Assembly (NCBI GenBank): GCA_001798075.1
Contig: MGRG01000012.1
Location: forward strand, 1 to 64,000
DNA length: 64,000 nt
Reading direction: 5' to 3'
DNA from: Deltaproteobacteria bacterium RIFCSPHIGHO2_01_FULL_43_49
Lineage (GTDB): Bacteria; UBA10199; SPLOWO2-01-44-7
Positions 1 to 64,000 of this stretch are shown here, one piece after another; the first letter of the stretch is position 1; each line of letters begins with the position of its first letter. The notes below the pieces were generated by a model. The model had not been told where the DNA came from. It did no database searches and saw only the letters and a program-made list of their open reading frames with translations. Made by a program: the position numbers and the translations under genes.

Positions 1-215
1 AAAGAAAAATCCAAACAATGACTCCAAAAACTCCCAAATTCGATGCCGGGGTGTGTCCTTAAGGGACATTTCAAACCTCAGCACACTCTTTGATGTGACT
101 CTGGACATGGAAAAGTTCCACTTTGGGAGTCGCTCCACATCTTCATCAAAAACGACTCTAAACACCCATTGCTTTGGAGTCTATTTTTCATTACTACTCC
201 GTCTGATGGATGATG
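1..215. other. Window edge without a recognised gene; short tandem duplication
   Basis: I see no convincing gene here; the short open frames have no ribosome binding site and no recognisable product. Near 52-72 there is a small palindrome (TCCTTAAGGGA). At 194-233 a unit of about 22 bp beginning CTACTCCGTCTGATGGAT is repeated in tandem, and the stop codon of the neighbouring minus-strand retropepsin-like gene lies at the start of the second copy. The duplication therefore lies at and just beyond the 3' end of that gene. Confidence 0.5.
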
Positions 216-638
216 CTACTCCGTCTGATGGATCGAAACCTGATGAAACTCATACATTCGAATTTTACTCTGGCTGAATATAATCTCCCAATCAAAAAGT
301 CGCATGAGATCCGTTCCGATAATTCCTTCAATGCCGAACTTCGAATGCAAATTTCCAACCTCTACCTCTATTTTATGGAGCGTTTGATTACCGAGAAGAA
401 GGATGTCAACACAATGTGTGAAAACAGTTTGATAACCACCAACGGTGACCAATCGTTTCAGTTTGCTTTCAAGAGTCGATTTAATTCCTATTTTTGCGGC
501 TTCCTCTGTATCAAATGTTGTGCCTGCAGAACCGGTATCAAAAATGCAATTGTTCAGAAGGAGTTTCTGCCCCTTGTTTGTGATTGTGACCGGCATGTAA
601 AGCAATCCCTTGAAAAGTCGGAAGGATATTTCAGGCAT
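216..638 (-). CDS. Retropepsin-like aspartic protease domain protein
   Basis: A 140-residue single-domain protein of the clan AA (retropepsin-like) type. The catalytic Asp-Thr-Gly is in FDTGSAGTTF (about residues 33-42), and the second diagnostic element, hydrophobic-hydrophobic-Gly, is in EGIIGTDLM (about 104-112). Single-domain members act as dimers in known families; the substrate here is unknown. I chose the ATG at 638 because it overlaps the end of the upstream 88-residue gene by 8 bp, which suggests translational coupling; a longer reading from 704 would run through that gene. There is no signal peptide, so it is probably cytoplasmic. The same two-gene design occurs again at 30944-31551. 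Confidence 0.7.
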   Translation of the reverse strand: MPEISFRLFKGLLYMPVTITNKGQKLLLNNCIFDTGSAGTTFDTEEAAKIGIKSTLESKLKRLVTVGGYQTVFTHCVDILLLGNQTLHKIEVEVGNLHSKFGIEGIIGTDLMRLFDWEIIFSQSKIRMYEFHQVSIHQTE

Positions 639-897
639 GAGCGGGACGGACTCCCAGAAAAGAGACCTCTTCCATTTCCAATTTTTCCCAATGAGTATGG
701 CCAAAAGTCATGGCAGGAGGTTGGCCGCGCTTGCAATATTCATCATAGATAACTTTTCCGTCTTCATTCGTCAAAACAACCTCTCCCTTCGTGATAATAA
801 TGTGATCGGCGATCCGTTTTTCTTCACAGTTGTCCAGCAAAACAAATGTTTCAGGATATTGCTTTCTGATTTCTTTCCATGTCAGCCTTTGATTCAT
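631..897 (-). CDS. Small hypothetical protein, partner of retropepsin-like gene
   Basis: An 88-residue protein I cannot name with certainty. It resembles short proteins with a DUF5678-like layout: an amphipathic start (WKEIRKQYPETFVLLD), then a beta-rich stretch with a T-N-E-D-G-K-V turn and a C-terminal strand. Such small proteins often precede single-domain aspartyl proteases. It overlaps the downstream retropepsin-like gene by 8 bp, so the two are probably one transcription and translation unit. No strong Shine-Dalgarno is visible before the ATG at 897. Function is unknown; a regulatory or substrate role toward the protease is inference from pairing only. Confidence 0.55.
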   Translation of the reverse strand: MNQRLTWKEIRKQYPETFVLLDNCEEKRIADHIIITKGEVVLTNEDGKVIYDEYCKRGQPPAMTFGHTHWEKLEMEEVSFLGVRPAHA

Positions 898-1307
898 AAT
901 TGGTGTTCATTTAATCACAAAGAAACTTGAGTATCAAGCGGCTTTTCATAAATCAAACCCCCATTGCCATTTTTATGCTCCCAGTTCTACGACGGACGTC
1001 TTGGAAACCCTCCGAAGCTTTAGCGAAGGAGGGTATCCTGCCCGGTTGAATTTTGATATTAACCTCGTTTCTTAATATATGGTAATTATTATTACCAATT
1101 GGTAATAAAAGTTACCAATCGGAGTTTTCCACACGCGAGTATATCAGCCGCAGATGCCTTGCTTGTCTTTTTCCGTGGCATGAGAAAAATATTGTGGAAT
1201 ATGAAGTCCGGTTGATAGATCGGCACGAAGCTTTGCTGTTATCCAAGCATGCCACACGATTTTTTGAGTGGGTAAAATCTTTACTACCGACCTAAATTCG
1301 TCCAGTC
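898..1307. other. Gene-poor spacer with repeats and an AT palindrome
   Basis: No intact gene is visible. At 1008-1033 lies a hairpin repeat (CCCTCC ... GGAGGG) with a GAAGCTTTAGCGAA loop region. At 1079-1120 the half-site TTGGTAAT/ATTACCAA occurs repeatedly in both orientations, like an operator cluster, but no adjacent regulator explains it. From about 1085 to 1294 a plus-strand frame is open without a usable start and reads like a gene remnant (internal HEKNIVEYEVRLIDRHEA, end FFEWVKSLLPT). Confidence 0.4.
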
Positions 1308-1508
1308 TTAACTGTCGCAGCTAACGCGACTGCACACCCCATTGCTGCAAGATTCGCAATACCGGTTGCCGGCATCATCTACGCAGGTGCGCCAGACCGT
1401 GCCGTCCGGTTGCGGTGCATCCACGCAGTTGTCCGCCCATGTGGGAGCAGAAAGCACCACTCCTGCGACCAACAGCATCAATGAAGAAATGAGTCTGAAA
1501 CGTTTCAT
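1308..1508 (-). CDS. Small secreted cysteine-rich protein
   Basis: A 66-residue protein. Residues 1-25 form a standard signal peptide (MKRFRLISSL, hydrophobic core, SAPTWA cleavage region). The mature part of about 41 residues carries six cysteines in closely spaced pairs (CESCSNGVC and others), so it is probably a disulfide-stabilised periplasmic or extracellular peptide. The start at 1508 is set by an excellent ribosome binding site (AAGGAGGAAC) just upstream; the longer reading to 1556 has none. I do not recognise a family. It stands alone between a repeat-rich spacer and the Fic gene. Confidence 0.6.
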   Translation of the reverse strand: MKRFRLISSLMLLVAGVVLSAPTWADNCVDAPQPDGTVWRTCVDDAGNRYCESCSNGVCSRVSCDS

Positions 1509-1631
1509 AAGTTCCTCCTTATTTATGGGGTTGTGATGAGGGGAATGCGCTATCATCGGCGAGGTGAAGGGTCAATAGCGAAAAAAATATGATGTGGTTC
1601 TTTTTGATTCCAGATAGTGGAGCAAAGAAGC

Positions 1632-2765
1632 CTAAAAAATAAGTTGGTAGCGGGTGTCGGGTCCTTTTCCCAATTGCTGCAAAAACCCTATTTTTGCCAA
1701 TTCTTGTAAAGCGCGCGTGACAGTTCGCCGAGGGATGTTAATCAGTTCCGATATTTGTCCGCTCTGCAGCCTGGTCTCCGGATGTTCTCGAAAGCACTGC
1801 AAAACTTTTTTGGGGTTTGAAGCCAGTTGTAAATAGTTTGCATATTTCTTTGAATAATAATCGATGTCTTGATTTAAGGATTTTTCCAGCATTTTCAACA
1901 TGAAGTTCAAAAAAAACTCGATGTGATATTGTTTTGGGTTCTGTCGGAAAATACCTCCAGAACATTGACGAAGCACTATATAATATTCCGCTCTGGCTTT
2001 TTCTATTTGCCGATCAACGGCAAGATAGGGGGCCACAAAATTTAAGTTTTTATCAGGTGTTTGCAACATCCCCAAAAGAAAAAGTGCGCGGCCCAATCTT
2101 CCATTGCCATCTTGGAAAGGGTGGATTGCCAAAAATCGATAAACGAACTCGGCTATAACCGGCAGAGACCAAAGAGAGTTTGGCAAAGTCTGGTTGTACC
2201 AATCAAACAAATCTTTCATGGCGGCAGAAGTAGCAGGCCCCGGATCAGCCGTCTTGAATATTTCTCGTGTAACTTTGTTGTCAACACGTTCCACAACACT
2301 GTTTGGCGCGACCTTGTATTGGCCGAGATAGTGTGATGCAGGAGGGTGGTATTGTAGCAACTCCTTGTGCAAACCACGAACGTCTGTTTCTTTTAAAGGC
2401 AACAAATCATTGGCTTGTTCATAAATAAGAGTTAGCACACTCCTGAGCCCGGCCACTTCTTCAATGCTCCGCTCCTTATCCTTGGAAAGTTTGTCTTCAA
2501 TATAGCGTTTGTGTTTTTCGAAAGAACAGAGCCGACTGTCCTCTCCTAACGCAGCATCCATCCAGTCAATTTCGGTGTTGGTTAAAACAGCATTTTCAAT
2601 TCGGGTAGAAGCACCGATTATACTGATGCGAGCATAGCGATGAATTGTCTCCTGACAATCAGCAGATAAATGCTCCAGCTCCACCCGCTTTCTAGACAAT
2701 AACTCACTGATATCCTTAAGTTTTTTTTCTAATCTAAGATCAATTGTAAAAGAGATCATATCCAC
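1632..2765 (-). CDS. Fic family protein with C-terminal winged helix
   Basis: A 377-residue Fic (filamentation induced by cAMP) protein; the family transfers AMP or related groups to target hydroxyls. The catalytic motif HPFQDGNGRLGR is at about 215-226, with the expected His and the phosphate-binding Asn-Gly-Arg. An inhibitory motif of the form S/T-x-x-x-E-N (STRIEN region, about 53-58) lies N-terminal, as in class II Fic proteins, so it is probably self-inhibited. The last about 60 residues (GQISELINIPRRTVTRAL) look like a winged helix-turn-helix. The start is GTG at 2765, with an ATG two codons later as an alternative. Inverted TTGAGCCATA/TATGGCTCAA repeats directly upstream could be its own operator. 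Confidence 0.9.
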   Translation of the reverse strand: MDMISFTIDLRLEKKLKDISELLSRKRVELEHLSADCQETIHRYARISIIGASTRIENAVLTNTEIDWMDAALGEDSRLCSFEKHKRYIEDKLSKDKERSIEEVAGLRSVLTLIYEQANDLLPLKETDVRGLHKELLQYHPPASHYLGQYKVAPNSVVERVDNKVTREIFKTADPGPATSAAMKDLFDWYNQTLPNSLWSLPVIAEFVYRFLAIHPFQDGNGRLGRALFLLGMLQTPDKNLNFVAPYLAVDRQIEKARAEYYIVLRQCSGGIFRQNPKQYHIEFFLNFMLKMLEKSLNQDIDYYSKKYANYLQLASNPKKVLQCFREHPETRLQSGQISELINIPRRTVTRALQELAKIGFLQQLGKGPDTRYQLIF

Positions 2766-2816
2766 ATTGAGCCATATTGAGCCAAAAAAGTCAATGATTA
2801 TGGCTCAATATGACCC
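2766..2816. promoter_or_regulatory. Repeated half-sites upstream of the Fic gene, candidate operator
   Basis: The sequence TTGAGCCATATTGAGCC is followed about 20 bp later by the inverse GGCTCAATATGACCCAA. The half-site TTGAGCC/GGCTCAA occurs three times, with one degenerate copy (TTGGGTC). They start at the Fic start codon. Since the Fic protein ends in a DNA-binding fold, autoregulation is plausible; this is inference from position. Confidence 0.45.
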
Positions 2817-2869
2817 AACTGACCCTTCTCATGGTGATCTATGCAGGGGGTAAGCATTTTTAAGGGAAT

Positions 2870-3700
2870 CTAAACCTTATAACCCACAACCATTCCATAA
2901 AAATTGGAAAAGGGATGATTGGGGTTTGTATAGGAATGAGTTGAAACCCGAAATCCAATTTTGACAAGAATGGTGCGCATTTCTTCCATAGAAATGGGGT
3001 AATCCCAGTTTCTCATATGGTCTATCCCTTGTTCAGCCAGATCTTCGGACTGTCCTTGAGTTTTTAAAAAAGATTTATAGCCGCTCAGCCATTCATCTCT
3101 CCAATCATTTTTGGGGAGCCCTTTCTTAGGTCTTCTTAAATAAGGGTACTTTTCTGGCCGGAAAAGATCATGGTTCAAAAAGACTCCACCCTTATTCAGT
3201 TGAGAAAAAATTTGCTTGGCCAAAAAAGAAATCTCTTCTGGAGTTCCATGATGCGTATTGAGCCCAATAAAAACGAGATCCACTTTATCTTTCAAAGAGT
3301 GCTCCTCCAAATTCCATGCATTCTCTTCAATGACTTCTTTTTTAATAACATTTTTAGGAAAGGAAAATTTGCGACAAGTAGCTACTTGATCGGGATTAAT
3401 ATCGATCCCTGTATATTCAAAAGAATAGTTGGAAAAATGATTCATCACTTCGGCAATAATGACAGGGGATGCTCCACAAGCCAAATCTAAAACGTTTAAA
3501 GTTTTTTTGGTTTTAGGAAGGCTCGATAAAAATTTTGAAACAATTTCAATGCTGGTTGCTATCGCTTCACGATGGAGTCCGAGGTTTTTCCCAATAATAA
3601 ATTGGTAGGAGCCACCCTTGTTAAAAGTAGGTTCCCTGCGCATCACAGAGGTTTTTGATTGCACAGAAGACTCTATATCAATCAAAGTAGACAAAATCAA
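2870..3700 (-). CDS. Class I SAM-dependent methyltransferase
   Basis: A 276-residue Rossmann-fold methyltransferase. Motif I (LDLACGASPV, about 71-80) binds S-adenosylmethionine, and YTGIDINPDQ (about 96-105) is the acidic-loop motif II. The post-motif region (VDLVFIGLNTHHGTPEE) has a Gly-Leu-Asn-Thr-His-His segment in place of a common NPPY, so it is unlikely to be an N6-adenine DNA methylase. The substrate is unknown; a small molecule is the likelier guess from its length and lack of extra domains. It stands alone, between Fic and an HTH gene on the same strand. Confidence 0.75.
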   Translation of the reverse strand: MILSTLIDIESSVQSKTSVMRREPTFNKGGSYQFIIGKNLGLHREAIATSIEIVSKFLSSLPKTKKTLNVLDLACGASPVIIAEVMNHFSNYSFEYTGIDINPDQVATCRKFSFPKNVIKKEVIEENAWNLEEHSLKDKVDLVFIGLNTHHGTPEEISFLAKQIFSQLNKGGVFLNHDLFRPEKYPYLRRPKKGLPKNDWRDEWLSGYKSFLKTQGQSEDLAEQGIDHMRNWDYPISMEEMRTILVKIGFRVSTHSYTNPNHPFSNFYGMVVGYKV

Positions 3701-3785
3701 TCCTTCACTTATTATTTTTTTGGAAAACGGATTAAATGCTTTTGGATAAATGATTTTATGGCGGGCTTATCTAGGGCGAACTCCT

Positions 3786-4034
3786 TCATTCTTTTCCTAG
3801 TCGACGGATGACATCTCCATATTGTTGAATGACAAGGTGGACGGCTTCTTCAATCCGCTTTTTTTCAGATTCAGTCATTGTCCTAAAAATTCCAGAAAGG
3901 CTCTCTTCAGAAATAGCATAGGTGTGTCCCACTTTTTGGGCGGGGATCTCTCCCTTTTTGATTTTTCGAATAACCTGCATGCGGCTAATTCCAAGCCTTT
4001 TAGCCGCCTCTGCAGCACTGATATATTTTTTCAT
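3786..4034 (-). CDS. Excisionase-type helix-turn-helix regulator
   Basis: An 82-residue DNA-binding protein. Residues 1-48 fit the MerR/excisionase HTH (ISAAEAAKRLGISRMQVIRK followed by a wing with GEIPAQKVGHTYAIS), which normally binds one half-site. The rest is a helical, charged tail that may dimerise. Upstream lies a perfect 8-bp inverted repeat with 6-bp spacing (4058-4079), placed just downstream of a TTGACA -35 box, which fits autorepression. Homologues of this size are often found as control proteins of mobile or toxin loci, but no toxin partner is visible next to it. Confidence 0.75.
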   Translation of the reverse strand: MKKYISAAEAAKRLGISRMQVIRKIKKGEIPAQKVGHTYAISEESLSGIFRTMTESEKKRIEEAVHLVIQQYGDVIRRLGKE

Positions 4035-4057
4035 AAATATGTCACCTGCTCCAGTTG

Positions 4058-4085
4058 TGATGTTACACTTATAACATCATGTCAA
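4058..4085 (-). promoter_or_regulatory. Promoter -35 with palindromic operator for the HTH gene
   Basis: On the minus strand TTGACA (4080-4085) is followed immediately by TGATGTTA-N6-TAACATCA (4058-4079), an 8-bp perfect inverted repeat. An additional half-site (TGTTAC) lies at about 4091. The -10 box would overlap the operator but is weak by eye. The placement suggests repression by the adjacent HTH protein; the link is inference. Confidence 0.5.
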
Positions 4086-4196
4086 TCGAATGTTACTATT
4101 GTTCTGTTCAATAATCGTAAACTTTTCCTTGTTATTTCAATGAGTTATATATAAGAAGCATGAATGAAATTGCCTTGGGCTGAAAAGGAAAGAGTG

Positions 4197-4775
4197 ATGA
4201 AAAAGCGCTGTGTTTGGTCGATAAAAGATCCGATCTATATTGAATATCATGACACTGAGTGGGGGGTGCCGGTTTATGATGACCGCAAACTCTTTGAATT
4301 TTTGATTCTGGAAGGGGCGCAGGCCGGTTTAAGTTGGCTCACCATCTTGAAACGGCGCGAAAATTATCGGAAAGCCTTCAGTAATTTTGATCCTAAAAAA
4401 GTAGCGCAATATAAAGAAGCCGAAATCAAAAAACTTCTGAAAGATGTTGGGATCATTCGAAACCAGCTCAAAATTCGCGCCAGCGTTAGCAATGCCAAAG
4501 CCTTTCTTGAAGTGCAAAAAGAATTCGGAAGTTTCGCGACCTATAGTTGGCAATTTGTGAATAACAAGCCGATTATTGGAAAACACAAAAATGTGAAAAG
4601 TCTTCCGGCTACATCAAAAGAATCCGATCTTTTCAGCAAAGATCTGAAAAAACGGGGTTTCATGTTTGTCGGCTCAACAATTGTTTACGCCCACATGCAA
4701 GCAACCGGCATGGTCAACGACCATACGGTTGACTGTTTTAGGTATAAGGGACTGGCGAAAAATCGCGACATATGA
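4197..4775 (+). CDS. tag: DNA-3-methyladenine glycosylase I
   Basis: A 192-residue base-excision repair enzyme that removes 3-methyladenine from alkylated DNA. The start is typical (RCVW, then YIEYHDTEWGVP), and the substrate pocket Glu lies in LEGAQAGLSW (about 37-46). The structural zinc site is formed by the N-terminal Cys and His and by the C-terminal His and Cys in VNDHTVDC. Length matches the family. I prefer the ATG at 4197, preceded by AAAGGAAAGAG, over the one at 4164. It is monocistronic; the next gene begins about 70 bp later. Confidence 0.93.
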   Translation: MKKRCVWSIKDPIYIEYHDTEWGVPVYDDRKLFEFLILEGAQAGLSWLTILKRRENYRKAFSNFDPKKVAQYKEAEIKKLLKDVGIIRNQLKIRASVSNAKAFLEVQKEFGSFATYSWQFVNNKPIIGKHKNVKSLPATSKESDLFSKDLKKRGFMFVGSTIVYAHMQATGMVNDHTVDCFRYKGLAKNRDI

Positions 4776-4846
4776 TTACGGCGATAGGTTGGAAGAGATG
4801 AAAAAATACAGTTGCTTTACCACCACGGGCCCGACAAGCTTACCTC

Positions 4847-5998
4847 ATGCGTGATACTTACCAATGGTTTTTTCCCTTAGGGATTGTTTTTGGTGTTTTG
4901 GGAGTTGGTGTCTGGATTTTGTTTTGGCTACAAAAAATTCACTTTTATCCCTCCCCTTTGCATTCCGAACTGATGATTGGAGGTTTTTTCCTGACGGTTG
5001 CCATCGGTTTTTTGATGACCGCAATTCCCAGATTCACCAATACCCATTCCGCCTCTTTTATGGAAATTGGAGTTGCCTTTTTGATAGCCCTTTTTCTTTT
5101 GGTCAGCGCTTTTTTGGCAAATCGCTTTTGGTTTTATCTTGTTTTGTTTCTTGAAATTTTGTTGTTGGTTCGGTTTGCTGTTTCTCGGTTCTTCCGTTCG
5201 TTGTTACATCCTCCTCCCTCTTTTGTTCTCGTTGGTTTTGGAATTTTTTTGGTTCTGCTTGCAACATTTCTTCTTTTGCTTCAGGCGCTGCTGGATCAAC
5301 CATTAGCTTTTTTTTCGCAACAATTTCTCTGGCACGGCTTTCCCTTATTTTTGATTCTAGGCATTGGCACCCGACTGATCCCCTTTATTTTGGGAACGAC
5401 TCCCAAAGTAGTGACGCCCCTTCAAGCCCCAACCCCTTTCTCGACAAGTAGCCTAGATAAAAAAGGAATATTGCGATTTGGAATTTATGGACTTTTAATT
5501 CTTCTTTCTTTCCCTTTGGAAACGTCGGTTTCGTTGGTTGCCGGAAAAATCTTGCGGGCAGGGGTTGTCACTTTTATTTTGTTTACACATTGGCGGATTT
5601 ATTTGTTGCCAAGAACGAAGGCCATTTTGGGATGGGCTCTTTGGATTAGCGCCTGGATGTTGGTGGTTGGTTCATGGTTACCTGCTTTACTCCCGACTTA
5701 TGCGGTGCACGCGGCCCATATTTATTTTATCGGCACGGTTTCGCTGATGATCTTTGCGGTGGCCACCCGTGTTGTCGTTTCACACGGCAAACATGATTCC
5801 TCCCTGGAGATTCGCTCCAAGGCCCTTTTGGCGATGCTCATCTTTTTTGTTTTAGCTCTTGTAATAAGATTTACAGCCCCCTGGTCCGGCAATTATTTCT
5901 CCCACCTCGCCTTTGCTTCGTTCTTCTGGCTCGCCGCCGTTTTTTCCTGGTCGGTTGTATTCTTGAAAAAGGTGCTAATAAAAAAAGGACTTAGTTAA
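4847..5998 (+). CDS. NnrS-like polytopic membrane protein
   Basis: A 383-residue integral membrane protein with about 11-12 hydrophobic segments covering nearly the whole length. The segment order and motifs fit the NnrS family: a conserved H-x-E-x-M-x-G-G start (HSELMIGGFFL, about 39-49), then a helix ending FLMTAIPRFT, a central WHGFPLFLILGIGTRLIPF, and a late AAHIYFIGTVSLMIFAVATRVVVSHG. NnrS is a haem- and copper-containing inner membrane protein linked to nitric oxide stress or denitrification. No NO reductase or nitrite reductase gene lies nearby, so the exact role is open. Confidence 0.75.
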   Translation: MRDTYQWFFPLGIVFGVLGVGVWILFWLQKIHFYPSPLHSELMIGGFFLTVAIGFLMTAIPRFTNTHSASFMEIGVAFLIALFLLVSAFLANRFWFYLVLFLEILLLVRFAVSRFFRSLLHPPPSFVLVGFGIFLVLLATFLLLLQALLDQPLAFFSQQFLWHGFPLFLILGIGTRLIPFILGTTPKVVTPLQAPTPFSTSSLDKKGILRFGIYGLLILLSFPLETSVSLVAGKILRAGVVTFILFTHWRIYLLPRTKAILGWALWISAWMLVVGSWLPALLPTYAVHAAHIYFIGTVSLMIFAVATRVVVSHGKHDSSLEIRSKALLAMLIFFVLALVIRFTAPWSGNYFSHLAFASFFWLAAVFSWSVVFLKKVLIKKGLS

Positions 5999-6072
5999 TC
6001 TCGTTTAGAAAGAAATTAAGATAACGATTGCAGCGGTGACAAGGGAATTCATCTGTGTTAGGCAATATATAA

Positions 6073-6594
6073 ATGCTACAAATTGGTCAAACAATCATTG
6101 AGTGTGTGCAAGGGGACATTACAAAAGAAAACGTCGATTGTATTGTGAATGCCGCCAATGAACATTTAGCAGGAGGCGGGGGCGTGGATGGGGCGATTCA
6201 CCGCGCTGGTGGCCCCAGTCTGATGGCAGAACTCAAAGCAAAATATAAAGGTTGTCCAACGGGGAGTGCGGTTATTACAGGTGCCGGCAATTTATCGGCC
6301 AAATATGTCATTCATGCTGTGGGGCCCAGATGGAAAGATGGTCTTTATCACGAAGCTGAACACCTAGCGAGTGCTTACCAAAAAAGTTTGGAACTGGCCA
6401 AAGAACATGGCTGTAAAACAATTGCCTTTCCTGCCATCAGCACCGGTGTTTATGGTTATCCCAAAGAAGAGGCGGCGCATGTTGCTATCAGAGCTGTACT
6501 CGCTTTTATAAAAACATATCCAGGTTTTGAAAAAATCCGATTTGTTTTGTTCGATGCAGAATCATTGACGATTTATCAAAAATATTTGCCGTAG
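6073..6594 (+). CDS. Macrodomain protein, O-acetyl-ADP-ribose deacetylase type
   Basis: A 173-residue single macrodomain, full length for the YmdB/MacroD type. The ADP-ribose binding loops are clear: DCIVNAANEHLAGGGGVDGA (about 22-41) with the catalytic-region Asn and Asp, and FPAISTGVYGYPKEEA (about 119-134), which holds the phosphate loop. Known members hydrolyse O-acetyl-ADP-ribose and mono-ADP-ribosyl-protein links. It converges on the pseudouridine synthase gene only 4 bp beyond its stop. In this window, which also carries a Fic enzyme, reversal of ADP-ribosylation is plausible but not shown. Confidence 0.92.
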   Translation: MLQIGQTIIECVQGDITKENVDCIVNAANEHLAGGGGVDGAIHRAGGPSLMAELKAKYKGCPTGSAVITGAGNLSAKYVIHAVGPRWKDGLYHEAEHLASAYQKSLELAKEHGCKTIAFPAISTGVYGYPKEEAAHVAIRAVLAFIKTYPGFEKIRFVLFDAESLTIYQKYLP

Positions 6595-6598
6595 TTTT

Positions 6599-7243
6599 TC
6601 AGATAAGTTTTTTGAGAATTTCGCATAGTTCCTTTGGTAACTCTGACTTCCATTCCATAATTTTTTCATGAACAGGGTGAGGCAGTTGAAAAAAACTTAA
6701 ATGTAGAAAATACCTGTTTAAATCAAGTTGGTCTTGGGCCTTATGTTTTTGTTTTTGATAGAGCTTGTCGCCAGCGATGGGGTAACCAATGGAGGTCATG
6801 TGCATTCTAATTTGATGGCGGACACCGGTTGTGATTTGCACTTCAATTAAACTATAGTTTTTAAAGTGTTTTAGTGTTTTGAAGGTTGTGTGAGCCGGCC
6901 TTGCTTTTTCTCCTCCAAGGGACATTTTCTTTTTTTTGCGGGGGTGATGGGCAATTGGTGTGGTGATCTCTCCAGAAAGGGGAGTTTTCCCCAAAACAAG
7001 TGCGGTGTATTTTTTAATGACCTGTGGCGTTTTCCAAATGGCGCGGAGTTTGTTGAAGGTATCTTCCGTTTTGGCGGCAACTATTAGGCCAGAGGTATCA
7101 TTATCCAACCTATGAACTAGTTGGGCGCTGGGGTAGAACTTTTGGAGCCATTCTTCGAGGCTATTCTGATCGATCGAGGGTATACCCGCCGGTTTTTCCA
7201 CAACAATTAGGAAATCATCTTCATAAACGATTGACAGATCCAT
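6599..7243 (-). CDS. RluA-family pseudouridine synthase
   Basis: A 214-residue RNA pseudouridine synthase. The catalytic motif HRLDNDTSGLIVAAK begins at about residue 44 and contains the nucleophilic Asp47. The short N-terminus begins directly with the synthase fold (IVYEDDFLIVVEKPAG), and no S4 domain is present, so it resembles the compact RluA/TruC/RluE-like members that act on one site in rRNA or tRNA. The later RHQIRMHMTSIGYPIAGD (about 143-160) is the conserved substrate-proximal strand. The exact uridine target cannot be read from sequence. Confidence 0.9.
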   Translation of the reverse strand: MDLSIVYEDDFLIVVEKPAGIPSIDQNSLEEWLQKFYPSAQLVHRLDNDTSGLIVAAKTEDTFNKLRAIWKTPQVIKKYTALVLGKTPLSGEITTPIAHHPRKKKKMSLGGEKARPAHTTFKTLKHFKNYSLIEVQITTGVRHQIRMHMTSIGYPIAGDKLYQKQKHKAQDQLDLNRYFLHLSFFQLPHPVHEKIMEWKSELPKELCEILKKLI

Positions 7244-7282
7244 GAAAGGTACTATCTTACAAACAAACGGAGGGTGTCCAAT

Positions 7283-8011
7283 ATGTTTTATTTTGATCCT
7301 TTATATATCATGACAACTTTGGGTGCGCTGGTTTTATCTCTTTGGGCCACGGGCAAGGTCAAATGGGCCTTTGCTAAATATTCCAAATTGCCGGCCTATA
7401 GCGGCATGACAGGCGCCGAGGTGGCGCAAAGAATTTTAGATCATCAGGGTATTTGCGATGTCAAAGTTGAACAGACCCGTTCTCATCAATGGTTTGGGAT
7501 AGGTGGCGATGGAATTTTGGATGATCATTATGATCCGCGTGTAAAAACAGTTCGCTTGTCGCCACAAATTTATCAAGGCACTTCACAAGCGGCCGTTGCG
7601 ATTGCCGCCCATGAAGTGGGGCATGCGATCCAACATGCCAAGGCTTATGCACCATTTAAATTGCGAAATGTGATGGCTCCGGCCGCCGCTTTTGGCAGCA
7701 ATATCGCTTATTTATTTTTGATGATGGGTTTTATTGCCAATGCATTGAGTTTTATTAAAATTGGCGTTTTACTTTTTTCAGTGGCTGTTGCTTTTCAGTT
7801 GGTGACTTTGCCGGTTGAATGGGATGCCTCGAACCGTGCCAAAAAATTGTTAGTTGATTATGGGATTGTTGCCGGCCAAGATTCTCAAGGTGTCGCCAAA
7901 GTTTTAAACGCCGCCGCTTTGACCTATGTTGCTGCAGCCGCGGCAGCCTTACTCAACTTGCTTTATTTCTTATTCCGCTCCGGCCTCCTAGGCGGCAGAT
8001 CGAATGATTAA
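7283..8011 (+). CDS. Membrane zinc metallopeptidase (YugP-type)
   Basis: A 242-residue neutral zinc peptidase of the family known as Zn_peptidase_2/YugP. A helix near the start anchors it to the inner membrane, the active site HEVGHAIQHA lies at about 110-119, and two or three further hydrophobic segments follow (about 140-185, 215-235). The third ligand is probably in the conserved EWDASNRA segment (about 181-188). The ATG at 7283 is preferred: GGAGG at 7269-7273 is spaced correctly, while the GTG at 7274 is too close. Its substrate is not known; members are linked to membrane protein quality control. Confidence 0.88.
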   Translation: MFYFDPLYIMTTLGALVLSLWATGKVKWAFAKYSKLPAYSGMTGAEVAQRILDHQGICDVKVEQTRSHQWFGIGGDGILDDHYDPRVKTVRLSPQIYQGTSQAAVAIAAHEVGHAIQHAKAYAPFKLRNVMAPAAAFGSNIAYLFLMMGFIANALSFIKIGVLLFSVAVAFQLVTLPVEWDASNRAKKLLVDYGIVAGQDSQGVAKVLNAAALTYVAAAAAALLNLLYFLFRSGLLGGRSND

Positions 8012-8083
8012 GATTATATTTAGAACTTAACAAAATCAATCACTTACGTTAACAGAAGCATCCTATGAGAATTTAGGAAACTA

Positions 8084-8122
8084 TTGACAGAATGTTAACT
8101 TTAAGTTAACTTTAAGTTAATC
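8084..8122 (+). promoter_or_regulatory. Promoter and operator of the Phd/VapC-like pair
   Basis: TTGACA at 8084-8089 is followed after 17 bp by TAACTT (8107-8112), a usable sigma-70-type promoter. The stretch 8095-8120 consists of three TTAACTTTAAG-type units in tandem, forming overlapping near-palindromes over the -10 box. This is the usual location for autorepression by an antitoxin or toxin-antitoxin complex. Confidence 0.6.
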
Positions 8123-8123
8123 T

Positions 8124-8369
8124 ATGAAATCGGTATCGGTCAAAAGATTAAGGGAGGAATTACCCGCAATTCTCAAAGATGTGGAGGAGGGGGAAGAATA
8201 TCTTATTATTTATCGTTCCAAGCCGGTGGGTGAGATTATCCCCTTAAAAAAGAGGCGGTCTGGCCGCAGGATGCCTTCTTTCTACGATCTTCTCGATGAA
8301 CCTTTTGGCGAAATTCGTCTTCCTGAAGGAAAATCTAGCCTAGATTTGATTCGAGATGACCGCAGATGA
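8124..8369 (+). CDS. Phd/YefM-type antitoxin
   Basis: An 81-residue antitoxin. The N-terminal half has the Phd/YefM DNA-binding pattern: SVSVKRLREELPAILKDVEE, then EEYLIIYRSKPVGEIIPL. The C-terminal half (from about 45) is basic and then acidic with a DLLDEPFGEI segment that would fold on the toxin. It overlaps the toxin gene by 4 bp (ATGA). Transcription from the promoter at 8084-8112, overlapped by repeated TTAACTTTAAG sites, suggests autoregulation. Together with the PIN protein it forms a VapBC-like type II toxin-antitoxin module. Confidence 0.88.
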   Translation: MKSVSVKRLREELPAILKDVEEGEEYLIIYRSKPVGEIIPLKKRRSGRRMPSFYDLLDEPFGEIRLPEGKSSLDLIRDDRR

Positions 8370-8791
8370 GTCTTTTGACCATTGATTCCTCCGTTTATCT
8401 TTCCGCTCTGATTGCGGCTGATTCTTTTCACAAACCTTCTAAGGAATTCTTCCATCAAATAAATAAGAAGAAGGTGGATGTTGTTTTGCCTATTCTTGTG
8501 CCTTTAGAAGTTGCCAACATTTTATGTCGGCAAGGACTACCCATCACTAAAGTTCAACAGATTTTTGAAAGCTTTTATTCAACACCGAAGACACGGATTC
8601 TTGCTTTGGATTGGGCTCTTGGAAAGGCTTTTATTGAAGAGATTGGGAAATTTAATTTAAAAACCGCTGATTGGCTTATTGCTGCTACTTGTTTCTATTT
8701 AGAATCGACTCTTATAACATGGGACAAGCAACTTTTAGAAAATACAAAAGTTTTGTTGAAAAGTAAAATGCCAACAGAATGGATGGAATAA
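8366..8791 (+). CDS. PIN-domain ribonuclease toxin (VapC-like)
   Basis: A 141-residue PIN-domain protein, the toxin of the preceding antitoxin. The acidic metal-binding residues are present: Asp7 in LTIDSSVYLS, Glu48 in VPLEVANIL, Asp102 in KTADWLIAA and Asp120 in TWDKQL. VapC toxins cut specific RNAs such as tRNA or the sarcin-ricin loop, using Mg or Mn; the target here cannot be predicted. The gene starts inside the antitoxin stop codon, so their synthesis is coupled. The tail after the last acidic residue is short and complete. Confidence 0.9.
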   Translation: MSLLTIDSSVYLSALIAADSFHKPSKEFFHQINKKKVDVVLPILVPLEVANILCRQGLPITKVQQIFESFYSTPKTRILALDWALGKAFIEEIGKFNLKTADWLIAATCFYLESTLITWDKQLLENTKVLLKSKMPTEWME

Positions 8792-8795
8792 TAAA

Positions 8796-9707
8796 TTATT
8801 TTTTGCATTCGAATTGGAGGTTGGTGTGAGTGATGTGGAAGCGTTCACGTAGGACCGTGTTGACCTTTTTGCGGATTTTTTCCGATTCACTGACCGTTAC
8901 ATCGTCAATTTCGATGTGGGCCGTAAAAGCACACAAGCCAGAAGTTAGCTCCCACATGTGAATATGGTGAAGGTGGTGAATCTCCGGCAATTCTTTTTTG
9001 ATCGTGGCGATAATCTGGTTTTTGGAAAGATGTTTGGGTGTTGATTCCAAAAGGATGTGGACGGACTCTTTAATCAATCGAAAAGACCAAATAAAAATCA
9101 TCAATGCAATCAAAATGCTAGCTAACGGATCGAGCCAGAGTTTTCCGGTATAAATAATGAGGACTCCTGCAACAATAATCCCAACGGAAGAGGCCGTGTC
9201 GGAGAGCATATGGATGAAGGCGCTTTTTACATTGAGATCCTGAGTCGCAACACTTTTCAAAATCGAAGCCGTTAAAAGATTAACCCCCAAACCAATCGCT
9301 GCAATCACCAACATTTCCGTTGTGGCGATTGGTGTTGGATTGAGAAAGCGCCGGATGGCATCGTAGGCAATCCAGAGAACAATGAATCCCAAAGTGAGAC
9401 CGTTAAAAAGTGCCGCTAGAATTTCTGCTCGATAGAATCCATAAGAGCGGACTTCATCAGCCTCTTTGGTAGCAAACAAAATGGCCACAAAGCTGATGCC
9501 CAAGGCAAAAAGATGGGAAAACATGTGTGCGGAATCCGAAAGAAGGGCTAGCGAGTTGGTCCATAAGCCTCCAAAAAATTCGAGCAACATCGTGACCGCA
9601 GTGATAACCATGCACCAAAGCAAACGTTTTTGTTCTTTGACGCGATATTCATGATTGCCTTTCTTTTCAACGGCAATGCATTCCAATATGTTATGAAGTG
9701 GCGGCAT
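8796..9707 (-). CDS. Cation diffusion facilitator (CzcD/ZitB-like)
   Basis: A 303-residue inner membrane exporter of divalent metal ions driven by proton exchange. Six helices are visible. The transport site is in helix 2 (SDSAHMFSH, Asp and His) and in helix 5 (FIHMLSDTASS, His and Asp), the HDHD-type set usual for zinc. The cytoplasmic C-terminal domain (about 205-303) contains HHLHHIHMWEL and ends with a ferredoxin-like fold. It is the last gene of a minus-strand series and starts 2 bp after the asnS stop, so it may be cotranscribed with asnS and galU. Confidence 0.92.
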   Translation of the reverse strand: MPPLHNILECIAVEKKGNHEYRVKEQKRLLWCMVITAVTMLLEFFGGLWTNSLALLSDSAHMFSHLFALGISFVAILFATKEADEVRSYGFYRAEILAALFNGLTLGFIVLWIAYDAIRRFLNPTPIATTEMLVIAAIGLGVNLLTASILKSVATQDLNVKSAFIHMLSDTASSVGIIVAGVLIIYTGKLWLDPLASILIALMIFIWSFRLIKESVHILLESTPKHLSKNQIIATIKKELPEIHHLHHIHMWELTSGLCAFTAHIEIDDVTVSESEKIRKKVNTVLRERFHITHTNLQFECKK

Positions 9708-9709
9708 TT

Positions 9710-10975
9710 TTATGGTGTGAGGCGGTAAATCATTCTAGGAAACGGAATCGATTCACGAACATGTTCCAAATTGCAAATCCAGCTCACTAAACGCTCTAAC
9801 CCAAAACCAAAGCCGGAATGAGGAACGCTGCCGTATTTTCTCAAATCCAAATACCATTCAAAAGCTTCTCTGGGAAGGTTATGTTCTTTGAGTCTTGCTA
9901 ACAAGACTTCGATATCTTCTTCACGCTGACTTCCACCAATGATTTCACCAAAACCCTCTGGGGCAATCATGTCTGCGCAGAGCGCCAAGTTGGAGTTTTG
10001 AGGATCGCGTTTCATATAAAATGCTTTTACTTTTGCCGGATATTTTTCGACAAAAACAGGTTTATCGAACGATTTGGAAAGAAGTGTTTCTTCGTCGCCA
10101 CCTAAATCGTCATCTTCTTTTGCGTCAGCCCCCATTGCCTTTAGTTTTTTCACCACTTCAGCGTGAGTTAGACGATAAAAAGGTGCTTTGATATTTTCGA
10201 GTGGCTTTGGATCCCGCTCTAAAATTTTTAATTCTGTTTGGTTTTTTTCAAGGACGCGCTGAACGATAAAGCTAATTAGTTCTTCTTGAATTTTTAAGTT
10301 TTCATCATGTTCGACAAAGGCCATTTCAGCATCCATCATCCAAAACTCAGTCAGGTGGCGACGCGTTTTGCTTTTTTCGGCACGGAATACTGGCCCGAAA
10401 TCGTAGCAACGCCCATGCGCAAAGATTGCCGCTTCAATATAGAGCTGACCCGATTGAGAAAGATAAGCTTTCCCCAAATCAAAATAAGGAACCTCAAAAA
10501 GTGTTGTCGTTCCTTCACAAGCAGCCGGCGTTAAAATTGGCGCATCAATGCGCACAAAACTATTTTTATCCATCCATTCATAGGTGGCATAGATAATTGT
10601 GTGGCGTATTTTTTGAATCGCCCACTGTTTGGGGGAGCGCAGCCACAGGTGACGGTTTTCCAACAAAAAGTCGGGCCCATGTTCCTTTTTGCCGATAGGA
10701 TAGTCTTGAGCCAACTGCACCACTTTCAGATCTTCAACCTGCAATTCATATTCTTCTTTTTTAGGATGCTTGGAGACCTTTCCCGTGAGAATCACCGATG
10801 TTTCAATCGTTATTTTTGGCAAGGGCTGCGTGACGATGGCTTGGCAAAAACCAGAGCCGTCACGGATTTGCAGAAAAGCAATTTTTCCAGAGGAGCGGAA
10901 ATTATAGACCCAGCCTTTGATCGTTACGGTTTGGTCTAGGTGTTTAAATAATTCCTTGATAAATACGTTTGCCAT
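9710..10975 (-). CDS. asnS: Asparaginyl-tRNA synthetase
   Basis: A 421-residue class IIb aminoacyl-tRNA synthetase that charges tRNA-Asn. The N-terminal OB fold (VTIKGWVYNFRSSGKIAFLQ) binds the anticodon. Motif 2 is in FRAEKSKTRRHLTEFWMMDAE (about 196-217), and motif 3 in GFGFGLERLVSWI (about 394-406), followed by the characteristic IPFPRM end. The IPFPR ending and the lack of an insertion favour AsnRS over AspRS. Its start overlaps the end of galU by 32 bp, but MANVFIKELF is a canonical N-terminus, so the overlap appears real. Confidence 0.95.
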   Translation of the reverse strand: MANVFIKELFKHLDQTVTIKGWVYNFRSSGKIAFLQIRDGSGFCQAIVTQPLPKITIETSVILTGKVSKHPKKEEYELQVEDLKVVQLAQDYPIGKKEHGPDFLLENRHLWLRSPKQWAIQKIRHTIIYATYEWMDKNSFVRIDAPILTPAACEGTTTLFEVPYFDLGKAYLSQSGQLYIEAAIFAHGRCYDFGPVFRAEKSKTRRHLTEFWMMDAEMAFVEHDENLKIQEELISFIVQRVLEKNQTELKILERDPKPLENIKAPFYRLTHAEVVKKLKAMGADAKEDDDLGGDEETLLSKSFDKPVFVEKYPAKVKAFYMKRDPQNSNLALCADMIAPEGFGEIIGGSQREEDIEVLLARLKEHNLPREAFEWYLDLRKYGSVPHSGFGFGLERLVSWICNLEHVRESIPFPRMIYRLTP

Positions 10976-11726
10976 ATTCTTTTATTCCAAAATAAAGACT
11001 AGCTCGGATATAACCAATAGGATTTCCGATATCGAAATGTTTCCCTTCGAATTCATAAGCGTAGAGTTTTCCTTGTTTTGCCAAGGTATGCATCGCATCG
11101 GCGAGTTGGATTTCACCATTTTTCCCCGGAGGCGTCTGCTTTAAAATTTGAAAAATTTCTGGTGTGAACAGATAGCGCCCTGCAACCACAAAGCGAGAAG
11201 GGGCCTCTCCTGGTGAAGGCTTTTCCACCACTCTTTTTGCGAGATGCAGCTTTCCTTTTGAAGAGGCGATTTCATAGACTCCGAAAGAACTGATATCCTC
11301 TTTCAGAACTTGCTCCGTTGCATTGACCGACGTTTGGATTTCTCCAAAAATTTTTATCAGTTGAGTGGCAACCGGCACGTCGGAATCAAAAATCACATCG
11401 GGCAGCAAAACGAGAAATGGTTCTTCGTCAATAATCTTTTCGGCGAGACCGACAGCGTGACCCAAACCCAATGCCTCTTTTTGTTCGACAAAATGCAACG
11501 TAAACTCCGGAAAGAAATCTCTCAGATGATACATCGTTGACTTTTTATGAGGAGAAAGGATTAGCACGATTTCTTTTAATTTTGCTCTTTGAGCTTCCTC
11601 TAAAACAAGATGTAGGGAGGGTTTGGTTACAATGGGCAAAAGCTCTTTGGGTGTGATTTTTGTCACAGGCCAAAGACGCTTGCCTAAACCTGCCGCCGGA
11701 ATGACCGCTTTAGTGACTGTTTTCAT
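10944..11726 (-). CDS. galU: UTP-glucose-1-phosphate uridylyltransferase
   Basis: A 260-residue nucleotidyltransferase making UDP-glucose for envelope glycans. The signature AVIPAAGLGKRLWPVTKITP and PKELLPIVTKP (about 8-36) binds the nucleotide; LVLLPDVIFD (about 105-114) carries the metal-binding Asp; VVEKPSPGEAPS and GRYLFTPEIF are conserved GalU segments. It is slightly shorter than common GalU proteins, at the C-terminal end. Its last 32 bp overlap the start of asnS in another frame. It heads a minus-strand series galU-asnS-CDF. Confidence 0.92.
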   Translation of the reverse strand: MKTVTKAVIPAAGLGKRLWPVTKITPKELLPIVTKPSLHLVLEEAQRAKLKEIVLILSPHKKSTMYHLRDFFPEFTLHFVEQKEALGLGHAVGLAEKIIDEEPFLVLLPDVIFDSDVPVATQLIKIFGEIQTSVNATEQVLKEDISSFGVYEIASSKGKLHLAKRVVEKPSPGEAPSRFVVAGRYLFTPEIFQILKQTPPGKNGEIQLADAMHTLAKQGKLYAYEFEGKHFDIGNPIGYIRASLYFGIKEYGKRIYQGII

Positions 11727-11827
11727 ACAATGGTTGCTTTATTTCCGTCAGTGCTGAGAGGGCTTTAACGGATAATCCCTTAAAATTCCACCAGAAATTT
11801 GTGGCACGGTTCTTGCTCTACAGAAAA

Positions 11828-11851
11828 GGTACAAGCCCGCCACTCAAACTT
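11828..11851. repeat. Small hairpin repeat before the beta-helix gene
   Basis: CCGCCACTCAAACTTGGCGG forms a 6-bp stem hairpin directly upstream of the ribosome binding site (AGGGAGGA) of the next gene. It resembles a dispersed microrepeat rather than a terminator, because no T-run follows. It lies in the divergent region between galU and the next gene. Confidence 0.4.
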
Positions 11852-11869
11852 GGCGGACAGGGAGGATTT

Positions 11870-12529
11870 ATGGGAGAACCCATCAAAGTAGCAACCAATA
11901 AAGTTCAAGCAGCACCACCATCAGAGTGGGAGCAGGCCTTGCTGTTGCAAGAAACGGCTCCATCTCCCGAGCACTGTTTAGACCGGTATTTAAAGATTGT
12001 TTCTCATAGGGAAAAACCGGTTCAAAAACCCAATTGGGTTCCAAGGGAAAAATTGGCCACGACGTTTCCCGGTGTTTTATTTCGCGGTGCCTTAATTTTT
12101 GTAGAAGAAGGGGTACTGATTGCACCTGGGGTTATTATTGATACAGAGGATAGTTTCGGCAAATGCGGGCGAATTACTATTAAGGGAGAAAGCGCAATTG
12201 CCAGTGGGAGTGTTTTGAAAGGCGAGGTTGTTCTTGTTGATAGCCGGTTGCGCGCCGGCAGTTTTGTGAGTGGCATTGTGCAATTGACAAAGACTACGAT
12301 GGGAAGGAGTGCCAGTATTGTTGGAGATCAACTTTTGTTTTATGAATCTCTTATATTAGGTTCTGTTTCAGGCAATGCGATTCGCATGAATCAAGCAACC
12401 GTCACTTCTCAGGGAATGGTAGCGGGTTCCAACATTGTGGTTTATCCCGAAACGGTTGTCGCCAAAGCTGAAATTGGATCCAACAGGCAATTGGGTGACA
12501 TCAAAGAAGAGGAATTATCTTTAAAATGA
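11870..12529 (+). CDS. Hypothetical protein with right- or left-handed beta-helix-like repeats
   Basis: A 219-residue protein with no named family that I recognise. From about residue 75 it is a run of short glycine-rich strands (VLFRGALIFVEEGVLIAPGVIIDTE, then GKCGRITIKGESAIASGSVL) typical of hexapeptide or bactofilin-like solenoids. There is no signal peptide, so it is probably cytoplasmic. The ATG at 11870 has an excellent AGGGAGGA site 7 bp upstream; an extended N-terminus from 11801 would translate a hairpin repeat. It is divergent from galU and convergent with the TonB gene. A role in polysaccharide or envelope synthesis is only suggested by location. Confidence 0.5.
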   Translation: MGEPIKVATNKVQAAPPSEWEQALLLQETAPSPEHCLDRYLKIVSHREKPVQKPNWVPREKLATTFPGVLFRGALIFVEEGVLIAPGVIIDTEDSFGKCGRITIKGESAIASGSVLKGEVVLVDSRLRAGSFVSGIVQLTKTTMGRSASIVGDQLLFYESLILGSVSGNAIRMNQATVTSQGMVAGSNIVVYPETVVAKAEIGSNRQLGDIKEEELSLK

Positions 12530-12535
12530 ATTGCA

Positions 12536-13144
12536 TTAAGGTTTTCCGCTTAAAGCATAGCGAATGCTTAAGGCAATAGGATCAGGATAAAATGGAAGGG
12601 AACCCGCTTGTTTTACAGTTTGGATAGCGGCTTCGTCAAGAAGCTCTGAACCCGATGTTTGTTGCAAACGGACATATTCAATAGAACCATCGTTTTGAAT
12701 TTTAAATTCCACCACAGGGGCCCCTTCGATGTTTTGCCTTTTTGCAATCAACGGATAAAATTTGGCCCGCTCAATTTTGTTACGTATTTGGCGAAGAATT
12801 TCGGAGGTTCCTCCCTCGCCAGCTTCCCCAAAGGCTTCCGCTCCTGTTGGAAGCAACGGCGCGAGCGAGTTGGATTCGAAGGGCCTCTCGGAGGCACTGG
12901 CGACAACGGGGGATTTATCACTGCCAGTGCCGAGAGCGGAGTGGGTGTTTTGGGGCTCTCCCCAAACCAACCCACGTCCCTGAGAATTCAACGAACGGAA
13001 GCCGTTGCCTGTCACTAATGACACAGTGACAAAGCCCTCTTGTTTTTCTCCAGATGGGCGAATGGTTTCAGAGAAGTTGTACCAGAGAAGTCCTAACAAC
13101 AATCCATGTCCTAGCAGGGAGACAAGGAGCGCTTTTGAATCCAT
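12536..13144 (-). CDS. TonB-like energy transducer
   Basis: A 202-residue protein with one N-terminal membrane helix (ALLVSLLGHGLLLGLLW), a flexible linker of about 85 residues, and a C-terminal TonB domain: RNKIERAKFYPLIAKRQNIEG, then VVEFKIQNDGSIEYVRLQQTSG and a last AIQTVKQAGSLP. Such proteins pass ExbB/ExbD energy to outer membrane receptors. It is the last gene of the minus-strand run receptor-lipoprotein-DUF6580-TonB and overlaps DUF6580 by 34 bp. The linker lacks the usual long Pro-Glu/Pro-Lys spacer. It probably serves the TonB-dependent receptor encoded at 14845-16848. Confidence 0.85.
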   Translation of the reverse strand: MDSKALLVSLLGHGLLLGLLWYNFSETIRPSGEKQEGFVTVSLVTGNGFRSLNSQGRGLVWGEPQNTHSALGTGSDKSPVVASASERPFESNSLAPLLPTGAEAFGEAGEGGTSEILRQIRNKIERAKFYPLIAKRQNIEGAPVVEFKIQNDGSIEYVRLQQTSGSELLDEAAIQTVKQAGSLPFYPDPIALSIRYALSGKP

Positions 13145-13626
13145 ACCTGGGACCTTTCAATGATCGTGAACAGACCAAAAGACCAACAAAGATCCCCCAG
13201 AAGCTGATTCTTTAAGAAAGGAAGCGCCATGAGATAACATTGAAAAAGTCCTTCCAATGTTTTGGTGTAAAGCATTCCTTCCATCCAGACACCCAAATTA
13301 CTGATGACAAAAAATTGTAGGCTTCCAACAACACTCAACATACCAAGTTTAAGATAACGATTGGACCCACTAATGAAACCACCCAGAAAAATACTGATTG
13401 CAAAACTTGCGTAGATGAAAGGTGTAACTAAAGACCATGGCTTAACATCAAAAAAGATTCCTAATAAAAAATCGCTTAAAACCAGTGCGATAAAAGGAGT
13501 TGTCCATCTCCACAATTTAGAAAGTTTCGCTCCACCAACCAAGGCAACGGCCCCAACCGGAGTGACATTGACAGGATGCGGGATTAATCTCGCAAGAACA
13601 GCAACCAGAATTAAAATGTGATTCAT
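13111..13626 (-). CDS. DUF6580 family membrane protein (ECF-like)
   Basis: A 171-residue protein with five or six membrane helices. The start ARLIPHPVNVTPVGAVALVGGA is the hallmark of the DUF6580 family, and FVISNLGVWMEGMLYTKTLEGL with the final LPFLKNQLLGDL fits the rest. These proteins resemble substrate-binding subunits of energy-coupling factor transporters; their ligand is not established. Its position between a TonB-dependent receptor with lipoprotein and a TonB protein suggests that it moves the same ligand across the inner membrane. A vitamin such as cobalamin is a reasonable guess, not shown by sequence. Confidence 0.8.
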   Translation of the reverse strand: MNHILILVAVLARLIPHPVNVTPVGAVALVGGAKLSKLWRWTTPFIALVLSDFLLGIFFDVKPWSLVTPFIYASFAISIFLGGFISGSNRYLKLGMLSVVGSLQFFVISNLGVWMEGMLYTKTLEGLFQCYLMALPFLKNQLLGDLCWSFGLFTIIERSQVWIQKRSLSPC

Positions 13627-13669
13627 AAATCTCCTCCCTTAATGTTTCGAAACTCTTAGCATTTCCTAT

Positions 13670-14848
13670 CTATTTGATCAATGTCAGAGATGTGGGTAAA
13701 GCCCCAACCCCCAAAGGCCCTGCCATCATAGCTCCCGTGTTTGGGTCCATAATGAATGTCCCCGTGTTGACTGGGTTTCTTTCCGGAACCCAAAGCAGGC
13801 CATTTTGATCAACCAAAAGATCAGACAGAAAACCACCAGGGCTGGTGTATAAGTTTGTGTTTCCTACCCCTGGTGTTGTGGGGTTGAATGAAGCAATTCT
13901 GGATGCATTGACAGTGATAACCCCTAAATTATCAGAGACAAATCTCAATGTGGATACATAACCAGAAAAATTGGCATCATCAATCAAAATTCCCAGAGAC
14001 AATTTCGTCGCGACATCAATGACTTCAATTCCTCCATAGGGTGTTGAAGTATCGTTATTGAAACTGGAATCAAAAACACCTGTGTCGGTTATCAACAAAC
14101 GGTTGGATGTTGTATGATAGGCAATGTCTGTTGGGTTGCGACCGACAAGTGGGATCGATTGAAGAATCGTATCTGTTTTGGTATCGACGACCACAACTTT
14201 TCCGTTGGTCGTTGCTTCAAAATTTTTGGAAAGGTCTTGGCAGAGCACATAGAGCGTATCCCCCGCAAGTGCCATTTTGGCAGCTCTGGCTAAGCGATCT
14301 CCATCATCAGTTGTGTAGGATTTGAGGTCGAGGCTGGCTAATTTTTTGCCGCTTAATGGCTCTACAACCCACAAATCATCTTTGTTATCTGGATCGAGTT
14401 GGGAATCAAGTCTGGTGATGAACGCTTTACCATTGGCTACCACCAAATCTTGTGGGTTTGCAGACTCTCCTGACGAGTAGTTTCCCAAAATTGCAAAAGA
14501 TTGGGGATCAATTACTTGAATGGTACTGACATTACCCCGATTGATGACAAAAAGTTTTCCATCATAACTTTTCACCACAACATCACTCGAATCGGTGATG
14601 GCTAGTGCTTTCTGCACAGGATGAGGATTGTTGAGCCCCACCGTTGCGATACTTCCCACCGGATCGGTAAAAAACGAGGCGGCGACATAAACATTTTCTT
14701 GAGGGTTTAAACTGAGACTTCCTGCAGAGTCATCATCATCGACCGCTTTTTTGATTTGTTCGATGATGTAGCCTGGTCCACATCCAAAAAGAAAAATACT
14801 AAATCCTAAACACGAAATTCTAAACAAATTCAAAATACGAATTTTCAT
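13670..14848 (-). CDS. Beta-propeller (YVTN-like) lipoprotein
   Basis: A 392-residue lipoprotein. A lipobox ending in FLFGCGPG (about 18-25) follows a signal peptide whose core LFRISCLGF is encoded by a dispersed AT-rich repeat (see the repeat at 14797-14848). The mature part is a seven-bladed-type propeller with recurrent strands such as VVVKSYDGKLFVINRG, VVVANGKAFITR and KVVVVDTKTDTILQSIPL. The ATG at 14848 overlaps the receptor stop (ATGA), so it is coupled with the TonB-dependent receptor, as is common for surface substrate-binding lipoproteins. The ligand is unknown. Confidence 0.82.
   Translation of the reverse strand: MKIRILNLFRISCLGFSIFLFGCGPGYIIEQIKKAVDDDDSAGSLSLNPQENVYVAASFFTDPVGSIATVGLNNPHPVQKALAITDSSDVVVKSYDGKLFVINRGNVSTIQVIDPQSFAILGNYSSGESANPQDLVVANGKAFITRLDSQLDPDNKDDLWVVEPLSGKKLASLDLKSYTTDDGDRLARAAKMALAGDTLYVLCQDLSKNFEATTNGKVVVVDTKTDTILQSIPLVGRNPTDIAYHTTSNRLLITDTGVFDSSFNNDTSTPYGGIEVIDVATKLSLGILIDDANFSGYVSTLRFVSDNLGVITVNASRIASFNPTTPGVGNTNLYTSPGGFLSDLLVDQNGLLWVPERNPVNTGTFIMDPNTGAMMAGPLGVGALPTSLTLIK
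14797..14848 (-). repeat. Microrepeat family G, copy 1: encodes the lipoprotein signal peptide core
   Basis: AT-rich repeat built from the units CTAAATCCTAAAC-CACGAAATTCTAAAC-AAATTC. Read on the minus strand it encodes MKIRILNLFRISCLGFSI, i.e. the positive and hydrophobic parts of the signal peptide. A second copy gives NLFRISCLGF in the adjacent receptor. Similar repeats lie outside genes at 21504-21568 and 35146-35279. Confidence 0.75.
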
Positions 14849-16848
14849 AGCTTTAGTTCCAACTCTCCCCAATAAGATCTCCCGGGAAGCGGGAAGCCTG
14901 CAATATCGGCAATTCGGTCATTGAGCAAGTTTTTTGTGGTGAAAGAAATTCGCATCCATTTTAGCGGTTCCAGATGTGTACCAGCAGACAAAAGAGTGCG
15001 CTGAGTTACTTTGAGGAGATTTTGAGAATCCAAAAAATTGTGGCTCAAGATCTGCAATTGGAAGAAAGGCCTCAAAAACCGATATTGATATTCACCCTCT
15101 ACAGTCCATTGGTGTTTAGGCCTTCCAGGCAAGAAGTTTCCTTTGGTTGGTGACGTGTCCGACGCATCTTTGGCGGTCTGATAAACATAGTGACTACTCA
15201 TTTTAAGGTTTTTAAATATCCTGATGGATAATCCAAATTCTCCACCTAAAATCAAAGCACTGTTCAAATTTTGCGCCTTGGCGGTAAATTGAGACGTTTG
15301 CAAAAATTGAATGAGGTTATCTATTTCATGTCGGAAATAAATCATTTCTAAATTTAAATCATCGATAACCCAAAAGTTTTGCCAACGCCCATGAATCCCT
15401 AGGTCAAAGTTGATCGCCTCTTCCGGTTTTAAGTTGGGATTTCCCACCAATGTGCCACGGTCGCCAAAAAGCTCACCAAAAGTTGGTTGACGAAAACCAC
15501 GGTAGACATTGGTTTTGAGACTTAAGAATCGCCACGGTGAAATTTTAATTCCCAATTTTGCGGAAATTTGTCTGTCGGTCACGTCATTGAAACTCTGCCC
15601 GCTCAAATGATTGAGAAAAATTTGAAATCGCAACGAGGGATCCAAAATCACTTTGTCATCTAAAAAGCTGATTTCATCTTCCAGTCCGACACTAACCATA
15701 TGCCTTTGGCTCAGGGGCCCTTGTTGCGGAGTTACCAGTCTGTCAAAGGGCCAGAAAAATTCGCCTCGGTGAGCAAGAAAGCCGCTAAAAATATGGTTTT
15801 GCAAAGGATGGCTCAAATGAAACTCGGGGCCGAGCCGGAAGGTTTCATCTTTATTATCCTGGGTACCGACGCCGATTTCTCCCAGGGGGTCTTCAAATTC
15901 GCTTTTAAGATAATCGAAAAAAAGGTGGGCTTGCCAATTTTTTCTGTTTAGCTTGGCGTGAATAAAATTTCTTAGAGTACCCAATCTTGCTCGGTTGGAA
16001 GTAGAACTCCCCAAACCAGGAATTCCCTCTTCTTTGATAAAGAAGTTTTCATATACTTTCCAATTAAGGGCCTCTTTTTTTTCTTCCCCGAAAGTGGCCG
16101 TGACATCATAAGATCCAAAATCGTTGTTGCCTCTATTAATGATGCGATCGTCAGAACGATTAGCACGTGTTCCCCTGTCATCTAGAAAAGGAAAATCGCC
16201 ACGGCTTCTGAAATGATGAAACGAGGCATTGTAATAAAAATCGCCAAACGCCTGGGCGCGTTGGATGTGACCCTGATAGGTATAAAAAGAGCCAAGAGAA
16301 TTTCGAATGGTATTTTTTGTTTCTGCAGGTTTTCCCTTGGTATGAATAGTGATGACCCCGCCAGGCGTTGAGTCAACAATTTTTCCAGGCGAACCCCCAC
16401 GGTAAATTTCAATCCGCTCAATATGATCCAACGGTAAAAAGGAAAGGTCGGTTAGTCCTCCTTGTGCCGTATTGAGTAAAACGCCATCAAGATAAATCAA
16501 AACTTGATCTGTTGTGGAGCCGCGAATCGAAATGGCCGCAAAATCATCCAGACCTCCATAGCGCTTGATCTGAACTCCCGCAGCTCTTTCCAAAAGTTGC
16601 GGTAGTGTTTGTGCCAGGCCAGGGACTTTTTTGGGGACAATCACTTGAGCCTGAGCTGCTGTATCCAGCTGGACTTCCTCTTGGTCTTGAACGGTAATGT
16701 CGATCTGCGCCTTCTCGTTCGCCCAAACATTACAGGAAATTATAAATCCTAAGCACGAAATTCTAAACAAATTCGAAATTCCAAACACCAAATTCCAAAC
16801 TGTTTTTATTTTTTTTCGGATTTCGGATTTCGGATTTCGGATTTTCAT
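14845..16848 (-). CDS. TonB-dependent outer membrane receptor, BtuB-like
   Basis: A 667-residue receptor. After a signal peptide ending near VWANEKAQ there is a TonB box-like segment, then the plug domain (TLPQLLERAAGVQIKRYGGL, IRGSTTDQVLIYLDGVLLN, IERIEIYRGGSPG, about 78-175) and a 22-strand barrel ending in aromatic SYWGELELKL. The plug wording is close to BtuB-type vitamin B12 receptors, but the family is broad. The first 35 residues are encoded by AT-rich microrepeats (see 16740-16848), so the signal peptide was apparently assembled from repeats. It is coupled to the lipoprotein gene by ATGA overlap. Confidence 0.88.
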   Translation of the reverse strand: MKIRNPKSEIRKKIKTVWNLVFGISNLFRISCLGFIISCNVWANEKAQIDITVQDQEEVQLDTAAQAQVIVPKKVPGLAQTLPQLLERAAGVQIKRYGGLDDFAAISIRGSTTDQVLIYLDGVLLNTAQGGLTDLSFLPLDHIERIEIYRGGSPGKIVDSTPGGVITIHTKGKPAETKNTIRNSLGSFYTYQGHIQRAQAFGDFYYNASFHHFRSRGDFPFLDDRGTRANRSDDRIINRGNNDFGSYDVTATFGEEKKEALNWKVYENFFIKEEGIPGLGSSTSNRARLGTLRNFIHAKLNRKNWQAHLFFDYLKSEFEDPLGEIGVGTQDNKDETFRLGPEFHLSHPLQNHIFSGFLAHRGEFFWPFDRLVTPQQGPLSQRHMVSVGLEDEISFLDDKVILDPSLRFQIFLNHLSGQSFNDVTDRQISAKLGIKISPWRFLSLKTNVYRGFRQPTFGELFGDRGTLVGNPNLKPEEAINFDLGIHGRWQNFWVIDDLNLEMIYFRHEIDNLIQFLQTSQFTAKAQNLNSALILGGEFGLSIRIFKNLKMSSHYVYQTAKDASDTSPTKGNFLPGRPKHQWTVEGEYQYRFLRPFFQLQILSHNFLDSQNLLKVTQRTLLSAGTHLEPLKWMRISFTTKNLLNDRIADIAGFPLPGRSYWGELELKL
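16740..16848 (-). repeat. Microrepeat family G, copy 2: encodes the receptor N-terminus
   Basis: The first part (16740-16800) carries CTAAGCACGAAATTCTAAAC and AAATTC units like copy 1. The second part (about 16816-16844) is four tandem copies of the heptamer TTTCGGA. On the minus strand the heptamers read MKIRNPKSEIRKK and the rest reads NLVFGISNLFRISCLGF. The heptamer is stop-free on both strands, and the whole stretch forms the signal region. Confidence 0.75.
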
Positions 16849-16919
16849 AACTTAGGATTAGCCCTTGCCTCGGTTCTAGGATATAAGATAAGGCTTCGCA
16901 CCTACATAGGGGGAGACCT

Positions 16920-18320
16920 TTGGCACGTCAACTGAATCTCGATCGCGACAAACTCGATTCGTGCTACGAACTAGCAGCCCAAATCGTTTCACACACTGCT
17001 AAGTATTTAGACAGACACTCCAGCTCAAGTATTGAGCGGACAACGTTGACTTTGTTGGGTGTGGAGGGAGAGCATCGGGGCATCCCTTTTGCTTCGTTGA
17101 TGGTTGAAAAACTCTCCAAAGATCAACTCCGTTTGGGAGTGGCCCATTGGTGGACAAGGGCCCTTTTGGCCACCGCCGAAGAGCCAAAAAAGCTGGCGGA
17201 GCAATTGGCGAGGGGAAAACTGAAATGGAATGATCTCAAGGAGATGCCTCCCAGTGAAATTCGAAAAAAAGCGCAACAACTAGCAGAAGAAAATTTACAA
17301 AAACTGGATCAAAGCAAAAGTCTTCCTATTCAATCCATTTTTTATCAAAGGATGTTGAAACCCCCAGTGGCTTTTTATCACGATGATGTGAAAACGAGAC
17401 GATTGCTGGGAGCACTACACGATGTGAAGAAAAAAGGGGCTGCCTTTTGTGTGACAAAGGTTTCTTCAAAGGAATTTTTGAAGGAAGTTTATGAAACACA
17501 CTTTTTGAAAAGTTTTTGGCAAGAGGCAAAAGAATTTCCAATGGTGGTGACGACCCAGGGGCTTTCTGTTCCCGAACAAACTCTGATGGCTTTGCAGTTG
17601 GGTTTTCGAGCGATTGCCTTAGATGGTCTCAATAACTCTCTGGCAGGAGAAGTTGGTTTAAAGCGCTCTTTGGTGGATCTCAATTTTTCTTTGATTCTTT
17701 GTGCGAGGCTGTCGGCCAAGATTGTCAGCCGGTATTTGCCGCGTTTTAATCCTTCTCAAATGTTTTCCAATTTTCTTCTTTATGAACAGTTTGCAAGGCG
17801 CCACGAAATCAGTTTTGAAAATATCGTTTTATCTTCAGGACAAACTCAAGATAACAAAGAAAGGGAATTTGTCTCGGCTTTTGGTTTTTCCCAGTTGTTG
17901 AGGGAGGCTTTTTCGCAATCGCCGATATGGTATCGTTTATCCATTGGGGCCGATCCGTTTAATTTTTGGATTGCGGGATTGACGGGTCAAGATTGTTTAT
18001 TGATTGATGCCATGGCGGATGGCCAACTAAAGCAAGCATTGCACTATACAAAACAACTGGAAGGTTTGGGTGATGAAGTAAGCTTTAATACACATGGCAA
18101 AATTGCAAGAGAGGCTCATTTTATCTTGGATCAAACTTGGAAGTTTTTGAAACAGATTCAGCAAAAAACACTTTGGAAGGCTTTTGAAGAAGGTCTCTTG
18201 ACAATGACCCCTTCGCCTGTTGTAAATTTAGGTGAAGAGGGTGTTTTTCAAAAGTCGTATCATTATTTGAATCCAGTATGGGAGCTTTTAGAAAAGCAAC
18301 TTAAGGACTTACGCACTTAA
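16920..18320 (+). CDS. Divergent lysine 5,6-aminomutase alpha subunit-like protein
   Basis: A 466-residue protein that aligns by eye with KamD, the alpha subunit of the B12- and PLP-dependent D-lysine 5,6-aminomutase. Shared features are the N-terminal helices (LNLDRDKL, then an ER...LLGVEG segment, about 39-51), LAEQLARGKLKWNDLK and the C-terminal helical region ending in GLL. The central barrel lacks the conserved segments I would expect (for example the Gly-rich PYGATTEGFGGT region), so catalysis is doubtful. No beta subunit with a B12 domain lies in the window. It starts with TTG after AGGGGGAGA and is divergent from the receptor operon. Confidence 0.6.
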   Translation: MARQLNLDRDKLDSCYELAAQIVSHTAKYLDRHSSSSIERTTLTLLGVEGEHRGIPFASLMVEKLSKDQLRLGVAHWWTRALLATAEEPKKLAEQLARGKLKWNDLKEMPPSEIRKKAQQLAEENLQKLDQSKSLPIQSIFYQRMLKPPVAFYHDDVKTRRLLGALHDVKKKGAAFCVTKVSSKEFLKEVYETHFLKSFWQEAKEFPMVVTTQGLSVPEQTLMALQLGFRAIALDGLNNSLAGEVGLKRSLVDLNFSLILCARLSAKIVSRYLPRFNPSQMFSNFLLYEQFARRHEISFENIVLSSGQTQDNKEREFVSAFGFSQLLREAFSQSPIWYRLSIGADPFNFWIAGLTGQDCLLIDAMADGQLKQALHYTKQLEGLGDEVSFNTHGKIAREAHFILDQTWKFLKQIQQKTLWKAFEEGLLTMTPSPVVNLGEEGVFQKSYHYLNPVWELLEKQLKDLRT

Positions 18321-18359
18321 ACCCCTAAGGGGCCCCTTCGGGGCACTTAGCACTTTTTT
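18321..18359 (+). terminator. Weak stem-loop followed by a T-run
   Basis: CCCCTAAGGGGCCCCTTCGGGGC contains two small GC stems, followed by CACTTAGCACTTTTTT. It could be a weak intrinsic terminator after the aminomutase-like gene. The T-run ends just before the next start codon at 18360, leaving that gene without a clear ribosome binding site. Confidence 0.4.
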
Positions 18360-19289
18360 ATGGCAGGCATTGGCGTCATCTTAAATCCTTATTCTAGGTC
18401 GAACCGCAAAAATCCAGACAGGGCGGAACGACTAGGCTTTATTGTCGGCGATAAAGGTTCCTGCCACGCTACTCAAGATATTTCCGATGTGGAACGTCTG
18501 ACAAAAGAGTTTAAGCAAAGAGAAATCGAAGTGATCGGCATTTCCGGAGGGGATGGGACCTATCAAAAAACACTCACGACGATTGTGAATGTTTATAAAG
18601 ATGCGCCGCTTCCAAAAATTGCTTTTCTTCGTGGTGGCACAATGAATAATGTGGCAGATTGTCTCAAAATTCGGGGTACTCCCGAAACAATTTTGAGCAG
18701 ACTTATTTATCGATATCATCAGGATGTCGAATTCCAGATCGTTAATTTACCTCTGTTGAAAGTAAATAACATTTACGGATTTTTGTTTGGAAACGGTCTT
18801 TTGTATCGCTTTTTGGTCGACTTTAACAAAGTCCTAGAGCCCACCAAATTGAGAGCAGCCTGGATGTTGTTTTTCGCCATGTGTCATGCCTACTGCAACT
18901 CCAAAAGGGGTGCAGAGCTTTGTCAGCGGGTCGATGCCGATGTTTTGATCGATGGCAAACCTTGGCCATTCAAAAATTATGTCACCATTTATGCAGGAAC
19001 TGTTGAGACGTTGGGGTTGGGCTTTTTTGCTTTATATCGCACACGCACAGAGCCTGGAAAGTTTCAAATTAATGCTTTTTCAATGCCACCTAGACAAGTT
19101 GTGAATACCTTTCCAAGAATCCTGATGGGCAAGAAAGTTGGATCGGAACATTATTTAGATGCCATCGCAACGGAAGTAAAGATTCTCACCAAAGAACCGC
19201 AAGGTTTTATGTTGGATGGTGAATTGTATCCCGCTGTGTCAGAAATCAAACTCTCCCTAGGTCCCACCCTTCAGATTATTACTGGGTAA
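18360..19289 (+). CDS. Diacylglycerol kinase family lipid kinase
   Basis: A 309-residue kinase of the DAGK/sphingosine kinase/YegS fold. The ATP-binding motif GISGGDGTYQKTL lies at about 60-72 and the second nucleotide motif LRGGTMNNVADC at about 89-100. The C-terminal domain ends with FMLDGELYPA, the conserved Asp-Gly-Glu metal site. Members phosphorylate diacylglycerol, phosphatidylglycerol or other lipids. It follows the aminomutase-like gene by 39 bp. No nearby gene fixes the lipid substrate. Confidence 0.85.
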   Translation: MAGIGVILNPYSRSNRKNPDRAERLGFIVGDKGSCHATQDISDVERLTKEFKQREIEVIGISGGDGTYQKTLTTIVNVYKDAPLPKIAFLRGGTMNNVADCLKIRGTPETILSRLIYRYHQDVEFQIVNLPLLKVNNIYGFLFGNGLLYRFLVDFNKVLEPTKLRAAWMLFFAMCHAYCNSKRGAELCQRVDADVLIDGKPWPFKNYVTIYAGTVETLGLGFFALYRTRTEPGKFQINAFSMPPRQVVNTFPRILMGKKVGSEHYLDAIATEVKILTKEPQGFMLDGELYPAVSEIKLSLGPTLQIITG

Positions 19290-19332
19290 CAACTCATAGA
19301 CTTTAGAGTGAAAAAGCTTCCACTCACGACGT

Positions 19333-19532
19333 AAGGTGTGAGTCGGTGGCTCTCATTGCTGCGCCTTCCCTTTGCCTATTCGTCCCGAAATTTTGTTTGA
19401 GTGCTTAAAACAAAAATTTGGTGCTTTTCCCCTGTCAATCCCCAAATTTTTCAATCAATACAAAATTTCGCTCCTCATACGGCTCCGGTCAAAACGGCGC
19501 TTTATGCAATGAGAGCCACCTCCTTACACCTT
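19333..19532. repeat. Inverted-repeat element family E
   Basis: About 200 bp bounded by arms beginning AAGGTGT: left 19333-19359 and right 19506-19532, with a perfect 14-bp inner part (GTGGCTCTCATTGC and its complement). A second internal inverted pair, GCGCC...CGAAATTTTGT, sits inside. No coding potential is visible. The arrangement (nested inverted repeats, no ORF) fits a small non-autonomous palindromic element. It is directly followed by the family D copy. Confidence 0.65.
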
Positions 19533-19560
19533 CATCCTTGAGAGGAATGAAATCGCGCAA

Positions 19561-19748
19561 GGGCAGGACTGGGGGTGTGAAAAACATTGTGCGGGAACGA
19601 GGGCGTATCGAGTCAAACAAAATAATATTCGTTTCTGCAGATAGAGCTGACGGAGGTAAGATACTATCTGCATCTTTTGAAACGAAATTATTTTTTTGAC
19701 GAGATAGCCCGAAGTGGAGCACCGTTTTGAACACCCCCACTCCTGCCC
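19561..19748. repeat. Inverted-repeat element family D, copy 1
   Basis: A 188-bp element with terminal arms GGGCAGGACTGGGGGTGT and ACACCCCCACTCCTGCCC (17 of 18 pair). Its interior contains a long inverted repeat around AATATTCGTTTCTGCAGATAG, so it could fold into a large hairpin. A nearly identical interior occurs in opposite orientation at 60188-60378, differing at a handful of positions. It carries no gene. It occupies most of the gene-free stretch 19290-19795 together with element E. Confidence 0.8.
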
Positions 19749-19795
19749 GAAAGCGATCGACCCAGTTTCGAACCCGCTCGTTTTTATTTTCCGTT

Positions 19796-20509
19796 CTAAG
19801 CGAGGCGATTGTGATGAGTAACGGCCCATTCTTCTTGGGCCAGTTGGTAGCTCTCTTTGGAGCCGATGTCGCGCCAGTAACCTTCATGAACAAAGGCCGA
19901 AATGGCTTTTACTTTTTGCATGAGGGGAGCAATGCCATCGAGAATCAGGTTAGACGGTTTTTCTGATAGAGTTGAAAAAATAGGAGGGCTTAAGACAGTA
20001 AGCCCCGTAAACAGATGATCTCCCACGTCGATATTAAGCAGTCTTTTGTTTCCCACTTGAAGTCTTGTATAGCCTTCTTGCCACGGGGCTACGACTAGTG
20101 TTGCTGGTGATTTTTGTTCCGCATGAAATTGAGAGAGTTCATTTAAATCACAGTTGATCAACGTATCGCTATTCAAAGTAAAAAATGCCTCTTCATTTTT
20201 GAAATGACTTTCTACTTTTTTTAATCCACCGGCTGTGCCTAAAAGTTTTTCTTCGTGTGAATAACGAATTTTAAGCCCATATTTTTTCCCATCGCCGACA
20301 TGTTGCTCAATTTTTTCACCCAAATAATGCAAATTAATTACCACCTCTTCCACACCAAATTTTTTCAAATAAGAAAGTGAATAGTCGATGATGGGGCGAT
20401 TGCCCAAAGGCAAGAGGGGTTTCGGATTTTTCTCAGTCAAGGGTTTTAAACGTTCCCCCAACCCCGCTGCAAAAAGAAAGGCCTTTTTAATATTTTTTGA
20501 TGAGGTCAT
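19796..20509 (-). CDS. Sugar-1-phosphate nucleotidyltransferase, MurU-like
   Basis: A 237-residue nucleotidyltransferase. The signature FLFAAGLGERLKPLTEKNPK with PKPLLPLGNRP (about 10-39) is clear, followed by the Mg-binding TLNSDTLIN (about 105-113) and a C-terminal HEGYWRDIGSKESY (about 215-228). The closest family is the MurNAc-1-phosphate uridylyltransferase MurU group. Overlap by 23 bp with an AmgK-like kinase strongly supports the peptidoglycan recycling route MurNAc to MurNAc-1-P to UDP-MurNAc. This route normally bypasses de novo UDP-MurNAc synthesis. Confidence 0.85.
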   Translation of the reverse strand: MTSSKNIKKAFLFAAGLGERLKPLTEKNPKPLLPLGNRPIIDYSLSYLKKFGVEEVVINLHYLGEKIEQHVGDGKKYGLKIRYSHEEKLLGTAGGLKKVESHFKNEEAFFTLNSDTLINCDLNELSQFHAEQKSPATLVVAPWQEGYTRLQVGNKRLLNIDVGDHLFTGLTVLSPPIFSTLSEKPSNLILDGIAPLMQKVKAISAFVHEGYWRDIGSKESYQLAQEEWAVTHHNRLA

Positions 20510-21503
20510 AGAGTCCGTTGTATTCTGGAAGCCTTGCCAATGCCTGTTTTACATAACCCATGGATGTTGGGATGAATTTCAGAAAATCAGGATTCTTTTT
20601 TACATGATCGATAAAAACAAACCGCCCGGAGTCTTTGAGTTTGCGCTGCACCGTTTGCAGATCAAAAGCCCTCCGTAATTTTTTGATATGCCAACCCTGC
20701 TGCCCGCCATAATATTCGAGCAGCTCTTCCAAATAATCGGTCACATCAAAATAGGAATCCCTCAGCAAACTGACCAGATCATAAACATCGGGCCCCAAAA
20801 GGGCATCCTGAAAATCGGTCATGGTGAGTTGGTTGTTGTGGACCATCAGATTACTTCCTTGAAAGTCACGGTGTGTAAATACTTGCGGCATCGCACAGAG
20901 TTCTTGCGTAATTTTCCTCGTCTCCTTTATGAAAATATCTTTGTCCTCAGCTGATGGCTGACAGCTGACAGCTGACAGCTGAAAGTAGTATTCAAGGAAA
21001 TGATCAAACTCCCAGTTAAAAAGGGTGGCGTCAAAAGAGCGTTGATAGGCGATACAACTTGTGCTGATGTGCTGATGTGCTGATGTGCTGATGTCTTTTG
21101 AAGTTTTGTTTTGTAAAATCACTAGGAGATCGAGGGCTTTTTTGTACCATTTTTTAATATCATTGGGCTGAGCCGTTTTAACAGTGTCCCAAAGTTTTGT
21201 GTCGCCTAAATCATTCAGGATAATCCAGCGATCCTCTTCGCTAAACAGTTTGATTTCGGGGACAGGAAGCCCTAATGATTTGAGATAGCGCTGGACATTA
21301 ATATAAGAAAGCTCCTTCGGTTTTTCTTTTAAATTTGTGATTTCCTCCGAGACACTCATTTTACCTTCTGGCATCGCCATCAAAATAAAAGTCTCATCGC
21401 CTTGTGAAAAAACCCGATAAAAAGTTCGGTAAGAAGCCCCTCCATAGAGTTTCGTTACCTTGATAACAGGCTTACCTAGAAGTTGAGTTAATCTTGCTTC
21501 CAT
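20487..21503 (-). CDS. Anomeric MurNAc/GlcNAc kinase-like phosphotransferase (AmgK-like)
   Basis: A 338-residue member of the aminoglycoside phosphotransferase fold. The catalytic loop THRDFQGSNLMV (about 211-222) and DFQDALLGPDVYDLVSLL (about 231-248) match AmgK, which phosphorylates the anomeric position of MurNAc. It feeds the overlapping MurU-like gene. Two in-frame low-complexity inserts, STSAHQHISTS (about 137-147) and QLSAVSCQPSA (about 175-185), are encoded by octamer and heptamer repeats and appear to be insertions between structural elements. The gene is preceded by an AT-rich repeat with no Shine-Dalgarno. Confidence 0.82.
   Translation of the reverse strand: MEARLTQLLGKPVIKVTKLYGGASYRTFYRVFSQGDETFILMAMPEGKMSVSEEITNLKEKPKELSYINVQRYLKSLGLPVPEIKLFSEEDRWIILNDLGDTKLWDTVKTAQPNDIKKWYKKALDLLVILQNKTSKDISTSAHQHISTSCIAYQRSFDATLFNWEFDHFLEYYFQLSAVSCQPSAEDKDIFIKETRKITQELCAMPQVFTHRDFQGSNLMVHNNQLTMTDFQDALLGPDVYDLVSLLRDSYFDVTDYLEELLEYYGGQQGWHIKKLRRAFDLQTVQRKLKDSGRFVFIDHVKKNPDFLKFIPTSMGYVKQALARLPEYNGLYDLIKKY
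20947..20985 (-). repeat. Heptamer microrepeat inside the AmgK-like gene (QLSAVSC type)
   Basis: Tandem GCTGACA heptamers (plus-strand), at least three units with a diverged fourth. On the coding strand they read QLSAVSCQPSA. The coding orientation is the stop-free one; the opposite strand would give TGA. The insertion sits between two helical segments of the kinase. Confidence 0.8.
21058..21096 (-). repeat. Octamer microrepeat inside the AmgK-like gene (HQHIST type)
   Basis: Four tandem GTGCTGAT octamers (plus-strand), read on the minus strand as DISTSAHQHISTS. The coding orientation is stop-free, whereas the other strand contains TGA. It is the second in-frame microrepeat in the same gene. 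Confidence 0.8.
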
Positions 21504-21568
21504 AGAAATTCTAAATTCTAATATCTAAATTCTAAACAAATTCCAAATTCTAAATTCCCTAAATTCGT
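21504..21568. repeat. Microrepeat family G, copy 3, upstream of the AmgK-like gene
   Basis: AT-rich tract of TCTAAATTC and CTAAACAAATTCC units immediately upstream of the start codon at 21503. It replaces the position of a ribosome binding site. It is related to the repeats at 14797-14848, 16740-16848 and 35146-35279. Confidence 0.7.
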
Positions 21569-21574
21569 TCCTGT

Positions 21575-21670
21575 GTGGGGGCGGAGGGGTGGCCCGGAGT
21601 GTTTGTCGTGGGGTTTAGTTAGGGGCCCCCACGAAAACACGCAGGGACAGGACCCCGAAGCCCCCAACCC
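21575..21670 (-). repeat. Hairpin element family A, copy 1 (intergenic)
   Basis: Core GTGTTTTCGTGGGGGCCCCT with TAACTAAACCCCACGACAAAC in the minus orientation, with imperfect GC-rich arms (GTGGGGGCGGAGGGG and its partial complement). The same core occurs at six further places. This copy has the CTAACTAAACC form with TAA in the frame used by coding copies. Confidence 0.75.
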
Positions 21671-21673
21671 AAT

Positions 21674-22060
21674 TTAAGGATTCACAGTAAATTGTATATC
21701 GGCATTGCTCGTCAATTCAAAAACAGTTACAAAAATTCCTGATGCCCCTGTTGAGGCACCGCTTGGCACATTGAAAGTTAACGATTCCACCTCCCCATTG
21801 GTTGGTGGGTCTACCAGGGCATAAGTTTGAGCAGTTGTGGCAGTCCCCCCGACTGTAATCACATTCACAGCAGCCTCTGAAGAAAATCCAAAGCCAAAGA
21901 TGGTTATTGTTTCTCCGGTGCTGCCACTTGTTGGGCTCACTCTTTTGATAACAGGACTTGATTGGATCGCGACGGAAGGAGGCGAAGAGAGGGGATCGGC
22001 TGTCGACCCACATCCGCCAAGAATAAGAAGGGCTAAAATGAGACCAAAATATCTTTGCAT
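21674..22060 (-). CDS. IPT/TIG-domain lipoprotein
   Basis: A 128-residue lipoprotein. The signal and lipobox are ILALLILGGCGST (about 8-20, Cys at about 17). After a short proline-rich spacer comes one IPT/TIG fold: PVIKRVSPTSGSTGETITIFG (about 36-56), then FSSEAAVNVITVGGTAT and the final strand. IPT/TIG domains are immunoglobulin-like and occur on cell surface proteins. It is monocistronic, convergent with nothing and divergent from lexA. Function is unknown. Confidence 0.78.
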   Translation of the reverse strand: MQRYFGLILALLILGGCGSTADPLSSPPSVAIQSSPVIKRVSPTSGSTGETITIFGFGFSSEAAVNVITVGGTATTAQTYALVDPPTNGEVESLTFNVPSGASTGASGIFVTVFELTSNADIQFTVNP

Positions 22061-22121
22061 GGAAGGGGACCATAAAGAAAAGTGGCGAGAACTTCAACGC
22101 TTTTTAAATTTCCCTGGACTT

Positions 22122-22136
22122 TCGAATTATATTCGA
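22122..22136. promoter_or_regulatory. Palindrome upstream of lexA, candidate LexA operator
   Basis: TCGAATTATATTCGA is a 6-3-6 palindrome 13 bp before the lexA start codon. LexA boxes vary between phyla, so identity with a SOS box is inference. Its position at the promoter of an autoregulated repressor supports it. A matching site elsewhere in the window was not noticed. Confidence 0.5.
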
Positions 22137-22149
22137 GTATCTTTCAATC

Positions 22150-22752
22150 ATGCTTTCCAAGAGACAAAAAGAAGTCTATGATTTTATTCATAAATTTCTT
22201 GAAAAGCATGGTTATGCCCCAAGCCTAGAAGAGATTGCCAATCACTTTAAACTCTCCGCCGTCTCTACAGTTCATCATCATGTGGGAGAACTCGTTAAAA
22301 AAGGGCTCCTCAACAAACGTTGGAATACGAATCGTTCTTTGGAGGTGGTTGGACACACGGCCACTTTGGCGATGGTTGTCCCTTTGTTGGGTGTGATCGC
22401 TGCAGGAAAACCAATCGAGGCAATAGAACAACAAGAAACAATCGAACTCCCTCCGTCACTGATTGGCCGCAAAGATACTTATGTTTTGAAAGTGCAGGGC
22501 AACTCCATGATCGAAGAACACATTCGCGATGGCGACTATGTAGTGGTGGAGAAACGCGACACTGCAAACAATGGTGAAACAGTCGTAGCCCTCATTAATG
22601 ATAGCGAAGCAACGCTCAAGAAATTTTATCGGGAAAAAGGGGGGATGATTCGATTGCAACCAGCCAATCCCACCATGGCCGCCATTTATTGTCGTGAAGA
22701 AGAGTGTGTCATTCAAGGTGTCGTGATTGCAATTTTACGAAAGTTTAGATGA
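22150..22752 (+). CDS. lexA: LexA SOS repressor
   Basis: A 200-residue transcriptional repressor of the SOS response, full length. Residues 1-65 form the winged HTH (RQKEVYDFIHKFLEKHGYAP, SLEEIANHFKLSAVSTVHHH). The self-cleavage site is Ala85-Gly86 in VIAAGKPIEA. The catalytic Ser119 is in QGNSMIEEHIRDGDYVVV and the Lys157 lies in EATLKKFY. It overlaps dinB by the last codon, so the two form a lexA-dinB operon. A palindrome just upstream may be its operator. Confidence 0.96.
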   Translation: MLSKRQKEVYDFIHKFLEKHGYAPSLEEIANHFKLSAVSTVHHHVGELVKKGLLNKRWNTNRSLEVVGHTATLAMVVPLLGVIAAGKPIEAIEQQETIELPPSLIGRKDTYVLKVQGNSMIEEHIRDGDYVVVEKRDTANNGETVVALINDSEATLKKFYREKGGMIRLQPANPTMAAIYCREEECVIQGVVIAILRKFR

Positions 22753-23984
22753 TGAAAAATTTTTCACCTTTTCAGTGTGAAAAGAAACTCCAGATTAGGC
22801 CACGCGCTGTGGCAGTGGTTCGCGGCGGCAATCGTGTCTTTCTCCATGTCGATCTCGATGCCTTTTTTGCCTCCGTTGAACAAATCAAAAATCCAAAACT
22901 CAAAGGAAAACCGGTCATTGTTGGCGGGCGTAATTCCAGGCGCGGCGTTGTGGCCGCTGCATCCTATGAGGCAAAACGTTTTGGAGTTGAAACCGGAATG
23001 CCTTGGATGCAAGCCAAGCAGAAATGCCCCACCGCCGTCTTTTTGCCAGCCGATTTTGATGCCTATGCTGATTATTCTAAAAAGGTCCAAAATATTTTGG
23101 AAACAATGACTCCTGTTGTGGCGCAAGCCTCCATCGACGAGGCCTATGTCGATTTGACCGGTTGTGAACGCATTTATGGAACACCTCGCCAAGCTGCAGA
23201 AAAAATTCATCAGGCAATTTTAAATCAGACAGGGCTTGAGGCCTCCATTGGGATTGCTGGTTCGCAATCGGTTGCGAAGATGGCATCCAAACTCGCAAAA
23301 CCTTGCGGGATGATGGAAGTCCCAAAAGGGGCCGAGGAAAAATTTTTAGCACCCATGCCCGTTGAAGCCATGCCAGGCATTGGTTTTCAAATTGGCGAAC
23401 GCCTTCGGGGAATGGGGATTTTGACTCTGGGCCAATTGGCAGCCATTCCTCCCAATTTATTGCGCGCTTCGTTTGGCATTTACGGCCCCTTTTTGCGGGC
23501 CAAAGCAAGAGGGGAAGACACTTGGGAGTTAGAAGTGACCGAGGTGATCAAGTCGATTGGGAAACAAGAAACTTTGGAACAAGATGTCAGTGATTGGCCC
23601 GTCATCAAACAAAAATTATTTGAATTGATAGAAAAAGTCGGTAGGAAACTCCGTGAGGAAAATTTGTATGCAAGACGTGTTGTTGTTTTTGTCCGTTATG
23701 CCGATTTTTCAGGTGAGGCGACTTCTAAGACGTTGAGGGAGCCCAGTTCTTTTGATCGTGTTTTATTTAATCATGCCGCAGAGTTGATGCAACCGTTGGT
23801 TGAAAATAAGAAACCGATTCGCTTAGTCGGTTTTTCCGCTCAGGAACTTGTTAAACAACCCCCCCAACTTGACTTGTTTCGTACCCCTAAGGCCCTCCGC
23901 TGGGAGCGGTTTTATAATAGTTTGGATAAGGTCCGAAATCAATTTGGATCAAAAACCCTTCACTTTTGTCTCAAATTATTTTAA
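22749..23984 (+). CDS. dinB: DNA polymerase IV (Y family)
   Basis: A 411-residue lesion-bypass polymerase. The palm motif FLHVDLDAFFASVEQ (about 31-45) contains the catalytic Asp residues, and ASIDEAYVDLTG (about 125-136) the third carboxylate. The fingers, thumb with helix-hairpin-helix (MPGIGFQIGERLRGMG) and little-finger region follow. The N-terminus has about 30 residues before the palm, longer than usual; an internal start is possible. Translational coupling with lexA places it under SOS control. It ends in a beta-clamp-binding-like QPPQLDLF. Confidence 0.94.
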   Translation: MMKNFSPFQCEKKLQIRPRAVAVVRGGNRVFLHVDLDAFFASVEQIKNPKLKGKPVIVGGRNSRRGVVAAASYEAKRFGVETGMPWMQAKQKCPTAVFLPADFDAYADYSKKVQNILETMTPVVAQASIDEAYVDLTGCERIYGTPRQAAEKIHQAILNQTGLEASIGIAGSQSVAKMASKLAKPCGMMEVPKGAEEKFLAPMPVEAMPGIGFQIGERLRGMGILTLGQLAAIPPNLLRASFGIYGPFLRAKARGEDTWELEVTEVIKSIGKQETLEQDVSDWPVIKQKLFELIEKVGRKLREENLYARRVVVFVRYADFSGEATSKTLREPSSFDRVLFNHAAELMQPLVENKKPIRLVGFSAQELVKQPPQLDLFRTPKALRWERFYNSLDKVRNQFGSKTLHFCLKLF

Positions 23985-23993
23985 GTGTAGTTA

Positions 23994-24986
23994 ATGTTCC
24001 AGCCACCCGTTTTTTTAAAAAGTTCCGTTTTGCAATCCTATTTTGGCGCTTATTTTCCGACTTGCTGTTGTGCACCCACCAAAAGGGAACAAATCACTCT
24101 CCCTGACGAAGAGGATATGACCTTTGAATATTTCATTAGCCCTCCTCGCGATCCTCAAAAGAACAATCACTACGTTATTTTGCTACATGGTTGGTTGGGC
24201 AATGCCATGATTCCGTATATGAAAGACATGACCAATCAGGCCTACAAAGAAGGTTTTGGCGTCATTCGCATCAATCAACGAGATCATGGTGGCAATGAAG
24301 CGCTGACAAAAAAACCGTTTCACACCGCACGTCACAAGGAAGTGAGCCTTTTGATTGACGCTATCGTCAAAGAACACAATGTCGAAAGTTATAGTCTTGT
24401 CGGATTTTCAGTAGGGGCGAGCACTGCTTTAAGAATTGCCTCCTTAAAACAAGATCTGAGGTTGAAGACGATTGTCGCCATTTCTCCTTACGCGCATCTT
24501 GAAAAGGCGTTGACCAATATTGATAACAATTCAGCGGTGCAAAGGCGTTTTTTATACCGTCGTTTGATTCGCCAGATGAAACGCAAAACCAAAGTTTATC
24601 CTAATCTTTATCAGTTTGATTTTCTGGAAGGGGTTCCCAAAAGATGTTTGGAAACAATTCGTCTGTTGGCCACCCATCATTATGGTTTTAGGAGCGCCGA
24701 AGAATATTTTGCGGCTAGTGATTTAACAAATTTTCCGCTGCAAAATATTCATGTTCCTCTTTTGGTCATTGCTTCCCATGACGATCCGATTTCCGATATT
24801 CCCAATCTTAAAACACTCAACTGGCCCAAAAATGCTCAATTTCTCTTCACAGAAAAGGGGGGACATGTCGGTTTTGTCAGTCGAAAACGCTTGCCAACCG
24901 GTAGTTTTCGATGGGCACAGTATCAGGCAGTAAAGTTTATTCAGCTTCAAACATTAAATCGGAACAAAACAATATCTCCATCTTGA
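23994..24986 (+). CDS. Alpha/beta hydrolase
   Basis: A 330-residue serine hydrolase. The nucleophile elbow is GFSVGAS (about 140-146), the oxyanion region is LLHGWLGNAM (about 63-72), the acid lies in ASHDDPISD (about 262-270) and the His in EKGGHVGFV (about 289-297). Family resemblance is to YheT/ABHD1-like esterases acting on lipids or short-chain esters. It starts 9 bp after dinB and probably shares its transcript. The end overlaps the convergent ychF gene by 40 bp. The physiological substrate is unknown. Confidence 0.85.
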   Translation: MFQPPVFLKSSVLQSYFGAYFPTCCCAPTKREQITLPDEEDMTFEYFISPPRDPQKNNHYVILLHGWLGNAMIPYMKDMTNQAYKEGFGVIRINQRDHGGNEALTKKPFHTARHKEVSLLIDAIVKEHNVESYSLVGFSVGASTALRIASLKQDLRLKTIVAISPYAHLEKALTNIDNNSAVQRRFLYRRLIRQMKRKTKVYPNLYQFDFLEGVPKRCLETIRLLATHHYGFRSAEEYFAASDLTNFPLQNIHVPLLVIASHDDPISDIPNLKTLNWPKNAQFLFTEKGGHVGFVSRKRLPTGSFRWAQYQAVKFIQLQTLNRNKTISPS

Positions 24987-26035
24987 AAAACGTATTCTTT
25001 CCCTTCAGATCGGTATTTGCCAGCAGCTTTGACTTGGGACTCACTCCCAGCTGCGACCAAATCATTGTAATGAAACACTTCGGCACGAATAAAGCCTTTT
25101 TCAAAATCGCTGTGGATTTTGCCGGCAGCCTGGGGGGCTTTGGTTCCTTGAGTAATTGTCCAGGCCCTAACTTCCTTAGGGCCGGCAGTAAAATAAGTGA
25201 TCAATCGGAGTAGATGATAACCAGAACGAATCAATCGATCGAGCCCTGGTTCTTTTATCCCGAGGGCTTTTAGAAATTCTGTTTTTTCTTCACCTTGAAG
25301 CTGCGCTAATTCGGCTTCCAACTTGCCGCACAAGAAAACCGCTTCACTCCCATCTTCTTTGGCAAGTATTGCTACTCTTTTTGCATTCTCGCCTTGCTCT
25401 CCTCCCTCGGAAATGTTGCCCACATAGAGCATTGGCTTGGCGGTCAAAAGGTTGAATTCTTTAAGCAAAACATTTTCTTCTTCTGTAAAAGAGAGTTTGC
25501 GTGCCGCCAAACCTTTTTCCAACTGAATTTTAACTTTTTTCAAGAGTTCCACTTTTTTTGCTGTTTCTTTGGAACCGGTCTTGAGGAGTTTTTCTTCTTT
25601 TTCTAGGCGTTTGGTGGTGGCATCTAAATCAGTAAGGGCAAGCTCCATGTTGATCACCTCAATATCTTCTTTGGGATCAACCTTGCCATGAACATGCACG
25701 ACATTGGGGTCCTCAAAACAGCGGACCACGTGGGCAATCGCATCAACCTCACGAATGTGGCTTAAGAATTTGTTGCCGAGCCCCTCACCCTGGCTGGCAT
25801 TTTTAACCAGTCCCGCAATGTCGACAAATTCCACAGCGGTGGGAGTGATTTTGGCCGGTTTGTAGATTTGAGTCAGCTTGTCCAAACGGGGGTCGGGCAC
25901 TGTTACTACCCCCGTGGAGGGATCAATCGTGCAGAAGGGAAAATTCTCTGCCGGGACCTGACAAGCCGTCAAAGCATTGAAAATAGTCGATTTGCCGGCA
26001 TTTGGGAGCCCCACGATTCCAACGTTAAGTGCCAT
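24947..26035 (-). CDS. ychF: YchF/OLA1 family GTPase/ATPase
   Basis: A 362-residue universally conserved P-loop protein that binds ribosomes. The G1 motif [14 protein letters not shown] (about 9-22), [20 protein letters not shown] (about 74-93) and a C-terminal TGS-like domain ([13 protein letters not shown], then an end with [18 protein letters not shown]) are all present. The NxxE-type G4 (NISEGG, about 209-214) fits its ATP preference. The start MALNVGIVG at 26035 is the canonical N-terminus. Its 3' end overlaps the hydrolase gene on the opposite strand. Confidence 0.96.
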
Positions 26036-26110
26036 AAGACCCAGAAATGGCAAAATTTAGAAGATTTTACTAGCCTTTTTTGAAAAATTTTCTAAAATGC
26101 AACCTACTTG

Positions 26111-26959
26111 ATGTACACCTCGTCCGCATTATCAGTTTTTGGGGGACAGGCAACAACAACGGGATTTGTTTGGTCTGCAGAAACTCACCTCACCACTGCC
26201 GGCATTTGGGAACCTGCTACACAATCGGATACCTTTGTTGATCCAAACAAGAATCCCTCTTTTCCGATTTGGGGACGAGAAATAAGGTTTGATAGAAGTT
26301 TGTTTCGAAAAAGAGTTAACGATGTGGGAGAATTAGCCGCTGTTCCGTTGGAGTTGCCGGCTCCTGCAAGAGAGCAAATCAGAAGAGAATGTCCAGCCGA
26401 CCAAAACGACTGGATGTTCTGTATAGGTGCGACAACATTACATCATTTAGGTGTTTCTCGAGCAGACTTTCGGGCTGTTGCAGGAGAATCTATCATCATT
26501 AATCGTCTTCGACGTGAAATGGCTCGTTACTCCGTTCTCATTACAACTAGTTATGAACTAGACATGCTCATAGGATTGTTAAGAGAATTATGGCCAATTG
26601 AATTAATGACTTTTAAGCCAGCACCAGATCTCTATTTAAAGTTTGTCGTGGTTGAGGGGGTAGGGGTTCGTATTGGCCCCATATATCGCAAAAAACAGAA
26701 TGGTAGTTTAATAGAGTGTTGGCATAAGGAAATCGCTCAGAGTGTCCCTAAGCGGCGAGTCCTAGCATCTGGTTTTTTAAGATTGGGGCAAGATGACAAT
26801 TTGTCTGTTGAAAAGGGACGTTCTACTTACTATAGGAGAGCGGCTTTTGGCAGGGGTGCAGTTTCGGTCTTGCAGGAGTATTTAGGTCACGATTTAGGTC
26901 TTCAATATATTGAAGATGTAGAGGGTAAATCTTCCTCACTTCCCCCCAAGCGTGTCTAA
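26111..26959 (+). CDS. Hypothetical protein, no family recognised
   Basis: A 282-residue protein. There is no signal peptide or membrane helix; residues 1-45 are threonine- and serine-rich. A central alpha/beta part includes EQIRRECPADQNDWMFCIGA and VLITTSYELDMLIGLLRE, and the C-terminal 70 residues contain LASGFLRLGQDDNLSVEKGR. The open frame is long, has normal codon use and ends in a hairpin repeat, so it is probably real. A TTG lies just before the ATG at 26111. Its neighbours (ychF, rimO) give no hint. Confidence 0.5.
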   Translation: MYTSSALSVFGGQATTTGFVWSAETHLTTAGIWEPATQSDTFVDPNKNPSFPIWGREIRFDRSLFRKRVNDVGELAAVPLELPAPAREQIRRECPADQNDWMFCIGATTLHHLGVSRADFRAVAGESIIINRLRREMARYSVLITTSYELDMLIGLLRELWPIELMTFKPAPDLYLKFVVVEGVGVRIGPIYRKKQNGSLIECWHKEIAQSVPKRRVLASGFLRLGQDDNLSVEKGRSTYYRRAAFGRGAVSVLQEYLGHDLGLQYIEDVEGKSSSLPPKRV

Positions 26960-26965
26960 AACACC

Positions 26966-27016
26966 CTCACCTCGAATCCTCTCCCCTCGAGGGAGAGGAA
27001 TAAAAGGAGAGGGGGC
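26966..27016. repeat. Hairpin repeat family L, copy 1 (CTCGAG centre)
   Basis: The 21-bp hairpin CCTCTCCCC-TCGA-GGGAGAGG (26978-26998) is followed by an AAAGGAGAGGGGG tail. A second copy with the same plan lies inside the ppx/gppA gene at 58231-58280. As it follows the preceding gene by less than 20 bp, it may serve as transcription stop, but no T-run is present. Confidence 0.7.
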
Positions 27017-27072
27017 ATTCAAAGGCAACTTTTTTTGACTTTCCCCGATAATAAAGCCATAAGGAGGCCATC

Positions 27073-27450
27073 ATGGCAGAACCTATTGGGCAAGGAACAC
27101 CTCGCGTTCACTATTATCAGGGTAATCCAGACTATCCTTTTACGATCATCGATAAGAATGAGGATGGAGTTCTAAAACCCGAAGATGGGGATATCATTTA
27201 TCAAGGCATGCCTGATGCTTGGTTCCCAAGTCTTAACAGGATTAATCATAGCTTGTGGAAAAATCAAAAAACAGAAGATGTCGAAAAAATTATTGCTCAA
27301 TACATGGCAGAAAATAATAATTTGCTTTGGCTGATGGCTGGGTACGGCGCTTTTGTCTGTTTTCTATTAGTTTTTCGTAGGTTGCCGTTACACAGATCGC
27401 TGTTGCTCCAACAAAATCAAGGCAATTCCAACTATCCCCCCATGGCTTAA
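27073..27450 (+). CDS. Small membrane protein with an EF-hand-like loop
   Basis: A 125-residue protein. Residues 27-40 (DKNEDGVLKPEDGD) match the EF-hand/dockerin-type calcium loop with Asp-x-Asn-x-Asp-Gly and a final acidic residue. A hydrophobic helix at about 80-100 (LLWLMAGYGAFVCFLLVF) precedes a basic end, so the loop could lie in the periplasm with a C-terminal anchor. An AAGGAGG site sits before the ATG. I do not recognise the family. It precedes rimO by 8 bp. Confidence 0.6.
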   Translation: MAEPIGQGTPRVHYYQGNPDYPFTIIDKNEDGVLKPEDGDIIYQGMPDAWFPSLNRINHSLWKNQKTEDVEKIIAQYMAENNNLLWLMAGYGAFVCFLLVFRRLPLHRSLLLQQNQGNSNYPPMA

Positions 27451-27458
27451 ATAAAAAG

Positions 27459-28796
27459 ATGGAAACAATTGGTCTCATCAGTTTGGGTTGTGCGAGGAAT
27501 TTGGTTGACTCCGAAGTGATGCTGGGGTCTTTGAAAAAGGCCGGCTATCAAATCACTCACGATCCTTCACTTTCCGACATCATCATTGTGAATACTTGCG
27601 GCTTCATTGAAGATTCCAAAAAAGAATCGATCGATACCATTTTAGAGATGGCTTCTTTCAAAAAGAAGGGGCGACTCAAGAAATTAGTAATGGCTGGTTG
27701 TTTGGCACAGCGGCATGCAACAGAACTAGCAGAAGAATTGTCTGAAGTAGATCTTTTTATCGGCACCGGCGATTTTCCTAAAATTGTTGAACTCTTGGAA
27801 CAAAATTCGCGTGTTGTCGTGGGAAAGCCCAGAGCGTTAGCCGATGAAACATTTGAAAGGGTTTTAGCAACTCCAAAATATTACGCTTATTTGAAATTGG
27901 CTGAGGGTTGCCAACATTCTTGTTCTTTTTGCATCATTCCGAAACTGCGTGGGCCTCTTCGCTCTCGTTCCATTGATTCGCTGGTCATTGAGACACAAAA
28001 TCTCATCAATCAAGGCGTCAAAGAGTTCAACATGATCGCTCAAGACTCAACTGGTTATGGTTGTGATCGAAAAGATGGGGCGACGTTGCGCAAATTGATG
28101 GAACGCCTCGTCGGCTTGAACGGCGAAAAATGGTTTCGTCTTTTTTATGCCTATCCGCACGGTTTTCCAATGGAGGTGGTGGATTTCATGAAGGGCGAGC
28201 CTCAAATTTGCAAATACCTTGATCTTCCCATCCAACATATCAATGATCGCATTTTAAAATCGATGCGTCGTGAAGGGACAAGCAAAGATATTCGAGAAAT
28301 TGTGGAGACGGTCCGTGAAAAAATTCCGGATATTACACTACGCACAACCTGTATCGTTGGTTATCCCACCGAAACTGATGCCGAATTTGAAGAGCTGGTC
28401 TCATTTATTGAAGAAGGTCATTTTGATCACGTCGGTGTTTTTACCTATTCTCAAGAAGAAGGGACAACCGCCGCAAAACTCCAAGATGATGTTCCATCAA
28501 AAGTCAAAAGAGAAAGAAAAAAGCGCTTGATGGAAGTTCAACAAAAAGTTTCGCAGGAAAGAAACAACCGTTGGGTTGGCAAAGAATTAAAAGTCTTGAT
28601 CGATGGCCCCAGTAAAGAAGCAGAATTTGTGATGACCGCTCGTCACCAAGGCCAAGCCCCCGATGTTGATGGTGTTGTCTATGTCAATGAATGCGATCTC
28701 CCCGCCGGCCAATTTGCAACGGTCAAAATCGCCGAGGCTCATGCCTATGATTTAGTAGGAGATATCGTTCGTCAAAATTTTGGCGCTATGGGGTAA
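27459..28796 (+). CDS. rimO: Ribosomal protein S12 methylthiotransferase
   Basis: A 445-residue radical SAM enzyme that adds a methylthio group to Asp89 of ribosomal protein S12. The N-terminal UPF0004 domain has ISLGCARNLVDSE with its Cys ligands; the radical SAM cluster is in EGCQHSCSFCIIP (about 149-161); a TRAM domain forms the last about 65 residues. The start METIGLISLGC is standard. The GCARNLVDSE sequence and TRAM separate it from the tRNA enzyme MiaB. It may be cotranscribed with the short EF-hand-like gene. Confidence 0.95.
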   Translation: METIGLISLGCARNLVDSEVMLGSLKKAGYQITHDPSLSDIIIVNTCGFIEDSKKESIDTILEMASFKKKGRLKKLVMAGCLAQRHATELAEELSEVDLFIGTGDFPKIVELLEQNSRVVVGKPRALADETFERVLATPKYYAYLKLAEGCQHSCSFCIIPKLRGPLRSRSIDSLVIETQNLINQGVKEFNMIAQDSTGYGCDRKDGATLRKLMERLVGLNGEKWFRLFYAYPHGFPMEVVDFMKGEPQICKYLDLPIQHINDRILKSMRREGTSKDIREIVETVREKIPDITLRTTCIVGYPTETDAEFEELVSFIEEGHFDHVGVFTYSQEEGTTAAKLQDDVPSKVKRERKKRLMEVQQKVSQERNNRWVGKELKVLIDGPSKEAEFVMTARHQGQAPDVDGVVYVNECDLPAGQFATVKIAEAHAYDLVGDIVRQNFGAMG

Positions 28797-28883
28797 ACAA
28801 CCACCCATTTTCTTTCTAGCGAAATATTCACTAAAGCATCCCCAAGCTTTTACATAATCAACCAACTAACTGATATTTAAGCA

Positions 28884-28920
<37 letters not shown>

Positions 28921-28980
28921 GGCAGACAATTGGCACTGTTTTTGCTAGTAATAACGTTAGTTTTTCTAAGGAGGAATCCT

Positions 28981-30294
28981 ATGCGTTTCAAAAAAGTATT
29001 ATTGGTTTTGTTAATCATCACTTTGCCCGGATGCGATTTTTTCCGTGGCGGGCCCTCTGAAAATCCCAATACAGGAGTGGGAAAAGAAATAGGGGATATC
29101 TCAGCACCCTTGGGCTCGGGGGCTGCTTTAAGTAGCGCTCTTGCGAGTGCCAATCTGGACGCCATTGAGAAAGCCTCTTGTCCTTATTGCAACTGGTCAG
29201 GAAAAGCTTCCTCTGCAGCGAAAAGTACTTCTGTAGGAAAAGATCTTACAGCCGATGCCATTGGTGAGGGAGATGCTGCCTTTGGGTGCTTTTTAGTTCA
29301 ATTGAGTCGAATGTTTGAAAGTGCCCCTGCGAGCGATTTTTTGGCGGCGTTTGGAGAGCCTGCCATTCATGTGCAGGCTGATATTCTGGACAAAACCAAT
29401 TCCAACGCCTTGTGCACAAAATTATCTAGCATGCATCCCAAAAAATATTATCAGATGTTTCCGAACCTTCCTTTCAATAACTATCAATTCAGTCATAGTA
29501 ACCCCAAGAAGTTTTTCCAAGAGATGTTGAAAAGAGCAAAAAACAATGGTATTTCCCTCTCTCGCTTACAAGATGATTTATTTGCACTTGATAATCAGTT
29601 GGGTCAGCTTCTTGAACTGCTCTCTATTTCACGGGCAAATGCCTCTTTTAGTTTCACTATTCCGAAGGATTTATGTCAGGTTTCGCGCGACATTGTTGTG
29701 AATAGAATTGATTTGGAGGGTTTTAATGGAATTTTGGGGAGCTTAAAAGTTTTTGTCAATTTGCTTCATTCTTATGCAATCGGTCTGGATCCGGCCCGTT
29801 TTGTCGGCGGCAATCCTGCCGTTGCTAATGACACAGTTAACGAGCGGGAATTTGTAGCCGATGCCAACGGTGTGGGCGGAGATGGGAAAAAAATTGCGGA
29901 ACTGATTTCGGGACGAGGTGATATCAGTTCTTTATCTCCATTGTTTTTGAACTCTTTGAATAGCTTGATTGCCGTTTTGGATGGTGTTCACTCAGAACAA
30001 GATTCCCAAGTATTTGGGTATCTGTTTTCAATGGGGAGGTTTCAGAAATTTTTCAGGAATGTAAACAGGGCATCAAAAGATCTCAAAAGCTCCCTTGAGC
30101 ACCCTGGTGTTTTGAGCCCATTCACGCAGTTGGGACATCCCTCCATAAAAGTTGATGCGGGGAATTTTATGTCCCACTTGCCCGATCCAAAGGGGGTCAG
30201 CAGTTCTGATCCATTTGTGCCTAGTCGTTATGGTGGAATCAGGGGTGTTGCTAACTTCTGGGAAGTGCTGTTGAATGGAATTGTCAACTTCTGA
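28981..30294 (+). CDS. Lipoprotein, conserved but unnamed
   Basis: A 437-residue lipoprotein. The signal is MRFKKVLLVLLIITLPGCDF with the lipobox TLPGC (Cys18). The mature part starts with a glycine- and serine-rich stretch and a CPYCNW pair, and then is mainly helical. No known domain is evident. Start choice rests on the GGAGGAATCCT site before 28981. The stop overlaps the start of the MlaC-like gene (TGATG), so the pair is coupled and might act together in lipid transport to the outer membrane. Confidence 0.7.
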   Translation: MRFKKVLLVLLIITLPGCDFFRGGPSENPNTGVGKEIGDISAPLGSGAALSSALASANLDAIEKASCPYCNWSGKASSAAKSTSVGKDLTADAIGEGDAAFGCFLVQLSRMFESAPASDFLAAFGEPAIHVQADILDKTNSNALCTKLSSMHPKKYYQMFPNLPFNNYQFSHSNPKKFFQEMLKRAKNNGISLSRLQDDLFALDNQLGQLLELLSISRANASFSFTIPKDLCQVSRDIVVNRIDLEGFNGILGSLKVFVNLLHSYAIGLDPARFVGGNPAVANDTVNEREFVADANGVGGDGKKIAELISGRGDISSLSPLFLNSLNSLIAVLDGVHSEQDSQVFGYLFSMGRFQKFFRNVNRASKDLKSSLEHPGVLSPFTQLGHPSIKVDAGNFMSHLPDPKGVSSSDPFVPSRYGGIRGVANFWEVLLNGIVNF

Positions 30295-30887
30295 TGCGAC
30301 GACGATACAGCGTCCTGTTATCGCTTTTTTTTCTTGGGTTTTTTGCCGATGCGGTTCTGGCTAAATCTGAACCCCAAAAAATAACACAACAGCTTTTTTA
30401 CGATGTTTTACAAGTCGTTAGGCAAAATAATTTAACTGACCGTCAGAAATCGGGAACAAAGCTGCTGGAGCGCTACTTCGATTTTTCCACTTTTGCGGAA
30501 TGGACAATGGAGGATCATTGGAGTCGCCTTTCTGACAACCAACGAAGAGCATTTTTACAACTTTTTAAAAAGCGCTTTTATGAAAGAGTTCTTGAAAAAA
30601 TTTCGCGCACAACAAATAAAAAATTTCTTTTGAAGATGATAAGTAAAAGGAGAGAAAAAGAGTATGTCGAATTGAAATATCGTTTGAAACATAATGGTCA
30701 CCGAACACCATTTTCATTGATGTGGATTAAAAAGAATGACTCATGGCGTTTGGTTGATGTGACCATCGCAAAAGCAAATCTTGTTGCCAATTATCAGGGA
30801 CAATTCAACAAAATCATCCGTGATTATGGATTTGAAGAACTGCTAGATCGTCTAGAAAAGGGTAAACTCGATAAACCGACACATTGA
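30294..30887 (+). CDS. MlaC-like periplasmic phospholipid-binding protein
   Basis: A 197-residue protein of the MlaC/Ttg2D family, which shuttles phospholipids between outer and inner membrane. It has a signal peptide (LLSLFFLGFFADAVLA, about 8-23), then ITQQLFYDVLQVVRQ, RYFDFSTFAEWTM, and LSDNQRRAFLQLFKKRFYERVL, a typical order of MlaC segments. The remaining Mla genes (MlaFEDB, MlaA) are not in the window. The preceding lipoprotein gene overlaps it by one base. Confidence 0.88.
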   Translation: MRRRYSVLLSLFFLGFFADAVLAKSEPQKITQQLFYDVLQVVRQNNLTDRQKSGTKLLERYFDFSTFAEWTMEDHWSRLSDNQRRAFLQLFKKRFYERVLEKISRTTNKKFLLKMISKRREKEYVELKYRLKHNGHRTPFSLMWIKKNDSWRLVDVTIAKANLVANYQGQFNKIIRDYGFEELLDRLEKGKLDKPTH

Positions 30888-30943
30888 GAAAAGTCTTTAC
30901 AAGGCAGCATTTCTAGAATAATTTGAATGTTGAGGAAAACGAT

Positions 30944-31189
30944 ATGTCCGAGAAAAAAATGCGTAAATTGAAGACTAGGGGAGAGAGAATTTATAAGAAA
31001 TTACTTCGCCGACTTTTATCCAAATACAAAGGCCAAATTGTAGCAATTGAACCCGAGACGGGTCGTTATTTTGTAGGGCGTGATGAATTAAAGGTGGCTT
31101 TGAAGGCAATGAAGGCCTTTCCGGGAAAAATTTTCAGCGTCTTCCGTGTGGGTTACCCCGCTGTTCACAAATTCAGAAAATTTTCATGA
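30944..31189 (+). CDS. Small hypothetical protein, partner of retropepsin-like gene 2
   Basis: An 81-residue basic protein with the DUF5678-like pattern KYKGQIVAIEPETGRYFVGRDELKVALKAM (written here in parts: KYKGQIVAIEPE, then GRYFVGRDELKVA), preceded by a charged helix. It overlaps the next gene by 4 bp (ATGA). The two-gene order is the same as at 216-897. I prefer the ATG at 30944 over the upstream one. The function is unknown; the fixed pairing with a single-domain aspartic protease suggests a shared task. Confidence 0.55.
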   Translation: MSEKKMRKLKTRGERIYKKLLRRLLSKYKGQIVAIEPETGRYFVGRDELKVALKAMKAFPGKIFSVFRVGYPAVHKFRKFS

Positions 31190-31551
31190 GCATTATTAGG
31201 GGAAGAGTCAGTTTTTCAGGAGAACCTACAATCCCCATTACACTTTATCTGGATGGAAAACCTGTTCGGAAAAAGGTTGTCATTGATACGGGTTTTAATG
31301 GATCTTTAAGCCTCCCTGAGAGACTTGCTAGAAAAGGTAAGTGGCACTTTTTCGGGTTTGAGCGGTATGAACTGGCTACCGGCGATATTGTCCAACAAAA
31401 AATCTATATTGGACAAATCCGACTTGATAAAAATCCTTTCACAGTTTACGCAGTAACCTCTCATTCGTCGGATATTCTCATTGGAACAAGACTTTTACGT
31501 AATAGAGAACTTCTGATACAATTCAAAAAAAGAAAAGTAGTCTTAAGATAA
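31186..31551 (+). CDS. Retropepsin-like aspartic protease domain protein 2
   Basis: A 121-residue single-domain protein. The catalytic motif VVIDTGFNGSLSLP (about 31-44) and the second motif SSDILIGTRLL (about 92-102, hydrophobic-hydrophobic-Gly) identify clan AA. It has no signal peptide. The start overlaps the stop of the small upstream gene, implying coupled synthesis. It differs in sequence from the protein at 216-638, so the two pairs are not a recent duplication. Confidence 0.72.
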   Translation: MSIIRGRVSFSGEPTIPITLYLDGKPVRKKVVIDTGFNGSLSLPERLARKGKWHFFGFERYELATGDIVQQKIYIGQIRLDKNPFTVYAVTSHSSDILIGTRLLRNRELLIQFKKRKVVLR

Positions 31552-31556
31552 TTGAG

Positions 31557-32192
31557 TTAATCTAGCCAACCTCTGGGATTTGCACTGAATCTTTGAAGAA
31601 GGGTTTGTTCCTCTGCGGAAATGATTCGGCGCTCTTTTGCAAGTTGTAAGAGGGTTGAAAAATCGGTCAACGTCGTGAGGTTACACTGAATCGCTTCAAA
31701 TTTCTTCACCGCCTCCGGAAATCCATAAGTAAAAATTGCCAAACAATGATTCACTTTGCCGCCCGAATCGCGCAAAGCCTCAATAGCCGCACAACTAGAT
31801 CCTCCTGTGCTCACAAGATCTTCAATCACGATCGCTAGCTTTCCCGGTTCCACTTTTCCTTCCACCAAATTTTGTTTTCCATGATCTTTAGCTTGGCTTC
31901 GAACATAAACCATCGGTTTGTTAAGGTGCTCGGCAACCCACGCCGCATGGACAATGGCTCCGGTCGCTACACCCGCAATCAGTTCACAGTTTGGCTCTTT
32001 TTCTTTCAGAAGATGACAAAAGGCCTCTCTAATTTCGCGTCTTGCCTCTGGATAGGTCATCAGCAAACGATTGTCGCAATAGATGGGTGATTGGATGCCA
32101 CTAGCCCAGGTAAAAAGTTTCTTGGGGCTCAATGTCACCGCCCCAATTTCCAACAAAATCTTCGCAACCTCTTGTTTGATGGCACTTACCAT
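31557..32192 (-). CDS. pyrE: Orotate phosphoribosyltransferase
   Basis: A 211-residue enzyme joining orotate and PRPP in pyrimidine synthesis. The PRPP-binding motif AIVIEDLVSTGGSSCAAI (about 131-148) and the flexible loop YVRSQAKDHGKQNLVEG (about 96-112) with the catalytic Lys are present. The N-terminus LEIGAVTLSPKKLFTWASGI fits the family. Its start codon lies within the left arm of a small palindrome (32187-32215), so initiation may be affected by an mRNA hairpin. No other pyr genes are in the window. Confidence 0.94.
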   Translation of the reverse strand: MVSAIKQEVAKILLEIGAVTLSPKKLFTWASGIQSPIYCDNRLLMTYPEARREIREAFCHLLKEKEPNCELIAGVATGAIVHAAWVAEHLNKPMVYVRSQAKDHGKQNLVEGKVEPGKLAIVIEDLVSTGGSSCAAIEALRDSGGKVNHCLAIFTYGFPEAVKKFEAIQCNLTTLTDFSTLLQLAKERRIISAEEQTLLQRFSANPRGWLD

Positions 32193-32215
32193 ATAGCGCC
32201 AGGCACCGTATGGTA
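32187..32215 (-). repeat. Palindrome family C, copy 1, spanning the pyrE start
   Basis: TACCATATAGCGCCAGGCAC with CGTATGGTA forms a hairpin with 7-bp arms (TACCATA, TATGGTA) around a GCCAGGC core. The pyrE start codon (32190-32192 on the minus strand) lies in one arm. Related cores GTGCCTGGCAC or GTGCCAGGCAC occur at 38994-39022, 48672-48702 and 49765-49858. Confidence 0.65.
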
Positions 32216-32264
32216 GTTTTGGCCTCTTGTCATTCCTTAACTAGTATGGCAGTACCTCACCACC

Positions 32265-33779
32265 ATGGCTAATGAACTAGTTTTAAATGTCACTTTGGGC
32301 GAGACTCGTGTTGCAAGACTTGAAAATGGAGTTGTTTGCGAACTCTATATTGAGTGCACCAAAGAACAGGGGGTTGTCGGCAATGTTTATAAAGGAAAAG
32401 TTGTGCGTGTTTTGCCAGGTATGCAAGCCGCTTTTATCGACATCGGCCTGGAGCGAACCGCCTTTTTGCATGCCTCGGATGTTGTTCAAGAGCTGACCCG
32501 TTTTGATGCGGATATGGAAAATGATGACGAGGATGATGAAGAAGAAAAAAGACCACGACGTTTTGTTCCCAGACACCACCGAAAAATTGAAGATCTTTTA
32601 AAAGAGGGCCGTGAAATTTTGGTTCAAGTTGAGAAAGAGCCAATTGGCACCAAAGGGGCCAGACTTACTTCTCATATCTCTCTACCTGGCCGTTATTTAG
32701 TCTACATGCCAACTGTCAATCATCTCGGCATTTCCAGGCGCTTAGGGGATGACAAAGAAAGAAGAAGGTTGCGATCTCTCATCGAGCGCTCCCGTCCTCG
32801 AGGAAGCGGCTTCATTATTCGTACTGCCTGCGTTGGTGTGGCTGATGAAGAAATCACGGCCGATATGAATTATCTTATCCGCACGTGGGAGGATATTGCA
32901 ACCAAGGCTACAGACAGCAAAGCCCCAACGGCTGTTCATTCTGAGTTAGATGTTTTATTGCGGGTGGTGCGTGATCTTTTCACATCCGATATTGATCGCT
33001 TGGTCATCGACAACAAAGAAAGTTTCGATCGCGTTCAAAAATTTGTGAATACTTTTATGCCGGCCCTCAAAAGTTCCATTGAACTTTACGAAGGCTCCGA
33101 GCCGATCTTCGATCATTTTGGAATTGAAATAGAAATCACGAGAGCATTAGGTCAAAAAGTTTGGCTCAAGAGTGGTGGCTATATTATTCTTGAACAAACA
33201 GAGGCCTTGACCGCAATTGACGTCAATACAGGACGTTTTGTGGGCAGGCGCAATTTGGAAGATACAATCCTCAAAACCAATTTAGAGGCCGTCAAAGAAA
33301 TTGTCTATCAACTTCGGTTAAGAAGTATCGGCGGCATCATCATTTTGGATTTCATCGATATGGAGCGGCATGCCAATCGTCAAAAAGTTTTCAACGCCCT
33401 CAAAGAAGCCCTCAAGAGTGACCGGGCCAGAACCACCATTACCAAAATTTCCGATCTCGGTTTGGTAGAGATGACCAGAAAAAGAACGAGAGAAGATTTG
33501 CGCCGCCAACTCACCGATCCTTGCACTTATTGCGAAGGGAAGGGTTATCTCAAAAGTTCTACGACTGTTTGTTATGAAATTTTCAGAGAAATTCAAAGAG
33601 AGGCTTCAGAAATGAAGGGAAAACAAATTGTTGTCTATGTCCATCCTCAGGTTGCCAACATGCTCTATGACGAAGAGCGCAAATGGTTAGAGCTTTTTGA
33701 AGAGCACTACAAAAAACGAATTTCTGTCAAAACAGTCGCGGAATATCACCTGGAACAGTTTGATCTAGCCGAAACTTAA
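32265..33779 (+). CDS. rng: Ribonuclease G/E family endoribonuclease
   Basis: A 504-residue RNase G type enzyme for rRNA and mRNA processing. An S1 domain (about 35-120) is interrupted by an acidic insert (ENDDEDDEEEKRPRRF). The catalytic domain has AIDVNTGRFVG and IIILDFIDM with the metal-binding Asp residues (about 320-366), and a zinc-link Cys pair in CTYCEGKG (about 421-428). No long C-terminal scaffold as in RNase E. It precedes the rplU-rpmA-obgE block, an order common in proteobacteria. Confidence 0.94.
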   Translation: MANELVLNVTLGETRVARLENGVVCELYIECTKEQGVVGNVYKGKVVRVLPGMQAAFIDIGLERTAFLHASDVVQELTRFDADMENDDEDDEEEKRPRRFVPRHHRKIEDLLKEGREILVQVEKEPIGTKGARLTSHISLPGRYLVYMPTVNHLGISRRLGDDKERRRLRSLIERSRPRGSGFIIRTACVGVADEEITADMNYLIRTWEDIATKATDSKAPTAVHSELDVLLRVVRDLFTSDIDRLVIDNKESFDRVQKFVNTFMPALKSSIELYEGSEPIFDHFGIEIEITRALGQKVWLKSGGYIILEQTEALTAIDVNTGRFVGRRNLEDTILKTNLEAVKEIVYQLRLRSIGGIIILDFIDMERHANRQKVFNALKEALKSDRARTTITKISDLGLVEMTRKRTREDLRRQLTDPCTYCEGKGYLKSSTTVCYEIFREIQREASEMKGKQIVVYVHPQVANMLYDEERKWLELFEEHYKKRISVKTVAEYHLEQFDLAET

Positions 33780-33797
33780 AATTCATTAAAAGGTGTG

Positions 33798-33892
33798 GTG
33801 AAAAAGCAGCGGATCCTGTCCCTCCGTGTTTTTGTGGGGGCCCCTAACTAAACCCCACAACAAACACTCCGGGCCACCCACTACTTTTTCAC
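33798..33892 (+). repeat. Hairpin element family A, copy 2 (intergenic)
   Basis: Core in plus orientation (CCTGTCCCTCCGTG ... AACACTCCGGGCCAC), bounded by GTGAAAAAGCAG and CTACTTTTTCAC, arms unique to this place with a single mismatch. It has the CTAACTAAACC variant. It follows rng and is followed within a few bases by a family B element. Confidence 0.82.
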
Positions 33893-33903
33893 TAATCTAT
33901 AAA

Positions 33904-33999
33904 ATGGTTGAAAATAACGGGTGGTCGGCGATGCTGTCAGCCCGATCTGTAGGGAGGGCGTGCAGCTGAGCCGACCCGGAGCCCGTTATTTTCAACCAT
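33904..33999. repeat. Hairpin element family B, copy 1
   Basis: The arms ATGGTTGAAAATAACGGG (33904-33921) and CCCGTTATTTTCAACCAT (33982-33999) are an 18-bp perfect inverted repeat. The interior carries GTCAGCCCGATCTGT and GGGAGGGCGTGCA, also found in the copy at 60486-60617. It ends exactly at the stop codon of the minus-strand gene beginning at 34268. Confidence 0.82.
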
Positions 34000-34268
34000 C
34001 AAAAAGGAATGGTGAATTGAAATTGGGCGGGACCTAGTTGCACTTCGATATCATTGCTGTTGTAGAGGGGAACAGTATTGAGGTGGTTGAAGTTGTTTTT
34101 GATTCGTTCATTGATTTCCCACTGATCCTGAGACATCTGATAGTTTTCTTTCGCCTCACCTTTTTCGGGGTTGCCGGGGTTGCCCGTTATGCGGGCGTCT
34201 TGAGCAAAAAGAGGGGTGTAAAACCCAATAAAACCTAATAAAATCAAGAGTAACGTCCCTTTGTGCAT
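33999..34268 (-). CDS. Small secreted protein
   Basis: An 89-residue protein with a clear signal peptide (GTLLLILLGFIGFYTPLFAQ, about 4-23). The mature part is polar with no cysteines and ends in a strand-like QFQFTIPF. I do not recognise a family. Start ATG at 34268 is chosen because AGGAGAAG lies just upstream; the reading to 34319 has no such site. The stop codon lies at the edge of a family B palindrome, which may have reshaped the 3' end. Confidence 0.55.
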   Translation of the reverse strand: MHKGTLLLILLGFIGFYTPLFAQDARITGNPGNPEKGEAKENYQMSQDQWEINERIKNNFNHLNTVPLYNSNDIEVQLGPAQFQFTIPF

Positions 34269-34570
34269 CCGCTTCTCCTCTCCTACTATAGTTATCCTTT
34301 TCGTGCTATCGCGCTTCAAGGACTTCCTCGGCCACCCAGCCTTTGGCGGGGTTCCCGGCCTCGGTCGTCGGCTACACTATAGTTATCGGCAACCTTATAG
34401 AAAAGTTGCTCGTAGGTGGCAGGGCCTGTCCCTCCGTGTTTTTGTGGGGGCCCCTAACAAAACCCCACGGCAAACACTCCGGGCCACCCGCCACCTACAT
34501 AAAGACGCTCTATTGCAACAACTGATTCTGTTTGACTTAAAGGAGCGAATCCGCTATCCAGGCCGCCCTT
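34269..34570. other. Spacer before rplU with a direct repeat flanking a GC-rich segment
   Basis: CTACTATAGTTATC (34283-34296) recurs as CTACACTATAGTTATC (34372-34387). Between them lies a GC-rich 75-bp segment (GACTTCCTCGGCCACCCAGC...). The direct repeat could be a target duplication around a small insert. A family A hairpin follows at 34411-34499, and then a short leader to rplU. No independent gene is evident; a plus-strand open frame passes through because the A core is stop-free here. Confidence 0.5.
34411..34499 (+). repeat. Hairpin element family A, copy 3 (leader of rplU)
   Basis: Core in plus orientation with CTAACAAAACC (no stop in the coding frame). Arms CGTAGGTGGCAGGG and CCACCCGCCACCTACA are specific to this site. 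It lies 72 bp before the rplU start codon, so it is likely within the mRNA leader of a ribosomal protein operon, where autoregulation by hairpins is common. Confidence 0.8.
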
Positions 34571-34882
34571 ATGTACGCTGTGGTTCAAACAGGTGGCAAA
34601 CAATACAAGGTAGCCGAAGGAGACAAACTTTTTGTCGAAAAGCTCGACCAAAAAGTAGGTGCCAAGGTTGTCTTAGATCAAGTTTTGTTGATTGGCGGTA
34701 ATGGGTCTTTAAAAGTTGGAAGTCCCTTTTTGAACAATGCAAAAATTGAGGCCGAAGTTTTGGAACAAGATCGCGCTAAAAAAATTATTGTATTAAAAAA
34801 GAAACGTCGCAAAGGATATCGCAAGAAACAGGGCCATCGTCAGGCGTTTACAGTTTTGAAAGTTAAAAAAATTGTTGTTTAG
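34571..34882 (+). CDS. rplU: 50S ribosomal protein L21
   Basis: A 103-residue ribosomal protein. The start MYAVVQTGGKQYKVAEGD is the family signature, and the end KKRRKGYRKKQGHRQAFT is conserved for contact with 23S rRNA. It is followed after 9 bp by rpmA, the standard order. It has no good Shine-Dalgarno (leader GCCGCCCTT), and a family A hairpin lies upstream. Confidence 0.97.
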   Translation: MYAVVQTGGKQYKVAEGDKLFVEKLDQKVGAKVVLDQVLLIGGNGSLKVGSPFLNNAKIEAEVLEQDRAKKIIVLKKKRRKGYRKKQGHRQAFTVLKVKKIVV

Positions 34883-34891
34883 GGATTTGAT

Positions 34892-35158
34892 ATGGCACAC
34901 AAAAAAGCGGGTGGTTCCACAAAAAATGGCAGAGATAGTAAAGGACAGTGCCGTGGTGTGAAACGCTATGGGGGTCAATTTGTCAAGGCGGGCAATATTT
35001 TAGTTCGCCAATGTGGCACCAAGATTCATCCTGGATTGAATGTGGGTGTTGGAAAAGATTGGACCATTTTTGCCAAAATCGATGGTTTGGTTACCTTTGA
35101 GCGTTTCGGCAAAGACAAAAAGAAGGTTAGCATCCTCCCACAAAATCCTAAATCCTAA
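34892..35158 (+). CDS. rpmA: 50S ribosomal protein L27
   Basis: An 88-residue ribosomal protein. The N-terminal [20 protein letters not shown] reaches the peptidyl transferase centre, and [17 protein letters not shown] is the conserved barrel part. There is no N-terminal extension to be cleaved as in Firmicutes. It sits between rplU and obgE. The last codons run directly into an AT-rich repeat (family G copy 4). Confidence 0.97.
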
Positions 35159-35279
35159 TTTCTAAATCCTAAACAAATCCAAAATTCGAATGACCCAAAT
35201 TCTAAACAAAATTGTTTGGAACATTAGGATTTTGAACATTTGAATTTGTTTAGAATTTAGTATTTAGTGCTTAGAGTTT
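35146..35279. repeat. Microrepeat family G, copy 4 (inverted pair) before obgE
   Basis: Two AT-rich G-type tracts face each other: the left is built from CTAAATCCTAAACAAATCC and the right is its inverse (GAATTTGTTTAGAATTTAG). They could fold into a long hairpin around a short centre. The right end reaches the obgE start codon, and no Shine-Dalgarno remains between them. Confidence 0.75.
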
Positions 35280-36275
35280 ATGAAGTTTATAGATGAAGCA
35301 ATAATCGAGGTTAAGGCTGGTGACGGTGGGAACGGTTGTTTGAGTTTCCGCAGGGAAAAGTATGTTCCCAGAGGCGGTCCTGATGGTGGCGACGGGGGCA
35401 ATGGTGGGAGTTGCATTCTAAAAGCAAAAGCAGGAATCACCACTTTGATGGATTTGAAGTTTCGCAAACACTTCGAGGCAAAGCGCGGTGTTCATGGCAA
35501 AGGCAAAAAGATGTACGGCAAGGCCGGTGATGATGTTGTCATTATTGTTCCTATCGGTACGACGATCAAAGAGGCCAAAACGGGAAAAGTTCTGGTAGAC
35601 CTTGCTCGTGCCGGTCAAGAATTTGTCGTGGCGAAAGGTGGAAAGGGTGGCCGTGGAAATGCTCGCTTTGTCTCCTCCACAAGACAAGCCCCCCAAATTG
35701 CCGAAAAAGGTAAAGAGGGAGAAGAAAAAACAATCAAGCTAGAACTTAAGCTTCTTGCCGATGTCGGCTTGATCGGGTTTCCTAATGCTGGCAAATCAAC
35801 TCTCATTGCCGCTATCTCTAACGCCAGACCTAAAATTGCTGATTATCCTTTCACAACAAAAGTACCTCATCTTGGAGTTGTCCGTTTAAACACCGAAAAA
35901 AGTTTTGTGGTGGCCGATATTCCCGGTTTGATCGAAGGGGCCCACAAGGGTGCCGGCATGGGAATCCAGTTTTTAAAACACATCGAACGAACCAAAATTT
36001 TACTTCACTTGATTGATGTGATTGATCCAACACAGAGTGATCCCCTTGCTGCCTATAGAGCCATTAGGGAGGAACTGGGCGCCTACCAACCCGCACTTTT
36101 AGAAAAACCGGAGATCATTGTTTTAACGAAAATGGATATGCAAAAGGCTTTTGAACAGAAAAAGGAGATGGAAAAGGTTTTTAAAAATTTGGGCAAGCCT
36201 ATTTTTGCAATCTCTGCACTTAAAAAAGAAGGTTTAAAACCTCTTTTGCAAGAGGCTTCCAAATTCTTGACTTAA
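35280..36275 (+). CDS. obgE: Obg/CgtA ribosome assembly GTPase
   Basis: A 331-residue essential GTPase for large ribosomal subunit maturation. The Obg fold comes first (about 1-158; DGGNGCLSFRREKYVPRGGP). The GTPase follows: G1 GFPNAGKSTLIAAI (about 166-179), G2/G3 region VVADIPGLIEGAHKGAG, G4 VLTKMDM (about 282-288), and G5 FAISALKK. The C-terminal extension of some Obg proteins is absent. The start codon directly abuts an AT-rich repeat. Confidence 0.96.
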   Translation: MKFIDEAIIEVKAGDGGNGCLSFRREKYVPRGGPDGGDGGNGGSCILKAKAGITTLMDLKFRKHFEAKRGVHGKGKKMYGKAGDDVVIIVPIGTTIKEAKTGKVLVDLARAGQEFVVAKGGKGGRGNARFVSSTRQAPQIAEKGKEGEEKTIKLELKLLADVGLIGFPNAGKSTLIAAISNARPKIADYPFTTKVPHLGVVRLNTEKSFVVADIPGLIEGAHKGAGMGIQFLKHIERTKILLHLIDVIDPTQSDPLAAYRAIREELGAYQPALLEKPEIIVLTKMDMQKAFEQKKEMEKVFKNLGKPIFAISALKKEGLKPLLQEASKFLT

Positions 36276-36308
36276 AGGATTGCCTATGCGATTGCCAAAG
36301 GCAGCTAC

Positions 36309-36650
36309 ATGACACCCAAAGTGCTTGCCAAGCTGGTCGCCAATGCCGCAGAAGATATTCAAGCGATCGATCTTGTAGTTTTGGATCTCACAAAGCTTAC
36401 AAGTTTCACTGATTATTTTGTGATCTGTTCCGGAAAATCGGACACGCAAGTTCGCGCCATTGCTACTTCAATCGTTGAAAAAGCAAAAAGTAAAAATAGA
36501 GAACCACTGGGGCTCGAAGGTTATAATCAGGGCTTGTGGGTCCTCGTTGATTTTGGAGATGTGGTGGCCCATATTTTTTATCAGGAAATTAGAGATTACT
36601 ATAATTTGGAAAAACTTTGGGGCGATGCGCCGGCCGCCACTACTTTATGA
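36309..36650 (+). CDS. rsfS: Ribosomal silencing factor RsfS
   Basis: A 113-residue protein that binds L14 and blocks subunit joining when nutrients are low. The pattern KLTSFTDYFVICSGKSDTQVRAIA and GLWVLVDFGDVVAHIFYQEIRDYY is typical (written in two parts). It overlaps gpmI by 4 bp. The upstream nadD gene usual in many genomes is not in the block. Confidence 0.93.
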   Translation: MTPKVLAKLVANAAEDIQAIDLVVLDLTKLTSFTDYFVICSGKSDTQVRAIATSIVEKAKSKNREPLGLEGYNQGLWVLVDFGDVVAHIFYQEIRDYYNLEKLWGDAPAATTL

Positions 36651-38245
36651 CACAAAAACCGTTGATGCTCATTATTTTAGATGGTTGGGGGATTAATCCC
36701 GATAAGCAAAACAATGCGATTGCCCAAGCCAAAACACCAACTTGGAATAAAATTATTCAAGACTATCCCTCCACAGCATTGGACGCTTCAGCTCAAGCCG
36801 TGGGACTTCCCGAAAAAACGATTGGCAATTCCGAAGTGGGCCACATGAATATCGGGGCGGGGCGAATTGTCTATCAAGATTTAAGCAGAATTAATCAGGC
36901 GATTGCCGACAAAAGTTTTTTCAAAAATTCTGTCTTGTTGGATGTTGCCGCCAAAGTGAAAAAATCTGGAAGTGCTTTGCATCTCATGGGGCTTCTTTCT
37001 GATGGGGGTGTCCATAGTCACCTCTCACATCTTTTTGCACTTCTTGATTTTGCTAAAGCCCAAGGTTTGTCAAAAGTTTTTGTCCATTGTTTTATGGATG
37101 GGAGAGACACCGCACCGCACGGAGGCCAAAATTATATCAAGAAACTAGAGGAGAAAATTGGCTCTGTTGGCAATGCGGCGATGGCTACTGTGATTGGCAG
37201 GTACTATGCGATGGATCGGGACAAAAGATGGGAAAGGACTTCCAAGACCTATCATGCAATGGTTTGTGGTGAGGGTGTTCAAGCCAAATCAGCCTTGGCA
37301 GCCATTGCCGATTCGTATCAAAAAGGAACGACGGATGAATTTATTTTACCAACGGTGATTAAGAAAAATGGAAAACCGGTTGGGTTAGTTCAAGATGGTG
37401 ATGACATTATCTTTTTTAATTTCAGAGCCGATCGTGCAAGGCAATTAACCCTTGCATTCAACAAACCCGATTTTAATTTTTTTGATCGGAAGAAAACTCT
37501 CAGACTTTCAACTTATGTCACCATGACTAAATATGAAAAGAACTATCCTTATCCTAATATTTTCCCACCGCAAAATTTGGATAATGTTTTTGGTGAAGTG
37601 ATTAGTAAAAAGGGTTTGAAACAATTTCGCATCGCCGAGACAGAAAAATATGCCCATGTGACTTATTTTTTTAACGGTGGCCAGGAAATTGAATTTCCAG
37701 GAGAGGAGCGTGCCCTCATTCAAAGCCCAAAAGAGGTTCCAACCTATGATTTGAAGCCGGAAATGTCCGCCTTTCAAGTGACTGAAGAAGTTTTGAAACG
37801 TCTCGGCCAAAAAAAATATGATTGTCTCATCATGAATTTTGCCAATCCCGACATGGTGGGGCATAGTGGAAGATTGGAACCGACGATCAAGGCTGTAGAA
37901 ACAGTCGACACCTGTTTGGGAAAAATTTTGGATAAATTATCTCAATTAGGTGGTGTTGCCATTGTGACATCGGATCATGGAAACTCAGAGTGTATGGCCG
38001 ATAAAGAGGGACAGCCACACACTTCACACACTCTCAACAAAGTCCCATTGGTTTTGGTGACCCCACCACCTGTCCATGGGCAGAAAGCCCACAATGTGGG
38101 CAGGACAGGTGGTGGGGTGAGCCCCGAAAAGAAGAAATTCCAACTAAAAAAATCTGGAAAACTTTGCGACATCACTCCAACCATGTTGCAATTGCTAGAA
38201 ATCGCTCAACCCAAAGAAATGACAGGGGAGTCGTTGATCATATGA
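36647..38245 (+). CDS. gpmI: 2,3-bisphosphoglycerate-independent phosphoglycerate mutase with an in-frame palindrome insert
   Basis: A 532-residue glycolytic enzyme, about 20 residues longer than usual. The phosphatase domain has LDGWGINPDKQNNAI and the catalytic Ser62 in GNSEVGHMNIG. Metal ligands are in MVGHSG and TSDHGNSE. The extra length comes mainly from TPPPVHGQKAHNVGRTGGG (about 471-489), encoded by a perfect 16-bp inverted repeat with a hairpin core (38060-38118). It falls in a loop between VPLVLV and GKLCDITPTMLQLL near the C-terminus. The ATG at 36647 overlaps the rsfS stop. Confidence 0.94.
   Translation: MTQKPLMLIILDGWGINPDKQNNAIAQAKTPTWNKIIQDYPSTALDASAQAVGLPEKTIGNSEVGHMNIGAGRIVYQDLSRINQAIADKSFFKNSVLLDVAAKVKKSGSALHLMGLLSDGGVHSHLSHLFALLDFAKAQGLSKVFVHCFMDGRDTAPHGGQNYIKKLEEKIGSVGNAAMATVIGRYYAMDRDKRWERTSKTYHAMVCGEGVQAKSALAAIADSYQKGTTDEFILPTVIKKNGKPVGLVQDGDDIIFFNFRADRARQLTLAFNKPDFNFFDRKKTLRLSTYVTMTKYEKNYPYPNIFPPQNLDNVFGEVISKKGLKQFRIAETEKYAHVTYFFNGGQEIEFPGEERALIQSPKEVPTYDLKPEMSAFQVTEEVLKRLGQKKYDCLIMNFANPDMVGHSGRLEPTIKAVETVDTCLGKILDKLSQLGGVAIVTSDHGNSECMADKEGQPHTSHTLNKVPLVLVTPPPVHGQKAHNVGRTGGGVSPEKKKFQLKKSGKLCDITPTMLQLLEIAQPKEMTGESLII
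38060..38118 (+). repeat. Hairpin element family H inserted in frame in gpmI
   Basis: Arms ACCCCACCACCTGTCC (38060-38075) and GGACAGGTGGTGGGGT (38103-38118) are perfect complements over 16 bp. The centre includes GGGCAGAAAGCCCAC and GTGGGC. It is translated as an insert of about 20 residues in the mutase. Confidence 0.85.
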
Positions 38246-38982
38246 CAACCTTATTACAAAAGGAGCGGGTCCTGCCCCTCCGTGTTTTTGTGGGGGCCCC
38301 TAACAAAACCCCACAACAAACACTGTGGGTCACCCACTCCTTTTGTAATCTTGTTCAATCTCTGACAAGCCTGATTTTTCCAGATCGTTGTGTTGGGTGT
38401 GATATATGGGGTGCGCTTCTCTGTGCTTCTTGTTATGACAGGCTACATTTTTTAAAAGTCCCCGCTCATTTGCCTCATCTATCCAAGCAATACTTTACAG
38501 ATGCCTATTCTGTCTTAGCTTATGAGAGCTTGGCGCATGATTGGATTCATCAATACAAATATCATCGCAAACTTTATCTTGCTCCATTGTTTATTTCTCT
38601 TTTATCAAAAGCCAACCTCTCTTGGGAGAACTATGACAGCATTGTTCCTGTCCCTCTTCATTGGACGCGTCAGGTAAGAAGGGGTTTCAATCCAACTTAT
38701 TTGCTGACAAACGAATTAGGGAAAAAACTTGGAAAGCCAATTTTACCCTATTTGAAAAAGGTGCGTCGGACCAAACCGCAGACAAAACTTTCTCAAGAAG
38801 AGCGTCTCAAAAACGTGAAGGGAACGTTTGCATGCAATCGCCACCAAGATATAAAAGATTTATCTCTACTTTTAGTCGACGATGTCTTAACCACCGGCGC
38901 CACCGTCAATGAATGCGCTAAAGTGCTCATGAAAGCCGGCGCCAAACGCGTCGATGTCTTAACCCTCGCCAGGCCTTTATGA
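38242..38982 (+). CDS. ComF-family phosphoribosyltransferase-like protein
   Basis: A 246-residue protein of the ComF/GntX family linked to DNA uptake. A zinc-finger region has CVGCDIWGALLCASC (about 49-63) and the PRPP-like loop LLLVDDVLTTGATVNE is near the C-terminus. The N-terminus is unusual: MTTLLQKE is followed by LPLRVFVGAPNKTPQQTL, which is the translated family A hairpin, and then the family-like start FCNLVQSLTSLIFPDRC. The ATG overlaps the gpmI stop (ATGA). The element thus lies in frame inside the gene without breaking it. Confidence 0.88.
   Translation: MTTLLQKERVLPLRVFVGAPNKTPQQTLWVTHSFCNLVQSLTSLIFPDRCVGCDIWGALLCASCYDRLHFLKVPAHLPHLSKQYFTDAYSVLAYESLAHDWIHQYKYHRKLYLAPLFISLLSKANLSWENYDSIVPVPLHWTRQVRRGFNPTYLLTNELGKKLGKPILPYLKKVRRTKPQTKLSQEERLKNVKGTFACNRHQDIKDLSLLLVDDVLTTGATVNECAKVLMKAGAKRVDVLTLARPL
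38253..38349 (+). repeat. Hairpin element family A, copy 4 (in frame in comF)
   Basis: Core in plus orientation with the stop-free CTAACAAAACC variant. The arms ATTACAAAAGGAG (38253-38265) and CTCCTTTTGTAAT (38337-38349) are a 13-bp perfect inverted repeat found only here. The core is translated as LPLRVFVGAPNKTPQQTL in ComF. Confidence 0.88.
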
Positions 38983-38993
38983 GGTTCCTCCCG

Positions 38994-39022
38994 TAACACC
39001 TGGTGCCAGGCACCAGGTGTTA
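38994..39022. repeat. Palindrome family C, copy 2
   Basis: A nearly perfect palindrome of 29 bp: TAACACCTGGTGCC on the left and GGCACCAGGTGTTA on the right around one central base. It follows comF by 12 bp and may act as transcription stop or as a small mobile repeat. No T-run follows. Confidence 0.75.
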
Positions 39023-39084
39023 AAAAAGTAAGCAACCTTTTTGGCTAGCAGCCGATGAATAGGGTGTAATAAAGGAGTTCAAAA

Positions 39085-40125
39085 ATGACTGTTACATTTA
39101 ATCCAGATGCCTTTCCCGCAGCAAACATAGGGGCTCTACCGGCTCATCTTCAACCCTTTGCCACGGACCTTCATGAATTGTTAACAACGATGGAAGAATT
39201 TGGCATTGAGGTAATTCCCCAAAAGCGCCCCTCTGAACCGGCTGTATCTATTAAAGAGTTATCAGCAAGATATGCAAAGGTAACCGGGTGGCCTACCTGG
39301 GTTGGGTTCAAACCTCACTTTGGCTCTGCTAAGGAGCGCGCGGGGGCTTTGGCTAAAACTGCTGAACGCTTTGCCATTAAAGCGAGAGGTGCAAAAAACA
39401 AAACAAGAGAACAAGATTTCCATCGACTAGCAGCAAGGGCCAATGCACTATCTGTCAATCTTTACCTTAATTGCAAAGATGGAGTTGAAGATTCTAAAAA
39501 AGCAATCGAGAGATTAGATAAACTCGTTATTGACTTTGCTTCTCTAGATTTGTTTGCTCACATGGCACGGGCATCTGGCATGATTGCAGATCTATGTCGT
39601 GATTTGGGTGACCAAAGTGAAGCCCGAAGGATTTTTGATAACGCTAAGCAGTTTTGGATGCTCTATCACAGTTCAGTTGCAATGGGTCATCCTTTGACAA
39701 CTACCCCAGAAAATCCAGTTGATCCTCTCACTTATTTTGCACACTGGACCTATGATGCAATAAAGGGTGGCCCTTCTGCTGCTCATATGTTGGAGGGGAT
39801 TGCGCAAGGCCTCGAAGTTATTGCACATAAATATGAACACGATAATCTAATTTTTGCTAAGGTCTTTTTTGAAGCAGGTCACAGTTGGGCCAGAGCTGCC
39901 TGGTTTGCTTTGGCGAGTTCAGAAAATGTCCCGCCACTCATCGAGCAAATTTATCAGGCAATGCAAGCTTGGAGGCGCTCCGGTCGTAAGTTTCATGGCG
40001 CCTTCGATGCAGAAGCAGACAGAAGATTGGCGATAGCGTTGACAGAGGAGGCATCGATGTTGTGGAGTAAATACGCGAGTGAGTTGAGATTGCGCGAAAA
40101 AGAAGCCGCCTCGCAAGAACAGTAA
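39085..40125 (+). CDS. Hypothetical helical protein
   Basis: A 346-residue protein, predicted mainly alpha-helical from its heptad-like Ala/Leu pattern (AKTAERFAIKARGAKNKTREQ, then DFHRLAARANALSVNLYLNC). No signal peptide or membrane segment. The middle resembles tetratricopeptide-like helical pairs (IADLCRDLGDQSEARRIFDN), but I see no clear family. It has a good ribosome binding site (AAGGAG). It stands alone between comF and the inositol phosphatase. Confidence 0.55.
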   Translation: MTVTFNPDAFPAANIGALPAHLQPFATDLHELLTTMEEFGIEVIPQKRPSEPAVSIKELSARYAKVTGWPTWVGFKPHFGSAKERAGALAKTAERFAIKARGAKNKTREQDFHRLAARANALSVNLYLNCKDGVEDSKKAIERLDKLVIDFASLDLFAHMARASGMIADLCRDLGDQSEARRIFDNAKQFWMLYHSSVAMGHPLTTTPENPVDPLTYFAHWTYDAIKGGPSAAHMLEGIAQGLEVIAHKYEHDNLIFAKVFFEAGHSWARAAWFALASSENVPPLIEQIYQAMQAWRRSGRKFHGAFDAEADRRLAIALTEEASMLWSKYASELRLREKEAASQEQ

Positions 40126-40179
40126 CAATCAGATTTGCCCTCCTTGCTTCCTGATTCCATCCTGTGATACATTTTCTTC

Positions 40180-40965
40180 ATGCGCGATTACACACAAGCC
40201 GCTATAGAGATTGCCAAGGAAGCGGGGGCGTTGCAGATGGACCGTTTACACAAGCAAAAAACCATTTCCTACAAGGACCAAAACAAGTTCAATATTGTCA
40301 CTGAAGTCGACAAGGCTTGCGAGAAGCTAATCTGCGATTATCTCAAAGATAAATTTCCGTCCCACGACATCCTGGCCGAAGAAGGAAGTGGTTTTGATAC
40401 AAAGTCCGACTGGCTCTGGATCATTGATCCCATCGATGGAACCGTTAACTATGCCCATGGTTACCCATTATTTTCCGTATCTATTGGTTTATTGCACAAA
40501 GGGAAAGTTGTTGTGGGAGTTGTTTATGAACCCAACCTAGATGAGCTCTTTGTTGGTGAAAGAGGGGGTGGGGCTGTTTTGAATGACAAACCGATTCGCG
40601 TTTCCAAAAACAAAGCACTGGATGGTTCGATGATCGCTACTGGCTTTGCCTATAATGTTAACGAAACACGTCTCAACAACATTGATCACTTTAATAATTT
40701 CATTTTAAAATGTCATGCGGTGCGCCGTGATGGGGTTGCCTCAACCGATTTGTGCTATATTGCCTGTGGACGTTTTGACGGTTTTTGGGAACTCTTTTTA
40801 AAACCGTGGGATATTGCAGCAGCCAGTGTGATTGTTGAAGAGGCCGGCGGAAAATTGTCAATGTTCGACGGTCGCCCACTCGATATTTTTGGTAATGAAA
40901 TTGTGGCGAATAATGGATTAATTCATGAAGAGATGTTACAAATTTTAAAATCGTCTGACGACTGA
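40180..40965 (+). CDS. suhB: Inositol monophosphatase family protein (SuhB-like)
   Basis: A 261-residue Mg-dependent phosphatase. The metal site is formed by EEG (about 67-69) and WIIDPIDGTVNYAHGYPLFS (about 84-103), and the C-terminal motif WDIAAASVIVEEAGG (about 210-224) is complete. Members hydrolyse inositol-1-phosphate or similar sugars and SuhB also helps rRNA folding. The last codon and stop lie within the left arm of a family A hairpin, so the 3' end was likely altered when that element arrived. Confidence 0.93.
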   Translation: MRDYTQAAIEIAKEAGALQMDRLHKQKTISYKDQNKFNIVTEVDKACEKLICDYLKDKFPSHDILAEEGSGFDTKSDWLWIIDPIDGTVNYAHGYPLFSVSIGLLHKGKVVVGVVYEPNLDELFVGERGGGAVLNDKPIRVSKNKALDGSMIATGFAYNVNETRLNNIDHFNNFILKCHAVRRDGVASTDLCYIACGRFDGFWELFLKPWDIAAASVIVEEAGGKLSMFDGRPLDIFGNEIVANNGLIHEEMLQILKSSDD

Positions 40966-41047
40966 CGGGTCCTGTCCCTCCGTGTTTTCGTGGGGGCCCC
41001 TAACTAAACCCCACGACAAACACTCCGGGCCACCCGTCAGTCGTCAG
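40955..41047 (+). repeat. Hairpin element family A, copy 5 (end of suhB)
   Basis: The arms CTGACGACTGACGGG (40955-40969) and CCCGTCAGTCGTCAG (41033-41047) are a perfect 15-bp inverted repeat. The suhB stop codon (40963-40965) lies in the left arm. The core carries the TAACTAAACC variant. The outer 12 bp occur nowhere else in the window. Confidence 0.9.
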
Positions 41048-41061
41048 GTCATTCGTAATTT

Positions 41062-41727
41062 ATGATAGACCCTAACAAAAAAGAGGAGCTACCGATTAAT
41101 CCAACACAGGTTTGTTATCGGGCCTTTGAGTTGATGAAGGCGAAACAATATGATGATGCTGAAAAGTTACTGGCCAATAATCTAACTCATACTGAAGACA
41201 AAACAGCCAACGCCCTTTATCACTCTGCCTTGGGTGTCTTGTACAAAATGCAAGGTGAGTTCAAAACCGCTTGGCGCCATTATACCCGGGCGGAAAAACT
41301 TCTGCCCCAAGACCCCGCTTTGAAAATTATCATGGCAAGGCTTTTGATTGATCAATTTGCAGAATATACTCAGGCTATCAAAAGGGCAAAAAAAGTTTTA
41401 GAGATTTTGCCTAACAATCCGGTTTTTTGTCATCAGGCCTATATTACGATGGGGCTGGCCTATTGTAAAAAGGGCGATAAACAAAAGGCAATTGGGATGC
41501 TAGAAAAATCCCAAGAAAAAGATTTTGAAGGGTTTATCACAGCGAAGAATATTGATTTTCAATTGGTGGAAATGCTGCTTCGTAAAAGTTGGGGTGTGGA
41601 TAGTTGTTATCGATTTTTAAATAAAGCCCTGGCCTTTGCCAAAAGCCGCAAAGAAGAACCTTTCATTGACGCCTTCCAAAAAATGTTGAATGCGTTTGAA
41701 AAAGAATATCCCCAGAATTCTATATAG
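41062..41727 (+). CDS. Tetratricopeptide repeat protein
   Basis: A 221-residue protein with three or four helix pairs of TPR type: YRAFELMKAKQYDDAEKLL, YHSALGVLYKMQGEFKTAW, IMARLLIDQFAEYTQAIKRA and GLAYCKKGDKQKAIGML. No signal peptide, so it is probably cytoplasmic, acting in protein contacts. It lies between two family A hairpins. Its last codons and stop form the left arm of the second (41716-41732), leaving the product ending in PQNSI. Confidence 0.75.
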   Translation: MIDPNKKEELPINPTQVCYRAFELMKAKQYDDAEKLLANNLTHTEDKTANALYHSALGVLYKMQGEFKTAWRHYTRAEKLLPQDPALKIIMARLLIDQFAEYTQAIKRAKKVLEILPNNPVFCHQAYITMGLAYCKKGDKQKAIGMLEKSQEKDFEGFITAKNIDFQLVEMLLRKSWGVDSCYRFLNKALAFAKSRKEEPFIDAFQKMLNAFEKEYPQNSI

Positions 41728-41813
41728 GTGGGTGGCCCGGAGTGTTTGTCGTGGGGTTTAGTTAGGGGCCCCCACGAAAACACGGAGGGACTTAGACCCA
41801 CCTATATAGAATT
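41716..41813 (-). repeat. Hairpin element family A, copy 6 (before tatD)
   Basis: The arms AATTCTATATAGGTGGG (41716-41732) and CCCACCTATATAGAATT (41797-41813) are a perfect 17-bp inverted repeat. The core is in the minus orientation with the TAACTAAACC variant. The right arm ends one base before the tatD start codon; the left arm contains the stop of the TPR gene. Confidence 0.9.
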
Positions 41814-41814
41814 T

Positions 41815-42597
41815 ATGTGGATTGATACACACTGCCATTTAGCTGGAGAAGAATACGACGCAGATCGTGTCCAAGTTTTTCAACGCGCACGCGAGGCAGG
41901 CATTGAAGGTTTTATTGTGATCGGTGCTGGTGATGGTTTAGGTAAAAATGCGGACGCCTTGAGTTTGTGCGAAAAAGAAGTTAGGACTTTTGCGGCTATT
42001 GGGATTCATCCTCACGATGCCTCCAAAGTTGATGATTCTGGTGCCTATTTGAAGAAGCTCAAAGAGTGGGCCAAACATCCAAAAGTAGTTGCGATTGGCG
42101 AAATAGGGCTCGATTATCACTACAAACATTCACTACCGGATGTTCAGCAAAAAAGATTTCGTGAACAAATTGAACTAGCCGGTGAATTAAATTTTCCAAT
42201 TTCCATTCATAGCAGAGAAGCTTGGGCTGATACCTTGAAAATTTTAAAAGAGGCGGGCGTTCCTTCCAAAAAGGGGGTTTTTCACTGTTTTGGAGGCAAT
42301 CTGGAAGAAGCCCATCAAGCCCTCGAACTCGATTTTTATATTTCCATCTCTGGAATTGTGACTTTTAAAAAAGCAGAGAACTTGATACACGTGGTTTCTG
42401 AAATACCGCTTGAAAAAATGGTGATAGAGACCGATGCTCCGTTTTTAGCGCCGGTGCCTCATCGGGGCAAGCGCAACGAACCGGCCTTTGTAGCGCTTGT
42501 GGGTGAAAAAATTGCCGAGATCAAAAAACTGCCCCTAGAAAAAGTTGCCAAACAGATTGGCCAAAACACAAGAGAACTTTTCCATGGAATCGCATGA
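41815..42597 (+). CDS. tatD: TatD family metal-dependent DNase
   Basis: A 260-residue hydrolase of the amidohydrolase fold. Metal ligands are in IDTHCHLAGEEYD (His-x-His, about 3-9), GEIGLDYHYKHS (about 99-110), the SIHSREA (about 127-133), CFGGNLEEA (about 158-166) and ETDAPFLAPVPHRG (about 202-215). TatD acts as a 3'-5' exonuclease in DNA repair and quality control. The start MWIDTHCH is preceded directly by the arm of a family A hairpin with no Shine-Dalgarno. It overlaps the pdxH-like gene by 14 bp. Confidence 0.93.
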   Translation: MWIDTHCHLAGEEYDADRVQVFQRAREAGIEGFIVIGAGDGLGKNADALSLCEKEVRTFAAIGIHPHDASKVDDSGAYLKKLKEWAKHPKVVAIGEIGLDYHYKHSLPDVQQKRFREQIELAGELNFPISIHSREAWADTLKILKEAGVPSKKGVFHCFGGNLEEAHQALELDFYISISGIVTFKKAENLIHVVSEIPLEKMVIETDAPFLAPVPHRGKRNEPAFVALVGEKIAEIKKLPLEKVAKQIGQNTRELFHGIA

Positions 42598-43171
42598 TCC
42601 TCTAGAGTTGTTTCATGATTATTGGAAAACGGCGAGACAGAAAAATGATCCGGTCGCCGATTCCCTTTCTCTTGCAACGGTAGATGACCAAAACAAACCG
42701 CATGTTCGTACCGTCTTATTAAAGACCTTTCGGGATGGGCAAATCGGTTTTGTTACCAAAGCCGGCGGCAAAAAAATTGCCCATATCGCACACTGTAGTG
42801 ATGTGGAATGTTGTCTTTCCTGGCCCACTCTCTCTTTGCAGGTTCGGATGCGCTGCACGACGACAGAAATGGAGAACAGCATCTTGGATTATCTATGGAG
42901 TTTAAGACCAAGAGACGCCAAAATTGTTTATCATTTGGGATTTTATCAATCTGCAGCCATTGCCTCTTACCAATTGTTGGAGAAAAAATTTCAGGAATTA
43001 AAAAACAAATTAAAAGGAAAGAAAGACATCCCCCGTTCCAAATTTTATCTTGGGTTTATTCTTCATCCCTATGCGATCGAGTTTTTGTATCACAATAAAA
43101 GTCGCCTCAACAAGCGCGAGCTCTACGAAAAAAAGGGAGAAGTTTGGGTGAAAACCATCCTCACCCCATGA
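42584..43171 (+). CDS. Pyridoxamine 5'-phosphate oxidase-like flavoprotein
   Basis: A 195-residue protein of the PdxH fold. FMN-contact segments PHVRTVLLKTF (about 37-47) and GQIGFVTKAGGKKIAHI fit, and the end (SRLNKRELYEKKGEVWVKTILTP region) fits the PdxH C-terminal dimerisation part. It is shorter than E. coli PdxH and its middle region is diverged, so another PNPOx-type activity is possible. It starts inside tatD by 14 bp. A strong bidirectional hairpin terminator follows at 43202-43235. Confidence 0.8.
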   Translation: MESHDPLELFHDYWKTARQKNDPVADSLSLATVDDQNKPHVRTVLLKTFRDGQIGFVTKAGGKKIAHIAHCSDVECCLSWPTLSLQVRMRCTTTEMENSILDYLWSLRPRDAKIVYHLGFYQSAAIASYQLLEKKFQELKNKLKGKKDIPRSKFYLGFILHPYAIEFLYHNKSRLNKRELYEKKGEVWVKTILTP

Positions 43172-43179
43172 TCTTTCGA

Positions 43180-43199
43180 TCCTGAGCGAAGTCGAAGGA
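43180..43199. repeat. Microrepeat TCCTGAGCGAAGTCGAAGGA
   Basis: A 20-bp repeat unit after the pdxH-like gene. Its ends, TCCTGAGC and GTCGAAGGA, recur in inverted order at 43256-43295, where a 23-bp hairpin replaces the central bases. The two lie on either side of the terminator. Confidence 0.7.
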
Positions 43200-43201
43200 C
43201 A

Positions 43202-43235
43202 AAAAAGCCTTTTGAGATCTCTCAAAAGGCTTTTT
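43202..43235. terminator. Bidirectional intrinsic terminator
   Basis: AAAAAGCCTTTTGAGA and TCTCAAAAGGCTTTTT form a perfect 16-bp stem with a 2-base centre; the stem flanks provide T-runs on both strands. It separates the converging pdxH-like and HU genes and is placed to stop both transcripts. Confidence 0.88.
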
Positions 43236-43255
43236 CAAAACTACCTTCCCCTTCA

Positions 43256-43295
43256 TCCTTCGACCTGGCCTCCGGCAGGCAGGCCAAGCTCAGGA
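43256..43295. repeat. Microrepeat with nested hairpin
   Basis: TCCTTCGACC ... GCTCAGGA is the inverse of the repeat at 43180-43199, with GGCCTCCGGCAGGCAGGCC inserted in the centre. This nested part is itself a hairpin. It ends five bases before the stop codon of the HU gene. Confidence 0.7.
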
Positions 43296-43299
43296 CAGG

Positions 43300-43572
43300 C
43301 TAGATAACCCAGTCTTTCAATTGCTTGCCCGCTTTGAAACGAGGCACGCGGCGCGGTTTAATATTAATTTGTGCGCCCGTCTGAGGATTGCGGCCGATGC
43401 GGCCTTTTCTCTTGGCTGCATAGAAAGTTCCGAAACCGGTCAACGTAATCTTATCGTTGCGGCGTAAGCATTTTGCGACATTGTGTGTCGTTGCATTGAG
43501 AACTTTCTCTGCGAGTGCTTTCGAGCATTTGCAGTCCTTCGCGATGTAAGAGACTAATTCTGCTTTTGTCAT
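43300..43572 (-). CDS. HU-family DNA-binding protein
   Basis: A 90-residue nucleoid protein. It has the typical helical dimer part (TKAELVSYIAKDCKCSKALA), GFGTFYAAKRKGRIGRNPQT and the basic arm end (RRVPRFKAGKQLK). Two Cys in DCKCSK are unusual. The ATG at 43572 has a strong AAAGGGGG site; a reading from 43599 is not supported. A promoter with TTGACG and ATAAAT (17-bp spacing) lies at 43599-43627. Confidence 0.94.
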   Translation of the reverse strand: MTKAELVSYIAKDCKCSKALAEKVLNATTHNVAKCLRRNDKITLTGFGTFYAAKRKGRIGRNPQTGAQINIKPRRVPRFKAGKQLKDWVI

Positions 43573-43598
43573 ATGACTCACCCCCTTTCTAGGGCGCA

Positions 43599-43627
43599 AT
43601 TTATTACAGGCTTGCAGGCAGCGTCAA
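43599..43627 (-). promoter_or_regulatory. Sigma-70-type promoter of the HU gene
   Basis: On the minus strand TTGACG (43622-43627) is followed after 17 bp by ATAAAT (43599-43604). Transcription would start about 20 bp before the HU start codon, allowing a normal leader with AAAGGGGG. Confidence 0.6.
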
Positions 43628-43678
43628 CCATAAACTCGCATCAAAAGTGATTTTCCTGAGAGTGCGGCTTGGAAATTG

Positions 43679-43687
43679 TTATCCACA
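43679..43687 (+). promoter_or_regulatory. DnaA box upstream of gyrA
   Basis: TTATCCACA is a perfect consensus DnaA box, 19 bp before the -35 of the gyrA promoter. A single box can occur by chance, but its location at the gyrase gene makes regulation by DnaA plausible. Confidence 0.6.
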
Positions 43688-43705
43688 GATGATGCGAGCT
43701 TTCGG

Positions 43706-43734
43706 TTGACTTTTTGGCATATGGTTTGCATAAT
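43706..43734 (+). promoter_or_regulatory. Promoter of gyrA, giving a near-leaderless transcript
   Basis: TTGACT (43706-43711) and CATAAT (43729-43734) are spaced by 17 bp. The start site would fall near 43741, only about 5 nt before the gyrA ATG at 43746. No Shine-Dalgarno is visible, so translation would be leaderless. Confidence 0.7.
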
Positions 43735-43745
43735 GCGCCGCAATT

Positions 43746-46193
43746 ATGGCTAAGGCCGCAGAGCTAATTCCTATCAACATTGAAGAGGAGATGAAGGGTT
43801 CCTATCTCGATTACGCGATGAGCGTAATCATTGGAAGGGCCCTCCCTGACATCCGAGATGGCTTGAAACCGGCCCACCGCCGCATTCTCTATGCCATGTT
43901 TCGTGAGGGGCTTCTTTCCAACAAACGTTATTCCAAATGCGCCGGTGTAGTCGGGGAAGTTCTCAAAAAATACCACCCCCATGGCGATGCCGCAGTCTAC
44001 GATACCCTGGTTCGGATGGCCCAAGACTGGAACATGCGTTACCCCTTGATTGACGGACAAGGCAATTTTGGGAGTATAGACGGGGATTCTGCGGCGGCAT
44101 ACCGCTACACTGAGGCTAGGCTCACCAAAATTGCTGAGGAGATGTTGGAAGAAATCGACAAAGAAACAGTCGATTTTGTCCCCAATTTTGATGGCTCAAC
44201 AGTCGAACCGGTGGTCCTTCCCTCCAAAATTCCTAATTTATTGCTCAATGGCTCGGATGGAATCGCTGTCGGCATGGCAACCAAAATCCCACCACACAAT
44301 TTGAAAGAGTTGGTGAGTGGATTGATCGCTCTTGTTGAAAATCCAAAAATGACAGTTGCAGACTTGATGAAACATGTTCCTGGCCCCGATTTTCCAACTG
44401 GGTCTTTTATCTGCGGTACGCAGGGAATTAAAGATGCCTACAATACGGGTCGTGGCAAAATCGTCATGCGCGCCAAGGCATTAATTGAACCAATCGCAAA
44501 GGGAGATAGAGAAGCCATCGTTATCACAGAAATTCCCTATCAGGTTAACAAAGCCCGGCTTGTAGAACGAATTGCAGAACTGGTTCAAGAAGGAAAACTA
44601 GAAGGGGTTTCCGACATTCGCGATGAATCCGACAGAGAAGGGATGCGTCTTGTCGTGGAACTCAAAAGGAGTGTGATTGCCGGTGTGGTGCTCAACCACC
44701 TTTATAAACATACCCCCATGGAAGAATCGTTCGGTGTGATTTTGTTGGCCATCGTCAATCAACAACCCAAAGTTGTTAACCTCAAAGTAGCCCTCCAATT
44801 TTTTATCGATCACAGACAAGAGGTTGTTACCCGCCGGACTGCCTATGATTTAAAGAAGGCAGAAGAAAGAGCTCATATCTTAGAGGGTTTAAAAATTGCT
44901 CTGGAACATATTGATGAAGTCATTGCCCTCATCAAAAAATCAAAGGAACCGCAGACCGCAAAAGAATCACTGCGTCTCAAATACAAACTGAGCGACATTC
45001 AAGCCCAAGCCATTTTGGATATGCGCTTGCAGCGCTTGACCGGTTTGGAACGGGGTAAAATCTTGACAGAGCATGAAGAACTTCAAAAACAGATCAAAGA
45101 ATTCAAAACAATTTTGGCTGATGAGAGCCGTGTTTTAAAAATCATCACAACTGAATTAAAAGAAATTAAAGAAAAATATGGTGACGAACGCCGCACAGAA
45201 ATTCAGGGGAGTGTCCAAGAAATCAATGAAGAAGATCTGATTCAAGAAGAAGATATGGTGGTGACGATCAGTCATGGTGGCTATATCAAACGCAATCCTG
45301 TTAGCATTTATAGGTCCCAGCGTCGCGGTGGCAGGGGCAAAACCGGAATGGCCACGCGCGAAGAAGATTTTGTAGCCGATCTTTTTGTCGCCTCCACAAA
45401 AAGCTATCTTTTGGTTTTTAGTTCCAGAGGGAGGGTTTATTGGCTTAAAGTGCACGAAATCCCTCAAGCTGGACGTGTCACAAAGGGAAAGGCGATCAAT
45501 AATTTAGTGATGATGCAAGGCGATGAGAAAATGGCAGCCATCATGCCGGTCAAGGAATTCGTAGAAGGGTTTTCTGTCGTGATGGTGACTAAAAAAGGAA
45601 CGATCAAGAAAACGGAACTGACTGCTTTTAGCAACCCCCGCTCAAAAGGAATTATTGCCATTGATTTGGATCAAGGTGATGAGGTAGTGGAAGCGAAATT
45701 GACAAACGGCAAGCAAGAGATTGTTTTATCAACCCGTCATGGCAAAGCAATTCACTTTCATGAGGAAGATGTGCGTAATATGGGGAGGCAGGCAGGTGGT
45801 GTGCGCGGGATTCATCTAGGAAAGGACGACGAAGTAGTAAGTATGGAAGCGTTATCAGGAGATCAAGCCACTTTGTTGACTGTCACTGAAAAAGGCTATG
45901 GCAAAAGGACAGAGGTGAAGGAATATCGTGTCCAATCACGTGGTGGGACAGGAATTTTTACCTGCAAGATTACAGACAAGAATGGTCCAGTGGTGGGTGT
46001 GATGCAAGTGACTGAAGGAGAAGATATCATGTTGGTTACCAGCGGTGGCAAGATTATTAGAACAAAGGTTTCTGGAATTTCAACTCAAGGAAGGGCAACG
46101 CAAGGGGTGCGACTGATCAATGTGGAGGCAGGAGAAAAGGTAATGTCAGTGGCGCGACTTGCAGAAAAAGAGGAGGGGGAAAATGGCGGTTGA
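43746..46193 (+). CDS. gyrA: DNA gyrase subunit A
   Basis: An 815-residue type II topoisomerase subunit. The catalytic Tyr121 is in [11 protein letters not shown], the quinolone region in [19 protein letters not shown] (about 76-94), and the GyrA box QRRGGRG lies around 520 with a full C-terminal beta-pinwheel (repeated [22 protein letters not shown]). The box separates it from ParC. The position equal to E. coli Ser83 is Ala82, a residue linked with lower quinolone sensitivity in other bacteria. It overlaps ndk by 11 bp, and gyrB is not nearby. Confidence 0.96.
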
Positions 46194-46617
46194 AAAAACA
46201 TTGGCGATTATTAAGCCAGATGCGTTGGAAAAAGGAGTGATCGGAGAAATTTGTAAGCGGATGGAAGAGGGGGGGCTAAAAATTGTCGGCATGAAAATGT
46301 TGCAACTCACCCCAAAAAAGGCAGAAGGTTTTTATGCCGTTCATCAGACAAAACCTTTCTTTGCAGGTCTCGTAAAATTTATGTCGAGTGGGCCTTGTGT
46401 GGTGATGTGTCTGGAAGGGGAAAATGCGATCAAGCGCTGGCGCGATACGATGGGGGCCACCGACCCTGAAAAAGCGGCTCAAGGAACCATTCGCAAAGAT
46501 TTTGGGACCAACATTGAGCGAAACGCTACCCACGGGAGCGATGCTTTGGATACCGCTCGCTTTGAAGTGGCCTACTTTTTTGAATCGGGCGAACTCGTTC
46601 ACTACGAATGGATTTGA
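46183..46617 (+). CDS. ndk: Nucleoside diphosphate kinase
   Basis: A 144-residue enzyme that balances NTP pools. The phosphorylated His117 is in [12 protein letters not shown], and the start [18 protein letters not shown] is standard. The ATG at 46183 follows GAGGAGGGGG, an excellent site within gyrA. It sits directly before archease, whose GTG follows the ndk stop without a gap. Confidence 0.97.
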
Positions 46618-47031
46618 GTGTTCTACCAATCCATTCCCCATACGGCCGATATTGGTTTTAAAGTGTGGGGGAAGACGCGTGAAGAACTCTTTTCAAATGC
46701 TGCCCGAGCGGTAACTGATTGTCTGGTAGAAGTCTTCGATGGAATTCCTAATCAAACTATTTTTGTAAATCTTAAAGCGGAAAGTTACGAAGAACTTTTA
46801 GTTCAATGGCTCACAGAGGTTTTGTATCATTTCGAAACGCAGTCTTTGTTGGGGCTCGGTTTTAGTGTGATTTCTTGCGACCTAGACAATTTCAAAGCAA
46901 CGATTCACGGTGTTGAATGGGATTCTGCCACGCAACCTTTGAAAACACAAATCAAAGCGGTGACCTTCCACGAAATGAAAATCCAGGAAAAAGAAGGCCA
47001 ATTCGAAGTCCAGGTGATTTTGGATGTGTAG
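46618..47031 (+). CDS. Archease (RtcB activating factor)
   Basis: A 137-residue archease, the protein that activates the RNA ligase RtcB. The N-terminal PHTADIGFKVWGKTREELF (about 7-25) with the metal-binding Asp, then LVQWLTEVLYHFET (about 59-72), and the end AVTFHEMKIQEKEGQFEVQV with conserved Asp/His region are all recognised. It starts with GTG right after the ndk stop. An RtcB gene lies 3.8 kb downstream (50845-52305), so the RNA repair pair is present but not adjacent. Confidence 0.92.
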   Translation: MFYQSIPHTADIGFKVWGKTREELFSNAARAVTDCLVEVFDGIPNQTIFVNLKAESYEELLVQWLTEVLYHFETQSLLGLGFSVISCDLDNFKATIHGVEWDSATQPLKTQIKAVTFHEMKIQEKEGQFEVQVILDV

Positions 47032-47491
47032 TAACTTTTATGCTGCCTTTGGCAATCGCTTCAGCCCCCTTATTTTTATTGAGCTTTTTTCCTCCTGGCT
47101 ACCTGGCGGAGAGGGGATGCAAGGGACGTTATCAAATTTGGGAGGTCCCAAATTTGCACTCTCGCTCGGCCATTTTATTATTCATCCCCACAAGGTGAAA
47201 ATGGCCTGTGCGAAGCCCTTTCACCCCCTCTCCGCCACGCCACGTCGGAAACAAGCTCGAAAATATGGTGAGTCGCTTGCGTGATTGCCATAACGTAACA
47301 CCATTCGCAAATACTATAATAATGTCAGACTCAAAATTGGGGCTACCTAACACCAGCCTTGGGGCTAAAGATCTCCGTTTTATTAAGGGATGAGGGCCTA
47401 GACTTATTATTGATAGATTACGTCTAATTGAAAATGGCACGATAGTTGCAAGGCAATAACACCAAAGGGAGATTTTAAAAGGAGTCCAAAT
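47032..47491. other. Gene-free spacer with element F
   Basis: A nested palindromic element (47105-47236) fills the first half. The remainder to 47491 has AT-rich sequence with no open frame of interest, then a strong ribosome binding site (AAAAGGAG) for the next gene. Confidence 0.5.
47105..47236. repeat. Inverted-repeat element family F (nested hairpins)
   Basis: Outer arms GGCGGAGAGGGGATGCAAGGG and its near complement (47216-47236) enclose two inner hairpins: CAAATTTGGGA / TCCCAAATTTG (47133-47156) and GGCCATTTT / AAAATGGCC. No gene. Structure parallels elements D and E. Confidence 0.78.
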
Positions 47492-47914
47492 ATGAAAACG
47501 CTATTCAAAACTATTCTAGTCTTTTTAATTCCCTGTATAGCATTTGCCGTTCCATTGAATCCTGAAAGCAGACCTAGAAAAAATCGTAACACCAATTATC
47601 AGGCAGGATGTCCTATGACCCCTAATTTAATCCTCTCCGATCGAAATGATATTGTTGTCTTTTGCGGTCAGGCGCTCATGAGCATGAACGCTGTCGGAGG
47701 CAATGATATTGTAGCTGCTTGCACCGAGGGTGTGGATGGAATCAGAATTAACAATGGCCAGCTTTATATTTCTTTCGCATCCACTGAGGGTGTTGAGGGT
47801 ACCAATGGAGATGACATTATTATTTTGTGTAGGGATGGTGTTACCGTGAATGGTTTAGGTGGAAATGATATAATTGTGCAGTGTCCAAATAAAAATAGCT
47901 TTTTCATTTTCTAA
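47492..47914 (+). CDS. Small secreted protein with RTX-like GGNDI repeats and paired cysteines
   Basis: A 140-residue protein with a signal peptide (MKTLFKTILVFLIPCIAFA). The mature part has repeats like DRNDIVVFCG, VGGNDIVAACTEGVDG, TNGDDIIILCRDGV and LGGNDIIVQC, similar to Gly-Gly-x-Asp RTX calcium-binding nonapeptides but each followed by a Cys, so it may form an RTX-like roll stabilised by disulfides. Full RTX repeats (GGxGxDxUx) are only partly met. The gene has AAAAGGAG 8 bp upstream. The function is not known; similar repeats occur in secreted bacterial proteins. Confidence 0.6.
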   Translation: MKTLFKTILVFLIPCIAFAVPLNPESRPRKNRNTNYQAGCPMTPNLILSDRNDIVVFCGQALMSMNAVGGNDIVAACTEGVDGIRINNGQLYISFASTEGVEGTNGDDIIILCRDGVTVNGLGGNDIIVQCPNKNSFFIF

Positions 47915-47946
47915 GTAGTGTTCAAAAAGAACCAGACGCAATTTGT

Positions 47947-48207
47947 TTAAAGATATATATACTGCCGGTCGCCGATCTCATAAAAGAGATAAACATCCTT
48001 TTCTTTCTTAGCAAACAAAACCCTATAATTACGCGTGACACGAAAACTGGAAAGACCGGCCAAGCGACCTTTGAGGATTTTTATATGAAGTCTTGGATCT
48101 TGCGGATTTTTTCGAAAAATTTCTTCCTGCCGTATGGCCAATTCTTGCACTTTCTGGGGGAGTTTCTTTAACCCCTTTACAAAGTGGGGGGTATAATGAA
48201 TTTGCAT
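47947..48207 (-). CDS. RelE/ParE-type toxin
   Basis: An 86-residue protein of the RelE/ParE superfamily. The start QIHYTPHFVKGLKKLPQKVQ, the middle LKGRLAGLSSFRVTRNYRVLFA and the end VYLFYEIGDRQYIYL fit the RelE-like mRNA-interferase family. The position of the basic residues (R in SFRVTRNYR) fits ribosome-dependent mRNA cleavage, but this is not certain. The antitoxin gene lies 6 bp upstream on the same strand. Confidence 0.86.
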   Translation of the reverse strand: MQIHYTPHFVKGLKKLPQKVQELAIRQEEIFRKNPQDPRLHIKILKGRLAGLSSFRVTRNYRVLFAKKEKDVYLFYEIGDRQYIYL

Positions 48208-48213
48208 GAAGAG

Positions 48214-48495
48214 TTATAAGAGAGCCTTTAGAGATTTAGCCGTTTTAGTTTTTCCTAATTCATATTCTTCATCACCTTGTTTCACAACAGCAAGGACCTC
48301 TTCTTCTTCATTTGATCTCGCCTCCTCAAGATGTTTTAACTTTTCGTAGCGTTTAAGACTCATCAGGACAGCTTTCGGTTCGTTATGAGAGACAATAAAA
48401 CCATCCCCCTCTTCTTCGTCTAGTCGGCGCAGAATTTGGCTTAAGCCCCGTTGGACCTCGCCGATCCCGATCAACAATGGTACAGCTTTTTTCAT
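48214..48495 (-). CDS. Phd/YefM-type antitoxin 2
   Basis: A 93-residue antitoxin. The start KAVPLLIGIGEVQRGLSQIL with EEGDGFIVSHNEPKAVLM fits Phd/YefM-like DNA binding; the acidic second half (SNEEEEVLAVVKQGDEEYEL) would bind the toxin. The ATG at 48495 lies only about 3 nt after the predicted transcript start, so it is probably leaderless. A longer frame to 48606 would run over the promoter and is rejected. Confidence 0.82.
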   Translation of the reverse strand: MKKAVPLLIGIGEVQRGLSQILRRLDEEEGDGFIVSHNEPKAVLMSLKRYEKLKHLEEARSNEEEEVLAVVKQGDEEYELGKTKTAKSLKALL

Positions 48496-48504
48496 ACAAT
48501 TTAT

Positions 48505-48533
48505 AGTATAATTATCATATAGATTTATGTCAA
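48505..48533 (-). promoter_or_regulatory. Consensus promoter of the RelE/Phd-like TA pair
   Basis: On the minus strand TTGACA (48528-48533) and TATACT (48505-48510) are spaced by exactly 17 bp. Near-palindromic TATGATAATTATACTATA covers the -10, a likely operator. The antitoxin ATG lies about 10 bp after the -10, giving a leaderless mRNA. Confidence 0.75.
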
Positions 48534-48605
48534 GACAATGTTTAAAAATACTCACGCAAAAAGACGAGTTTACTTGGCGAATAAAAGGCGTCGGACGCCT
48601 TTTCA

Positions 48606-48702
48606 ATAGCCGGTACGCGGTGGCTTGGTATGTGGTAGCGCAGTACGTGGTAGCAAAGTGCTAGGTGACATCTACCATATAGTGCCTGGCACTCTGTGGT
48701 AG
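48606..48702. repeat. Palindrome family C, copy 3 with a 65-bp repeat
   Basis: CCGGTACGCGGTGGCTTGGT through AGTGCTAGGTG repeats at 49769-49830 with few changes. It ends in CTACCATATAGTGCCTGGCACTCTGTGGTAG parts (arms CTACCA and TGGTAG around GTGCCTGGCAC, 48672-48702). It fills the spacer between the TA promoter and the gene at 48812. Confidence 0.7.
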
Positions 48703-48811
48703 TGGAGGATGGGTTTAAAGGGGTCCGTTTGGGCTTTTTGGGGGCTTAAAAAAGTAGCAACTTTTTTTGATCTGTGACGATAATTATTTAAGGAGGGGGT
48801 AAGGAGTTAAT

Positions 48812-49768
48812 ATGGCTGCCTCACGGATATTTTTTGGTCTATTGTGTGGAAACCCCCCGCAACATTCGGATGCTCAGGATATGCCCACTCCGAAAGCATC
48901 TCCTCCTGTTTTGACGCCGCAGGATTTAGAGGCGTTTGCAAGAAAGTATGCCCCCATTTTACTGACGGAAGGAAAGCGTTACAACATCCCGACACGTGCC
49001 GATGCCGATGGAGACTGGGATGCCAGCAATAATGCCTCAAATTATGACAAGTTTTTGGCCGGTGCGAGAGAGTTTATCCAGAAACCCTATGAAAAAGATG
49101 CCCCTTATTTTCCAACTCTTTATTATGAAGCCATAGTAACCTCCACGCATCTTTTTATTACCTATTATCTTTTCTTTCCGCACGACGCGGGCGACTACCA
49201 CACTTTTGAGCCGGGAGATCCAAGAGGAGGACATAACAATGATGCAACCAGTTTGATGGTTGTGGTTCCAAGAAGTGAGAAACCCTTTCGGGTGATTACA
49301 CAGGATCATGGACGTATTACTTCTATGTCACAAACGGAAATACGTTTGCATGGAGATCGACCCGTGTTGGAAATCAGCAGTGGCAATCATGCGTTGAGAG
49401 GGCTCAAAAATGGAGAGAAAATTCGTGAAGAAGAGCCGGAAGCACGTCGCCAGATCTTTTTGTATGCCCATGGGGAAAAGGGACAAGAATATAAATTGTT
49501 AAGAGTTCACGAGACACTCTGGCTGCAAAGAAAAAATGGAGATCTTTTTGGGGGTTTTGATGGTGAAACCGGTGTTCAATTCAAGGGGGACCATGGTCCT
49601 TGGGCCCCCTGGGCCAGGCCTTTTACCGACTCCGTGCCAGGCATGATCGGTTTTGCTTTGGGATGGCGTTTAGCGGAAAGTTTTTTTGATCCAGCAAATG
49701 TCTTGTGCTTATCGGGAGAAGAGTGCTCCAAAGGCTATCTTAAAAATCCCTATACTCAAGACAGATGA
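48812..49768 (+). CDS. Hypothetical protein, possible Vps62/NPP1-like beta domain
   Basis: A 318-residue protein. No strong signal peptide, although residues 1-22 are partly hydrophobic. The part FARKYAPILLTEGKRYNIPT (about 44-63), then HLFITYYLFFPHDAGD (about 112-127) and GGHNNDATSLMVVVPRS (about 139-155) is reminiscent of Vps62- or NPP1-like proteins, which have a His-rich GHEGD-type motif; the match is weak. A good RBS (AAGGAGGGGG) lies upstream. Its stop codon lies in the arm of element C copy 4. No close neighbour explains the role. Confidence 0.5.
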   Translation: MAASRIFFGLLCGNPPQHSDAQDMPTPKASPPVLTPQDLEAFARKYAPILLTEGKRYNIPTRADADGDWDASNNASNYDKFLAGAREFIQKPYEKDAPYFPTLYYEAIVTSTHLFITYYLFFPHDAGDYHTFEPGDPRGGHNNDATSLMVVVPRSEKPFRVITQDHGRITSMSQTEIRLHGDRPVLEISSGNHALRGLKNGEKIREEEPEARRQIFLYAHGEKGQEYKLLRVHETLWLQRKNGDLFGGFDGETGVQFKGDHGPWAPWARPFTDSVPGMIGFALGWRLAESFFDPANVLCLSGEECSKGYLKNPYTQDR

Positions 49769-49858
49769 CCGGTACGCAGTAGCTTGGTATGTGGTAGCGC
49801 ACAGTACATGGTAGCAAAGTGCTAGGTGCAAATCTAGTGCCAGGCACCTGGTGGTCAT
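49765..49858. repeat. Palindrome family C, copy 4 between convergent genes
   Basis: Arms ATGACC (49765-49770) and GGTCAT (49853-49858) enclose the 65-bp repeat also seen at 48606 and the core GTGCCAGGCAC. The stop codons of both converging genes (49766-49768 plus, 49855-49857 minus) lie in the arms. Confidence 0.7.
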
Positions 49859-50772
49859 TTTCTGGAAATTCCCAGCACTGTATTCTCGAGCTTGAAAAAT
49901 TCGTTCTTTGTAAATCGTGAACGAAGCAAATCTTGGTACTGTTTTGTCGTATACCGATAAGAAATGGCGGTGATAATTTTATCTCCTTCTTTTATGCCCT
50001 TTTCTTTCAAAAGTGGTGGTACTTTGTTAAAGATGAAAAACATCTCAATCCTTTGTGCGTGGAACTCAACATTATACGATACCTCACTTTCTTTAACTCC
50101 AAGGAAAGAAAGGGGGATAAAGAGAAATCGCTCGACCTCCTTTGTTTTGTATGGTTTCATCAAAATGAGGGGCTTAGCATTGTCGGCGCATTCGACGGCC
50201 GTCAAGCAAACATCTTTTTCGCCAGATGCGCAACTTTTGAGGATATTGAGGATGTAGCCTGGTTCGAAATTCATAAAAGTCAGACCAATAATAATCAACT
50301 TTTGGCAATTCGTTCCTGACTTCTTTAAGGCGTCGGCGGTGACCTCAAATGAGATTATTTTAGAGAAGGAATGCGAAATCCCCCTCTTCAACATTGTCCG
50401 TTTTGCGATATTTGCAAAATGTTGGTTTATGTCCACTCCCCAATATTCAATTTCCTTTTTTTGTTTTTTAAGGTCGTCGATAATAGGAAATGTTTTTGAA
50501 GGATATCCCGGGCCAAGATCAATAATAAGAAGCGAATCCTCGTTAAAGTGATCAATAATTTTCTTGGAATTTGTTTTTATAAGGGTTTCTGTTTTATCGT
50601 GGAATCTCGATGAATAGCGAATATCTCCCATAAGTTCGAGATATATTTTGCTCTGTGAATCTGTTAGATAAAGATTTTTGGGATTATAAAAATTCCAGAC
50701 ACCGGATCTCTCTGGGTCTTCTCTAATATCTTGGAGTAACAATTCTGCGTTAATTTTATTTGAGGAAGTCAC
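49855..50772 (-). CDS. EgtD-like SAM-dependent methyltransferase
   Basis: A 305-residue protein of the histidine-specific methyltransferase (Methyltransf_33/EgtD) type. The SAM motif is LLIIDLGPGYPSKTFPIIDD (about 80-99), followed by YWGVDINQHFANI, and the end ISYRYTTKQYQDLLRSRF (about 269-286) fits the conserved EgtD tail. EgtD trimethylates His for ergothioneine, but no EgtB or EgtC is in the window and the N-terminal histidine-binding region is divergent. Its substrate may be another amino acid or peptide. It is divergent from rtcB. Confidence 0.65.
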   Translation of the reverse strand: MTSSNKINAELLLQDIREDPERSGVWNFYNPKNLYLTDSQSKIYLELMGDIRYSSRFHDKTETLIKTNSKKIIDHFNEDSLLIIDLGPGYPSKTFPIIDDLKKQKKEIEYWGVDINQHFANIAKRTMLKRGISHSFSKIISFEVTADALKKSGTNCQKLIIIGLTFMNFEPGYILNILKSCASGEKDVCLTAVECADNAKPLILMKPYKTKEVERFLFIPLSFLGVKESEVSYNVEFHAQRIEMFFIFNKVPPLLKEKGIKEGDKIITAISYRYTTKQYQDLLRSRFTKNEFFKLENTVLGISRK

Positions 50773-50844
50773 TTGCTTTTGAATAATATGTCAAATGGGT
50801 TAAAACAAGATAATTTTAACAAGGCAGGCTTGCATCTGGTTTCC

Positions 50845-52305
50845 ATGAGTGTTACTTTTAACTCTGTGCAAATAGAGAAAATAAATGACTTCATGTGGCG
50901 AATCCCCAAGCACGGCAAAATGCGGGTGGATGGGATTGTGTTTGCCTCTGAAAAATTGATGGAGTCGATCCGTGAGGACAAAAGCCTGGAGCAAGTGGCG
51001 AATGTGGCAACACTGCCAGGCATTGTAGGGGCATCCCTTGCCATGCCCGATATTCATTGGGGTTACGGGTTTCCTATTGGTGGTGTTGCGGCTTTTGATC
51101 CGAACATTGGAGGAATCATTTCGCCCGGCGGAGTCGGTTATGACATAAATTGTGGAGTACGTTTGTTGAAGACTGACGTCGATCGAAAAGATGTTTCAGG
51201 AAAAATAAAAGATCTGGTTCAGCAACTGTTTCATCATATTCCGGTAGGTATTGGCAAGGGCCATAAAGGTTTTAAGCTTTCTCGAAAGCAATTGGAAGAA
51301 GTGGCGATAAAAGGTGCGGGGTGGGCTGTTGAAAGTGGATATGGGACTCAAGACGATCTCGATCATTTGGAATCGCGTGGCGTTTTGGACTGGGCCGATT
51401 CCGATGCGGTACCAAACAGAGCCTATGAACGTGGCGCCCTGCAATTGGGTTCTGTGGGAAGTGGCAATCATTTTGTCGAAATTGATTTTGTGGATGAAAT
51501 TTATGATGAAGCACTGGCTCAAGCAATCGGTTTAGAAAAAGATCAGATTGTCATTCAAATCCATTCCGGTTCCCGTGGTTTTGGTCATCAAACTTGCACA
51601 GATTATTTGCCGATCATGATCAAAGCATCCCAAAAATATGAAATTGAATTGGTGGATAAACAACTTTGCTGCGCCCCACTCAATTCACCCGAGGGCCAAA
51701 AATATTTTGGAGCGATGGCGGCCGCTGCCAACTATGCCTTTGCCAATCGCCAGATGATTACACAGTGGGTTCGTGAAATTTTTGAGAAATTTTTCGGGAG
51801 CAGTTATGAAAAATTAGGAATTAAACCAATCTATGATGTCTGCCACAACATCGCCAAGTGGGAAGAGCATGTGGTGGAAGGAAAGAAGCGGCGTCTTTGT
51901 GTCCATCGCAAAGGGGCGACCAGGGCCTATCCCAAGGGACATCCAGAATTGCCGGAGGTTTATCGTGAATTAGGCCAACCTGTTTTGATTCCGGGCGATA
52001 TGGGACGCTACTCCTTTGTGTTGATCGGAGAGGCAGGCTCCATGGAGAAGACCTTTGGGAGTTCTTGCCATGGGGCGGGCCGAATGATGAGCCGTCATGC
52101 CGCCGCCAAAGCATGCAAAGGGCGCAACATCCAAAGAGAAATGGAAGATAAAGGGATTTATGTTCGCGGCGCTTCAATGGCCACGGTCGTAGAGGAAGTT
52201 TCCGAGGCCTACAAAGATGTTGCCAATGTGGTTGACGTTGTAGCCGGCGCTGGGCTTTCCAAAAAAGTCTGTCGCCTCAAACCTTTGGGTGTTATCAAAG
52301 GTTAG
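50845..52305 (+). CDS. rtcB: RNA-splicing ligase RtcB
   Basis: A 486-residue tRNA and RNA ligase joining 2',3'-cyclic phosphate to 5'-OH ends, using Mn and GTP. Conserved metal residues are in GVGYDINCGVRLL (about 92-104) and GSVGSGNHFVEIDF (about 200-213), HSGSRGFGHQ (about 240-249), and the active-site His lies in SSCHGAGRMMSR (about 408-419). The end VVDVVAGAGLSKKVCRLKPLGVIKG is canonical (in parts). ATG at 50845 fits the family N-terminus; the frame is open further upstream to 50773. Archease is encoded at 46618. Confidence 0.95.
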   Translation: MSVTFNSVQIEKINDFMWRIPKHGKMRVDGIVFASEKLMESIREDKSLEQVANVATLPGIVGASLAMPDIHWGYGFPIGGVAAFDPNIGGIISPGGVGYDINCGVRLLKTDVDRKDVSGKIKDLVQQLFHHIPVGIGKGHKGFKLSRKQLEEVAIKGAGWAVESGYGTQDDLDHLESRGVLDWADSDAVPNRAYERGALQLGSVGSGNHFVEIDFVDEIYDEALAQAIGLEKDQIVIQIHSGSRGFGHQTCTDYLPIMIKASQKYEIELVDKQLCCAPLNSPEGQKYFGAMAAAANYAFANRQMITQWVREIFEKFFGSSYEKLGIKPIYDVCHNIAKWEEHVVEGKKRRLCVHRKGATRAYPKGHPELPEVYRELGQPVLIPGDMGRYSFVLIGEAGSMEKTFGSSCHGAGRMMSRHAAAKACKGRNIQREMEDKGIYVRGASMATVVEEVSEAYKDVANVVDVVAGAGLSKKVCRLKPLGVIKG

Positions 52306-52306
52306 T

Positions 52307-52957
52307 TTAAGAAAGCTTTCCTCTTAATTCCTCAAAGAATCCACGCAGCGATCTTTGCACCGCTTTGGTTGCCGACCCTCTAATTTTTATAATCCCCAAC
52401 TCGAAATTCATGGCAAACTTAGGGGTTGTTTTTGACAAGAGGATTTCGCTTGTTGAGCTGTCATAGGCACGGCAGGTCATCGTAACTCTGTCGCCATCCA
52501 AACCAACACCATGCAAGCCGATGAGATCAAAAATAATGTTAGCTGTGCCAATGCCTATATCGGTTGCATTCACTGTTTTGCCGGTAATGGCACAGGAGAC
52601 CAAAACATCTGCCAGTTTGATTTTGCCAATGTTGGCTTTTCCTTGCCCTTTTTCGGCTCTGCCAGAGGCTCCTAAATCTTGTTCCGCAATGATGGCACTT
52701 AAATCGGTCCTTTCCATACAACGAAGGTTGGCACCGTAACATTCCTGCACAACCAAATCTTGGATATTTTCAACCGTATTTCCTCTAAAATCAAAACCCT
52801 CACCGCGTACGGCGCCAACAGCAACCGTTTGATTTGGCTTGGGCTGCGGTGCGGCGGCCTCTTTTTTTGTTTTGGCTGAAGGGCTTTCATCCCGCGTATA
52901 GCTAAATGCTGGAACTGCAATCGACATTGCCAAAGCAATGATAACATATTTTTTCAT
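52307..52957 (-). CDS. CsgG-like periplasmic or outer membrane protein
   Basis: A 216-residue protein with a signal peptide (MKKYVIIALAMSIAVPAFS). The segment CMERTDLSAIIAEQDLGASG (about 81-100) fits the CsgG/FlgO-type motif (E-R-x-D-L-x-x-I-x-x-E-Q), followed by LADVLVSCAITG (about 115-126) as the next strand. CsgG-like proteins assemble surface or secretion structures. It lacks a lipobox. A good AGGAGAAC site precedes the ATG. It is 1 bp after the preceding minus-strand gene and probably cotranscribed with it. Confidence 0.65.
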   Translation of the reverse strand: MKKYVIIALAMSIAVPAFSYTRDESPSAKTKKEAAAPQPKPNQTVAVGAVRGEGFDFRGNTVENIQDLVVQECYGANLRCMERTDLSAIIAEQDLGASGRAEKGQGKANIGKIKLADVLVSCAITGKTVNATDIGIGTANIIFDLIGLHGVGLDGDRVTMTCRAYDSSTSEILLSKTTPKFAMNFELGIIKIRGSATKAVQRSLRGFFEELRGKLS

Positions 52958-52958
52958 T

Positions 52959-54116
52959 TTAGTTCTCCTTTGTTGTCGCCTTTTCCGGCGTTTTATATTT
53001 GATTGTTTTTTTGACTTTTATCGATTCGTCTTTTTTCTTTTCCAATTGGTTCACCGATTTTACATCTTTTAACTTCTTCTGGGCTTTGATATCAGCATAT
53101 TGTTCATCATACAAGTCAAACCATGGGTAACCGTATAATTCATATTCTTTTTTGGTGATGGGAGTGTCGGGTGGTTTTTTGCCCGTGATTTTTTGAAACT
53201 GTTTGCTATTCACGATGAAAATATTAATAGATGCGAATTTATTCTTATCCCACGTATCAAAACCATAAGGGTCTGGATAGATTTTTTGTCTCATTTTTCC
53301 ACCGGCACCAAGTCCCATCCCTCCTTCCCCCGTAGTGCTGTAAAGAACCGATGGCATCTCTTGCCCTAATCCAAAAGTTTTGGCCGCTCTTCTATTTTCC
53401 TCCGCCGGTTTTTTGAATTTTCCTTTGACCGGATTGTAAACAGCGATTTGTAATCCCCCCTCTTTTTCTTCGCCGGTGACTTGTCCCTCAACAGTAACGC
53501 CTTTGCCAAGGGGCATGGCTACAAATTGTCTGATAAAGTCTTTGCCAGATTTGATCCCGTCAATCCATGGCTGAGGAGTGGGGGCTACAAGATAATCTTG
53601 ATCTTTTAATTTTTTAAGTTCTGGGTCCCAAGTCTCGCCGGTTAAGGCATTTACTTTACCAACGCCAATTTTTAAAGCCCTGGGACGCCATTCTTCGCCA
53701 CCAAAAGAAATCCACATCGCCTCTTTTTGATGCATCGGAATAAAGACCCCACCTTTAGCTACCCATTCTTTGGGAAGTTTAGAGGCATAATCTTCAACAC
53801 GATAGATCGGGAATTTTCCAAGCCCAGGTGGCAAAGGATATTGTTTTCCATCGTCTGGAATCCGCAGTGTGCGCTGAAAGGTCATTTTGAATTCATCAAA
53901 AAAAAGCGCATCGTCACTAACCGTGATTTTTACGGTCCCTTCACTGATTGGTTTTGCAAAAGATAAGGATGTTAAGCTTAGAGTTGTTATTAAAATAGCC
54001 GTAAAAAAATGGTGGGTGGCCCGGAGTGTTTGCTGTGGGGTTTTGTTAGGGGTCCCCACAGAAACACGGAGGGACAGGCCCTGCCATTTTTTTGCAACCA
54101 TTCTATTTTTTTTCAT
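52959..54116 (-). CDS. Secreted protein of unknown function with element A in its signal region
   Basis: A 385-residue exported protein. The N-terminus is MKKNRMVAKKWQG, then LSLRVSVGTPNKTPQQTLRA (the translated family A core), then HHFFTAILITTLSLTSLSFA, a normal hydrophobic core and cleavage site. Without the insert a usual signal peptide results. The mature part is polar with strands such as GTVKITVSDDALFFDEFKMT and a tail rich in Lys/Glu. No family is recognised. The ATG overlaps the stop of the dehydrogenase gene (ATGA). Confidence 0.6.
   Translation of the reverse strand: MKKNRMVAKKWQGLSLRVSVGTPNKTPQQTLRATHHFFTAILITTLSLTSLSFAKPISEGTVKITVSDDALFFDEFKMTFQRTLRIPDDGKQYPLPPGLGKFPIYRVEDYASKLPKEWVAKGGVFIPMHQKEAMWISFGGEEWRPRALKIGVGKVNALTGETWDPELKKLKDQDYLVAPTPQPWIDGIKSGKDFIRQFVAMPLGKGVTVEGQVTGEEKEGGLQIAVYNPVKGKFKKPAEENRRAAKTFGLGQEMPSVLYSTTGEGGMGLGAGGKMRQKIYPDPYGFDTWDKNKFASINIFIVNSKQFQKITGKKPPDTPITKKEYELYGYPWFDLYDEQYADIKAQKKLKDVKSVNQLEKKKDESIKVKKTIKYKTPEKATTKEN
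54003..54093 (-). repeat. Hairpin element family A, copy 7 (in a signal peptide)
   Basis: Core in minus orientation with the stop-free CTAACAAAACC variant. Arms AAAAAAATGG (54003-54012) and CCATTTTTTT (54084-54093) extend with one mismatch. In the coding frame it reads LSLRVSVGTPNKTPQQTLRA, the same frame as in ComF. Confidence 0.88.
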
Positions 54117-55681
54117 AAAAGTTTCTCCGAAATCGTTTGCCAGTGAATAAAGCGTAACAAGTGAGACCAGTGGCCTGCTTTGTCGTCTGTCCCCGAACCA
54201 TACCAGCCGCCGAATGGTTCCGCACCAACAAAAGCACCGGTACATTTGCGATTCAAGTACATATTTCCAGGACTAAATTCATAAGCCCTTTTTTTGAGTT
54301 CTGGTTTTGTTGTAAACAATGCCCCTGTTAGTGCGTAGGGGGTCGCATTGGCAATGCGCAGCATGTCATCAAAGTCTTTTGCTTTATAAATTCCAAAGAC
54401 CGGCCCAAAAATTTCCATGGCCGCCTCTTCTTGAGAAGGTTTCAAGCCTTCATGAATGGTAGGTTGAATTCCCCAGCCGGGAAAATTTTCAGCCGGTTTA
54501 CCTCCCAACAACAATTTAGCTCCGGCTTTTCGCACCTGTTCACATTGGGAAAGAATGCCCTGCATCGCCCTTTCATCCACTACTCCTCCCAAAACAGCGT
54601 CGGGCTCGGTGACATTTTTGGGCTGAATTTTGGACAAGCGATCCAGAACAGACTTTTTAACATCATCATATATCTCTTCTTTGATGATAAGACGAGAGAG
54701 TGCCGAGCATTTTTGTCCCTGAAAGCCCAGGGCGCTTGTTTGAACGGCATCCACCAAAGCATTCAAATCGCTATAGTCGTGCACGGCAATGAAATCACAG
54801 CCCCCCATCTCGGCCACCACTCTTTTGATCCATTTTTGGCTCGTTTCAGCCGCCATTTTGTTGATTTGCAAACCGGCTTGGCGACTTCCTGTGAAGGTAA
54901 TCAATGCGATATCGGGATGTTGAGCCAAAAGTTGCCCTAATTTATGATGCTGATGGCTATCCAAAACCAGCTGAATGGGGACCCCCGTTTCCTGGATCAG
55001 TTTGGTCATAAAAATTCCGGTTGCAGCACCGCGGGGAGAGGGTTTCACCACCAAGACATTTCCCATCACGGTAGGTGCCGCCCACATCCCTGTAAAAATC
55101 GCGAAAGGAAAATTGAATGGAGGAAGACTCAATCCCACACCAATTGGTTTGGGATGCATTTTGGTTGCATGTCGCTCCAAAGAGGTGATGGCCAAAAACT
55201 CCGGGTCATTAATCAGCTCGCAAGAGCTAGCATAATATTCTAAAAAGTCGACCCCTTCGGCCCAGTCGGCATAAGCCTCAACCGCCGTTTTGCCCACCTC
55301 CAGCATCAATAGACCGATAATCGTCCATTGTTGTTTTTGGGTTTTCTCCCTGACTTTTCTTACGAGGTCAGCTCTTTCTTTAAAAGATTTTGCACCCCAA
55401 CTGGGTTGAACTTTTAAGGCATAATTCAAAGCCTTCAATGCCTGTCCCTCTGAGGCCACGGCAAAAGGACCATAGGTTTCTTGTTTGTTATTGGGGTTAA
55501 CGTTTGTAAATTGACCGGCTTCTCCCTCTACCCACCTTTCGCCAACCAGAACTTGATGCGGTTTTTTGAGGATTTTTCTCGCCTCTTCGAGACCGGAAAA
55601 GAGGGCTTTTTTAGTCTCTGGTTTCTCCCAGGGATTGATAATGGGGACGTTTCTAAACTCTTTGAATTCTTGAAGATTCAT
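54113..55681 (-). CDS. L-glutamate gamma-semialdehyde (P5C) dehydrogenase
   Basis: A 522-residue aldehyde dehydrogenase that oxidises glutamate semialdehyde (from proline) to glutamate with NAD. The catalytic Glu is in VVAEMGGCDFIAVHDYSDL and the Cys in FQGQKCSALSRLIIKE; the end NRKCTGAFVGAEPFGGWYGSGTDDKAGH (in parts) fits the RocA/PutA type. The ATG at 55681 is preferred; the upstream frame to 55783 is only the translated K palindrome. No proline dehydrogenase gene is next to it. It is coupled with the secreted protein downstream by ATGA. Confidence 0.92.
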   Translation of the reverse strand: MNLQEFKEFRNVPIINPWEKPETKKALFSGLEEARKILKKPHQVLVGERWVEGEAGQFTNVNPNNKQETYGPFAVASEGQALKALNYALKVQPSWGAKSFKERADLVRKVREKTQKQQWTIIGLLMLEVGKTAVEAYADWAEGVDFLEYYASSCELINDPEFLAITSLERHATKMHPKPIGVGLSLPPFNFPFAIFTGMWAAPTVMGNVLVVKPSPRGAATGIFMTKLIQETGVPIQLVLDSHQHHKLGQLLAQHPDIALITFTGSRQAGLQINKMAAETSQKWIKRVVAEMGGCDFIAVHDYSDLNALVDAVQTSALGFQGQKCSALSRLIIKEEIYDDVKKSVLDRLSKIQPKNVTEPDAVLGGVVDERAMQGILSQCEQVRKAGAKLLLGGKPAENFPGWGIQPTIHEGLKPSQEEAAMEIFGPVFGIYKAKDFDDMLRIANATPYALTGALFTTKPELKKRAYEFSPGNMYLNRKCTGAFVGAEPFGGWYGSGTDDKAGHWSHLLRFIHWQTISEKLL

Positions 55682-55713
55682 GGATTGACGTCTTTTTGAA
55701 AGAAGTGTATTTA

Positions 55714-55801
55714 AGGTACCAGGTACCTTTTGAGAGTTGAGTGTTGGTTGGTCAACAAAGTTTTCTAAGGACACTAGACCCACAAAAGGTACCTGGTACC
55801 T
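55714..55801. repeat. Inverted-repeat element family K
   Basis: AGGTACCAGGTACCTTTTG (55714-55732) and CAAAAGGTACCTGGTACCT (55783-55801) are a perfect 19-bp inverted repeat around 50 bp. The left side lies near the start of the dehydrogenase gene; the right arm ends at the AAGGAGG site of the next gene. The arms contain nested GGTACC palindromes. Confidence 0.82.
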
Positions 55802-55813
55802 AAGGAGGCTATT

Positions 55814-56254
55814 ATGTTTGGTGGAAATTGCAAGTGCGATGTCAAATCGTGGTTGGTTAACGGTTTTGTCATCGCGGTGTTATATCTGGGGCTGGATATG
55901 TTTTTTCATCACTATTGCATGGCCAAAATTTATGCGGCCAATGCCAATCTTTTCCGCTCCATGGATCAAATGATGGCCCTAAGATGGTGGGGCTATGCCG
56001 GTTATCTGGTTTTTGGACTTTTGTTTACCTGCATTTATGCAAAGGGTTATGAAGAAGGAAAAAGCAAAATGGGGCAGGGAATTCGATTTGGACTGTTAAT
56101 TGGGCTTTTTTATTGGGGTTCACAGCTTTTGATTTCAATTCCCCATATGCCCTGGCCAAAGAGACTCTATGCAGATTGGTTAGGCATTGGAGTTTTAGAA
56201 TGTGTAATCTTGGGCTTTATTTTGGGAATGATCTACAAGCCTAAGAGCGCTTAA
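55814..56254 (+). CDS. Small integral membrane protein
   Basis: A 146-residue protein with four membrane helices (about 14-32, 58-80, 91-110, 122-142). The N-terminus has a CxC (GGNCKCDV) that might bind metal. The sequence IYAKGYEEGKSKMGQGIRFG between helices 2 and 3 is a typical cytoplasmic loop. I do not recognise a named family. RBS AAGGAGG is placed right after the K palindrome arm. It converges on the LacD-type aldolase with 14 bp overlap. Confidence 0.65.
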   Translation: MFGGNCKCDVKSWLVNGFVIAVLYLGLDMFFHHYCMAKIYAANANLFRSMDQMMALRWWGYAGYLVFGLLFTCIYAKGYEEGKSKMGQGIRFGLLIGLFYWGSQLLISIPHMPWPKRLYADWLGIGVLECVILGFILGMIYKPKSA

Positions 56255-57251
56255 CCTTGTCCCAGATAGAACTGGCCCCTTTGTCTAAAATGGTGTTCAG
56301 CGCTTGGATGTTTTGAACTCCACGGTCCGAAAGCCATTGTTCCAGTGCTTTCACGCCTGATTTGGCATAAACGGGAATTCCTTCTTTCCAAGTGGCTCTG
56401 CCGCAAAGGACGCCATTCCATTTAACACCGGCTTCGCAAGCTAGTTCCAAGCTTTCTCTGAATTCTTCGTCACTGACACCGGCGCTCAAATAGATGAAGG
56501 GCTTGTTGGTTGCTGCAGCTGCTTCTTTGTAATGCAGGAGGGCCTCTTTTTTAGTATAGGCGACACCCGCATTTTTGAACGATTTTGTCCCTTCCGTGTA
56601 TTGGAGATTAACTGGGACTTCGACTTTCAAGACATCGACATGATAGCGATCTTTGGAAAACTCTTCCATACTTTTGCGAACAATTTCCGGTTTCTGTTTG
56701 GCGAAGGCTAGGTCTTTTCCCTCCCCACCATTTACATCGTAACCAACAAATTCTAAAAAATAGGGAATGTCGTGGTAGGCACACTCTACACCAATTCTCT
56801 CCGCCCAAGCTTTTTTGGACTCGTTGATTTCCTTTTTTTCAAGAGGATTATAATAGAGCAGGATCTTAACGGCGCTGGCACCGGCCTCTTTGAGTTTGCC
56901 GACGGTACAGTCAGGTATCAGAATGGGAAATCTCCCTGGGCTGATGTTGTCGTAACCGGATGATTCATAGGCAAGCAGAAGGCCGGCATTTTTCGACCGG
57001 ACTTTCGCGGCACCGAGTCCATATTCAGGATCGAGGAGAATGGCGCTGGCGTAGGGGGTCAGGATTTTAGTAACCGCAGTTTTGAACTCGACCATCTGTT
57101 CGTTGGTAATGTCCTTGGGTTCAACTCCTTTAGCTTTGGCAATCGATTTTTTTAAAGAGCCGCGTTGATCCATCGCTGCGGCGCCAATAACTCCTTTTTT
57201 GTTTGCCAGTTTTTCTAAATGTTTGAGTTTGCCTGTCGTGAGTGTTGTCAT
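56241..57251 (-). CDS. Tagatose-1,6-bisphosphate aldolase (LacD-like)
   Basis: A 336-residue class I aldolase of the LacD family. The start GVIGAAAMDQRGSLKKSI (about 20-37), LLDPEYGLGAAKVRSKNAGL (about 72-91) and AVKILLYYNP fit, and the probable Schiff-base Lys is in VDVLKVEVPVNL (about 197-208). LacD cleaves tagatose-1,6-bisphosphate to DHAP and GAP; here, without other lac/tag genes, it may act on a related sugar bisphosphate, e.g. fructose-1,6-bisphosphate. The AAAAGGAGGATT site sets the start at 57251. Confidence 0.88.
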   Translation of the reverse strand: MTTLTTGKLKHLEKLANKKGVIGAAAMDQRGSLKKSIAKAKGVEPKDITNEQMVEFKTAVTKILTPYASAILLDPEYGLGAAKVRSKNAGLLLAYESSGYDNISPGRFPILIPDCTVGKLKEAGASAVKILLYYNPLEKKEINESKKAWAERIGVECAYHDIPYFLEFVGYDVNGGEGKDLAFAKQKPEIVRKSMEEFSKDRYHVDVLKVEVPVNLQYTEGTKSFKNAGVAYTKKEALLHYKEAAAATNKPFIYLSAGVSDEEFRESLELACEAGVKWNGVLCGRATWKEGIPVYAKSGVKALEQWLSDRGVQNIQALNTILDKGASSIWDKVKRS

Positions 57252-57348
57252 TGTTTTAATCCTCCTTTTCACGCGCCACCTTAAAGTTCAGATTGGATTT
57301 GATGTCAATTTAAAATCATGAAGATGGAATTCAATAGCGTTGGGGGTT

Positions 57349-57382
57349 GTTAGGGGGAGAAACAAGATCTCCCCCTAACTTT
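57349..57382. terminator. Hairpin between tRNA-Gly and the aldolase gene
   Basis: GTTAGGGGGAGA and TCTCCCCCTAAC form a 12-bp stem with a short loop, downstream of the tRNA on the minus strand. No good T-run follows, so it could be a processing or termination structure. Two further mini-palindromes (GCCAGTACTGGC, GCCAGCATCTGGC) lie toward the tRNA. Confidence 0.45.
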
Positions 57383-57417
57383 AGCCAGCATCTGGCTTTG
57401 CCAGTACTGGCGAATTG

Positions 57418-57488
57418 AGCGGGTGAAGGGAATCGAACCCTCGTATGAAGCTTGGGAAGCTTCCATTCTACCACTGAATTACACCCGC
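57418..57488 (-). tRNA. tRNA-Gly (anticodon CCC)
   Basis: The minus strand folds as a standard tRNA: acceptor GCGGGTG/CACCCGC, D arm with CAGTGGTAGAATG, anticodon arm GAAGC-TTCCCAA-GCTTC with anticodon CCC, and T arm CGAGG-GTTCGAT-CCCTT type. The sequence is close to E. coli glyU. The 3' CCA is not encoded (the next bases are CAA). It reads GGG codons and is divergent from yacG. Confidence 0.95.
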
Positions 57489-57536
57489 AATGTGGTTGAA
57501 AAACTAGAGCGAACTGCTAAGATCGTCAACGACAAT

Positions 57537-57719
57537 ATGAAGAAAGTTGTTTGCCCTCATTGCAAGAAAAAGGTTATAAAAAAGGGGAACCCTTTTTGGC
57601 CTTTTTGTACCGAGCGGTGCAAAATGGTTGATTTAGGCAAATGGGTCACCGAACAATATCGAGTTGCTGGGGAGCCTGTGAAAACGGAAGATGACAAGGA
57701 GGAAGAAGATGATAATTGA
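57537..57719 (+). CDS. yacG: YacG zinc-finger protein, DNA gyrase inhibitor family
   Basis: A 60-residue protein. The four zinc ligands are Cys6 and Cys9 (CPHC) and Cys24 and Cys28 (FCTERC), followed by MVDLGKWVTEQYRV, the conserved YacG segment. E. coli YacG inhibits gyrase; gyrA is present in this window but far away. The real start is the ATG at 57537; a longer reading would cross the tRNA. The acidic tail is typical. It overlaps the next gene by 11 bp. Confidence 0.93.
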   Translation: MKKVVCPHCKKKVIKKGNPFWPFCTERCKMVDLGKWVTEQYRVAGEPVKTEDDKEEEDDN

Positions 57720-57966
57720 AATTGTTGGCTGGATTGGTTCTGTGTTGGTGTTGTTGGCCTATATTTTAGTTTCCAATAAGAAAATGTCAGCTACTTCTTA
57801 TTGGTATCAAGGTTTTAACTGTGTCGGTTCTGTTGGTCTCATTATCAACACTTTTTATAATCAGGCTTGGCCCTCTTGTGTCTTGAATATCATTTGGGCC
57901 ATGATTGCGATCAAAGCCTTGATAGATATTCGTAGGCCAACCCCCACCGTACCCCTCGATCGCTGA
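57709..57966 (+). CDS. Small membrane protein (CBU_0592-like)
   Basis: An 85-residue protein with three hydrophobic helices: EIVGWIGSVLVLLAYILV, YQGFNCVGSVGLIINTF and NIIWAMIAIKALIDI. The pattern W-x-G-x-x-x-x-L-x-A-Y with S-K/N-K and YQ-x-x-N-x-x-G resembles the CBU_0592-type family of unknown function. AAGGAGG at 57696-57702 supports the ATG at 57709. Its 3' end overlaps the converging ppx/gppA gene by 56 bp. Confidence 0.75.
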   Translation: MIIEIVGWIGSVLVLLAYILVSNKKMSATSYWYQGFNCVGSVGLIINTFYNQAWPSCVLNIIWAMIAIKALIDIRRPTPTVPLDR

Positions 57967-58837
57967 CAGTAATTTCTTTAAAACCAAAATGCCCAGCGAT
58001 CTTTTCAAGAAGGGTAGAGCCTGCCAAAATCACATCCGCGCGGCCAGGTTCCAAACCGGGAATCTTTTTTCTCTCTTCAATCGTTTTTGATTTAAAATCA
58101 GCGATGATTGTTTTGATTTCGCCCAATGTAATTTTAGAACCGTGGACTTCATGATGTTTATAAACCTTCATTTTCTTTTTGATGGCGCCCAACGTCGTGG
58201 CTGTACCGGCGGTAGCTATTAAGATCACCCTCTCCTTTGATTCCTCCCCCCTCGAGGGGGAGGATATTAGGAGGGGGGACAATTTATTGATTTTTTCGTC
58301 AATAGCGTCGCATATGTTTTGATAATCTTTTGCTGAGATTGGATCGGAGTTGTAATATCTTTCTGTTAGCAATACAGAGCCGATTGGTAAGCTTACTTCT
58401 TGATTTTCTTGTGGAATAATCTCTGTCGATCCCCCTCCGATATCAACAACGACGATATTCGTCCCAAAGTCTGTGGAGGCTGCTTTCCAAGTCAGTTGCG
58501 CCTCCCTTTTTCCAGAGATGATTTCTATTTTAAATCCGCACTCTTTTTCCACTTTGACTACGAAAGCATTTGCATTGGCCGCCTTGCGAAAGGCAGCGGT
58601 ACCCACCGCGATGATTTTTTGAACATCTTGCTCGTCACAGATTTTTTTATATTTTTTGAGGACTTCTAAAGTGCGAGAGATACCCAATGGTAAGAAGACG
58701 TAGTTGGTAGCCATCCCCTCACCAATTCGCGTCAATGTTGCTTCATCAACGAGAGGAATAATCTTACCGTTGGAGCTTTGCTCTACAATTAGCAGAAGAA
58801 CAGAATGAGTTCCAATGTCGATAGTAGCTATCTTCAT
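57911..58837 (-). CDS. Exopolyphosphatase/pppGpp phosphohydrolase family, with repeat insert
   Basis: A 308-residue Ppx/GppA core domain of the ASKHA fold. The phosphate-binding motifs IDIGTHSVLLLIVE (about 6-19) and VVDIGGGSTEII (about 132-143) and the final DRGVRWGLAYEY are present. A short insert, SPLLISSPSRGEESKERV (about 193-210), is encoded by a CTCGAG hairpin repeat (58231-58280) and sits before ILIATAGTATTLG. It lacks the long C-terminal domain of E. coli Ppx, as in many short members. It may set polyphosphate or (p)ppGpp levels. Confidence 0.9.
   Translation of the reverse strand: MKIATIDIGTHSVLLLIVEQSSNGKIIPLVDEATLTRIGEGMATNYVFLPLGISRTLEVLKKYKKICDEQDVQKIIAVGTAAFRKAANANAFVVKVEKECGFKIEIISGKREAQLTWKAASTDFGTNIVVVDIGGGSTEIIPQENQEVSLPIGSVLLTERYYNSDPISAKDYQNICDAIDEKINKLSPLLISSPSRGEESKERVILIATAGTATTLGAIKKKMKVYKHHEVHGSKITLGEIKTIIADFKSKTIEERKKIPGLEPGRADVILAGSTLLEKIAGHFGFKEITVSDRGVRWGLAYEYLSRL
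58231..58280 (-). repeat. Hairpin repeat family L, copy 2 (in frame in ppx/gppA)
   Basis: CCTCCCCCCTCGAGGGGGAGG (parts: CCTCCCCC, CTCGAG, GGGGAGG; 58243-58263) followed by ATATTAGGAGGGGGG. On the coding strand it reads LISSPSRGEESKE. The same plan occurs outside genes at 26966-27016. Confidence 0.8.
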
Positions 58838-58861
58838 TTTTGATTTTTGATCTTTGATTTT

Positions 58862-60136
58862 TTATTTTAGACTCGGGCCCCACCAGGGAAGTTGTCCTGT
58901 TCCCTTAGAAACGCGGACGGGATTTGCACCATCGAAACGCATGACATAAATCGCTTCGCCACCGCGTGTAGAGCTAAAGGTAATATAACGGCTATCTGGG
59001 GACCAACTGGGGTGCTCGTTATTTCCTTCACCGGCGGTTAATCTTTGAATCAAACTTCCATCCGAGTTCATAGTGAAGACGTCAAAGGCTCCGGAATCCC
59101 TAGCGCAAAAAGTAATTTTCTGTCCGTCAGGGGACCAAGCGGGCGTGTCATTGAATTGCCCCACATAAGTTAAGCGGCCGGCACCGCCACCACCAGCCCC
59201 CATGGTGTAAACATGAAGATTGCCTGCCATTTCGGATGAAAACAAAATCATTCCCCCATCGGGAGAATAAACAGGAGAAATGTCAACGCCAGGCGCGTTT
59301 GTTAGTTTTGAAATCATTTTTCCAGAGGTGGTCATGGTCCAAATGTCGGGATCGCCATCAATCGAACTTGAAAAAACAATCGTTCCACCGTCTGGACTGA
59401 AAGAGGGTGTCAGATTGGTTGCCTTGTTGCGGGTTAGTTGTTTTCCCGACATGTAAATCTCCGGTGTTCCAGAGGCATAGGAGGTATAGACAACTCTTGA
59501 GCCATCGGGAGAAAACTTGGAACCAAGACTCAATGTTTTTCCATCAGAAATACCGCCATCATTGGCACCATCATAATCCATAATGCGAATGACTTTTCGT
59601 GCCTTGCCCGCAGGGGATGTGTAGGTGATTTTGCTGTTGAAAGGCCCTTTGATTCCGGTCAAGGCCAACATCACCTCGTCAGAAAAGCGATGCGCAATCG
59701 AGCGGACATCTTTTGAAGAACCACTATATTGTTTTCCCACCAGCATTTGTTTTAAGAAGGGGTCGAAGAGTTTGAGCTGAACCGTGATTTGATCGCCCTT
59801 TTTGGTAATGCCACCTTTAATGACCGCTTGGGCCTCGATGGCTGTCCATTGGTCAAAGTTAATCGTCTCAGCCGTTAGGGCAGTACTGCTGGAGGGTTCC
59901 AAAAAAGCAGCGGGGGGAATAAATTGAAAATAGGCCGAGATTTCGAGATCATTTTGGATAACATCTGGAATTTCTTTTTCAAGCTTTCCCGCTCCCCCAT
60001 CCAACCCAACTAGTTCTGTGATCGCTATCGGCAGTTTTTTATCCGAAGGCTGGTCGATAGGGATGTAAATGCGCGCCTCTACGTTTTTTGTACAGAAGGT
60101 GAACACCAAAAAAAACCAAAATAATTTATTTTTCAT
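58862..60136 (-). CDS. tolB: TolB periplasmic beta-propeller protein
   Basis: A 424-residue periplasmic protein of the Tol system. A signal peptide (LFWFFLVFTFCTKNVEA), an N-terminal alpha/beta domain (IAITELVG ... AYFQFIPPAAF), and six-bladed propeller with repeated F/Y/W-SPDG (FSPDGSRVVYTS, FSPDGGTIVFSS, YSPDGGMILFSS, WSPDGQKITFC, WSPDSRYITFSS) are clear. The ATG at 60136 is preferred over the reading to 60211, which would enter the D element. pal does not follow; ppx/gppA does. A 550-bp repeat-filled spacer separates it from tolA. Confidence 0.93.
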   Translation of the reverse strand: MKNKLFWFFLVFTFCTKNVEARIYIPIDQPSDKKLPIAITELVGLDGGAGKLEKEIPDVIQNDLEISAYFQFIPPAAFLEPSSSTALTAETINFDQWTAIEAQAVIKGGITKKGDQITVQLKLFDPFLKQMLVGKQYSGSSKDVRSIAHRFSDEVMLALTGIKGPFNSKITYTSPAGKARKVIRIMDYDGANDGGISDGKTLSLGSKFSPDGSRVVYTSYASGTPEIYMSGKQLTRNKATNLTPSFSPDGGTIVFSSSIDGDPDIWTMTTSGKMISKLTNAPGVDISPVYSPDGGMILFSSEMAGNLHVYTMGAGGGGAGRLTYVGQFNDTPAWSPDGQKITFCARDSGAFDVFTMNSDGSLIQRLTAGEGNNEHPSWSPDSRYITFSSTRGGEAIYVMRFDGANPVRVSKGTGQLPWWGPSLK

Positions 60137-60187
60137 AGAGCACTTTATTAATGTGTCAGACAAAAAGATGCAAGCGCTAAAGGAGTA

Positions 60188-60378
60188 GGGGAGGAGTGGG
60201 GGGGTGTTCAAAACCGTGCTCCACTTCGGGCTATCTCGTCAAAAAAATAATTTCGTTTTGATGCAGATAGTATCTTACCTGCCGTCAGCTCTATCTGCAG
60301 AAACGAATATTATTTTTATTGACTCAATACGCCCTCGTTCCCGCACAAATGTTTTTCACACCCCTCCCACTCCTCCCC
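60188..60378. repeat. Inverted-repeat element family D, copy 2
   Basis: Arms GGGGAGGAGTGGGGGGGTGT and ACACCCCTCCCACTCCTCCCC (near-complementary). Its interior is the inverse of the copy at 19561-19748 and differs at a handful of sites by eye. No ORF of significance. Confidence 0.82.
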
Positions 60379-60485
60379 TGGCATACATAGCAATACAGCT
60401 ACTCCGAATTGTCGCAATAGTTTGAAGTGCCCCTGCGAAAAACGCATCAGAATAATGGTTGGAGCGAAGAGGTAACTACTTTCAA

Positions 60486-60617
60486 AAGTTGAAAATGACG
60501 CACAAATGGTGGAGTGGTGGGTGTCCCGAGGGGGTGTCAGCCCGATCTGTCGGGAGGGCGTGCAACCCCGTGGGGACAGGATCCGCCACTCCACATAAAA
60601 CCTGTCATTTTCAACAA
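60486..60617. repeat. Hairpin element family B, copy 2
   Basis: Outer arms GTTGAAAATGAC (60488-60499) and GTCATTTTCAAC (60604-60615), inner arms around GTGGAGTGG/CCACTCCAC, and the core GTCAGCCCGATCTGT with GGGAGGGCGTGCA shared with copy 1 (33904-33999). Confidence 0.8.
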
Positions 60618-60682
60618 ATGAAAGAACCCCGAAGCTCCAACACATTAAATTAAACAGTTTTTCACAAGGGTCGGAGAAGGGT

Positions 60683-61495
60683 TTATTGGGCTAATTGCAT
60701 TTTGAGTGAGGGGTCAAATTGGACTAGAAACCCCTCATTGTAGGCTTCCCATTCGAGGCGTTGGGGAGGGACGGGTAAGGGGGAGGCCCGTTGTACCGCG
60801 CGCATGCAAGAAGAATCAAAAGCAAGATTACTCGAACGTTCTTCCCAATCGGTTGTAACAATTTCACCTTGTTGATTGATCATCACAACAATACTGGTTT
60901 TGGGTTTAGTGGGAAGTTCCAAATAAGCGCCTGGGATAATCCATTCTTGCATAATTTTGAATCGAATTTTTGCTTGATAAGCAACATATTCTGGATCGGT
61001 TGGGGGAACTCTTAGGGGTTCCGTGCCGGTTCCGTATTTAAACCCTTCCCCTTTGTCTTTGACTTGTGCCGCCTCGGGTGGGGCAGGAGGTTTTTTCTTA
61101 TTGAGAGCTGCAAGAGCCTTTTGCACATCGCTTATTTTTTTCGGCTTAGGCTTCGGTTCGGCTTGAATAGGACGCAAAGTTGGTTTGGGCTGAGGTTTTG
61201 GTTCTTCTTTGGGGGCCACCATCGGTTTTTCTTTGGAAGGTTCGCTTTGTTGCTCTGCCTGTTCTTTTTGCTGTTGGATGGTTGTTTTAGGAAGATTTTC
61301 CGCTTCTTTGATTTTGATTTCAATATTTTCAGAAGCCCCTTTGGGGAGTTCGACCCAGACCACCTTGACTTTGGGTTTTAATAAAGGAAGTTTCGGAACA
61401 TAGAGAATGAGACCCAAACAGATCAGATGGGCCAGGATAGAATAAAAGATTGGTCTTTTTAAAGATAAACTCCACGTCCGTGGTCCATAGTCCAT
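60683..61495 (-). CDS. tolA: TolA/TonB-like cell envelope protein
   Basis: A 270-residue protein with one N-terminal membrane helix (PIFYSILAHLICLGLILYV), a long charged Gln/Glu/Lys/Pro linker (about 60-150), and a C-terminal domain IRFKIMQEWIIPGAYLEL ... IVVMINQQGEIVTTDWEERSSN similar to TonB/TolA. It follows tolR by 15 bp, so it is the TolA of the cluster. Its start codon lies in a tandem TCCATAG heptamer repeat (MDYGPRTW), so the N-terminal residues derive from the repeat. Confidence 0.85.
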   Translation of the reverse strand: MDYGPRTWSLSLKRPIFYSILAHLICLGLILYVPKLPLLKPKVKVVWVELPKGASENIEIKIKEAENLPKTTIQQQKEQAEQQSEPSKEKPMVAPKEEPKPQPKPTLRPIQAEPKPKPKKISDVQKALAALNKKKPPAPPEAAQVKDKGEGFKYGTGTEPLRVPPTDPEYVAYQAKIRFKIMQEWIIPGAYLELPTKPKTSIVVMINQQGEIVTTDWEERSSNLAFDSSCMRAVQRASPLPVPPQRLEWEAYNEGFLVQFDPSLKMQLAQ

Positions 61496-61509
61496 AGTCC
61501 ATAGTCCAT
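61484..61509 (-). repeat. Heptamer repeat supplying the tolA start codon
   Basis: Three full TCCATAG units and one partial unit. On the minus strand each unit carries ATG (61509, 61502, 61495). Since the unit is 7 bp, these three ATGs fall in three different frames; only the one at 61495 is in the tolA frame. Confidence 0.85.
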
Positions 61510-61510
61510 T

Positions 61511-61933
61511 TTATTTTTTGTCCTCGGGTTGTGTCACCATGCCGATTCTTTCCACCCCTGCATTGTGGGCAATCGACATCACCTCCACCACTTTTCCATA
61601 AAGCAGTTGCTGGTCTGCTTTGATAAGCAGATCTTTTTTCTCTTTGTTTTGATAAACGGCGGCCAGTTTGCCGCTCAGCTCTTCCATGGGAATAGGCGCC
61701 CTGGAGTCACCGACAAAAATATGTCCGGTGTTATCAATAGTAAGCAAAATATCTTGAGGAGTTCTCTCTAGTTCCGGAGCTTGCGCTTTGGGAAGCTGCA
61801 CTGCCATGCCTTGTTGCAAAAGGGGAGCTGTGATCATGAAGATAATGAGAAGCACCAACACCACATCGACAAAAGGTGTGATATTAATTTCAGCTAAAGC
61901 GCGGTGATGACTGCCACCATGTTGCAATTTCAT
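61511..61933 (-). CDS. tolR: TolR/ExbD-type energy transducer
   Basis: A 140-residue protein with one N-terminal membrane helix containing the proton-path Asp (INITPFVDVVLVLLIIFMIT, about 18-37) and a periplasmic domain (DILLTIDNTGHIFVGDSRAP). It starts 1 bp after tolQ's stop and precedes tolA, the standard order. With TolQ it forms a proton-driven motor for TolA and outer membrane constriction. Confidence 0.93.
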   Translation of the reverse strand: MKLQHGGSHHRALAEINITPFVDVVLVLLIIFMITAPLLQQGMAVQLPKAQAPELERTPQDILLTIDNTGHIFVGDSRAPIPMEELSGKLAAVYQNKEKKDLLIKADQQLLYGKVVEVMSIAHNAGVERIGMVTQPEDKK

Positions 61934-61934
61934 T

Positions 61935-62633
61935 TTATTTTCCTAATTGATATTCGTGTGAAAGGCGATCAATCAAATCATCCGTAAAATCTTCCAAATC
62001 TTTGCTGAATCGACGGATTCTGTTGATGAAAACATTGTAGAAAATAACAGCAGGAATGGCTGCGGCCAAGCCGATGGCGGTAGCAATCAACGCTTCGGCG
62101 ATATGGGGCCCCACAACGGCAAGACTAGAAGCGCCCGATTGACCGATTTTCCAAAAGGCATTTAAAATCCCCCAAACCGTTCCAAAGAGTCCAATAAACG
62201 GAGCTGCTGAGGCAGTGGTTGCCAAAAAGGGGACGCCATATTCAATCTGTTCTAATTCTTCTTCGTAAGCCCTGCGGACATCTCTTGCGACCGGCTCTTT
62301 ACGCCCCGGGTTTTTATGTGTTTCTAAAGATTGTTGTGCGGTTTGAAAAATATGAGAGGCTGGACCTTTGCGCAAACCTTTTTTCGTCATCATCTCTTCT
62401 AATTTTTTCGTTTCCCAAAAAACTTCGTAAAATTGATTGGAGTGCTGTTCCGACCGCTTGAGTTGTCTATGTTTGGCAACGATGATCGCCCAACTAACCA
62501 CGGAAAAAACCAGCAAAATAAAAAGGGTCAGTTGCACCATCGGATCGGCGTGAAAGACCAGATAGATCAAATGCTGATTCCCTGTTGTGGTGGTTTCTGT
62601 CACCGGTGCTGCTTGCAATAAAAGTGATAACAT
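61935..62633 (-). CDS. tolQ: TolQ/ExbB-type motor subunit
   Basis: A 232-residue inner membrane protein with three helices: DPMVQLTLFILLVFSVVSWAII (about 30-51), PFIGLFGTVWGILNAFWKI (about 147-165) and EALIATAIGLAAAIPAVIFYN (about 180-200). The GLFGTVWGI and TAIGLAAAIPA segments are the ion path. It heads the tolQ-tolR-tolA series; murI is divergent from it. No ybgC is next to it. Confidence 0.93.
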   Translation of the reverse strand: MLSLLLQAAPVTETTTTGNQHLIYLVFHADPMVQLTLFILLVFSVVSWAIIVAKHRQLKRSEQHSNQFYEVFWETKKLEEMMTKKGLRKGPASHIFQTAQQSLETHKNPGRKEPVARDVRRAYEEELEQIEYGVPFLATTASAAPFIGLFGTVWGILNAFWKIGQSGASSLAVVGPHIAEALIATAIGLAAAIPAVIFYNVFINRIRRFSKDLEDFTDDLIDRLSHEYQLGK

Positions 62634-62713
62634 AGTGGCTCCTTTTTCGTTCGATTCTTATGAATGATAAACGCCTCCTTGTCAATATCAGCAATATCCA
62701 TTAGAAAGTCTTC

Positions 62714-63511
62714 ATGTCTTCTAAACCCATTGGTATCTTTGATTCCGGTGTGGGAGGGCTGACCGTGATGGCGGCGATCCGGCGTTTACTTCCACAAGAA
62801 TCACTCGTTTATTTAGGTGATACAGCTCGTGTCCCTTATGGAATCAAATCAGCCGACACCATTTTGCGTTACACCGAAGAGTGCTGCACTTTTTTGGCCA
62901 AAAGAGATGTGAAAGCGATTGTAGTTGCCTGCAACACGGCCAGTGCTCATGCTTTTCCATATTTGACCCACAAGTTTCATATTCCACTCATGGGCGTTAT
63001 TCAGCCAGGGGTGAAACACGCTTTGGAGATCAGTCGCAACAAACATATTGGTGTGATTGGAACTCAGGCAACCATTTCAAGCGATATCTACGCTAAAGAA
63101 TTAAAAAAGTTGGATAAAAATACGGTGGTCACCAGTCTTGCCTGTCCCTTGTTTGTTCCTTTGGTTGAAGAAGATTGGTTGGAAAATGAAGTGACAGAAG
63201 CTGTTGCAAAACGCTATCTCACAACCTTTCGTCAAGATGGAGTGGATACACTGATTTTAGGTTGCACACATTATCCTTTATTGAAACCAGTAATTCGACA
63301 AGTGGTGGGAGAAAAAATAGAGTTGGTTGATTCTGCAGAAGCAGTAGCTAATGCTTTGAAAGATCTTTTAACTAAGCAATCTCTTTTGAAAACAGATGAT
63401 GAAGAAGTGGTGACTCAACTTTATGTCACCGATTTACCCGGGCGTTTTGAGAATATCGCCAAAAGATTTTTGGGGGAGTCTGTTCCAACAGTAAAGAGAG
63501 TTACTCTTTGA
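62714..63511 (+). CDS. murI: Glutamate racemase
   Basis: A 265-residue cofactor-independent racemase supplying D-glutamate for peptidoglycan. Conserved segments are IGIFDSGVGGLTVMAAIRR (about 6-24), YLGDTARVPYG (about 35-45), VVACNTASAHAF (about 74-85, catalytic Cys) and LILGCTHYPLL (about 178-188, second Cys). It is divergent from tolQ and full length. Confidence 0.95.
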   Translation: MSSKPIGIFDSGVGGLTVMAAIRRLLPQESLVYLGDTARVPYGIKSADTILRYTEECCTFLAKRDVKAIVVACNTASAHAFPYLTHKFHIPLMGVIQPGVKHALEISRNKHIGVIGTQATISSDIYAKELKKLDKNTVVTSLACPLFVPLVEEDWLENEVTEAVAKRYLTTFRQDGVDTLILGCTHYPLLKPVIRQVVGEKIELVDSAEAVANALKDLLTKQSLLKTDDEEVVTQLYVTDLPGRFENIAKRFLGESVPTVKRVTL

Positions 63512-63558
63512 AACAATCGGATTTGCGAATCCGCTAAATTCATGGTAGGCTCGTCGTT

Positions 63559-63972
63559 ATGAAATTACCCGTTTTTAATTCCAAACAATTAAAAACCTTA
63601 AATAAACTTAAAGTGCAAGCTGTCTATCTATTTGGCTCGAGGGCGCAGGGGAAAGAAGGTCCTCTTTCTGACTATGACTATGCCGTCTTGTTAAAAGAGA
63701 GAGGTCATTCAAAGGGGGACACCCTTTATTTTAAACTTTATGATCTCTTTTGTGAGGTTTCGCCACGCACTCTGAAAAATGATGTCTTAGACATTGTTTT
63801 CTTAAGGGATGCCAATTTAGAAATTTGTTTTCATATCATTCGCTATGGAAAGGTTCTGTACGAAAAAATGTCCCAAGTTCGGCTCGATTTTGAAATTCAA
63901 ACAACTCTTTTGTATTGTGATTATAAACCCTTGTTGGAAAAACAGGATCAAGAAATTCTGCAAAGTTTATGA
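63559..63972 (+). CDS. MNT-type nucleotidyltransferase (antitoxin of a MNT/HEPN pair)
   Basis: A 137-residue minimal nucleotidyltransferase. The GSxRxxG motif is in YLFGSRAQGKEG (about 23-34) and the metal-binding Asp residues in SDYDYAVL (Asp38, Asp40). Such proteins are antitoxins that modify HEPN RNases in type VII toxin-antitoxin systems. A second gene starts in the stop codon (ATGA at 63969) and is cut by the window edge, fitting the pair. A ribosome binding site is not clear before the ATG at 63559. Confidence 0.8.
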   Translation: MKLPVFNSKQLKTLNKLKVQAVYLFGSRAQGKEGPLSDYDYAVLLKERGHSKGDTLYFKLYDLFCEVSPRTLKNDVLDIVFLRDANLEICFHIIRYGKVLYEKMSQVRLDFEIQTTLLYCDYKPLLEKQDQEILQSL

Positions 63973-64000
63973 CACCTCCGTTAGCACGTGAAGCGATCAT
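63969..64000 (+). CDS. Start of a downstream gene, probable HEPN partner (partial)
   Basis: Begins with ATG overlapping the MNT stop and reads MTPPLAREAI up to the window edge. Only 10 codons are visible. From gene order it is likely the HEPN-domain toxin or partner, but the sequence seen here cannot prove it. Confidence 0.4.
   Translation, partial: MTPPLAREAI

Follow-up and report, generated by a model that had tools for sequence, protein, structure and literature searches.

The locus described here raises the question of how two short tandem arrays, with periods of 7 and 8 nucleotides, came to lie in frame in a single kinase gene, and whether the stop-free orientation of both reflects a general rule. 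The window (the whole stretch of DNA that was analyzed, 64,000 nucleotides of contig MGRG01000012.1 of Deltaproteobacteria bacterium RIFCSPHIGHO2_01_FULL_43_49) carries the host gene on the minus strand at positions 20487-21503, where a single uninterrupted frame encodes an AmgK-like phosphotransferase of 338 aa with an APH fold, assigned by using Pfam, NCBIfam, AF2 and Foldseek. The protein matched Pfam APH (4.2e-16) and NCBIfam AmgK (2.1e-30, under the curated cut-off), its AF2 model from a 30-sequence alignment reached a pLDDT of 91, and its top PDB match in Foldseek was 3csv, a putative aminoglycoside phosphotransferase. Residues H211, R212, D213 and D230-D233 of the catalytic HRD and DFQD-type motifs were invariant or almost so. 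The 3' end of the gene is overlapped by a MurU-like nucleotidyltransferase gene, the usual AmgK partner (19796-20509, minus strand; NCBIfam NAMPUrTaseMurU, 1.5e-45, below cut-off). The kinase thus has the AmgK feature set of APH fold, HRD/DFQD-type motifs and adjoining MurU-like gene, and it scored 106 bits against the AmgK equivalog model (NF045759), whose cut-off is 550; judged by its sequence, it is AmgK-like only. A lexA-like gene and a dinB-like gene (Y-family polymerase) lie near this locus at 22150-23984.

The heptamer array (20950-20981, minus strand; CAGCtgtCAGCtgtCAGCtgtCAGCcatCAGC) is exactly 32 bp long with five CAGC cores at a 7-bp pitch, and encodes QLSAVSCQPSA (residues 175-185) on the coding strand; TRF reported it as CAGCTGA x5 at 20948-20982 with an 85% match. 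The octamer array (21060-21094, minus strand; ACATCAGC-type) comprises 4.4 pure units in 35 bp, reported by TRF as TGTGCTGA x4.4 with a 100% match, and encodes ISTSAHQHISTS (residues 138-149) on the coding strand. With a gap of about 74 bp and an open ORF throughout, these data bear out the original prediction of two in-frame microrepeats about 75 bp apart in one gene. The accompanying claims that the coding sense is free of stops and that the opposite orientation contains TGA were equally correct: no stop was found in any register of the coding sense, and all three antisense frames hold TGA. Structure prediction, proposed as the check on whether the arrays lie in loops, placed both between helices in the AF2 model, where the heptamer coincides with the loop that links helix 159-173 to helix 185-204, and the octamer lies between helix 113-139 and helix 159-173, in a part modeled with low confidence (pLDDT about 60). 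Both are distant from the catalytic motifs in sequence. The word "insert" suits one array better than the other: the octamer does add length, giving a loop 1 of 21 aa compared to the usual 12-13 aa, an excess of 8 aa that equals three octamers, whereas the heptamer is hardly a net insertion (21 aa compared to 19-20 aa in array-free orthologs). A further period-7 array, AAATTCT, was detected by tandem-repeat search in the spacer immediately upstream of the kinase (21506-21536). The exact triple unit of either kinase array occurred only once in the 2.2-Mb genome and was absent from the 45 remaining genomes of the class, and dispersal of the exact units themselves was therefore ruled out, each triple being unique across 46 genomes.

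Elsewhere in the family, the same two loops of the kinase orthologs contain different arrays. A CAGC array occupies loop 2 in the genome of the window (G000), in G003, where it is degenerate, and in G004, where it reads CAGCggt x3 + CAGCcatCAGC, and it keeps the same phase in three genera; G005 has GGACC units (a GGAC array) in this loop, and G002 a degenerate CCAA tract. In loop 1, the units are CATCGGA in G002 and TCTTCGG in G005, and G003 has an SPSPSP...ARGEG repeat that is unrelated. Across the class, loop 2 measures 19-21 aa with an array or without one, the exception being G001 (12 aa). In a kinase tree built without both loops, G005 grouped with G003 and G004 (supports of 85/77 and 87/92, moderate for this nesting), and its GGAC array therefore most likely took the place of a CAGC array. 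Matches with four GGAC cores numbered 275 in G005 versus 0 in its congener G003. A contig scan for the kinase recovered only two named loci, which carry the G003 and G002 kinases. At permissive sites where other genera have heptamer arrays, different repeat-like peptides (SPSPQPSPARGEG, SFDKLRMSG and PQPPLLRGDQGG) were noticed in the kinase (L005 and L030), LeuRS (L077) and CarB (L180).

To place the kinase arrays in context, stretches of G000 and four other family members were surveyed (about 1.3 Mb of metagenome-type assemblies, with few ortholog sets and with genes called by our own ORF scorer). Period-7 arrays numbered 32 in G000, 1 in G003, 2 in G002, 35 in G005 and 25 in G004, compared to 0 in Markov controls; for G000, the 32 arrays were found in 411 kb and the controls were of Markov order 4. 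Head-to-tail 7-nt units are thus dispersed through the genome far above chance, as described for heptanucleotide SSRs and STRRs. These published repeats are mainly intergenic; 51 of the 99 arrays in the sampled stretches of all genomes fell inside called genes (11/33 further unsure cases were set aside). Genes make up 80-90% of the DNA, and per base the spacers are still richer in arrays. Host genes include carA, carB, leuS, gltX, dnaG, rlmD and coxB, and the exported hosts include an outer-membrane efflux protein, an S41 peptidase and a porin. Domain-level outgroups contain period-7 arrays in some cases (G046) with no obvious fixed size. G026, which was left out of the in-gene counts (called coding fraction 0.22), has period-8 arrays of GTACGTTN type that are as common as heptamers and occur in inverted pairs (L096:3744-3862 and 12695-12830; L098:6035-6112); these octamer arrays look like four units and one partial unit.

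Column alignment of the arrays revealed a 4-nt core at a 7-bp pitch, separated by three partly variable bases. When up to 1 mismatch was allowed per core, the 99 arrays had three cores in 2 cases, four in 19, five in 58, six in 14, and seven or more in 6, so that 58/99 show the five-core, 32-bp form, alike in genes and spacers. Part of this peak could be due to detection, and threshold-free counts of exact cores show the same upper limit: in G005, counted without a score threshold, 17 arrays had five cores and none had six or more. G001, an independent genome, peaks at five as well: among the matches listed for it, exact GGAC cores numbered four in 11 arrays, five in 23, six in 5, seven in 1 and eight in 2; among those listed for G001 and G004 together, the numbers were 21 with four, 31 with five, 7 with six, 2 with seven, 2 with eight and 1 with ten, a peak that does not fit a geometric law, the best-fitting one yielding at least 31 fives at P of about 4e-5. 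The core sequence itself differs between arrays (GGAC, GTTC, CAGC or AAAT), and it is therefore unlikely that a single sequence-specific binding protein or G-quadruplexes set the size.

At several sites the arrays stand in place of sequence of similar length. CarB site B is a unique 25-aa stretch in G000, G003 and G001, a GGAC array of 27 aa in G005, and an opposite-strand array of 25 aa in G004. A second CarB site has GGAC arrays in G004 and G001 and unique sequence of near-equal length in G000, G003 and G005. Net length changed little at these two CarB sites, in loop 2 of the kinase, and at the second of the leuS sites; elsewhere length was gained, by 12 aa at the CarA array, by 8 aa at the octamer of kinase loop 1, and by 4 aa in a porin signal peptide. 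The alignments suggest that arrays often substitute for sequence rather than add to it, pure replacement not being universal, and constant length could also result from an insertion followed by a compensating deletion; at 57-78% identity, the compared orthologs are too distant to define patch edges.

The original prediction had further implied that in-gene arrays generally take the stop-free orientation, and this did not withstand a survey of the kind that it had itself named as its refutation. For arrays with stops on one strand only, three stood in the stop-free sense versus four in the stop-containing sense by column consensus, and by majority unit the split for period-7 arrays was two versus five. 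The frame was fully open on the coding strand in 29/58 in-gene arrays and on the antisense strand in 26/58, and 20/58 would contain an in-frame stop if pure, dodged through unit substitutions. Thirteen of these 20 come from one RHS locus in G000, whose arrays are mutually non-independent, versus 7/41 elsewhere. All compared orthologs keep the frame. The 3:4 split, the similar numbers open on either strand and the stop-dodging arrays together indicate that the stop filter works on a single frame, not on orientation. An orientation rule is contradicted by the 3:4 split and by the CarB site with opposite-strand arrays in two genera, and the stop-free orientation of the kinase arrays is probably a survivor effect. 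Stop-codon logic for the orientation of repeats in ORFs was previously published for TAACTGA heptamers (MacGregor, 2015, PMC4679880). The RHS locus (L040; G000:C3:1-20000, mainly 666-20000) contains about 17 AACTTAG-type arrays in RHS/YD-repeat genes, one of 3352 aa, and their neighbors; the AACTTAG unit has a stop on both strands, and its frames are open since the stop-register unit is substituted.

Hydropathy is visible as a second filter on array sense, which is hydrophilic inside proteins and mostly hydrophobic at signal-peptide-like N-termini. GGAC-type arrays, nearly all of which are open both ways, showed the hydrophilic sense in 15/17 internal cases and the hydrophobic sense in 4/6 N-terminal cases (P = 0.02), and the hydropathy of the inserts correlated with that of their flanks (rho 0.51, P = 1.6e-4). 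When read in the GGTCC sense, heptamer arrays supply the hydrophobic stretch of N-termini that resemble signal peptides, LVLGPWSLVLG (L128:3990-5396, L136:7101-8513 and L118:9109-10398).

Two other arrays in the window agree with what had been claimed for them. The period-7 TCCGAAA array at 16814-16844 (minus strand), which forms the N-terminal end of the TonB-dependent receptor encoded at 14845-16848, is stop-free on both strands, as stated earlier. An AAATCCG array is present at the predicted N-terminus of TonB-receptor orthologs in two genera (window 16814-16844 and L115:417-447), and the true start codon of the receptor may lie downstream of it. The reverse strand of the tolA repeat does contain a stop, GTCCATA on the plus strand giving TAG; this period-7 array with GTCC cores (61476-61509, minus strand; tandem-repeat and core analysis) spans the start codon of the TolA/TonB-like gene (60683-61495). 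A spacer at 35143-35280 holds two period-7 arrays (35143-35173 and 35249-35280) as an inverted pair with 74% matching, and further inverted-pair spacers that could form long hairpins were seen at L122:4450-4540, L139:5446-5585, L144:3278-3362, L150:2728-2811 and L096:8745-8865.

The observations to be explained are the excess over chance, the preference for five cores, the turnover of units and orientations at orthologous sites, the small or zero net change in length at several of them, the kept frame, and the sorting by hydropathy. The kinase inserts are probably members of a large population of short arrays (period 7, some 8; typically five cores; about 32-36 bp) that has been repeatedly written over spacers and tolerant protein segments in this bacterial family. 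Another place in the genome would supply the array as a short copied patch, which would replace about 32 bp through microhomology or template-switch, as in short-patch double illegitimate recombination; partial homogenization within the array would follow. The orientation of entry would not be chosen, and survivors would be those that keep one open frame and a peptide tolerated at the site. On this account the array sequence in the kinase would probably be a tolerated linker without specific function. A stronger version, rather less likely than not, is that these micro-arrays are mobile, have a near-fixed size (five tetranucleotides at a 7-bp pitch, 32 bp) and spread by overwriting rather than insertion, one unit type sweeping a genome and ousting older types at the same protein loops; the copying machinery, rather than sequence, would then dictate the size.

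The main rival is ordinary replication slippage, in which heptamer seeds grow where they arose, are tolerated by the loops, and later lose their excess to selection on length, with no copying between sites. Among long SSRs, heptanucleotide repeats form the most frequent class in many prokaryotes, polymerase slippage has been proposed for them (Mrazek, 2007, as described in PMC4679880), and lineage-specific bases shared by the units of one array, such as CAGCTGT x3 in G000 and CAGCGGT x3 in G004, are what homogenization should leave. Slippage is nevertheless somewhat unlikely as the whole account, given a size distribution that peaks at five cores instead of decaying, the dominance of a single unit type in a genome (GGAC in G001, G004 and G005, none in the congener G003), and the opposite-strand arrays at one CarB site with little or no net gain in length. 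The inverted pairs in spacers, frequent and with gaps of about 5-75 bp, would suit remains of a foldback or MITE-like element with tandem-heptamer ends, solo ends having landed in genes, but flank comparison revealed no evident conserved sequence between or beside arrays, and in-gene arrays are mostly single, which renders this origin improbable; a larger mobile element around the arrays was dismissed, as the flanks share nothing evident.

Two further explanations would give the kinase arrays a function. If the peptides were selected, for example as partner-binding or regulatory loops of the kinase, the constant phase of the CAGC array in three genera would be expected; the array sequences are, however, wholly different between genera, most orthologs in the class are array-free, and model confidence is low at the octamer, so that we regard selection for these peptides as very improbable. 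Least probable of all is phase variation, in which a change in repeat number would toggle the kinase by frameshift. Neither 7 nor 8 is divisible by 3, the octamer array consists of pure units, and gain or loss of one unit would shift the frame; tandem repeats render HMW1A of Haemophilus influenzae phase-variable (PMC8262952). Against this, such arrays occur in indispensable genes (leuS, gltX, dnaG and carB), and with carA also among the hosts phase variation is therefore unlikely; moreover, most arrays are imperfect, every compared ortholog is in frame, and the arrays lie mid-gene.

If non-triplet arrays do overwrite segments of essential enzymes, with the frame kept and little change in length, a mutational process that swaps about 32 bp at once would be at work in these bacteria. 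Such a process would generate new protein loops and would explain odd peptides such as QLSAVSC, TMDHGPWTMD and LELRT in conserved proteins, and it is directly testable by strain comparison. The arrays also show that peptide chemistry, besides stop codons, can filter the orientation of in-gene repeats.

Several known systems resemble the arrays in part. Rickettsia palindromic elements likewise look selfish and are tolerated in frame at the surface of essential proteins; they are longer hairpins that insert, whereas the arrays described here are about 32 bp and often replace. In short-patch double illegitimate recombination, ectopic DNA replaces a few dozen bases by microhomology, leaving clustered changes and little net change in length; it has been described experimentally for arbitrary donor DNA, whereas one class of tandem array is involved here. 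A literature search on short-patch recombination and on repeats in UBA10199 returned nothing on point. Tandem repeats of Borgs (PMC9879509) also lie in genes and create low-structure protein segments, and their in-gene units are always multiples of 3, which the kinase arrays, with periods of 7 and 8, are not.

GGGAATC of Xanthomonas and GGGGA(C/T)T of Nostoc (PMC4692102) share with the present arrays a heptamer period, a conserved core with variable positions, a preferred copy number (there four units), and some inverted pairs. Those repeats are G-rich, have been explained by G-quadruplex formation, and in Xanthomonas are 89-93% intergenic (PMC4692102), whereas the cores here vary (GGAC, GTTC, CAGC and AAAT), and G-quadruplexes therefore cannot set the array size. 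Heptanucleotide SSRs such as TAACTGA of Beggiatoaceae and Cyanobacteria (PMC4679880) and the STRRs of cyanobacteria such as Calothrix are likewise dispersed tandem 7-nt units in 2-6 copies, occasionally in frame. In contrast, about half of the arrays described here lie in genes, many different units share one geometry of five cores in 32 bp, and in related genera different units re-occupy the same loops of housekeeping enzymes. Earlier publications thus cover heptanucleotide repeats, their over-representation in prokaryotes, and the stop-codon reasoning on their orientation in ORFs, whereas the re-occupation of the same loops by different units and orientations, the five-core size across unrelated units, and the sorting by hydropathy are new as far as the literature was searched.

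Follow-up and report, generated by a model that had tools for sequence, protein, structure and literature searches.

The element at 54003-54093, on the minus strand of the window (the whole 64,000-nt stretch of DNA that we analysed), is probably a copy of a non-autonomous selfish "protein-coding palindrome", which would be tolerated inside genes where its peptide is harmless. About 103 copies of this ~91-nt palindromic repeat were found in the 2.2-Mb source genome (G000), where a reversed control pattern gave none, and the repeat core occurs 7 times in the window, with 0 expected from shuffling. Three of the 192 other genomes searched, 5 of which belong to the same family, contained a single match, each with 2 mismatches; as far as the genomes compared show, expansion of the repeat appears confined to the source lineage. 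At gathering thresholds, Rfam returned one tRNA in the window and no match at the element.

The copy is 91 nt long, including its complementary arms (AAAAAAATGG...CCATTTTTTT), and corresponds to nt 24-114 of the gene at 52959-54116, so that the coordinates given in the preliminary description were exact. Read on the minus strand, it runs AAAAAAATGG-CAGGGCC...CCACCCA-CCATTTTTTT, and the outer 5' arm (54084-54093) pairs in the predicted fold with the outer 3' arm (54003-54012). The arms, which covary across copies, flank a conserved 69-nt core (54014-54082), composed of a ring and an inner module A, that aligns without gaps to 49 other copies, and module A is itself a 42-nt hairpin, GTG...CAC (54026-54067, alignment columns 36-77), with TCC repeats on both sides. 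Elsewhere in the window, a copy at 38258-38347 (plus strand) is translated within comF after MTTLL, a plus-strand copy with A-tract arms (33802-33890) lies downstream of a 504-aa ORF ending at 33779, and another at 34412-34498 (plus) carries the arms GTAGGTGGC/GCCACCTAC. The 5' arm of the copy at 40955-41044 (plus) overlaps the end of a 261-aa inositol-monophosphatase-like gene, and additional minus-strand copies are located at 41724-41800 and, with GGGGGCTTCG-type arms, at 21584-21677. The window also holds other repeats. Long repeats at 19580-19738 and 60200-60355 (74 and 59 nt, 92-98% complementary) lie inverted to each other and are apparently another dispersed repeat; an AT-rich family, AAATTCTAAATCCTAA..., has four direct copies (14794-14849, 16737-16792, 21506-21561 and 35143-35198), one of them read into the N-terminus of ORF 14845-16848; and 15-nt tandem repeats of the GGTACGTGGTAGC type flank ORF 48812-49768, at 48610-48667 and 49769-49828.

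The host gene (52959-54116, minus strand) encodes a conserved secreted protein of 385 aa without assigned function, for which a Pfam search found no family. Its ATG (54114-54116) and the stop codon that ends the upstream aldehyde dehydrogenase gene overlap as ATGA, and a GGAG ribosome-binding site, read directly at 54125-54128 and conserved in orthologues, precedes the ATG. Orthologues in three sister genera, G004, G002 and G003, are 71, 67 and 67% identical, and have the same start overlap and upstream gene end, making the overlap common to four genera. Differences from the G004 orthologue at codon positions 1, 2 and 3 number 83, 41 and 171, and since changes pile up at third positions, the gene appears to be under purifying selection. 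Because no ATG, GTG or TTG occurs between the element and the hydrophobic core, residues 9-38 (KKWQGLSLRVSVGTPNKTPQQTLRATHHFF, slightly more than the preliminary description listed) should be encoded by the element, with KKW supplied by the 5' arm and HFF in part by the 3' arm. That description had named a start codon downstream of the element as the observation that would count against its reading, and none was found before the core. By far the likeliest interpretation is that this is a real gene, translated through the element. The idea that the gene has decayed and leaves the element untranslated is hardly credible, given the open frame over 385 codons, the start overlap conserved in four genera, and the third-position excess of changes.

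The hydrophobic core and cleavage region of the signal peptide (FFTAILITTLSLTSLSFA, 53955-54008, minus strand) were located by hydropathy, with a putative cleavage site placed by the -3/-1 rule. Although the first two F residues come from the 3' arm, the insert covers neither the SFA/KP cleavage site nor most of the core. The proposal that the element is read in frame, after the basic N-terminus and ahead of the hydrophobic core of a secreted protein's signal peptide, is supported. The G004 orthologue, without the insert, starts MKKIFWIVSSLTLLAMTAFA, and a genome-wide search among named relatives gave just three homologues of the host protein, all of them distant and with no similar insert. 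We infer an insertion here from orthologues that are ~70% identical, rather than from an empty allele in a near relative.

To identify other copies read through in genes, 101 copies were collected with their flanks, and inspection of open frames crossing the core placed 19 copies inside real genes. Fourteen of the 19, which between them use both orientations and several frames, are at the junction of the basic n-region and the hydrophobic core in signal peptides of the secretory or lipoprotein type (52959-54116, L003, L005, L016, L028, L035, L036, L037, L039, L040, L043, L050, L052 and L074), and a hydrophobic stretch comes after each of them, together with a plausible cleavage or lipobox motif; several of these host proteins resemble lipoproteins. 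Coding and signal-peptide assignments were made by inspection and hydropathy, and the maximum 12-residue hydropathy just past the core was 2.1-3.3 in the 14 signal-peptide copies, compared with at most 1.7 in the other five coding copies. The latter are in comF, a PabB/TrpE-like protein, a PrmA-like methyltransferase, a YgfZ-like protein and the C-terminus of an M23 peptidase, names that come from reading the sequences, with comF alone checked against Pfam. A rough binomial calculation puts the chance of 14 in 19 at ~2e-19, a figure meaningful only as an order of magnitude, since it assumes our own generous estimate that signal peptides make up 2.4% of coding sequence. The n-region extension had previously been called unusual, but at this frequency it is not exceptional in the source genome. 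These results suggest that signal peptides tolerate insertions such as this repeat and receive them repeatedly.

If the element is a selfish palindrome, insertion would not be aimed at proteins; most copies lie between genes, and those inside genes would survive only where the encoded peptide does no harm. In the frames that are read, the element encodes 25-30 residues that are basic and non-hydrophobic, including KK and FF contributed by the arms, and the insert would lengthen only the n-region, with the core and cleavage site staying in place. Since such peptides are basic and non-hydrophobic, and spare the core and cleavage site, the n-region should be a tolerant site, for which the arm-encoded Lys-Lys before and Phe-Phe after the insert would be well suited. 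Sec export and cleavage should continue, with the extra residues leaving as part of the signal peptide, and because the insert should be discarded in this way, the hot spot can be accounted for without invoking any function. An effect of the insert on export, which the preliminary description had raised, is possible but unsupported.

It is very improbable that the insert has been co-opted as a functional long n-region that alters targeting or slows export. The basic character of the insert, whose net charge in the signal-peptide copies is +1 to +8, and its presence in 14 exported proteins would fit a co-opted n-region, but forward frame 0 of the element encodes LSLRVFVGAPNKTPQQTLRATH, while reverse frame 2 encodes VARSVCCGVLLGAPTKTRRDRT, both basic yet unrelated peptides, and both are in use, together with three hybrids that arose through indels. 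One additional coding copy uses another reverse frame, and the orthologues have short n-regions or other repeats instead. The coding copies also show selection for an open frame. At the loop base, 18 of 19 coding copies have A, compared with 24 of 81 others (Fisher p = 1.6e-7), because T at this position creates a stop, TAA or TAG, in the frames that are read. Similarly, six coding copies have TGG at an arm position where non-coding copies commonly have TAG, a stop in the KK phase. The observation that the element is read in the same frame in the host gene and in comF is correct, but it carries little weight, since the A loop variant leaves two of three forward frames open; the shared frame is explained by stop codons and by the KK/FF phase of the arms, rather than by a function of the peptide.

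At the DNA level, the repeat is a nested hairpin, in which copy-specific self-complementary arms surround a ring that holds an inner module (A, B or none). The copy at 54003-54093 has a structure z of -6.2 and a predicted fold of -50.5 kcal/mol, with T7 in the 3' arm. In a 50-copy alignment (A1), gap-free over 109 columns and consisting almost entirely of copies with A-tract arms, the pairs of this hairpin were formed in 92.8% of cells, versus 44-52% with slid partners, double changes were found in 229 cells versus 76.5 after shuffling, and 15 of the 18 outer pairs showed covariation.

This strong compensatory change, together with the fold and T7 noted above, raises the question of whether the element is kept for a function of the nucleic acid, as a bidirectional terminator-like or attenuator hairpin. 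A-tract copies resemble terminators that act in both directions, with A-tract and T-tract arms around a GC-rich hairpin, and many non-coding copies are close behind stop codons. In the gene at 52959-54116, such a hairpin would cause early termination unless the translating ribosome covered the element. However, coding copies, where a terminator would be harmful, pair no worse than the others (93% versus 79%, falling to 62% when coding arms are exchanged). There are also 39 copies without A-tract arms, and orthologues do without the element. We therefore consider maintenance as a terminator unlikely, and continue to favor a selfish palindrome.

The arms, mostly 9-17 bp long and complementary within each copy, are only 40% identical between copies, while the cores are 93% identical, and core and arm identity are uncorrelated, which rules out simple inheritance of the arms, as terminal repeats, together with the core. 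For the arms, as distinct from the rest of the structure, it is quite conceivable, though not the account we favor, that they were made at insertion by fold-back copying of the target flank, or that they are kept complementary by template switching between them. Their variability around a conserved core would fit either process, as would the scarcity of element-free A-tract palindromes of this size in 609 kb of sequence. However, the arm word TGAAAAAGTRG has only 2 sites outside elements in the same 609 kb, unlike a random target, which disfavors random target sequence as the source of arms in the A-tract group; similar arms surround different modules in comF of two genera, and rings are found with A, with B, or with nothing. 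Class II arms (TTGGAGCTTCG) were also considered as an ordinary target palindrome, but no empty GGAGCTTCG...CGCTCCAA site was found at a gap of up to 25. Approximately 16-20 copies with GGAGCTTCG arms are embedded in a larger composite repeat, which has GCGAAAAACG/CGTTTTTCGC as its outer arms and, downstream, a GAACGAGGGCGTATTGAGTCAA block (among them L009, L012, L015, L021, L031, L040, L042, L045, L046, L049, L052, L065, L067, L071 and L073). A perfect element-free palindrome similar to the arm consensus, GGGGCTGGTGAAAAAGTCGCGCGACTTTTTCACCAGCCCC, is present at L158 (G000:C14:66037-66062).

Module A occupies 84 rings and module B (GTCAGCCCGATCTNTCGGGAGGGCGTGCA, in the other orientation) occupies six, including the ring GGATCCTGTCCC...CGGGACACCC at 60506-60594 (minus strand), the same ring as in the module-A copies; one more module-B ring is in G004. 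A single ring, GGGTCCTGTCCCTCCGGGCCACCC at L070, contains no module. The full ring exceeds the empty one by 45 nt, equal to the 42-nt module plus TCC, and, judged against this single empty ring, TCC or CTCC lies on both sides of the inner module, a possible target-site duplication of the module rather than of the whole element. In comF, G000 has module A and G004 has a different hairpin, with module B, at the start of the gene; the arms are AAAAGGAGCGGG and AAAAGGAACGGG. The simplest account, which we hold less surely, is that hairpins already in place receive inner modules in their loops, resulting in a nested structure with copy-specific arms, and the empty ring at L070 could be ancestral or a deletion between TCC repeats. 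Module B, also present at 33912-33998, has copy-specific arms of up to 18 bp, and its copies number 20 in G000, 10 in G004 and 10 in G002.

More tentatively, spread of the element might be hairpin-directed, either by entry of modules into existing hairpin loops or by copying of the target flank as an inverted duplicate. In that case signal peptides, in which AAA-rich Lys codons precede TTT-rich Phe codons, would offer natural quasi-palindromic targets and not merely tolerant sites, and every copy would be wrapped in its own self-complementary arms. As for a mobilising enzyme, G000 has six Y1 (REP-type) transposase genes (L163, L167, L171, L174, L177 and L181), none with a copy of the element within 1.5 kb, which argues against them as a linked source.

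Orthologues of the host genes were retrieved from sister genera with concatenated queries, and the element was absent from those read for the tested host genes. In G003, the orthologue of the gene at 52959-54116 reads MKKYARHCEEPEATKQSLLKMTGDCFVLLATLGVLAMTTYVITVGTAEAKS, with an unrelated repeat, RHCEEPEATKQSLLKMTGDCFVLLATLGVLAMT, in its signal peptide; matches to this repeat number 33 in G003, 41 in G002 and 44 in G005. No paper on the ATKQS repeat was found in the literature searched. Three other orthologous signal peptides in G004 and G005 contain what appear, in part from internal repetition, to be repeats of the GTCCATGG type (WTMDYGLWT...GPWSMV, GPWSMVHG), and VTPAKAGVQ in an orthologous signal peptide of G005, and CHPCEGRDPLDSR...RGNDS in the PabB linker of G004, appear to be repeats as well. 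In this family, repeats of unrelated origin thus seem to accumulate time and again in signal peptides and loose linkers. Unrelated repeats were noted in signal peptides or N-termini of orthologues at L081 and L141 (G003), L142, L132, L152, L088 and L095 (G004), and L135 and L153 (G005), and one such repeat (CGTCATTGCGAGG...) begins with the CGTC tag known from REPs. At PabB, PrmA and YgfZ, the orthologues are too divergent for a native arm to be told.

With these findings, frequent protein-coding palindromes are seen in one more, unrelated lineage, and a clear rule emerges for where they survive, ahead of the signal-peptide hydrophobic core. The independent repeat families found in the same signal peptides of sister genera amount to natural experiments in insertion tolerance, and a 93%-conserved core within freely varying complementary arms makes mobility directly testable by strain comparison. 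They also provide a warning for annotation, as long n-regions in such genomes may be functionless repeat sequence.

The closest parallel is with the Rickettsia palindromic elements (RPE; Ogata et al., 2000, 2002), described (PMC2229807, PMC10969869) as palindromes of ~100-150 nt, present in many copies, found in frame in unrelated conserved genes, and apparently selfish. By that description, rather than by RPE sequence, the present repeat is alike in being a palindromic hairpin, slightly shorter at 91 nt, with 103 copies, in frame inside unrelated conserved genes (19 in all, with tested orthologues lacking it). It differs in its lineage, in that only about a fifth of copies are coding, in the concentration of coding copies in signal peptides, and in having arms that differ in every copy yet remain complementary. 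Yersinia YPO1552 is a reported precedent for a repeat contributing to a signal peptide (Delihas, 2007; PMC2759123), but the enterobacterial RU-2/YPAL and RU-1/ERIC cases were reported for single loci, with a hydrophobic repeat frame (PMC2759123), whereas here the n-region is lengthened in 14 genes of one genome. REPs tagged with GTAG/CGTC are 20-40 bp long, form small hairpins near gene ends and sometimes within genes, and in some genomes certain families are nested inside larger palindromes (PMC3733652). The present repeat resembles them in its location and in the nesting of modules in hairpins, but the missing GTAG/CGTC tag (columns 16-19 of alignment A1 are variable, and their changes are paired) and the missing linked RAYT, the six Y1_Tnp genes having no copy within 1.5 kb, rule out REP identity. 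In Nematomorpha mitochondria, inverted repeats within coding sequence also retain complementary arms, and fold-back copying or template switching has been discussed, but those palindromes are not dispersed and their arms encode conserved protein (PMC6649704). SPRITE, RUP and BOX of pneumococcus are likewise small dispersed repeats, one of them terminator-like (PMC3049150), a likeness of description alone. The conserved terminal inverted repeats of MITEs have no counterpart here, the outer arms being inverted repeats with 40% identity between copies, while the anatomy of an intrinsic terminator, a GC-rich hairpin followed by a T-run, is present in the sequence of A-tract copies. The searchable literature, which excluded most subscription papers, including the original RPE papers, yielded no description of a signal-peptide hot spot or of copy-specific complementary arms. 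Translated palindromes are a kind already known, and what is new is this repeat family, its layered anatomy and its signal-peptide hot spot.
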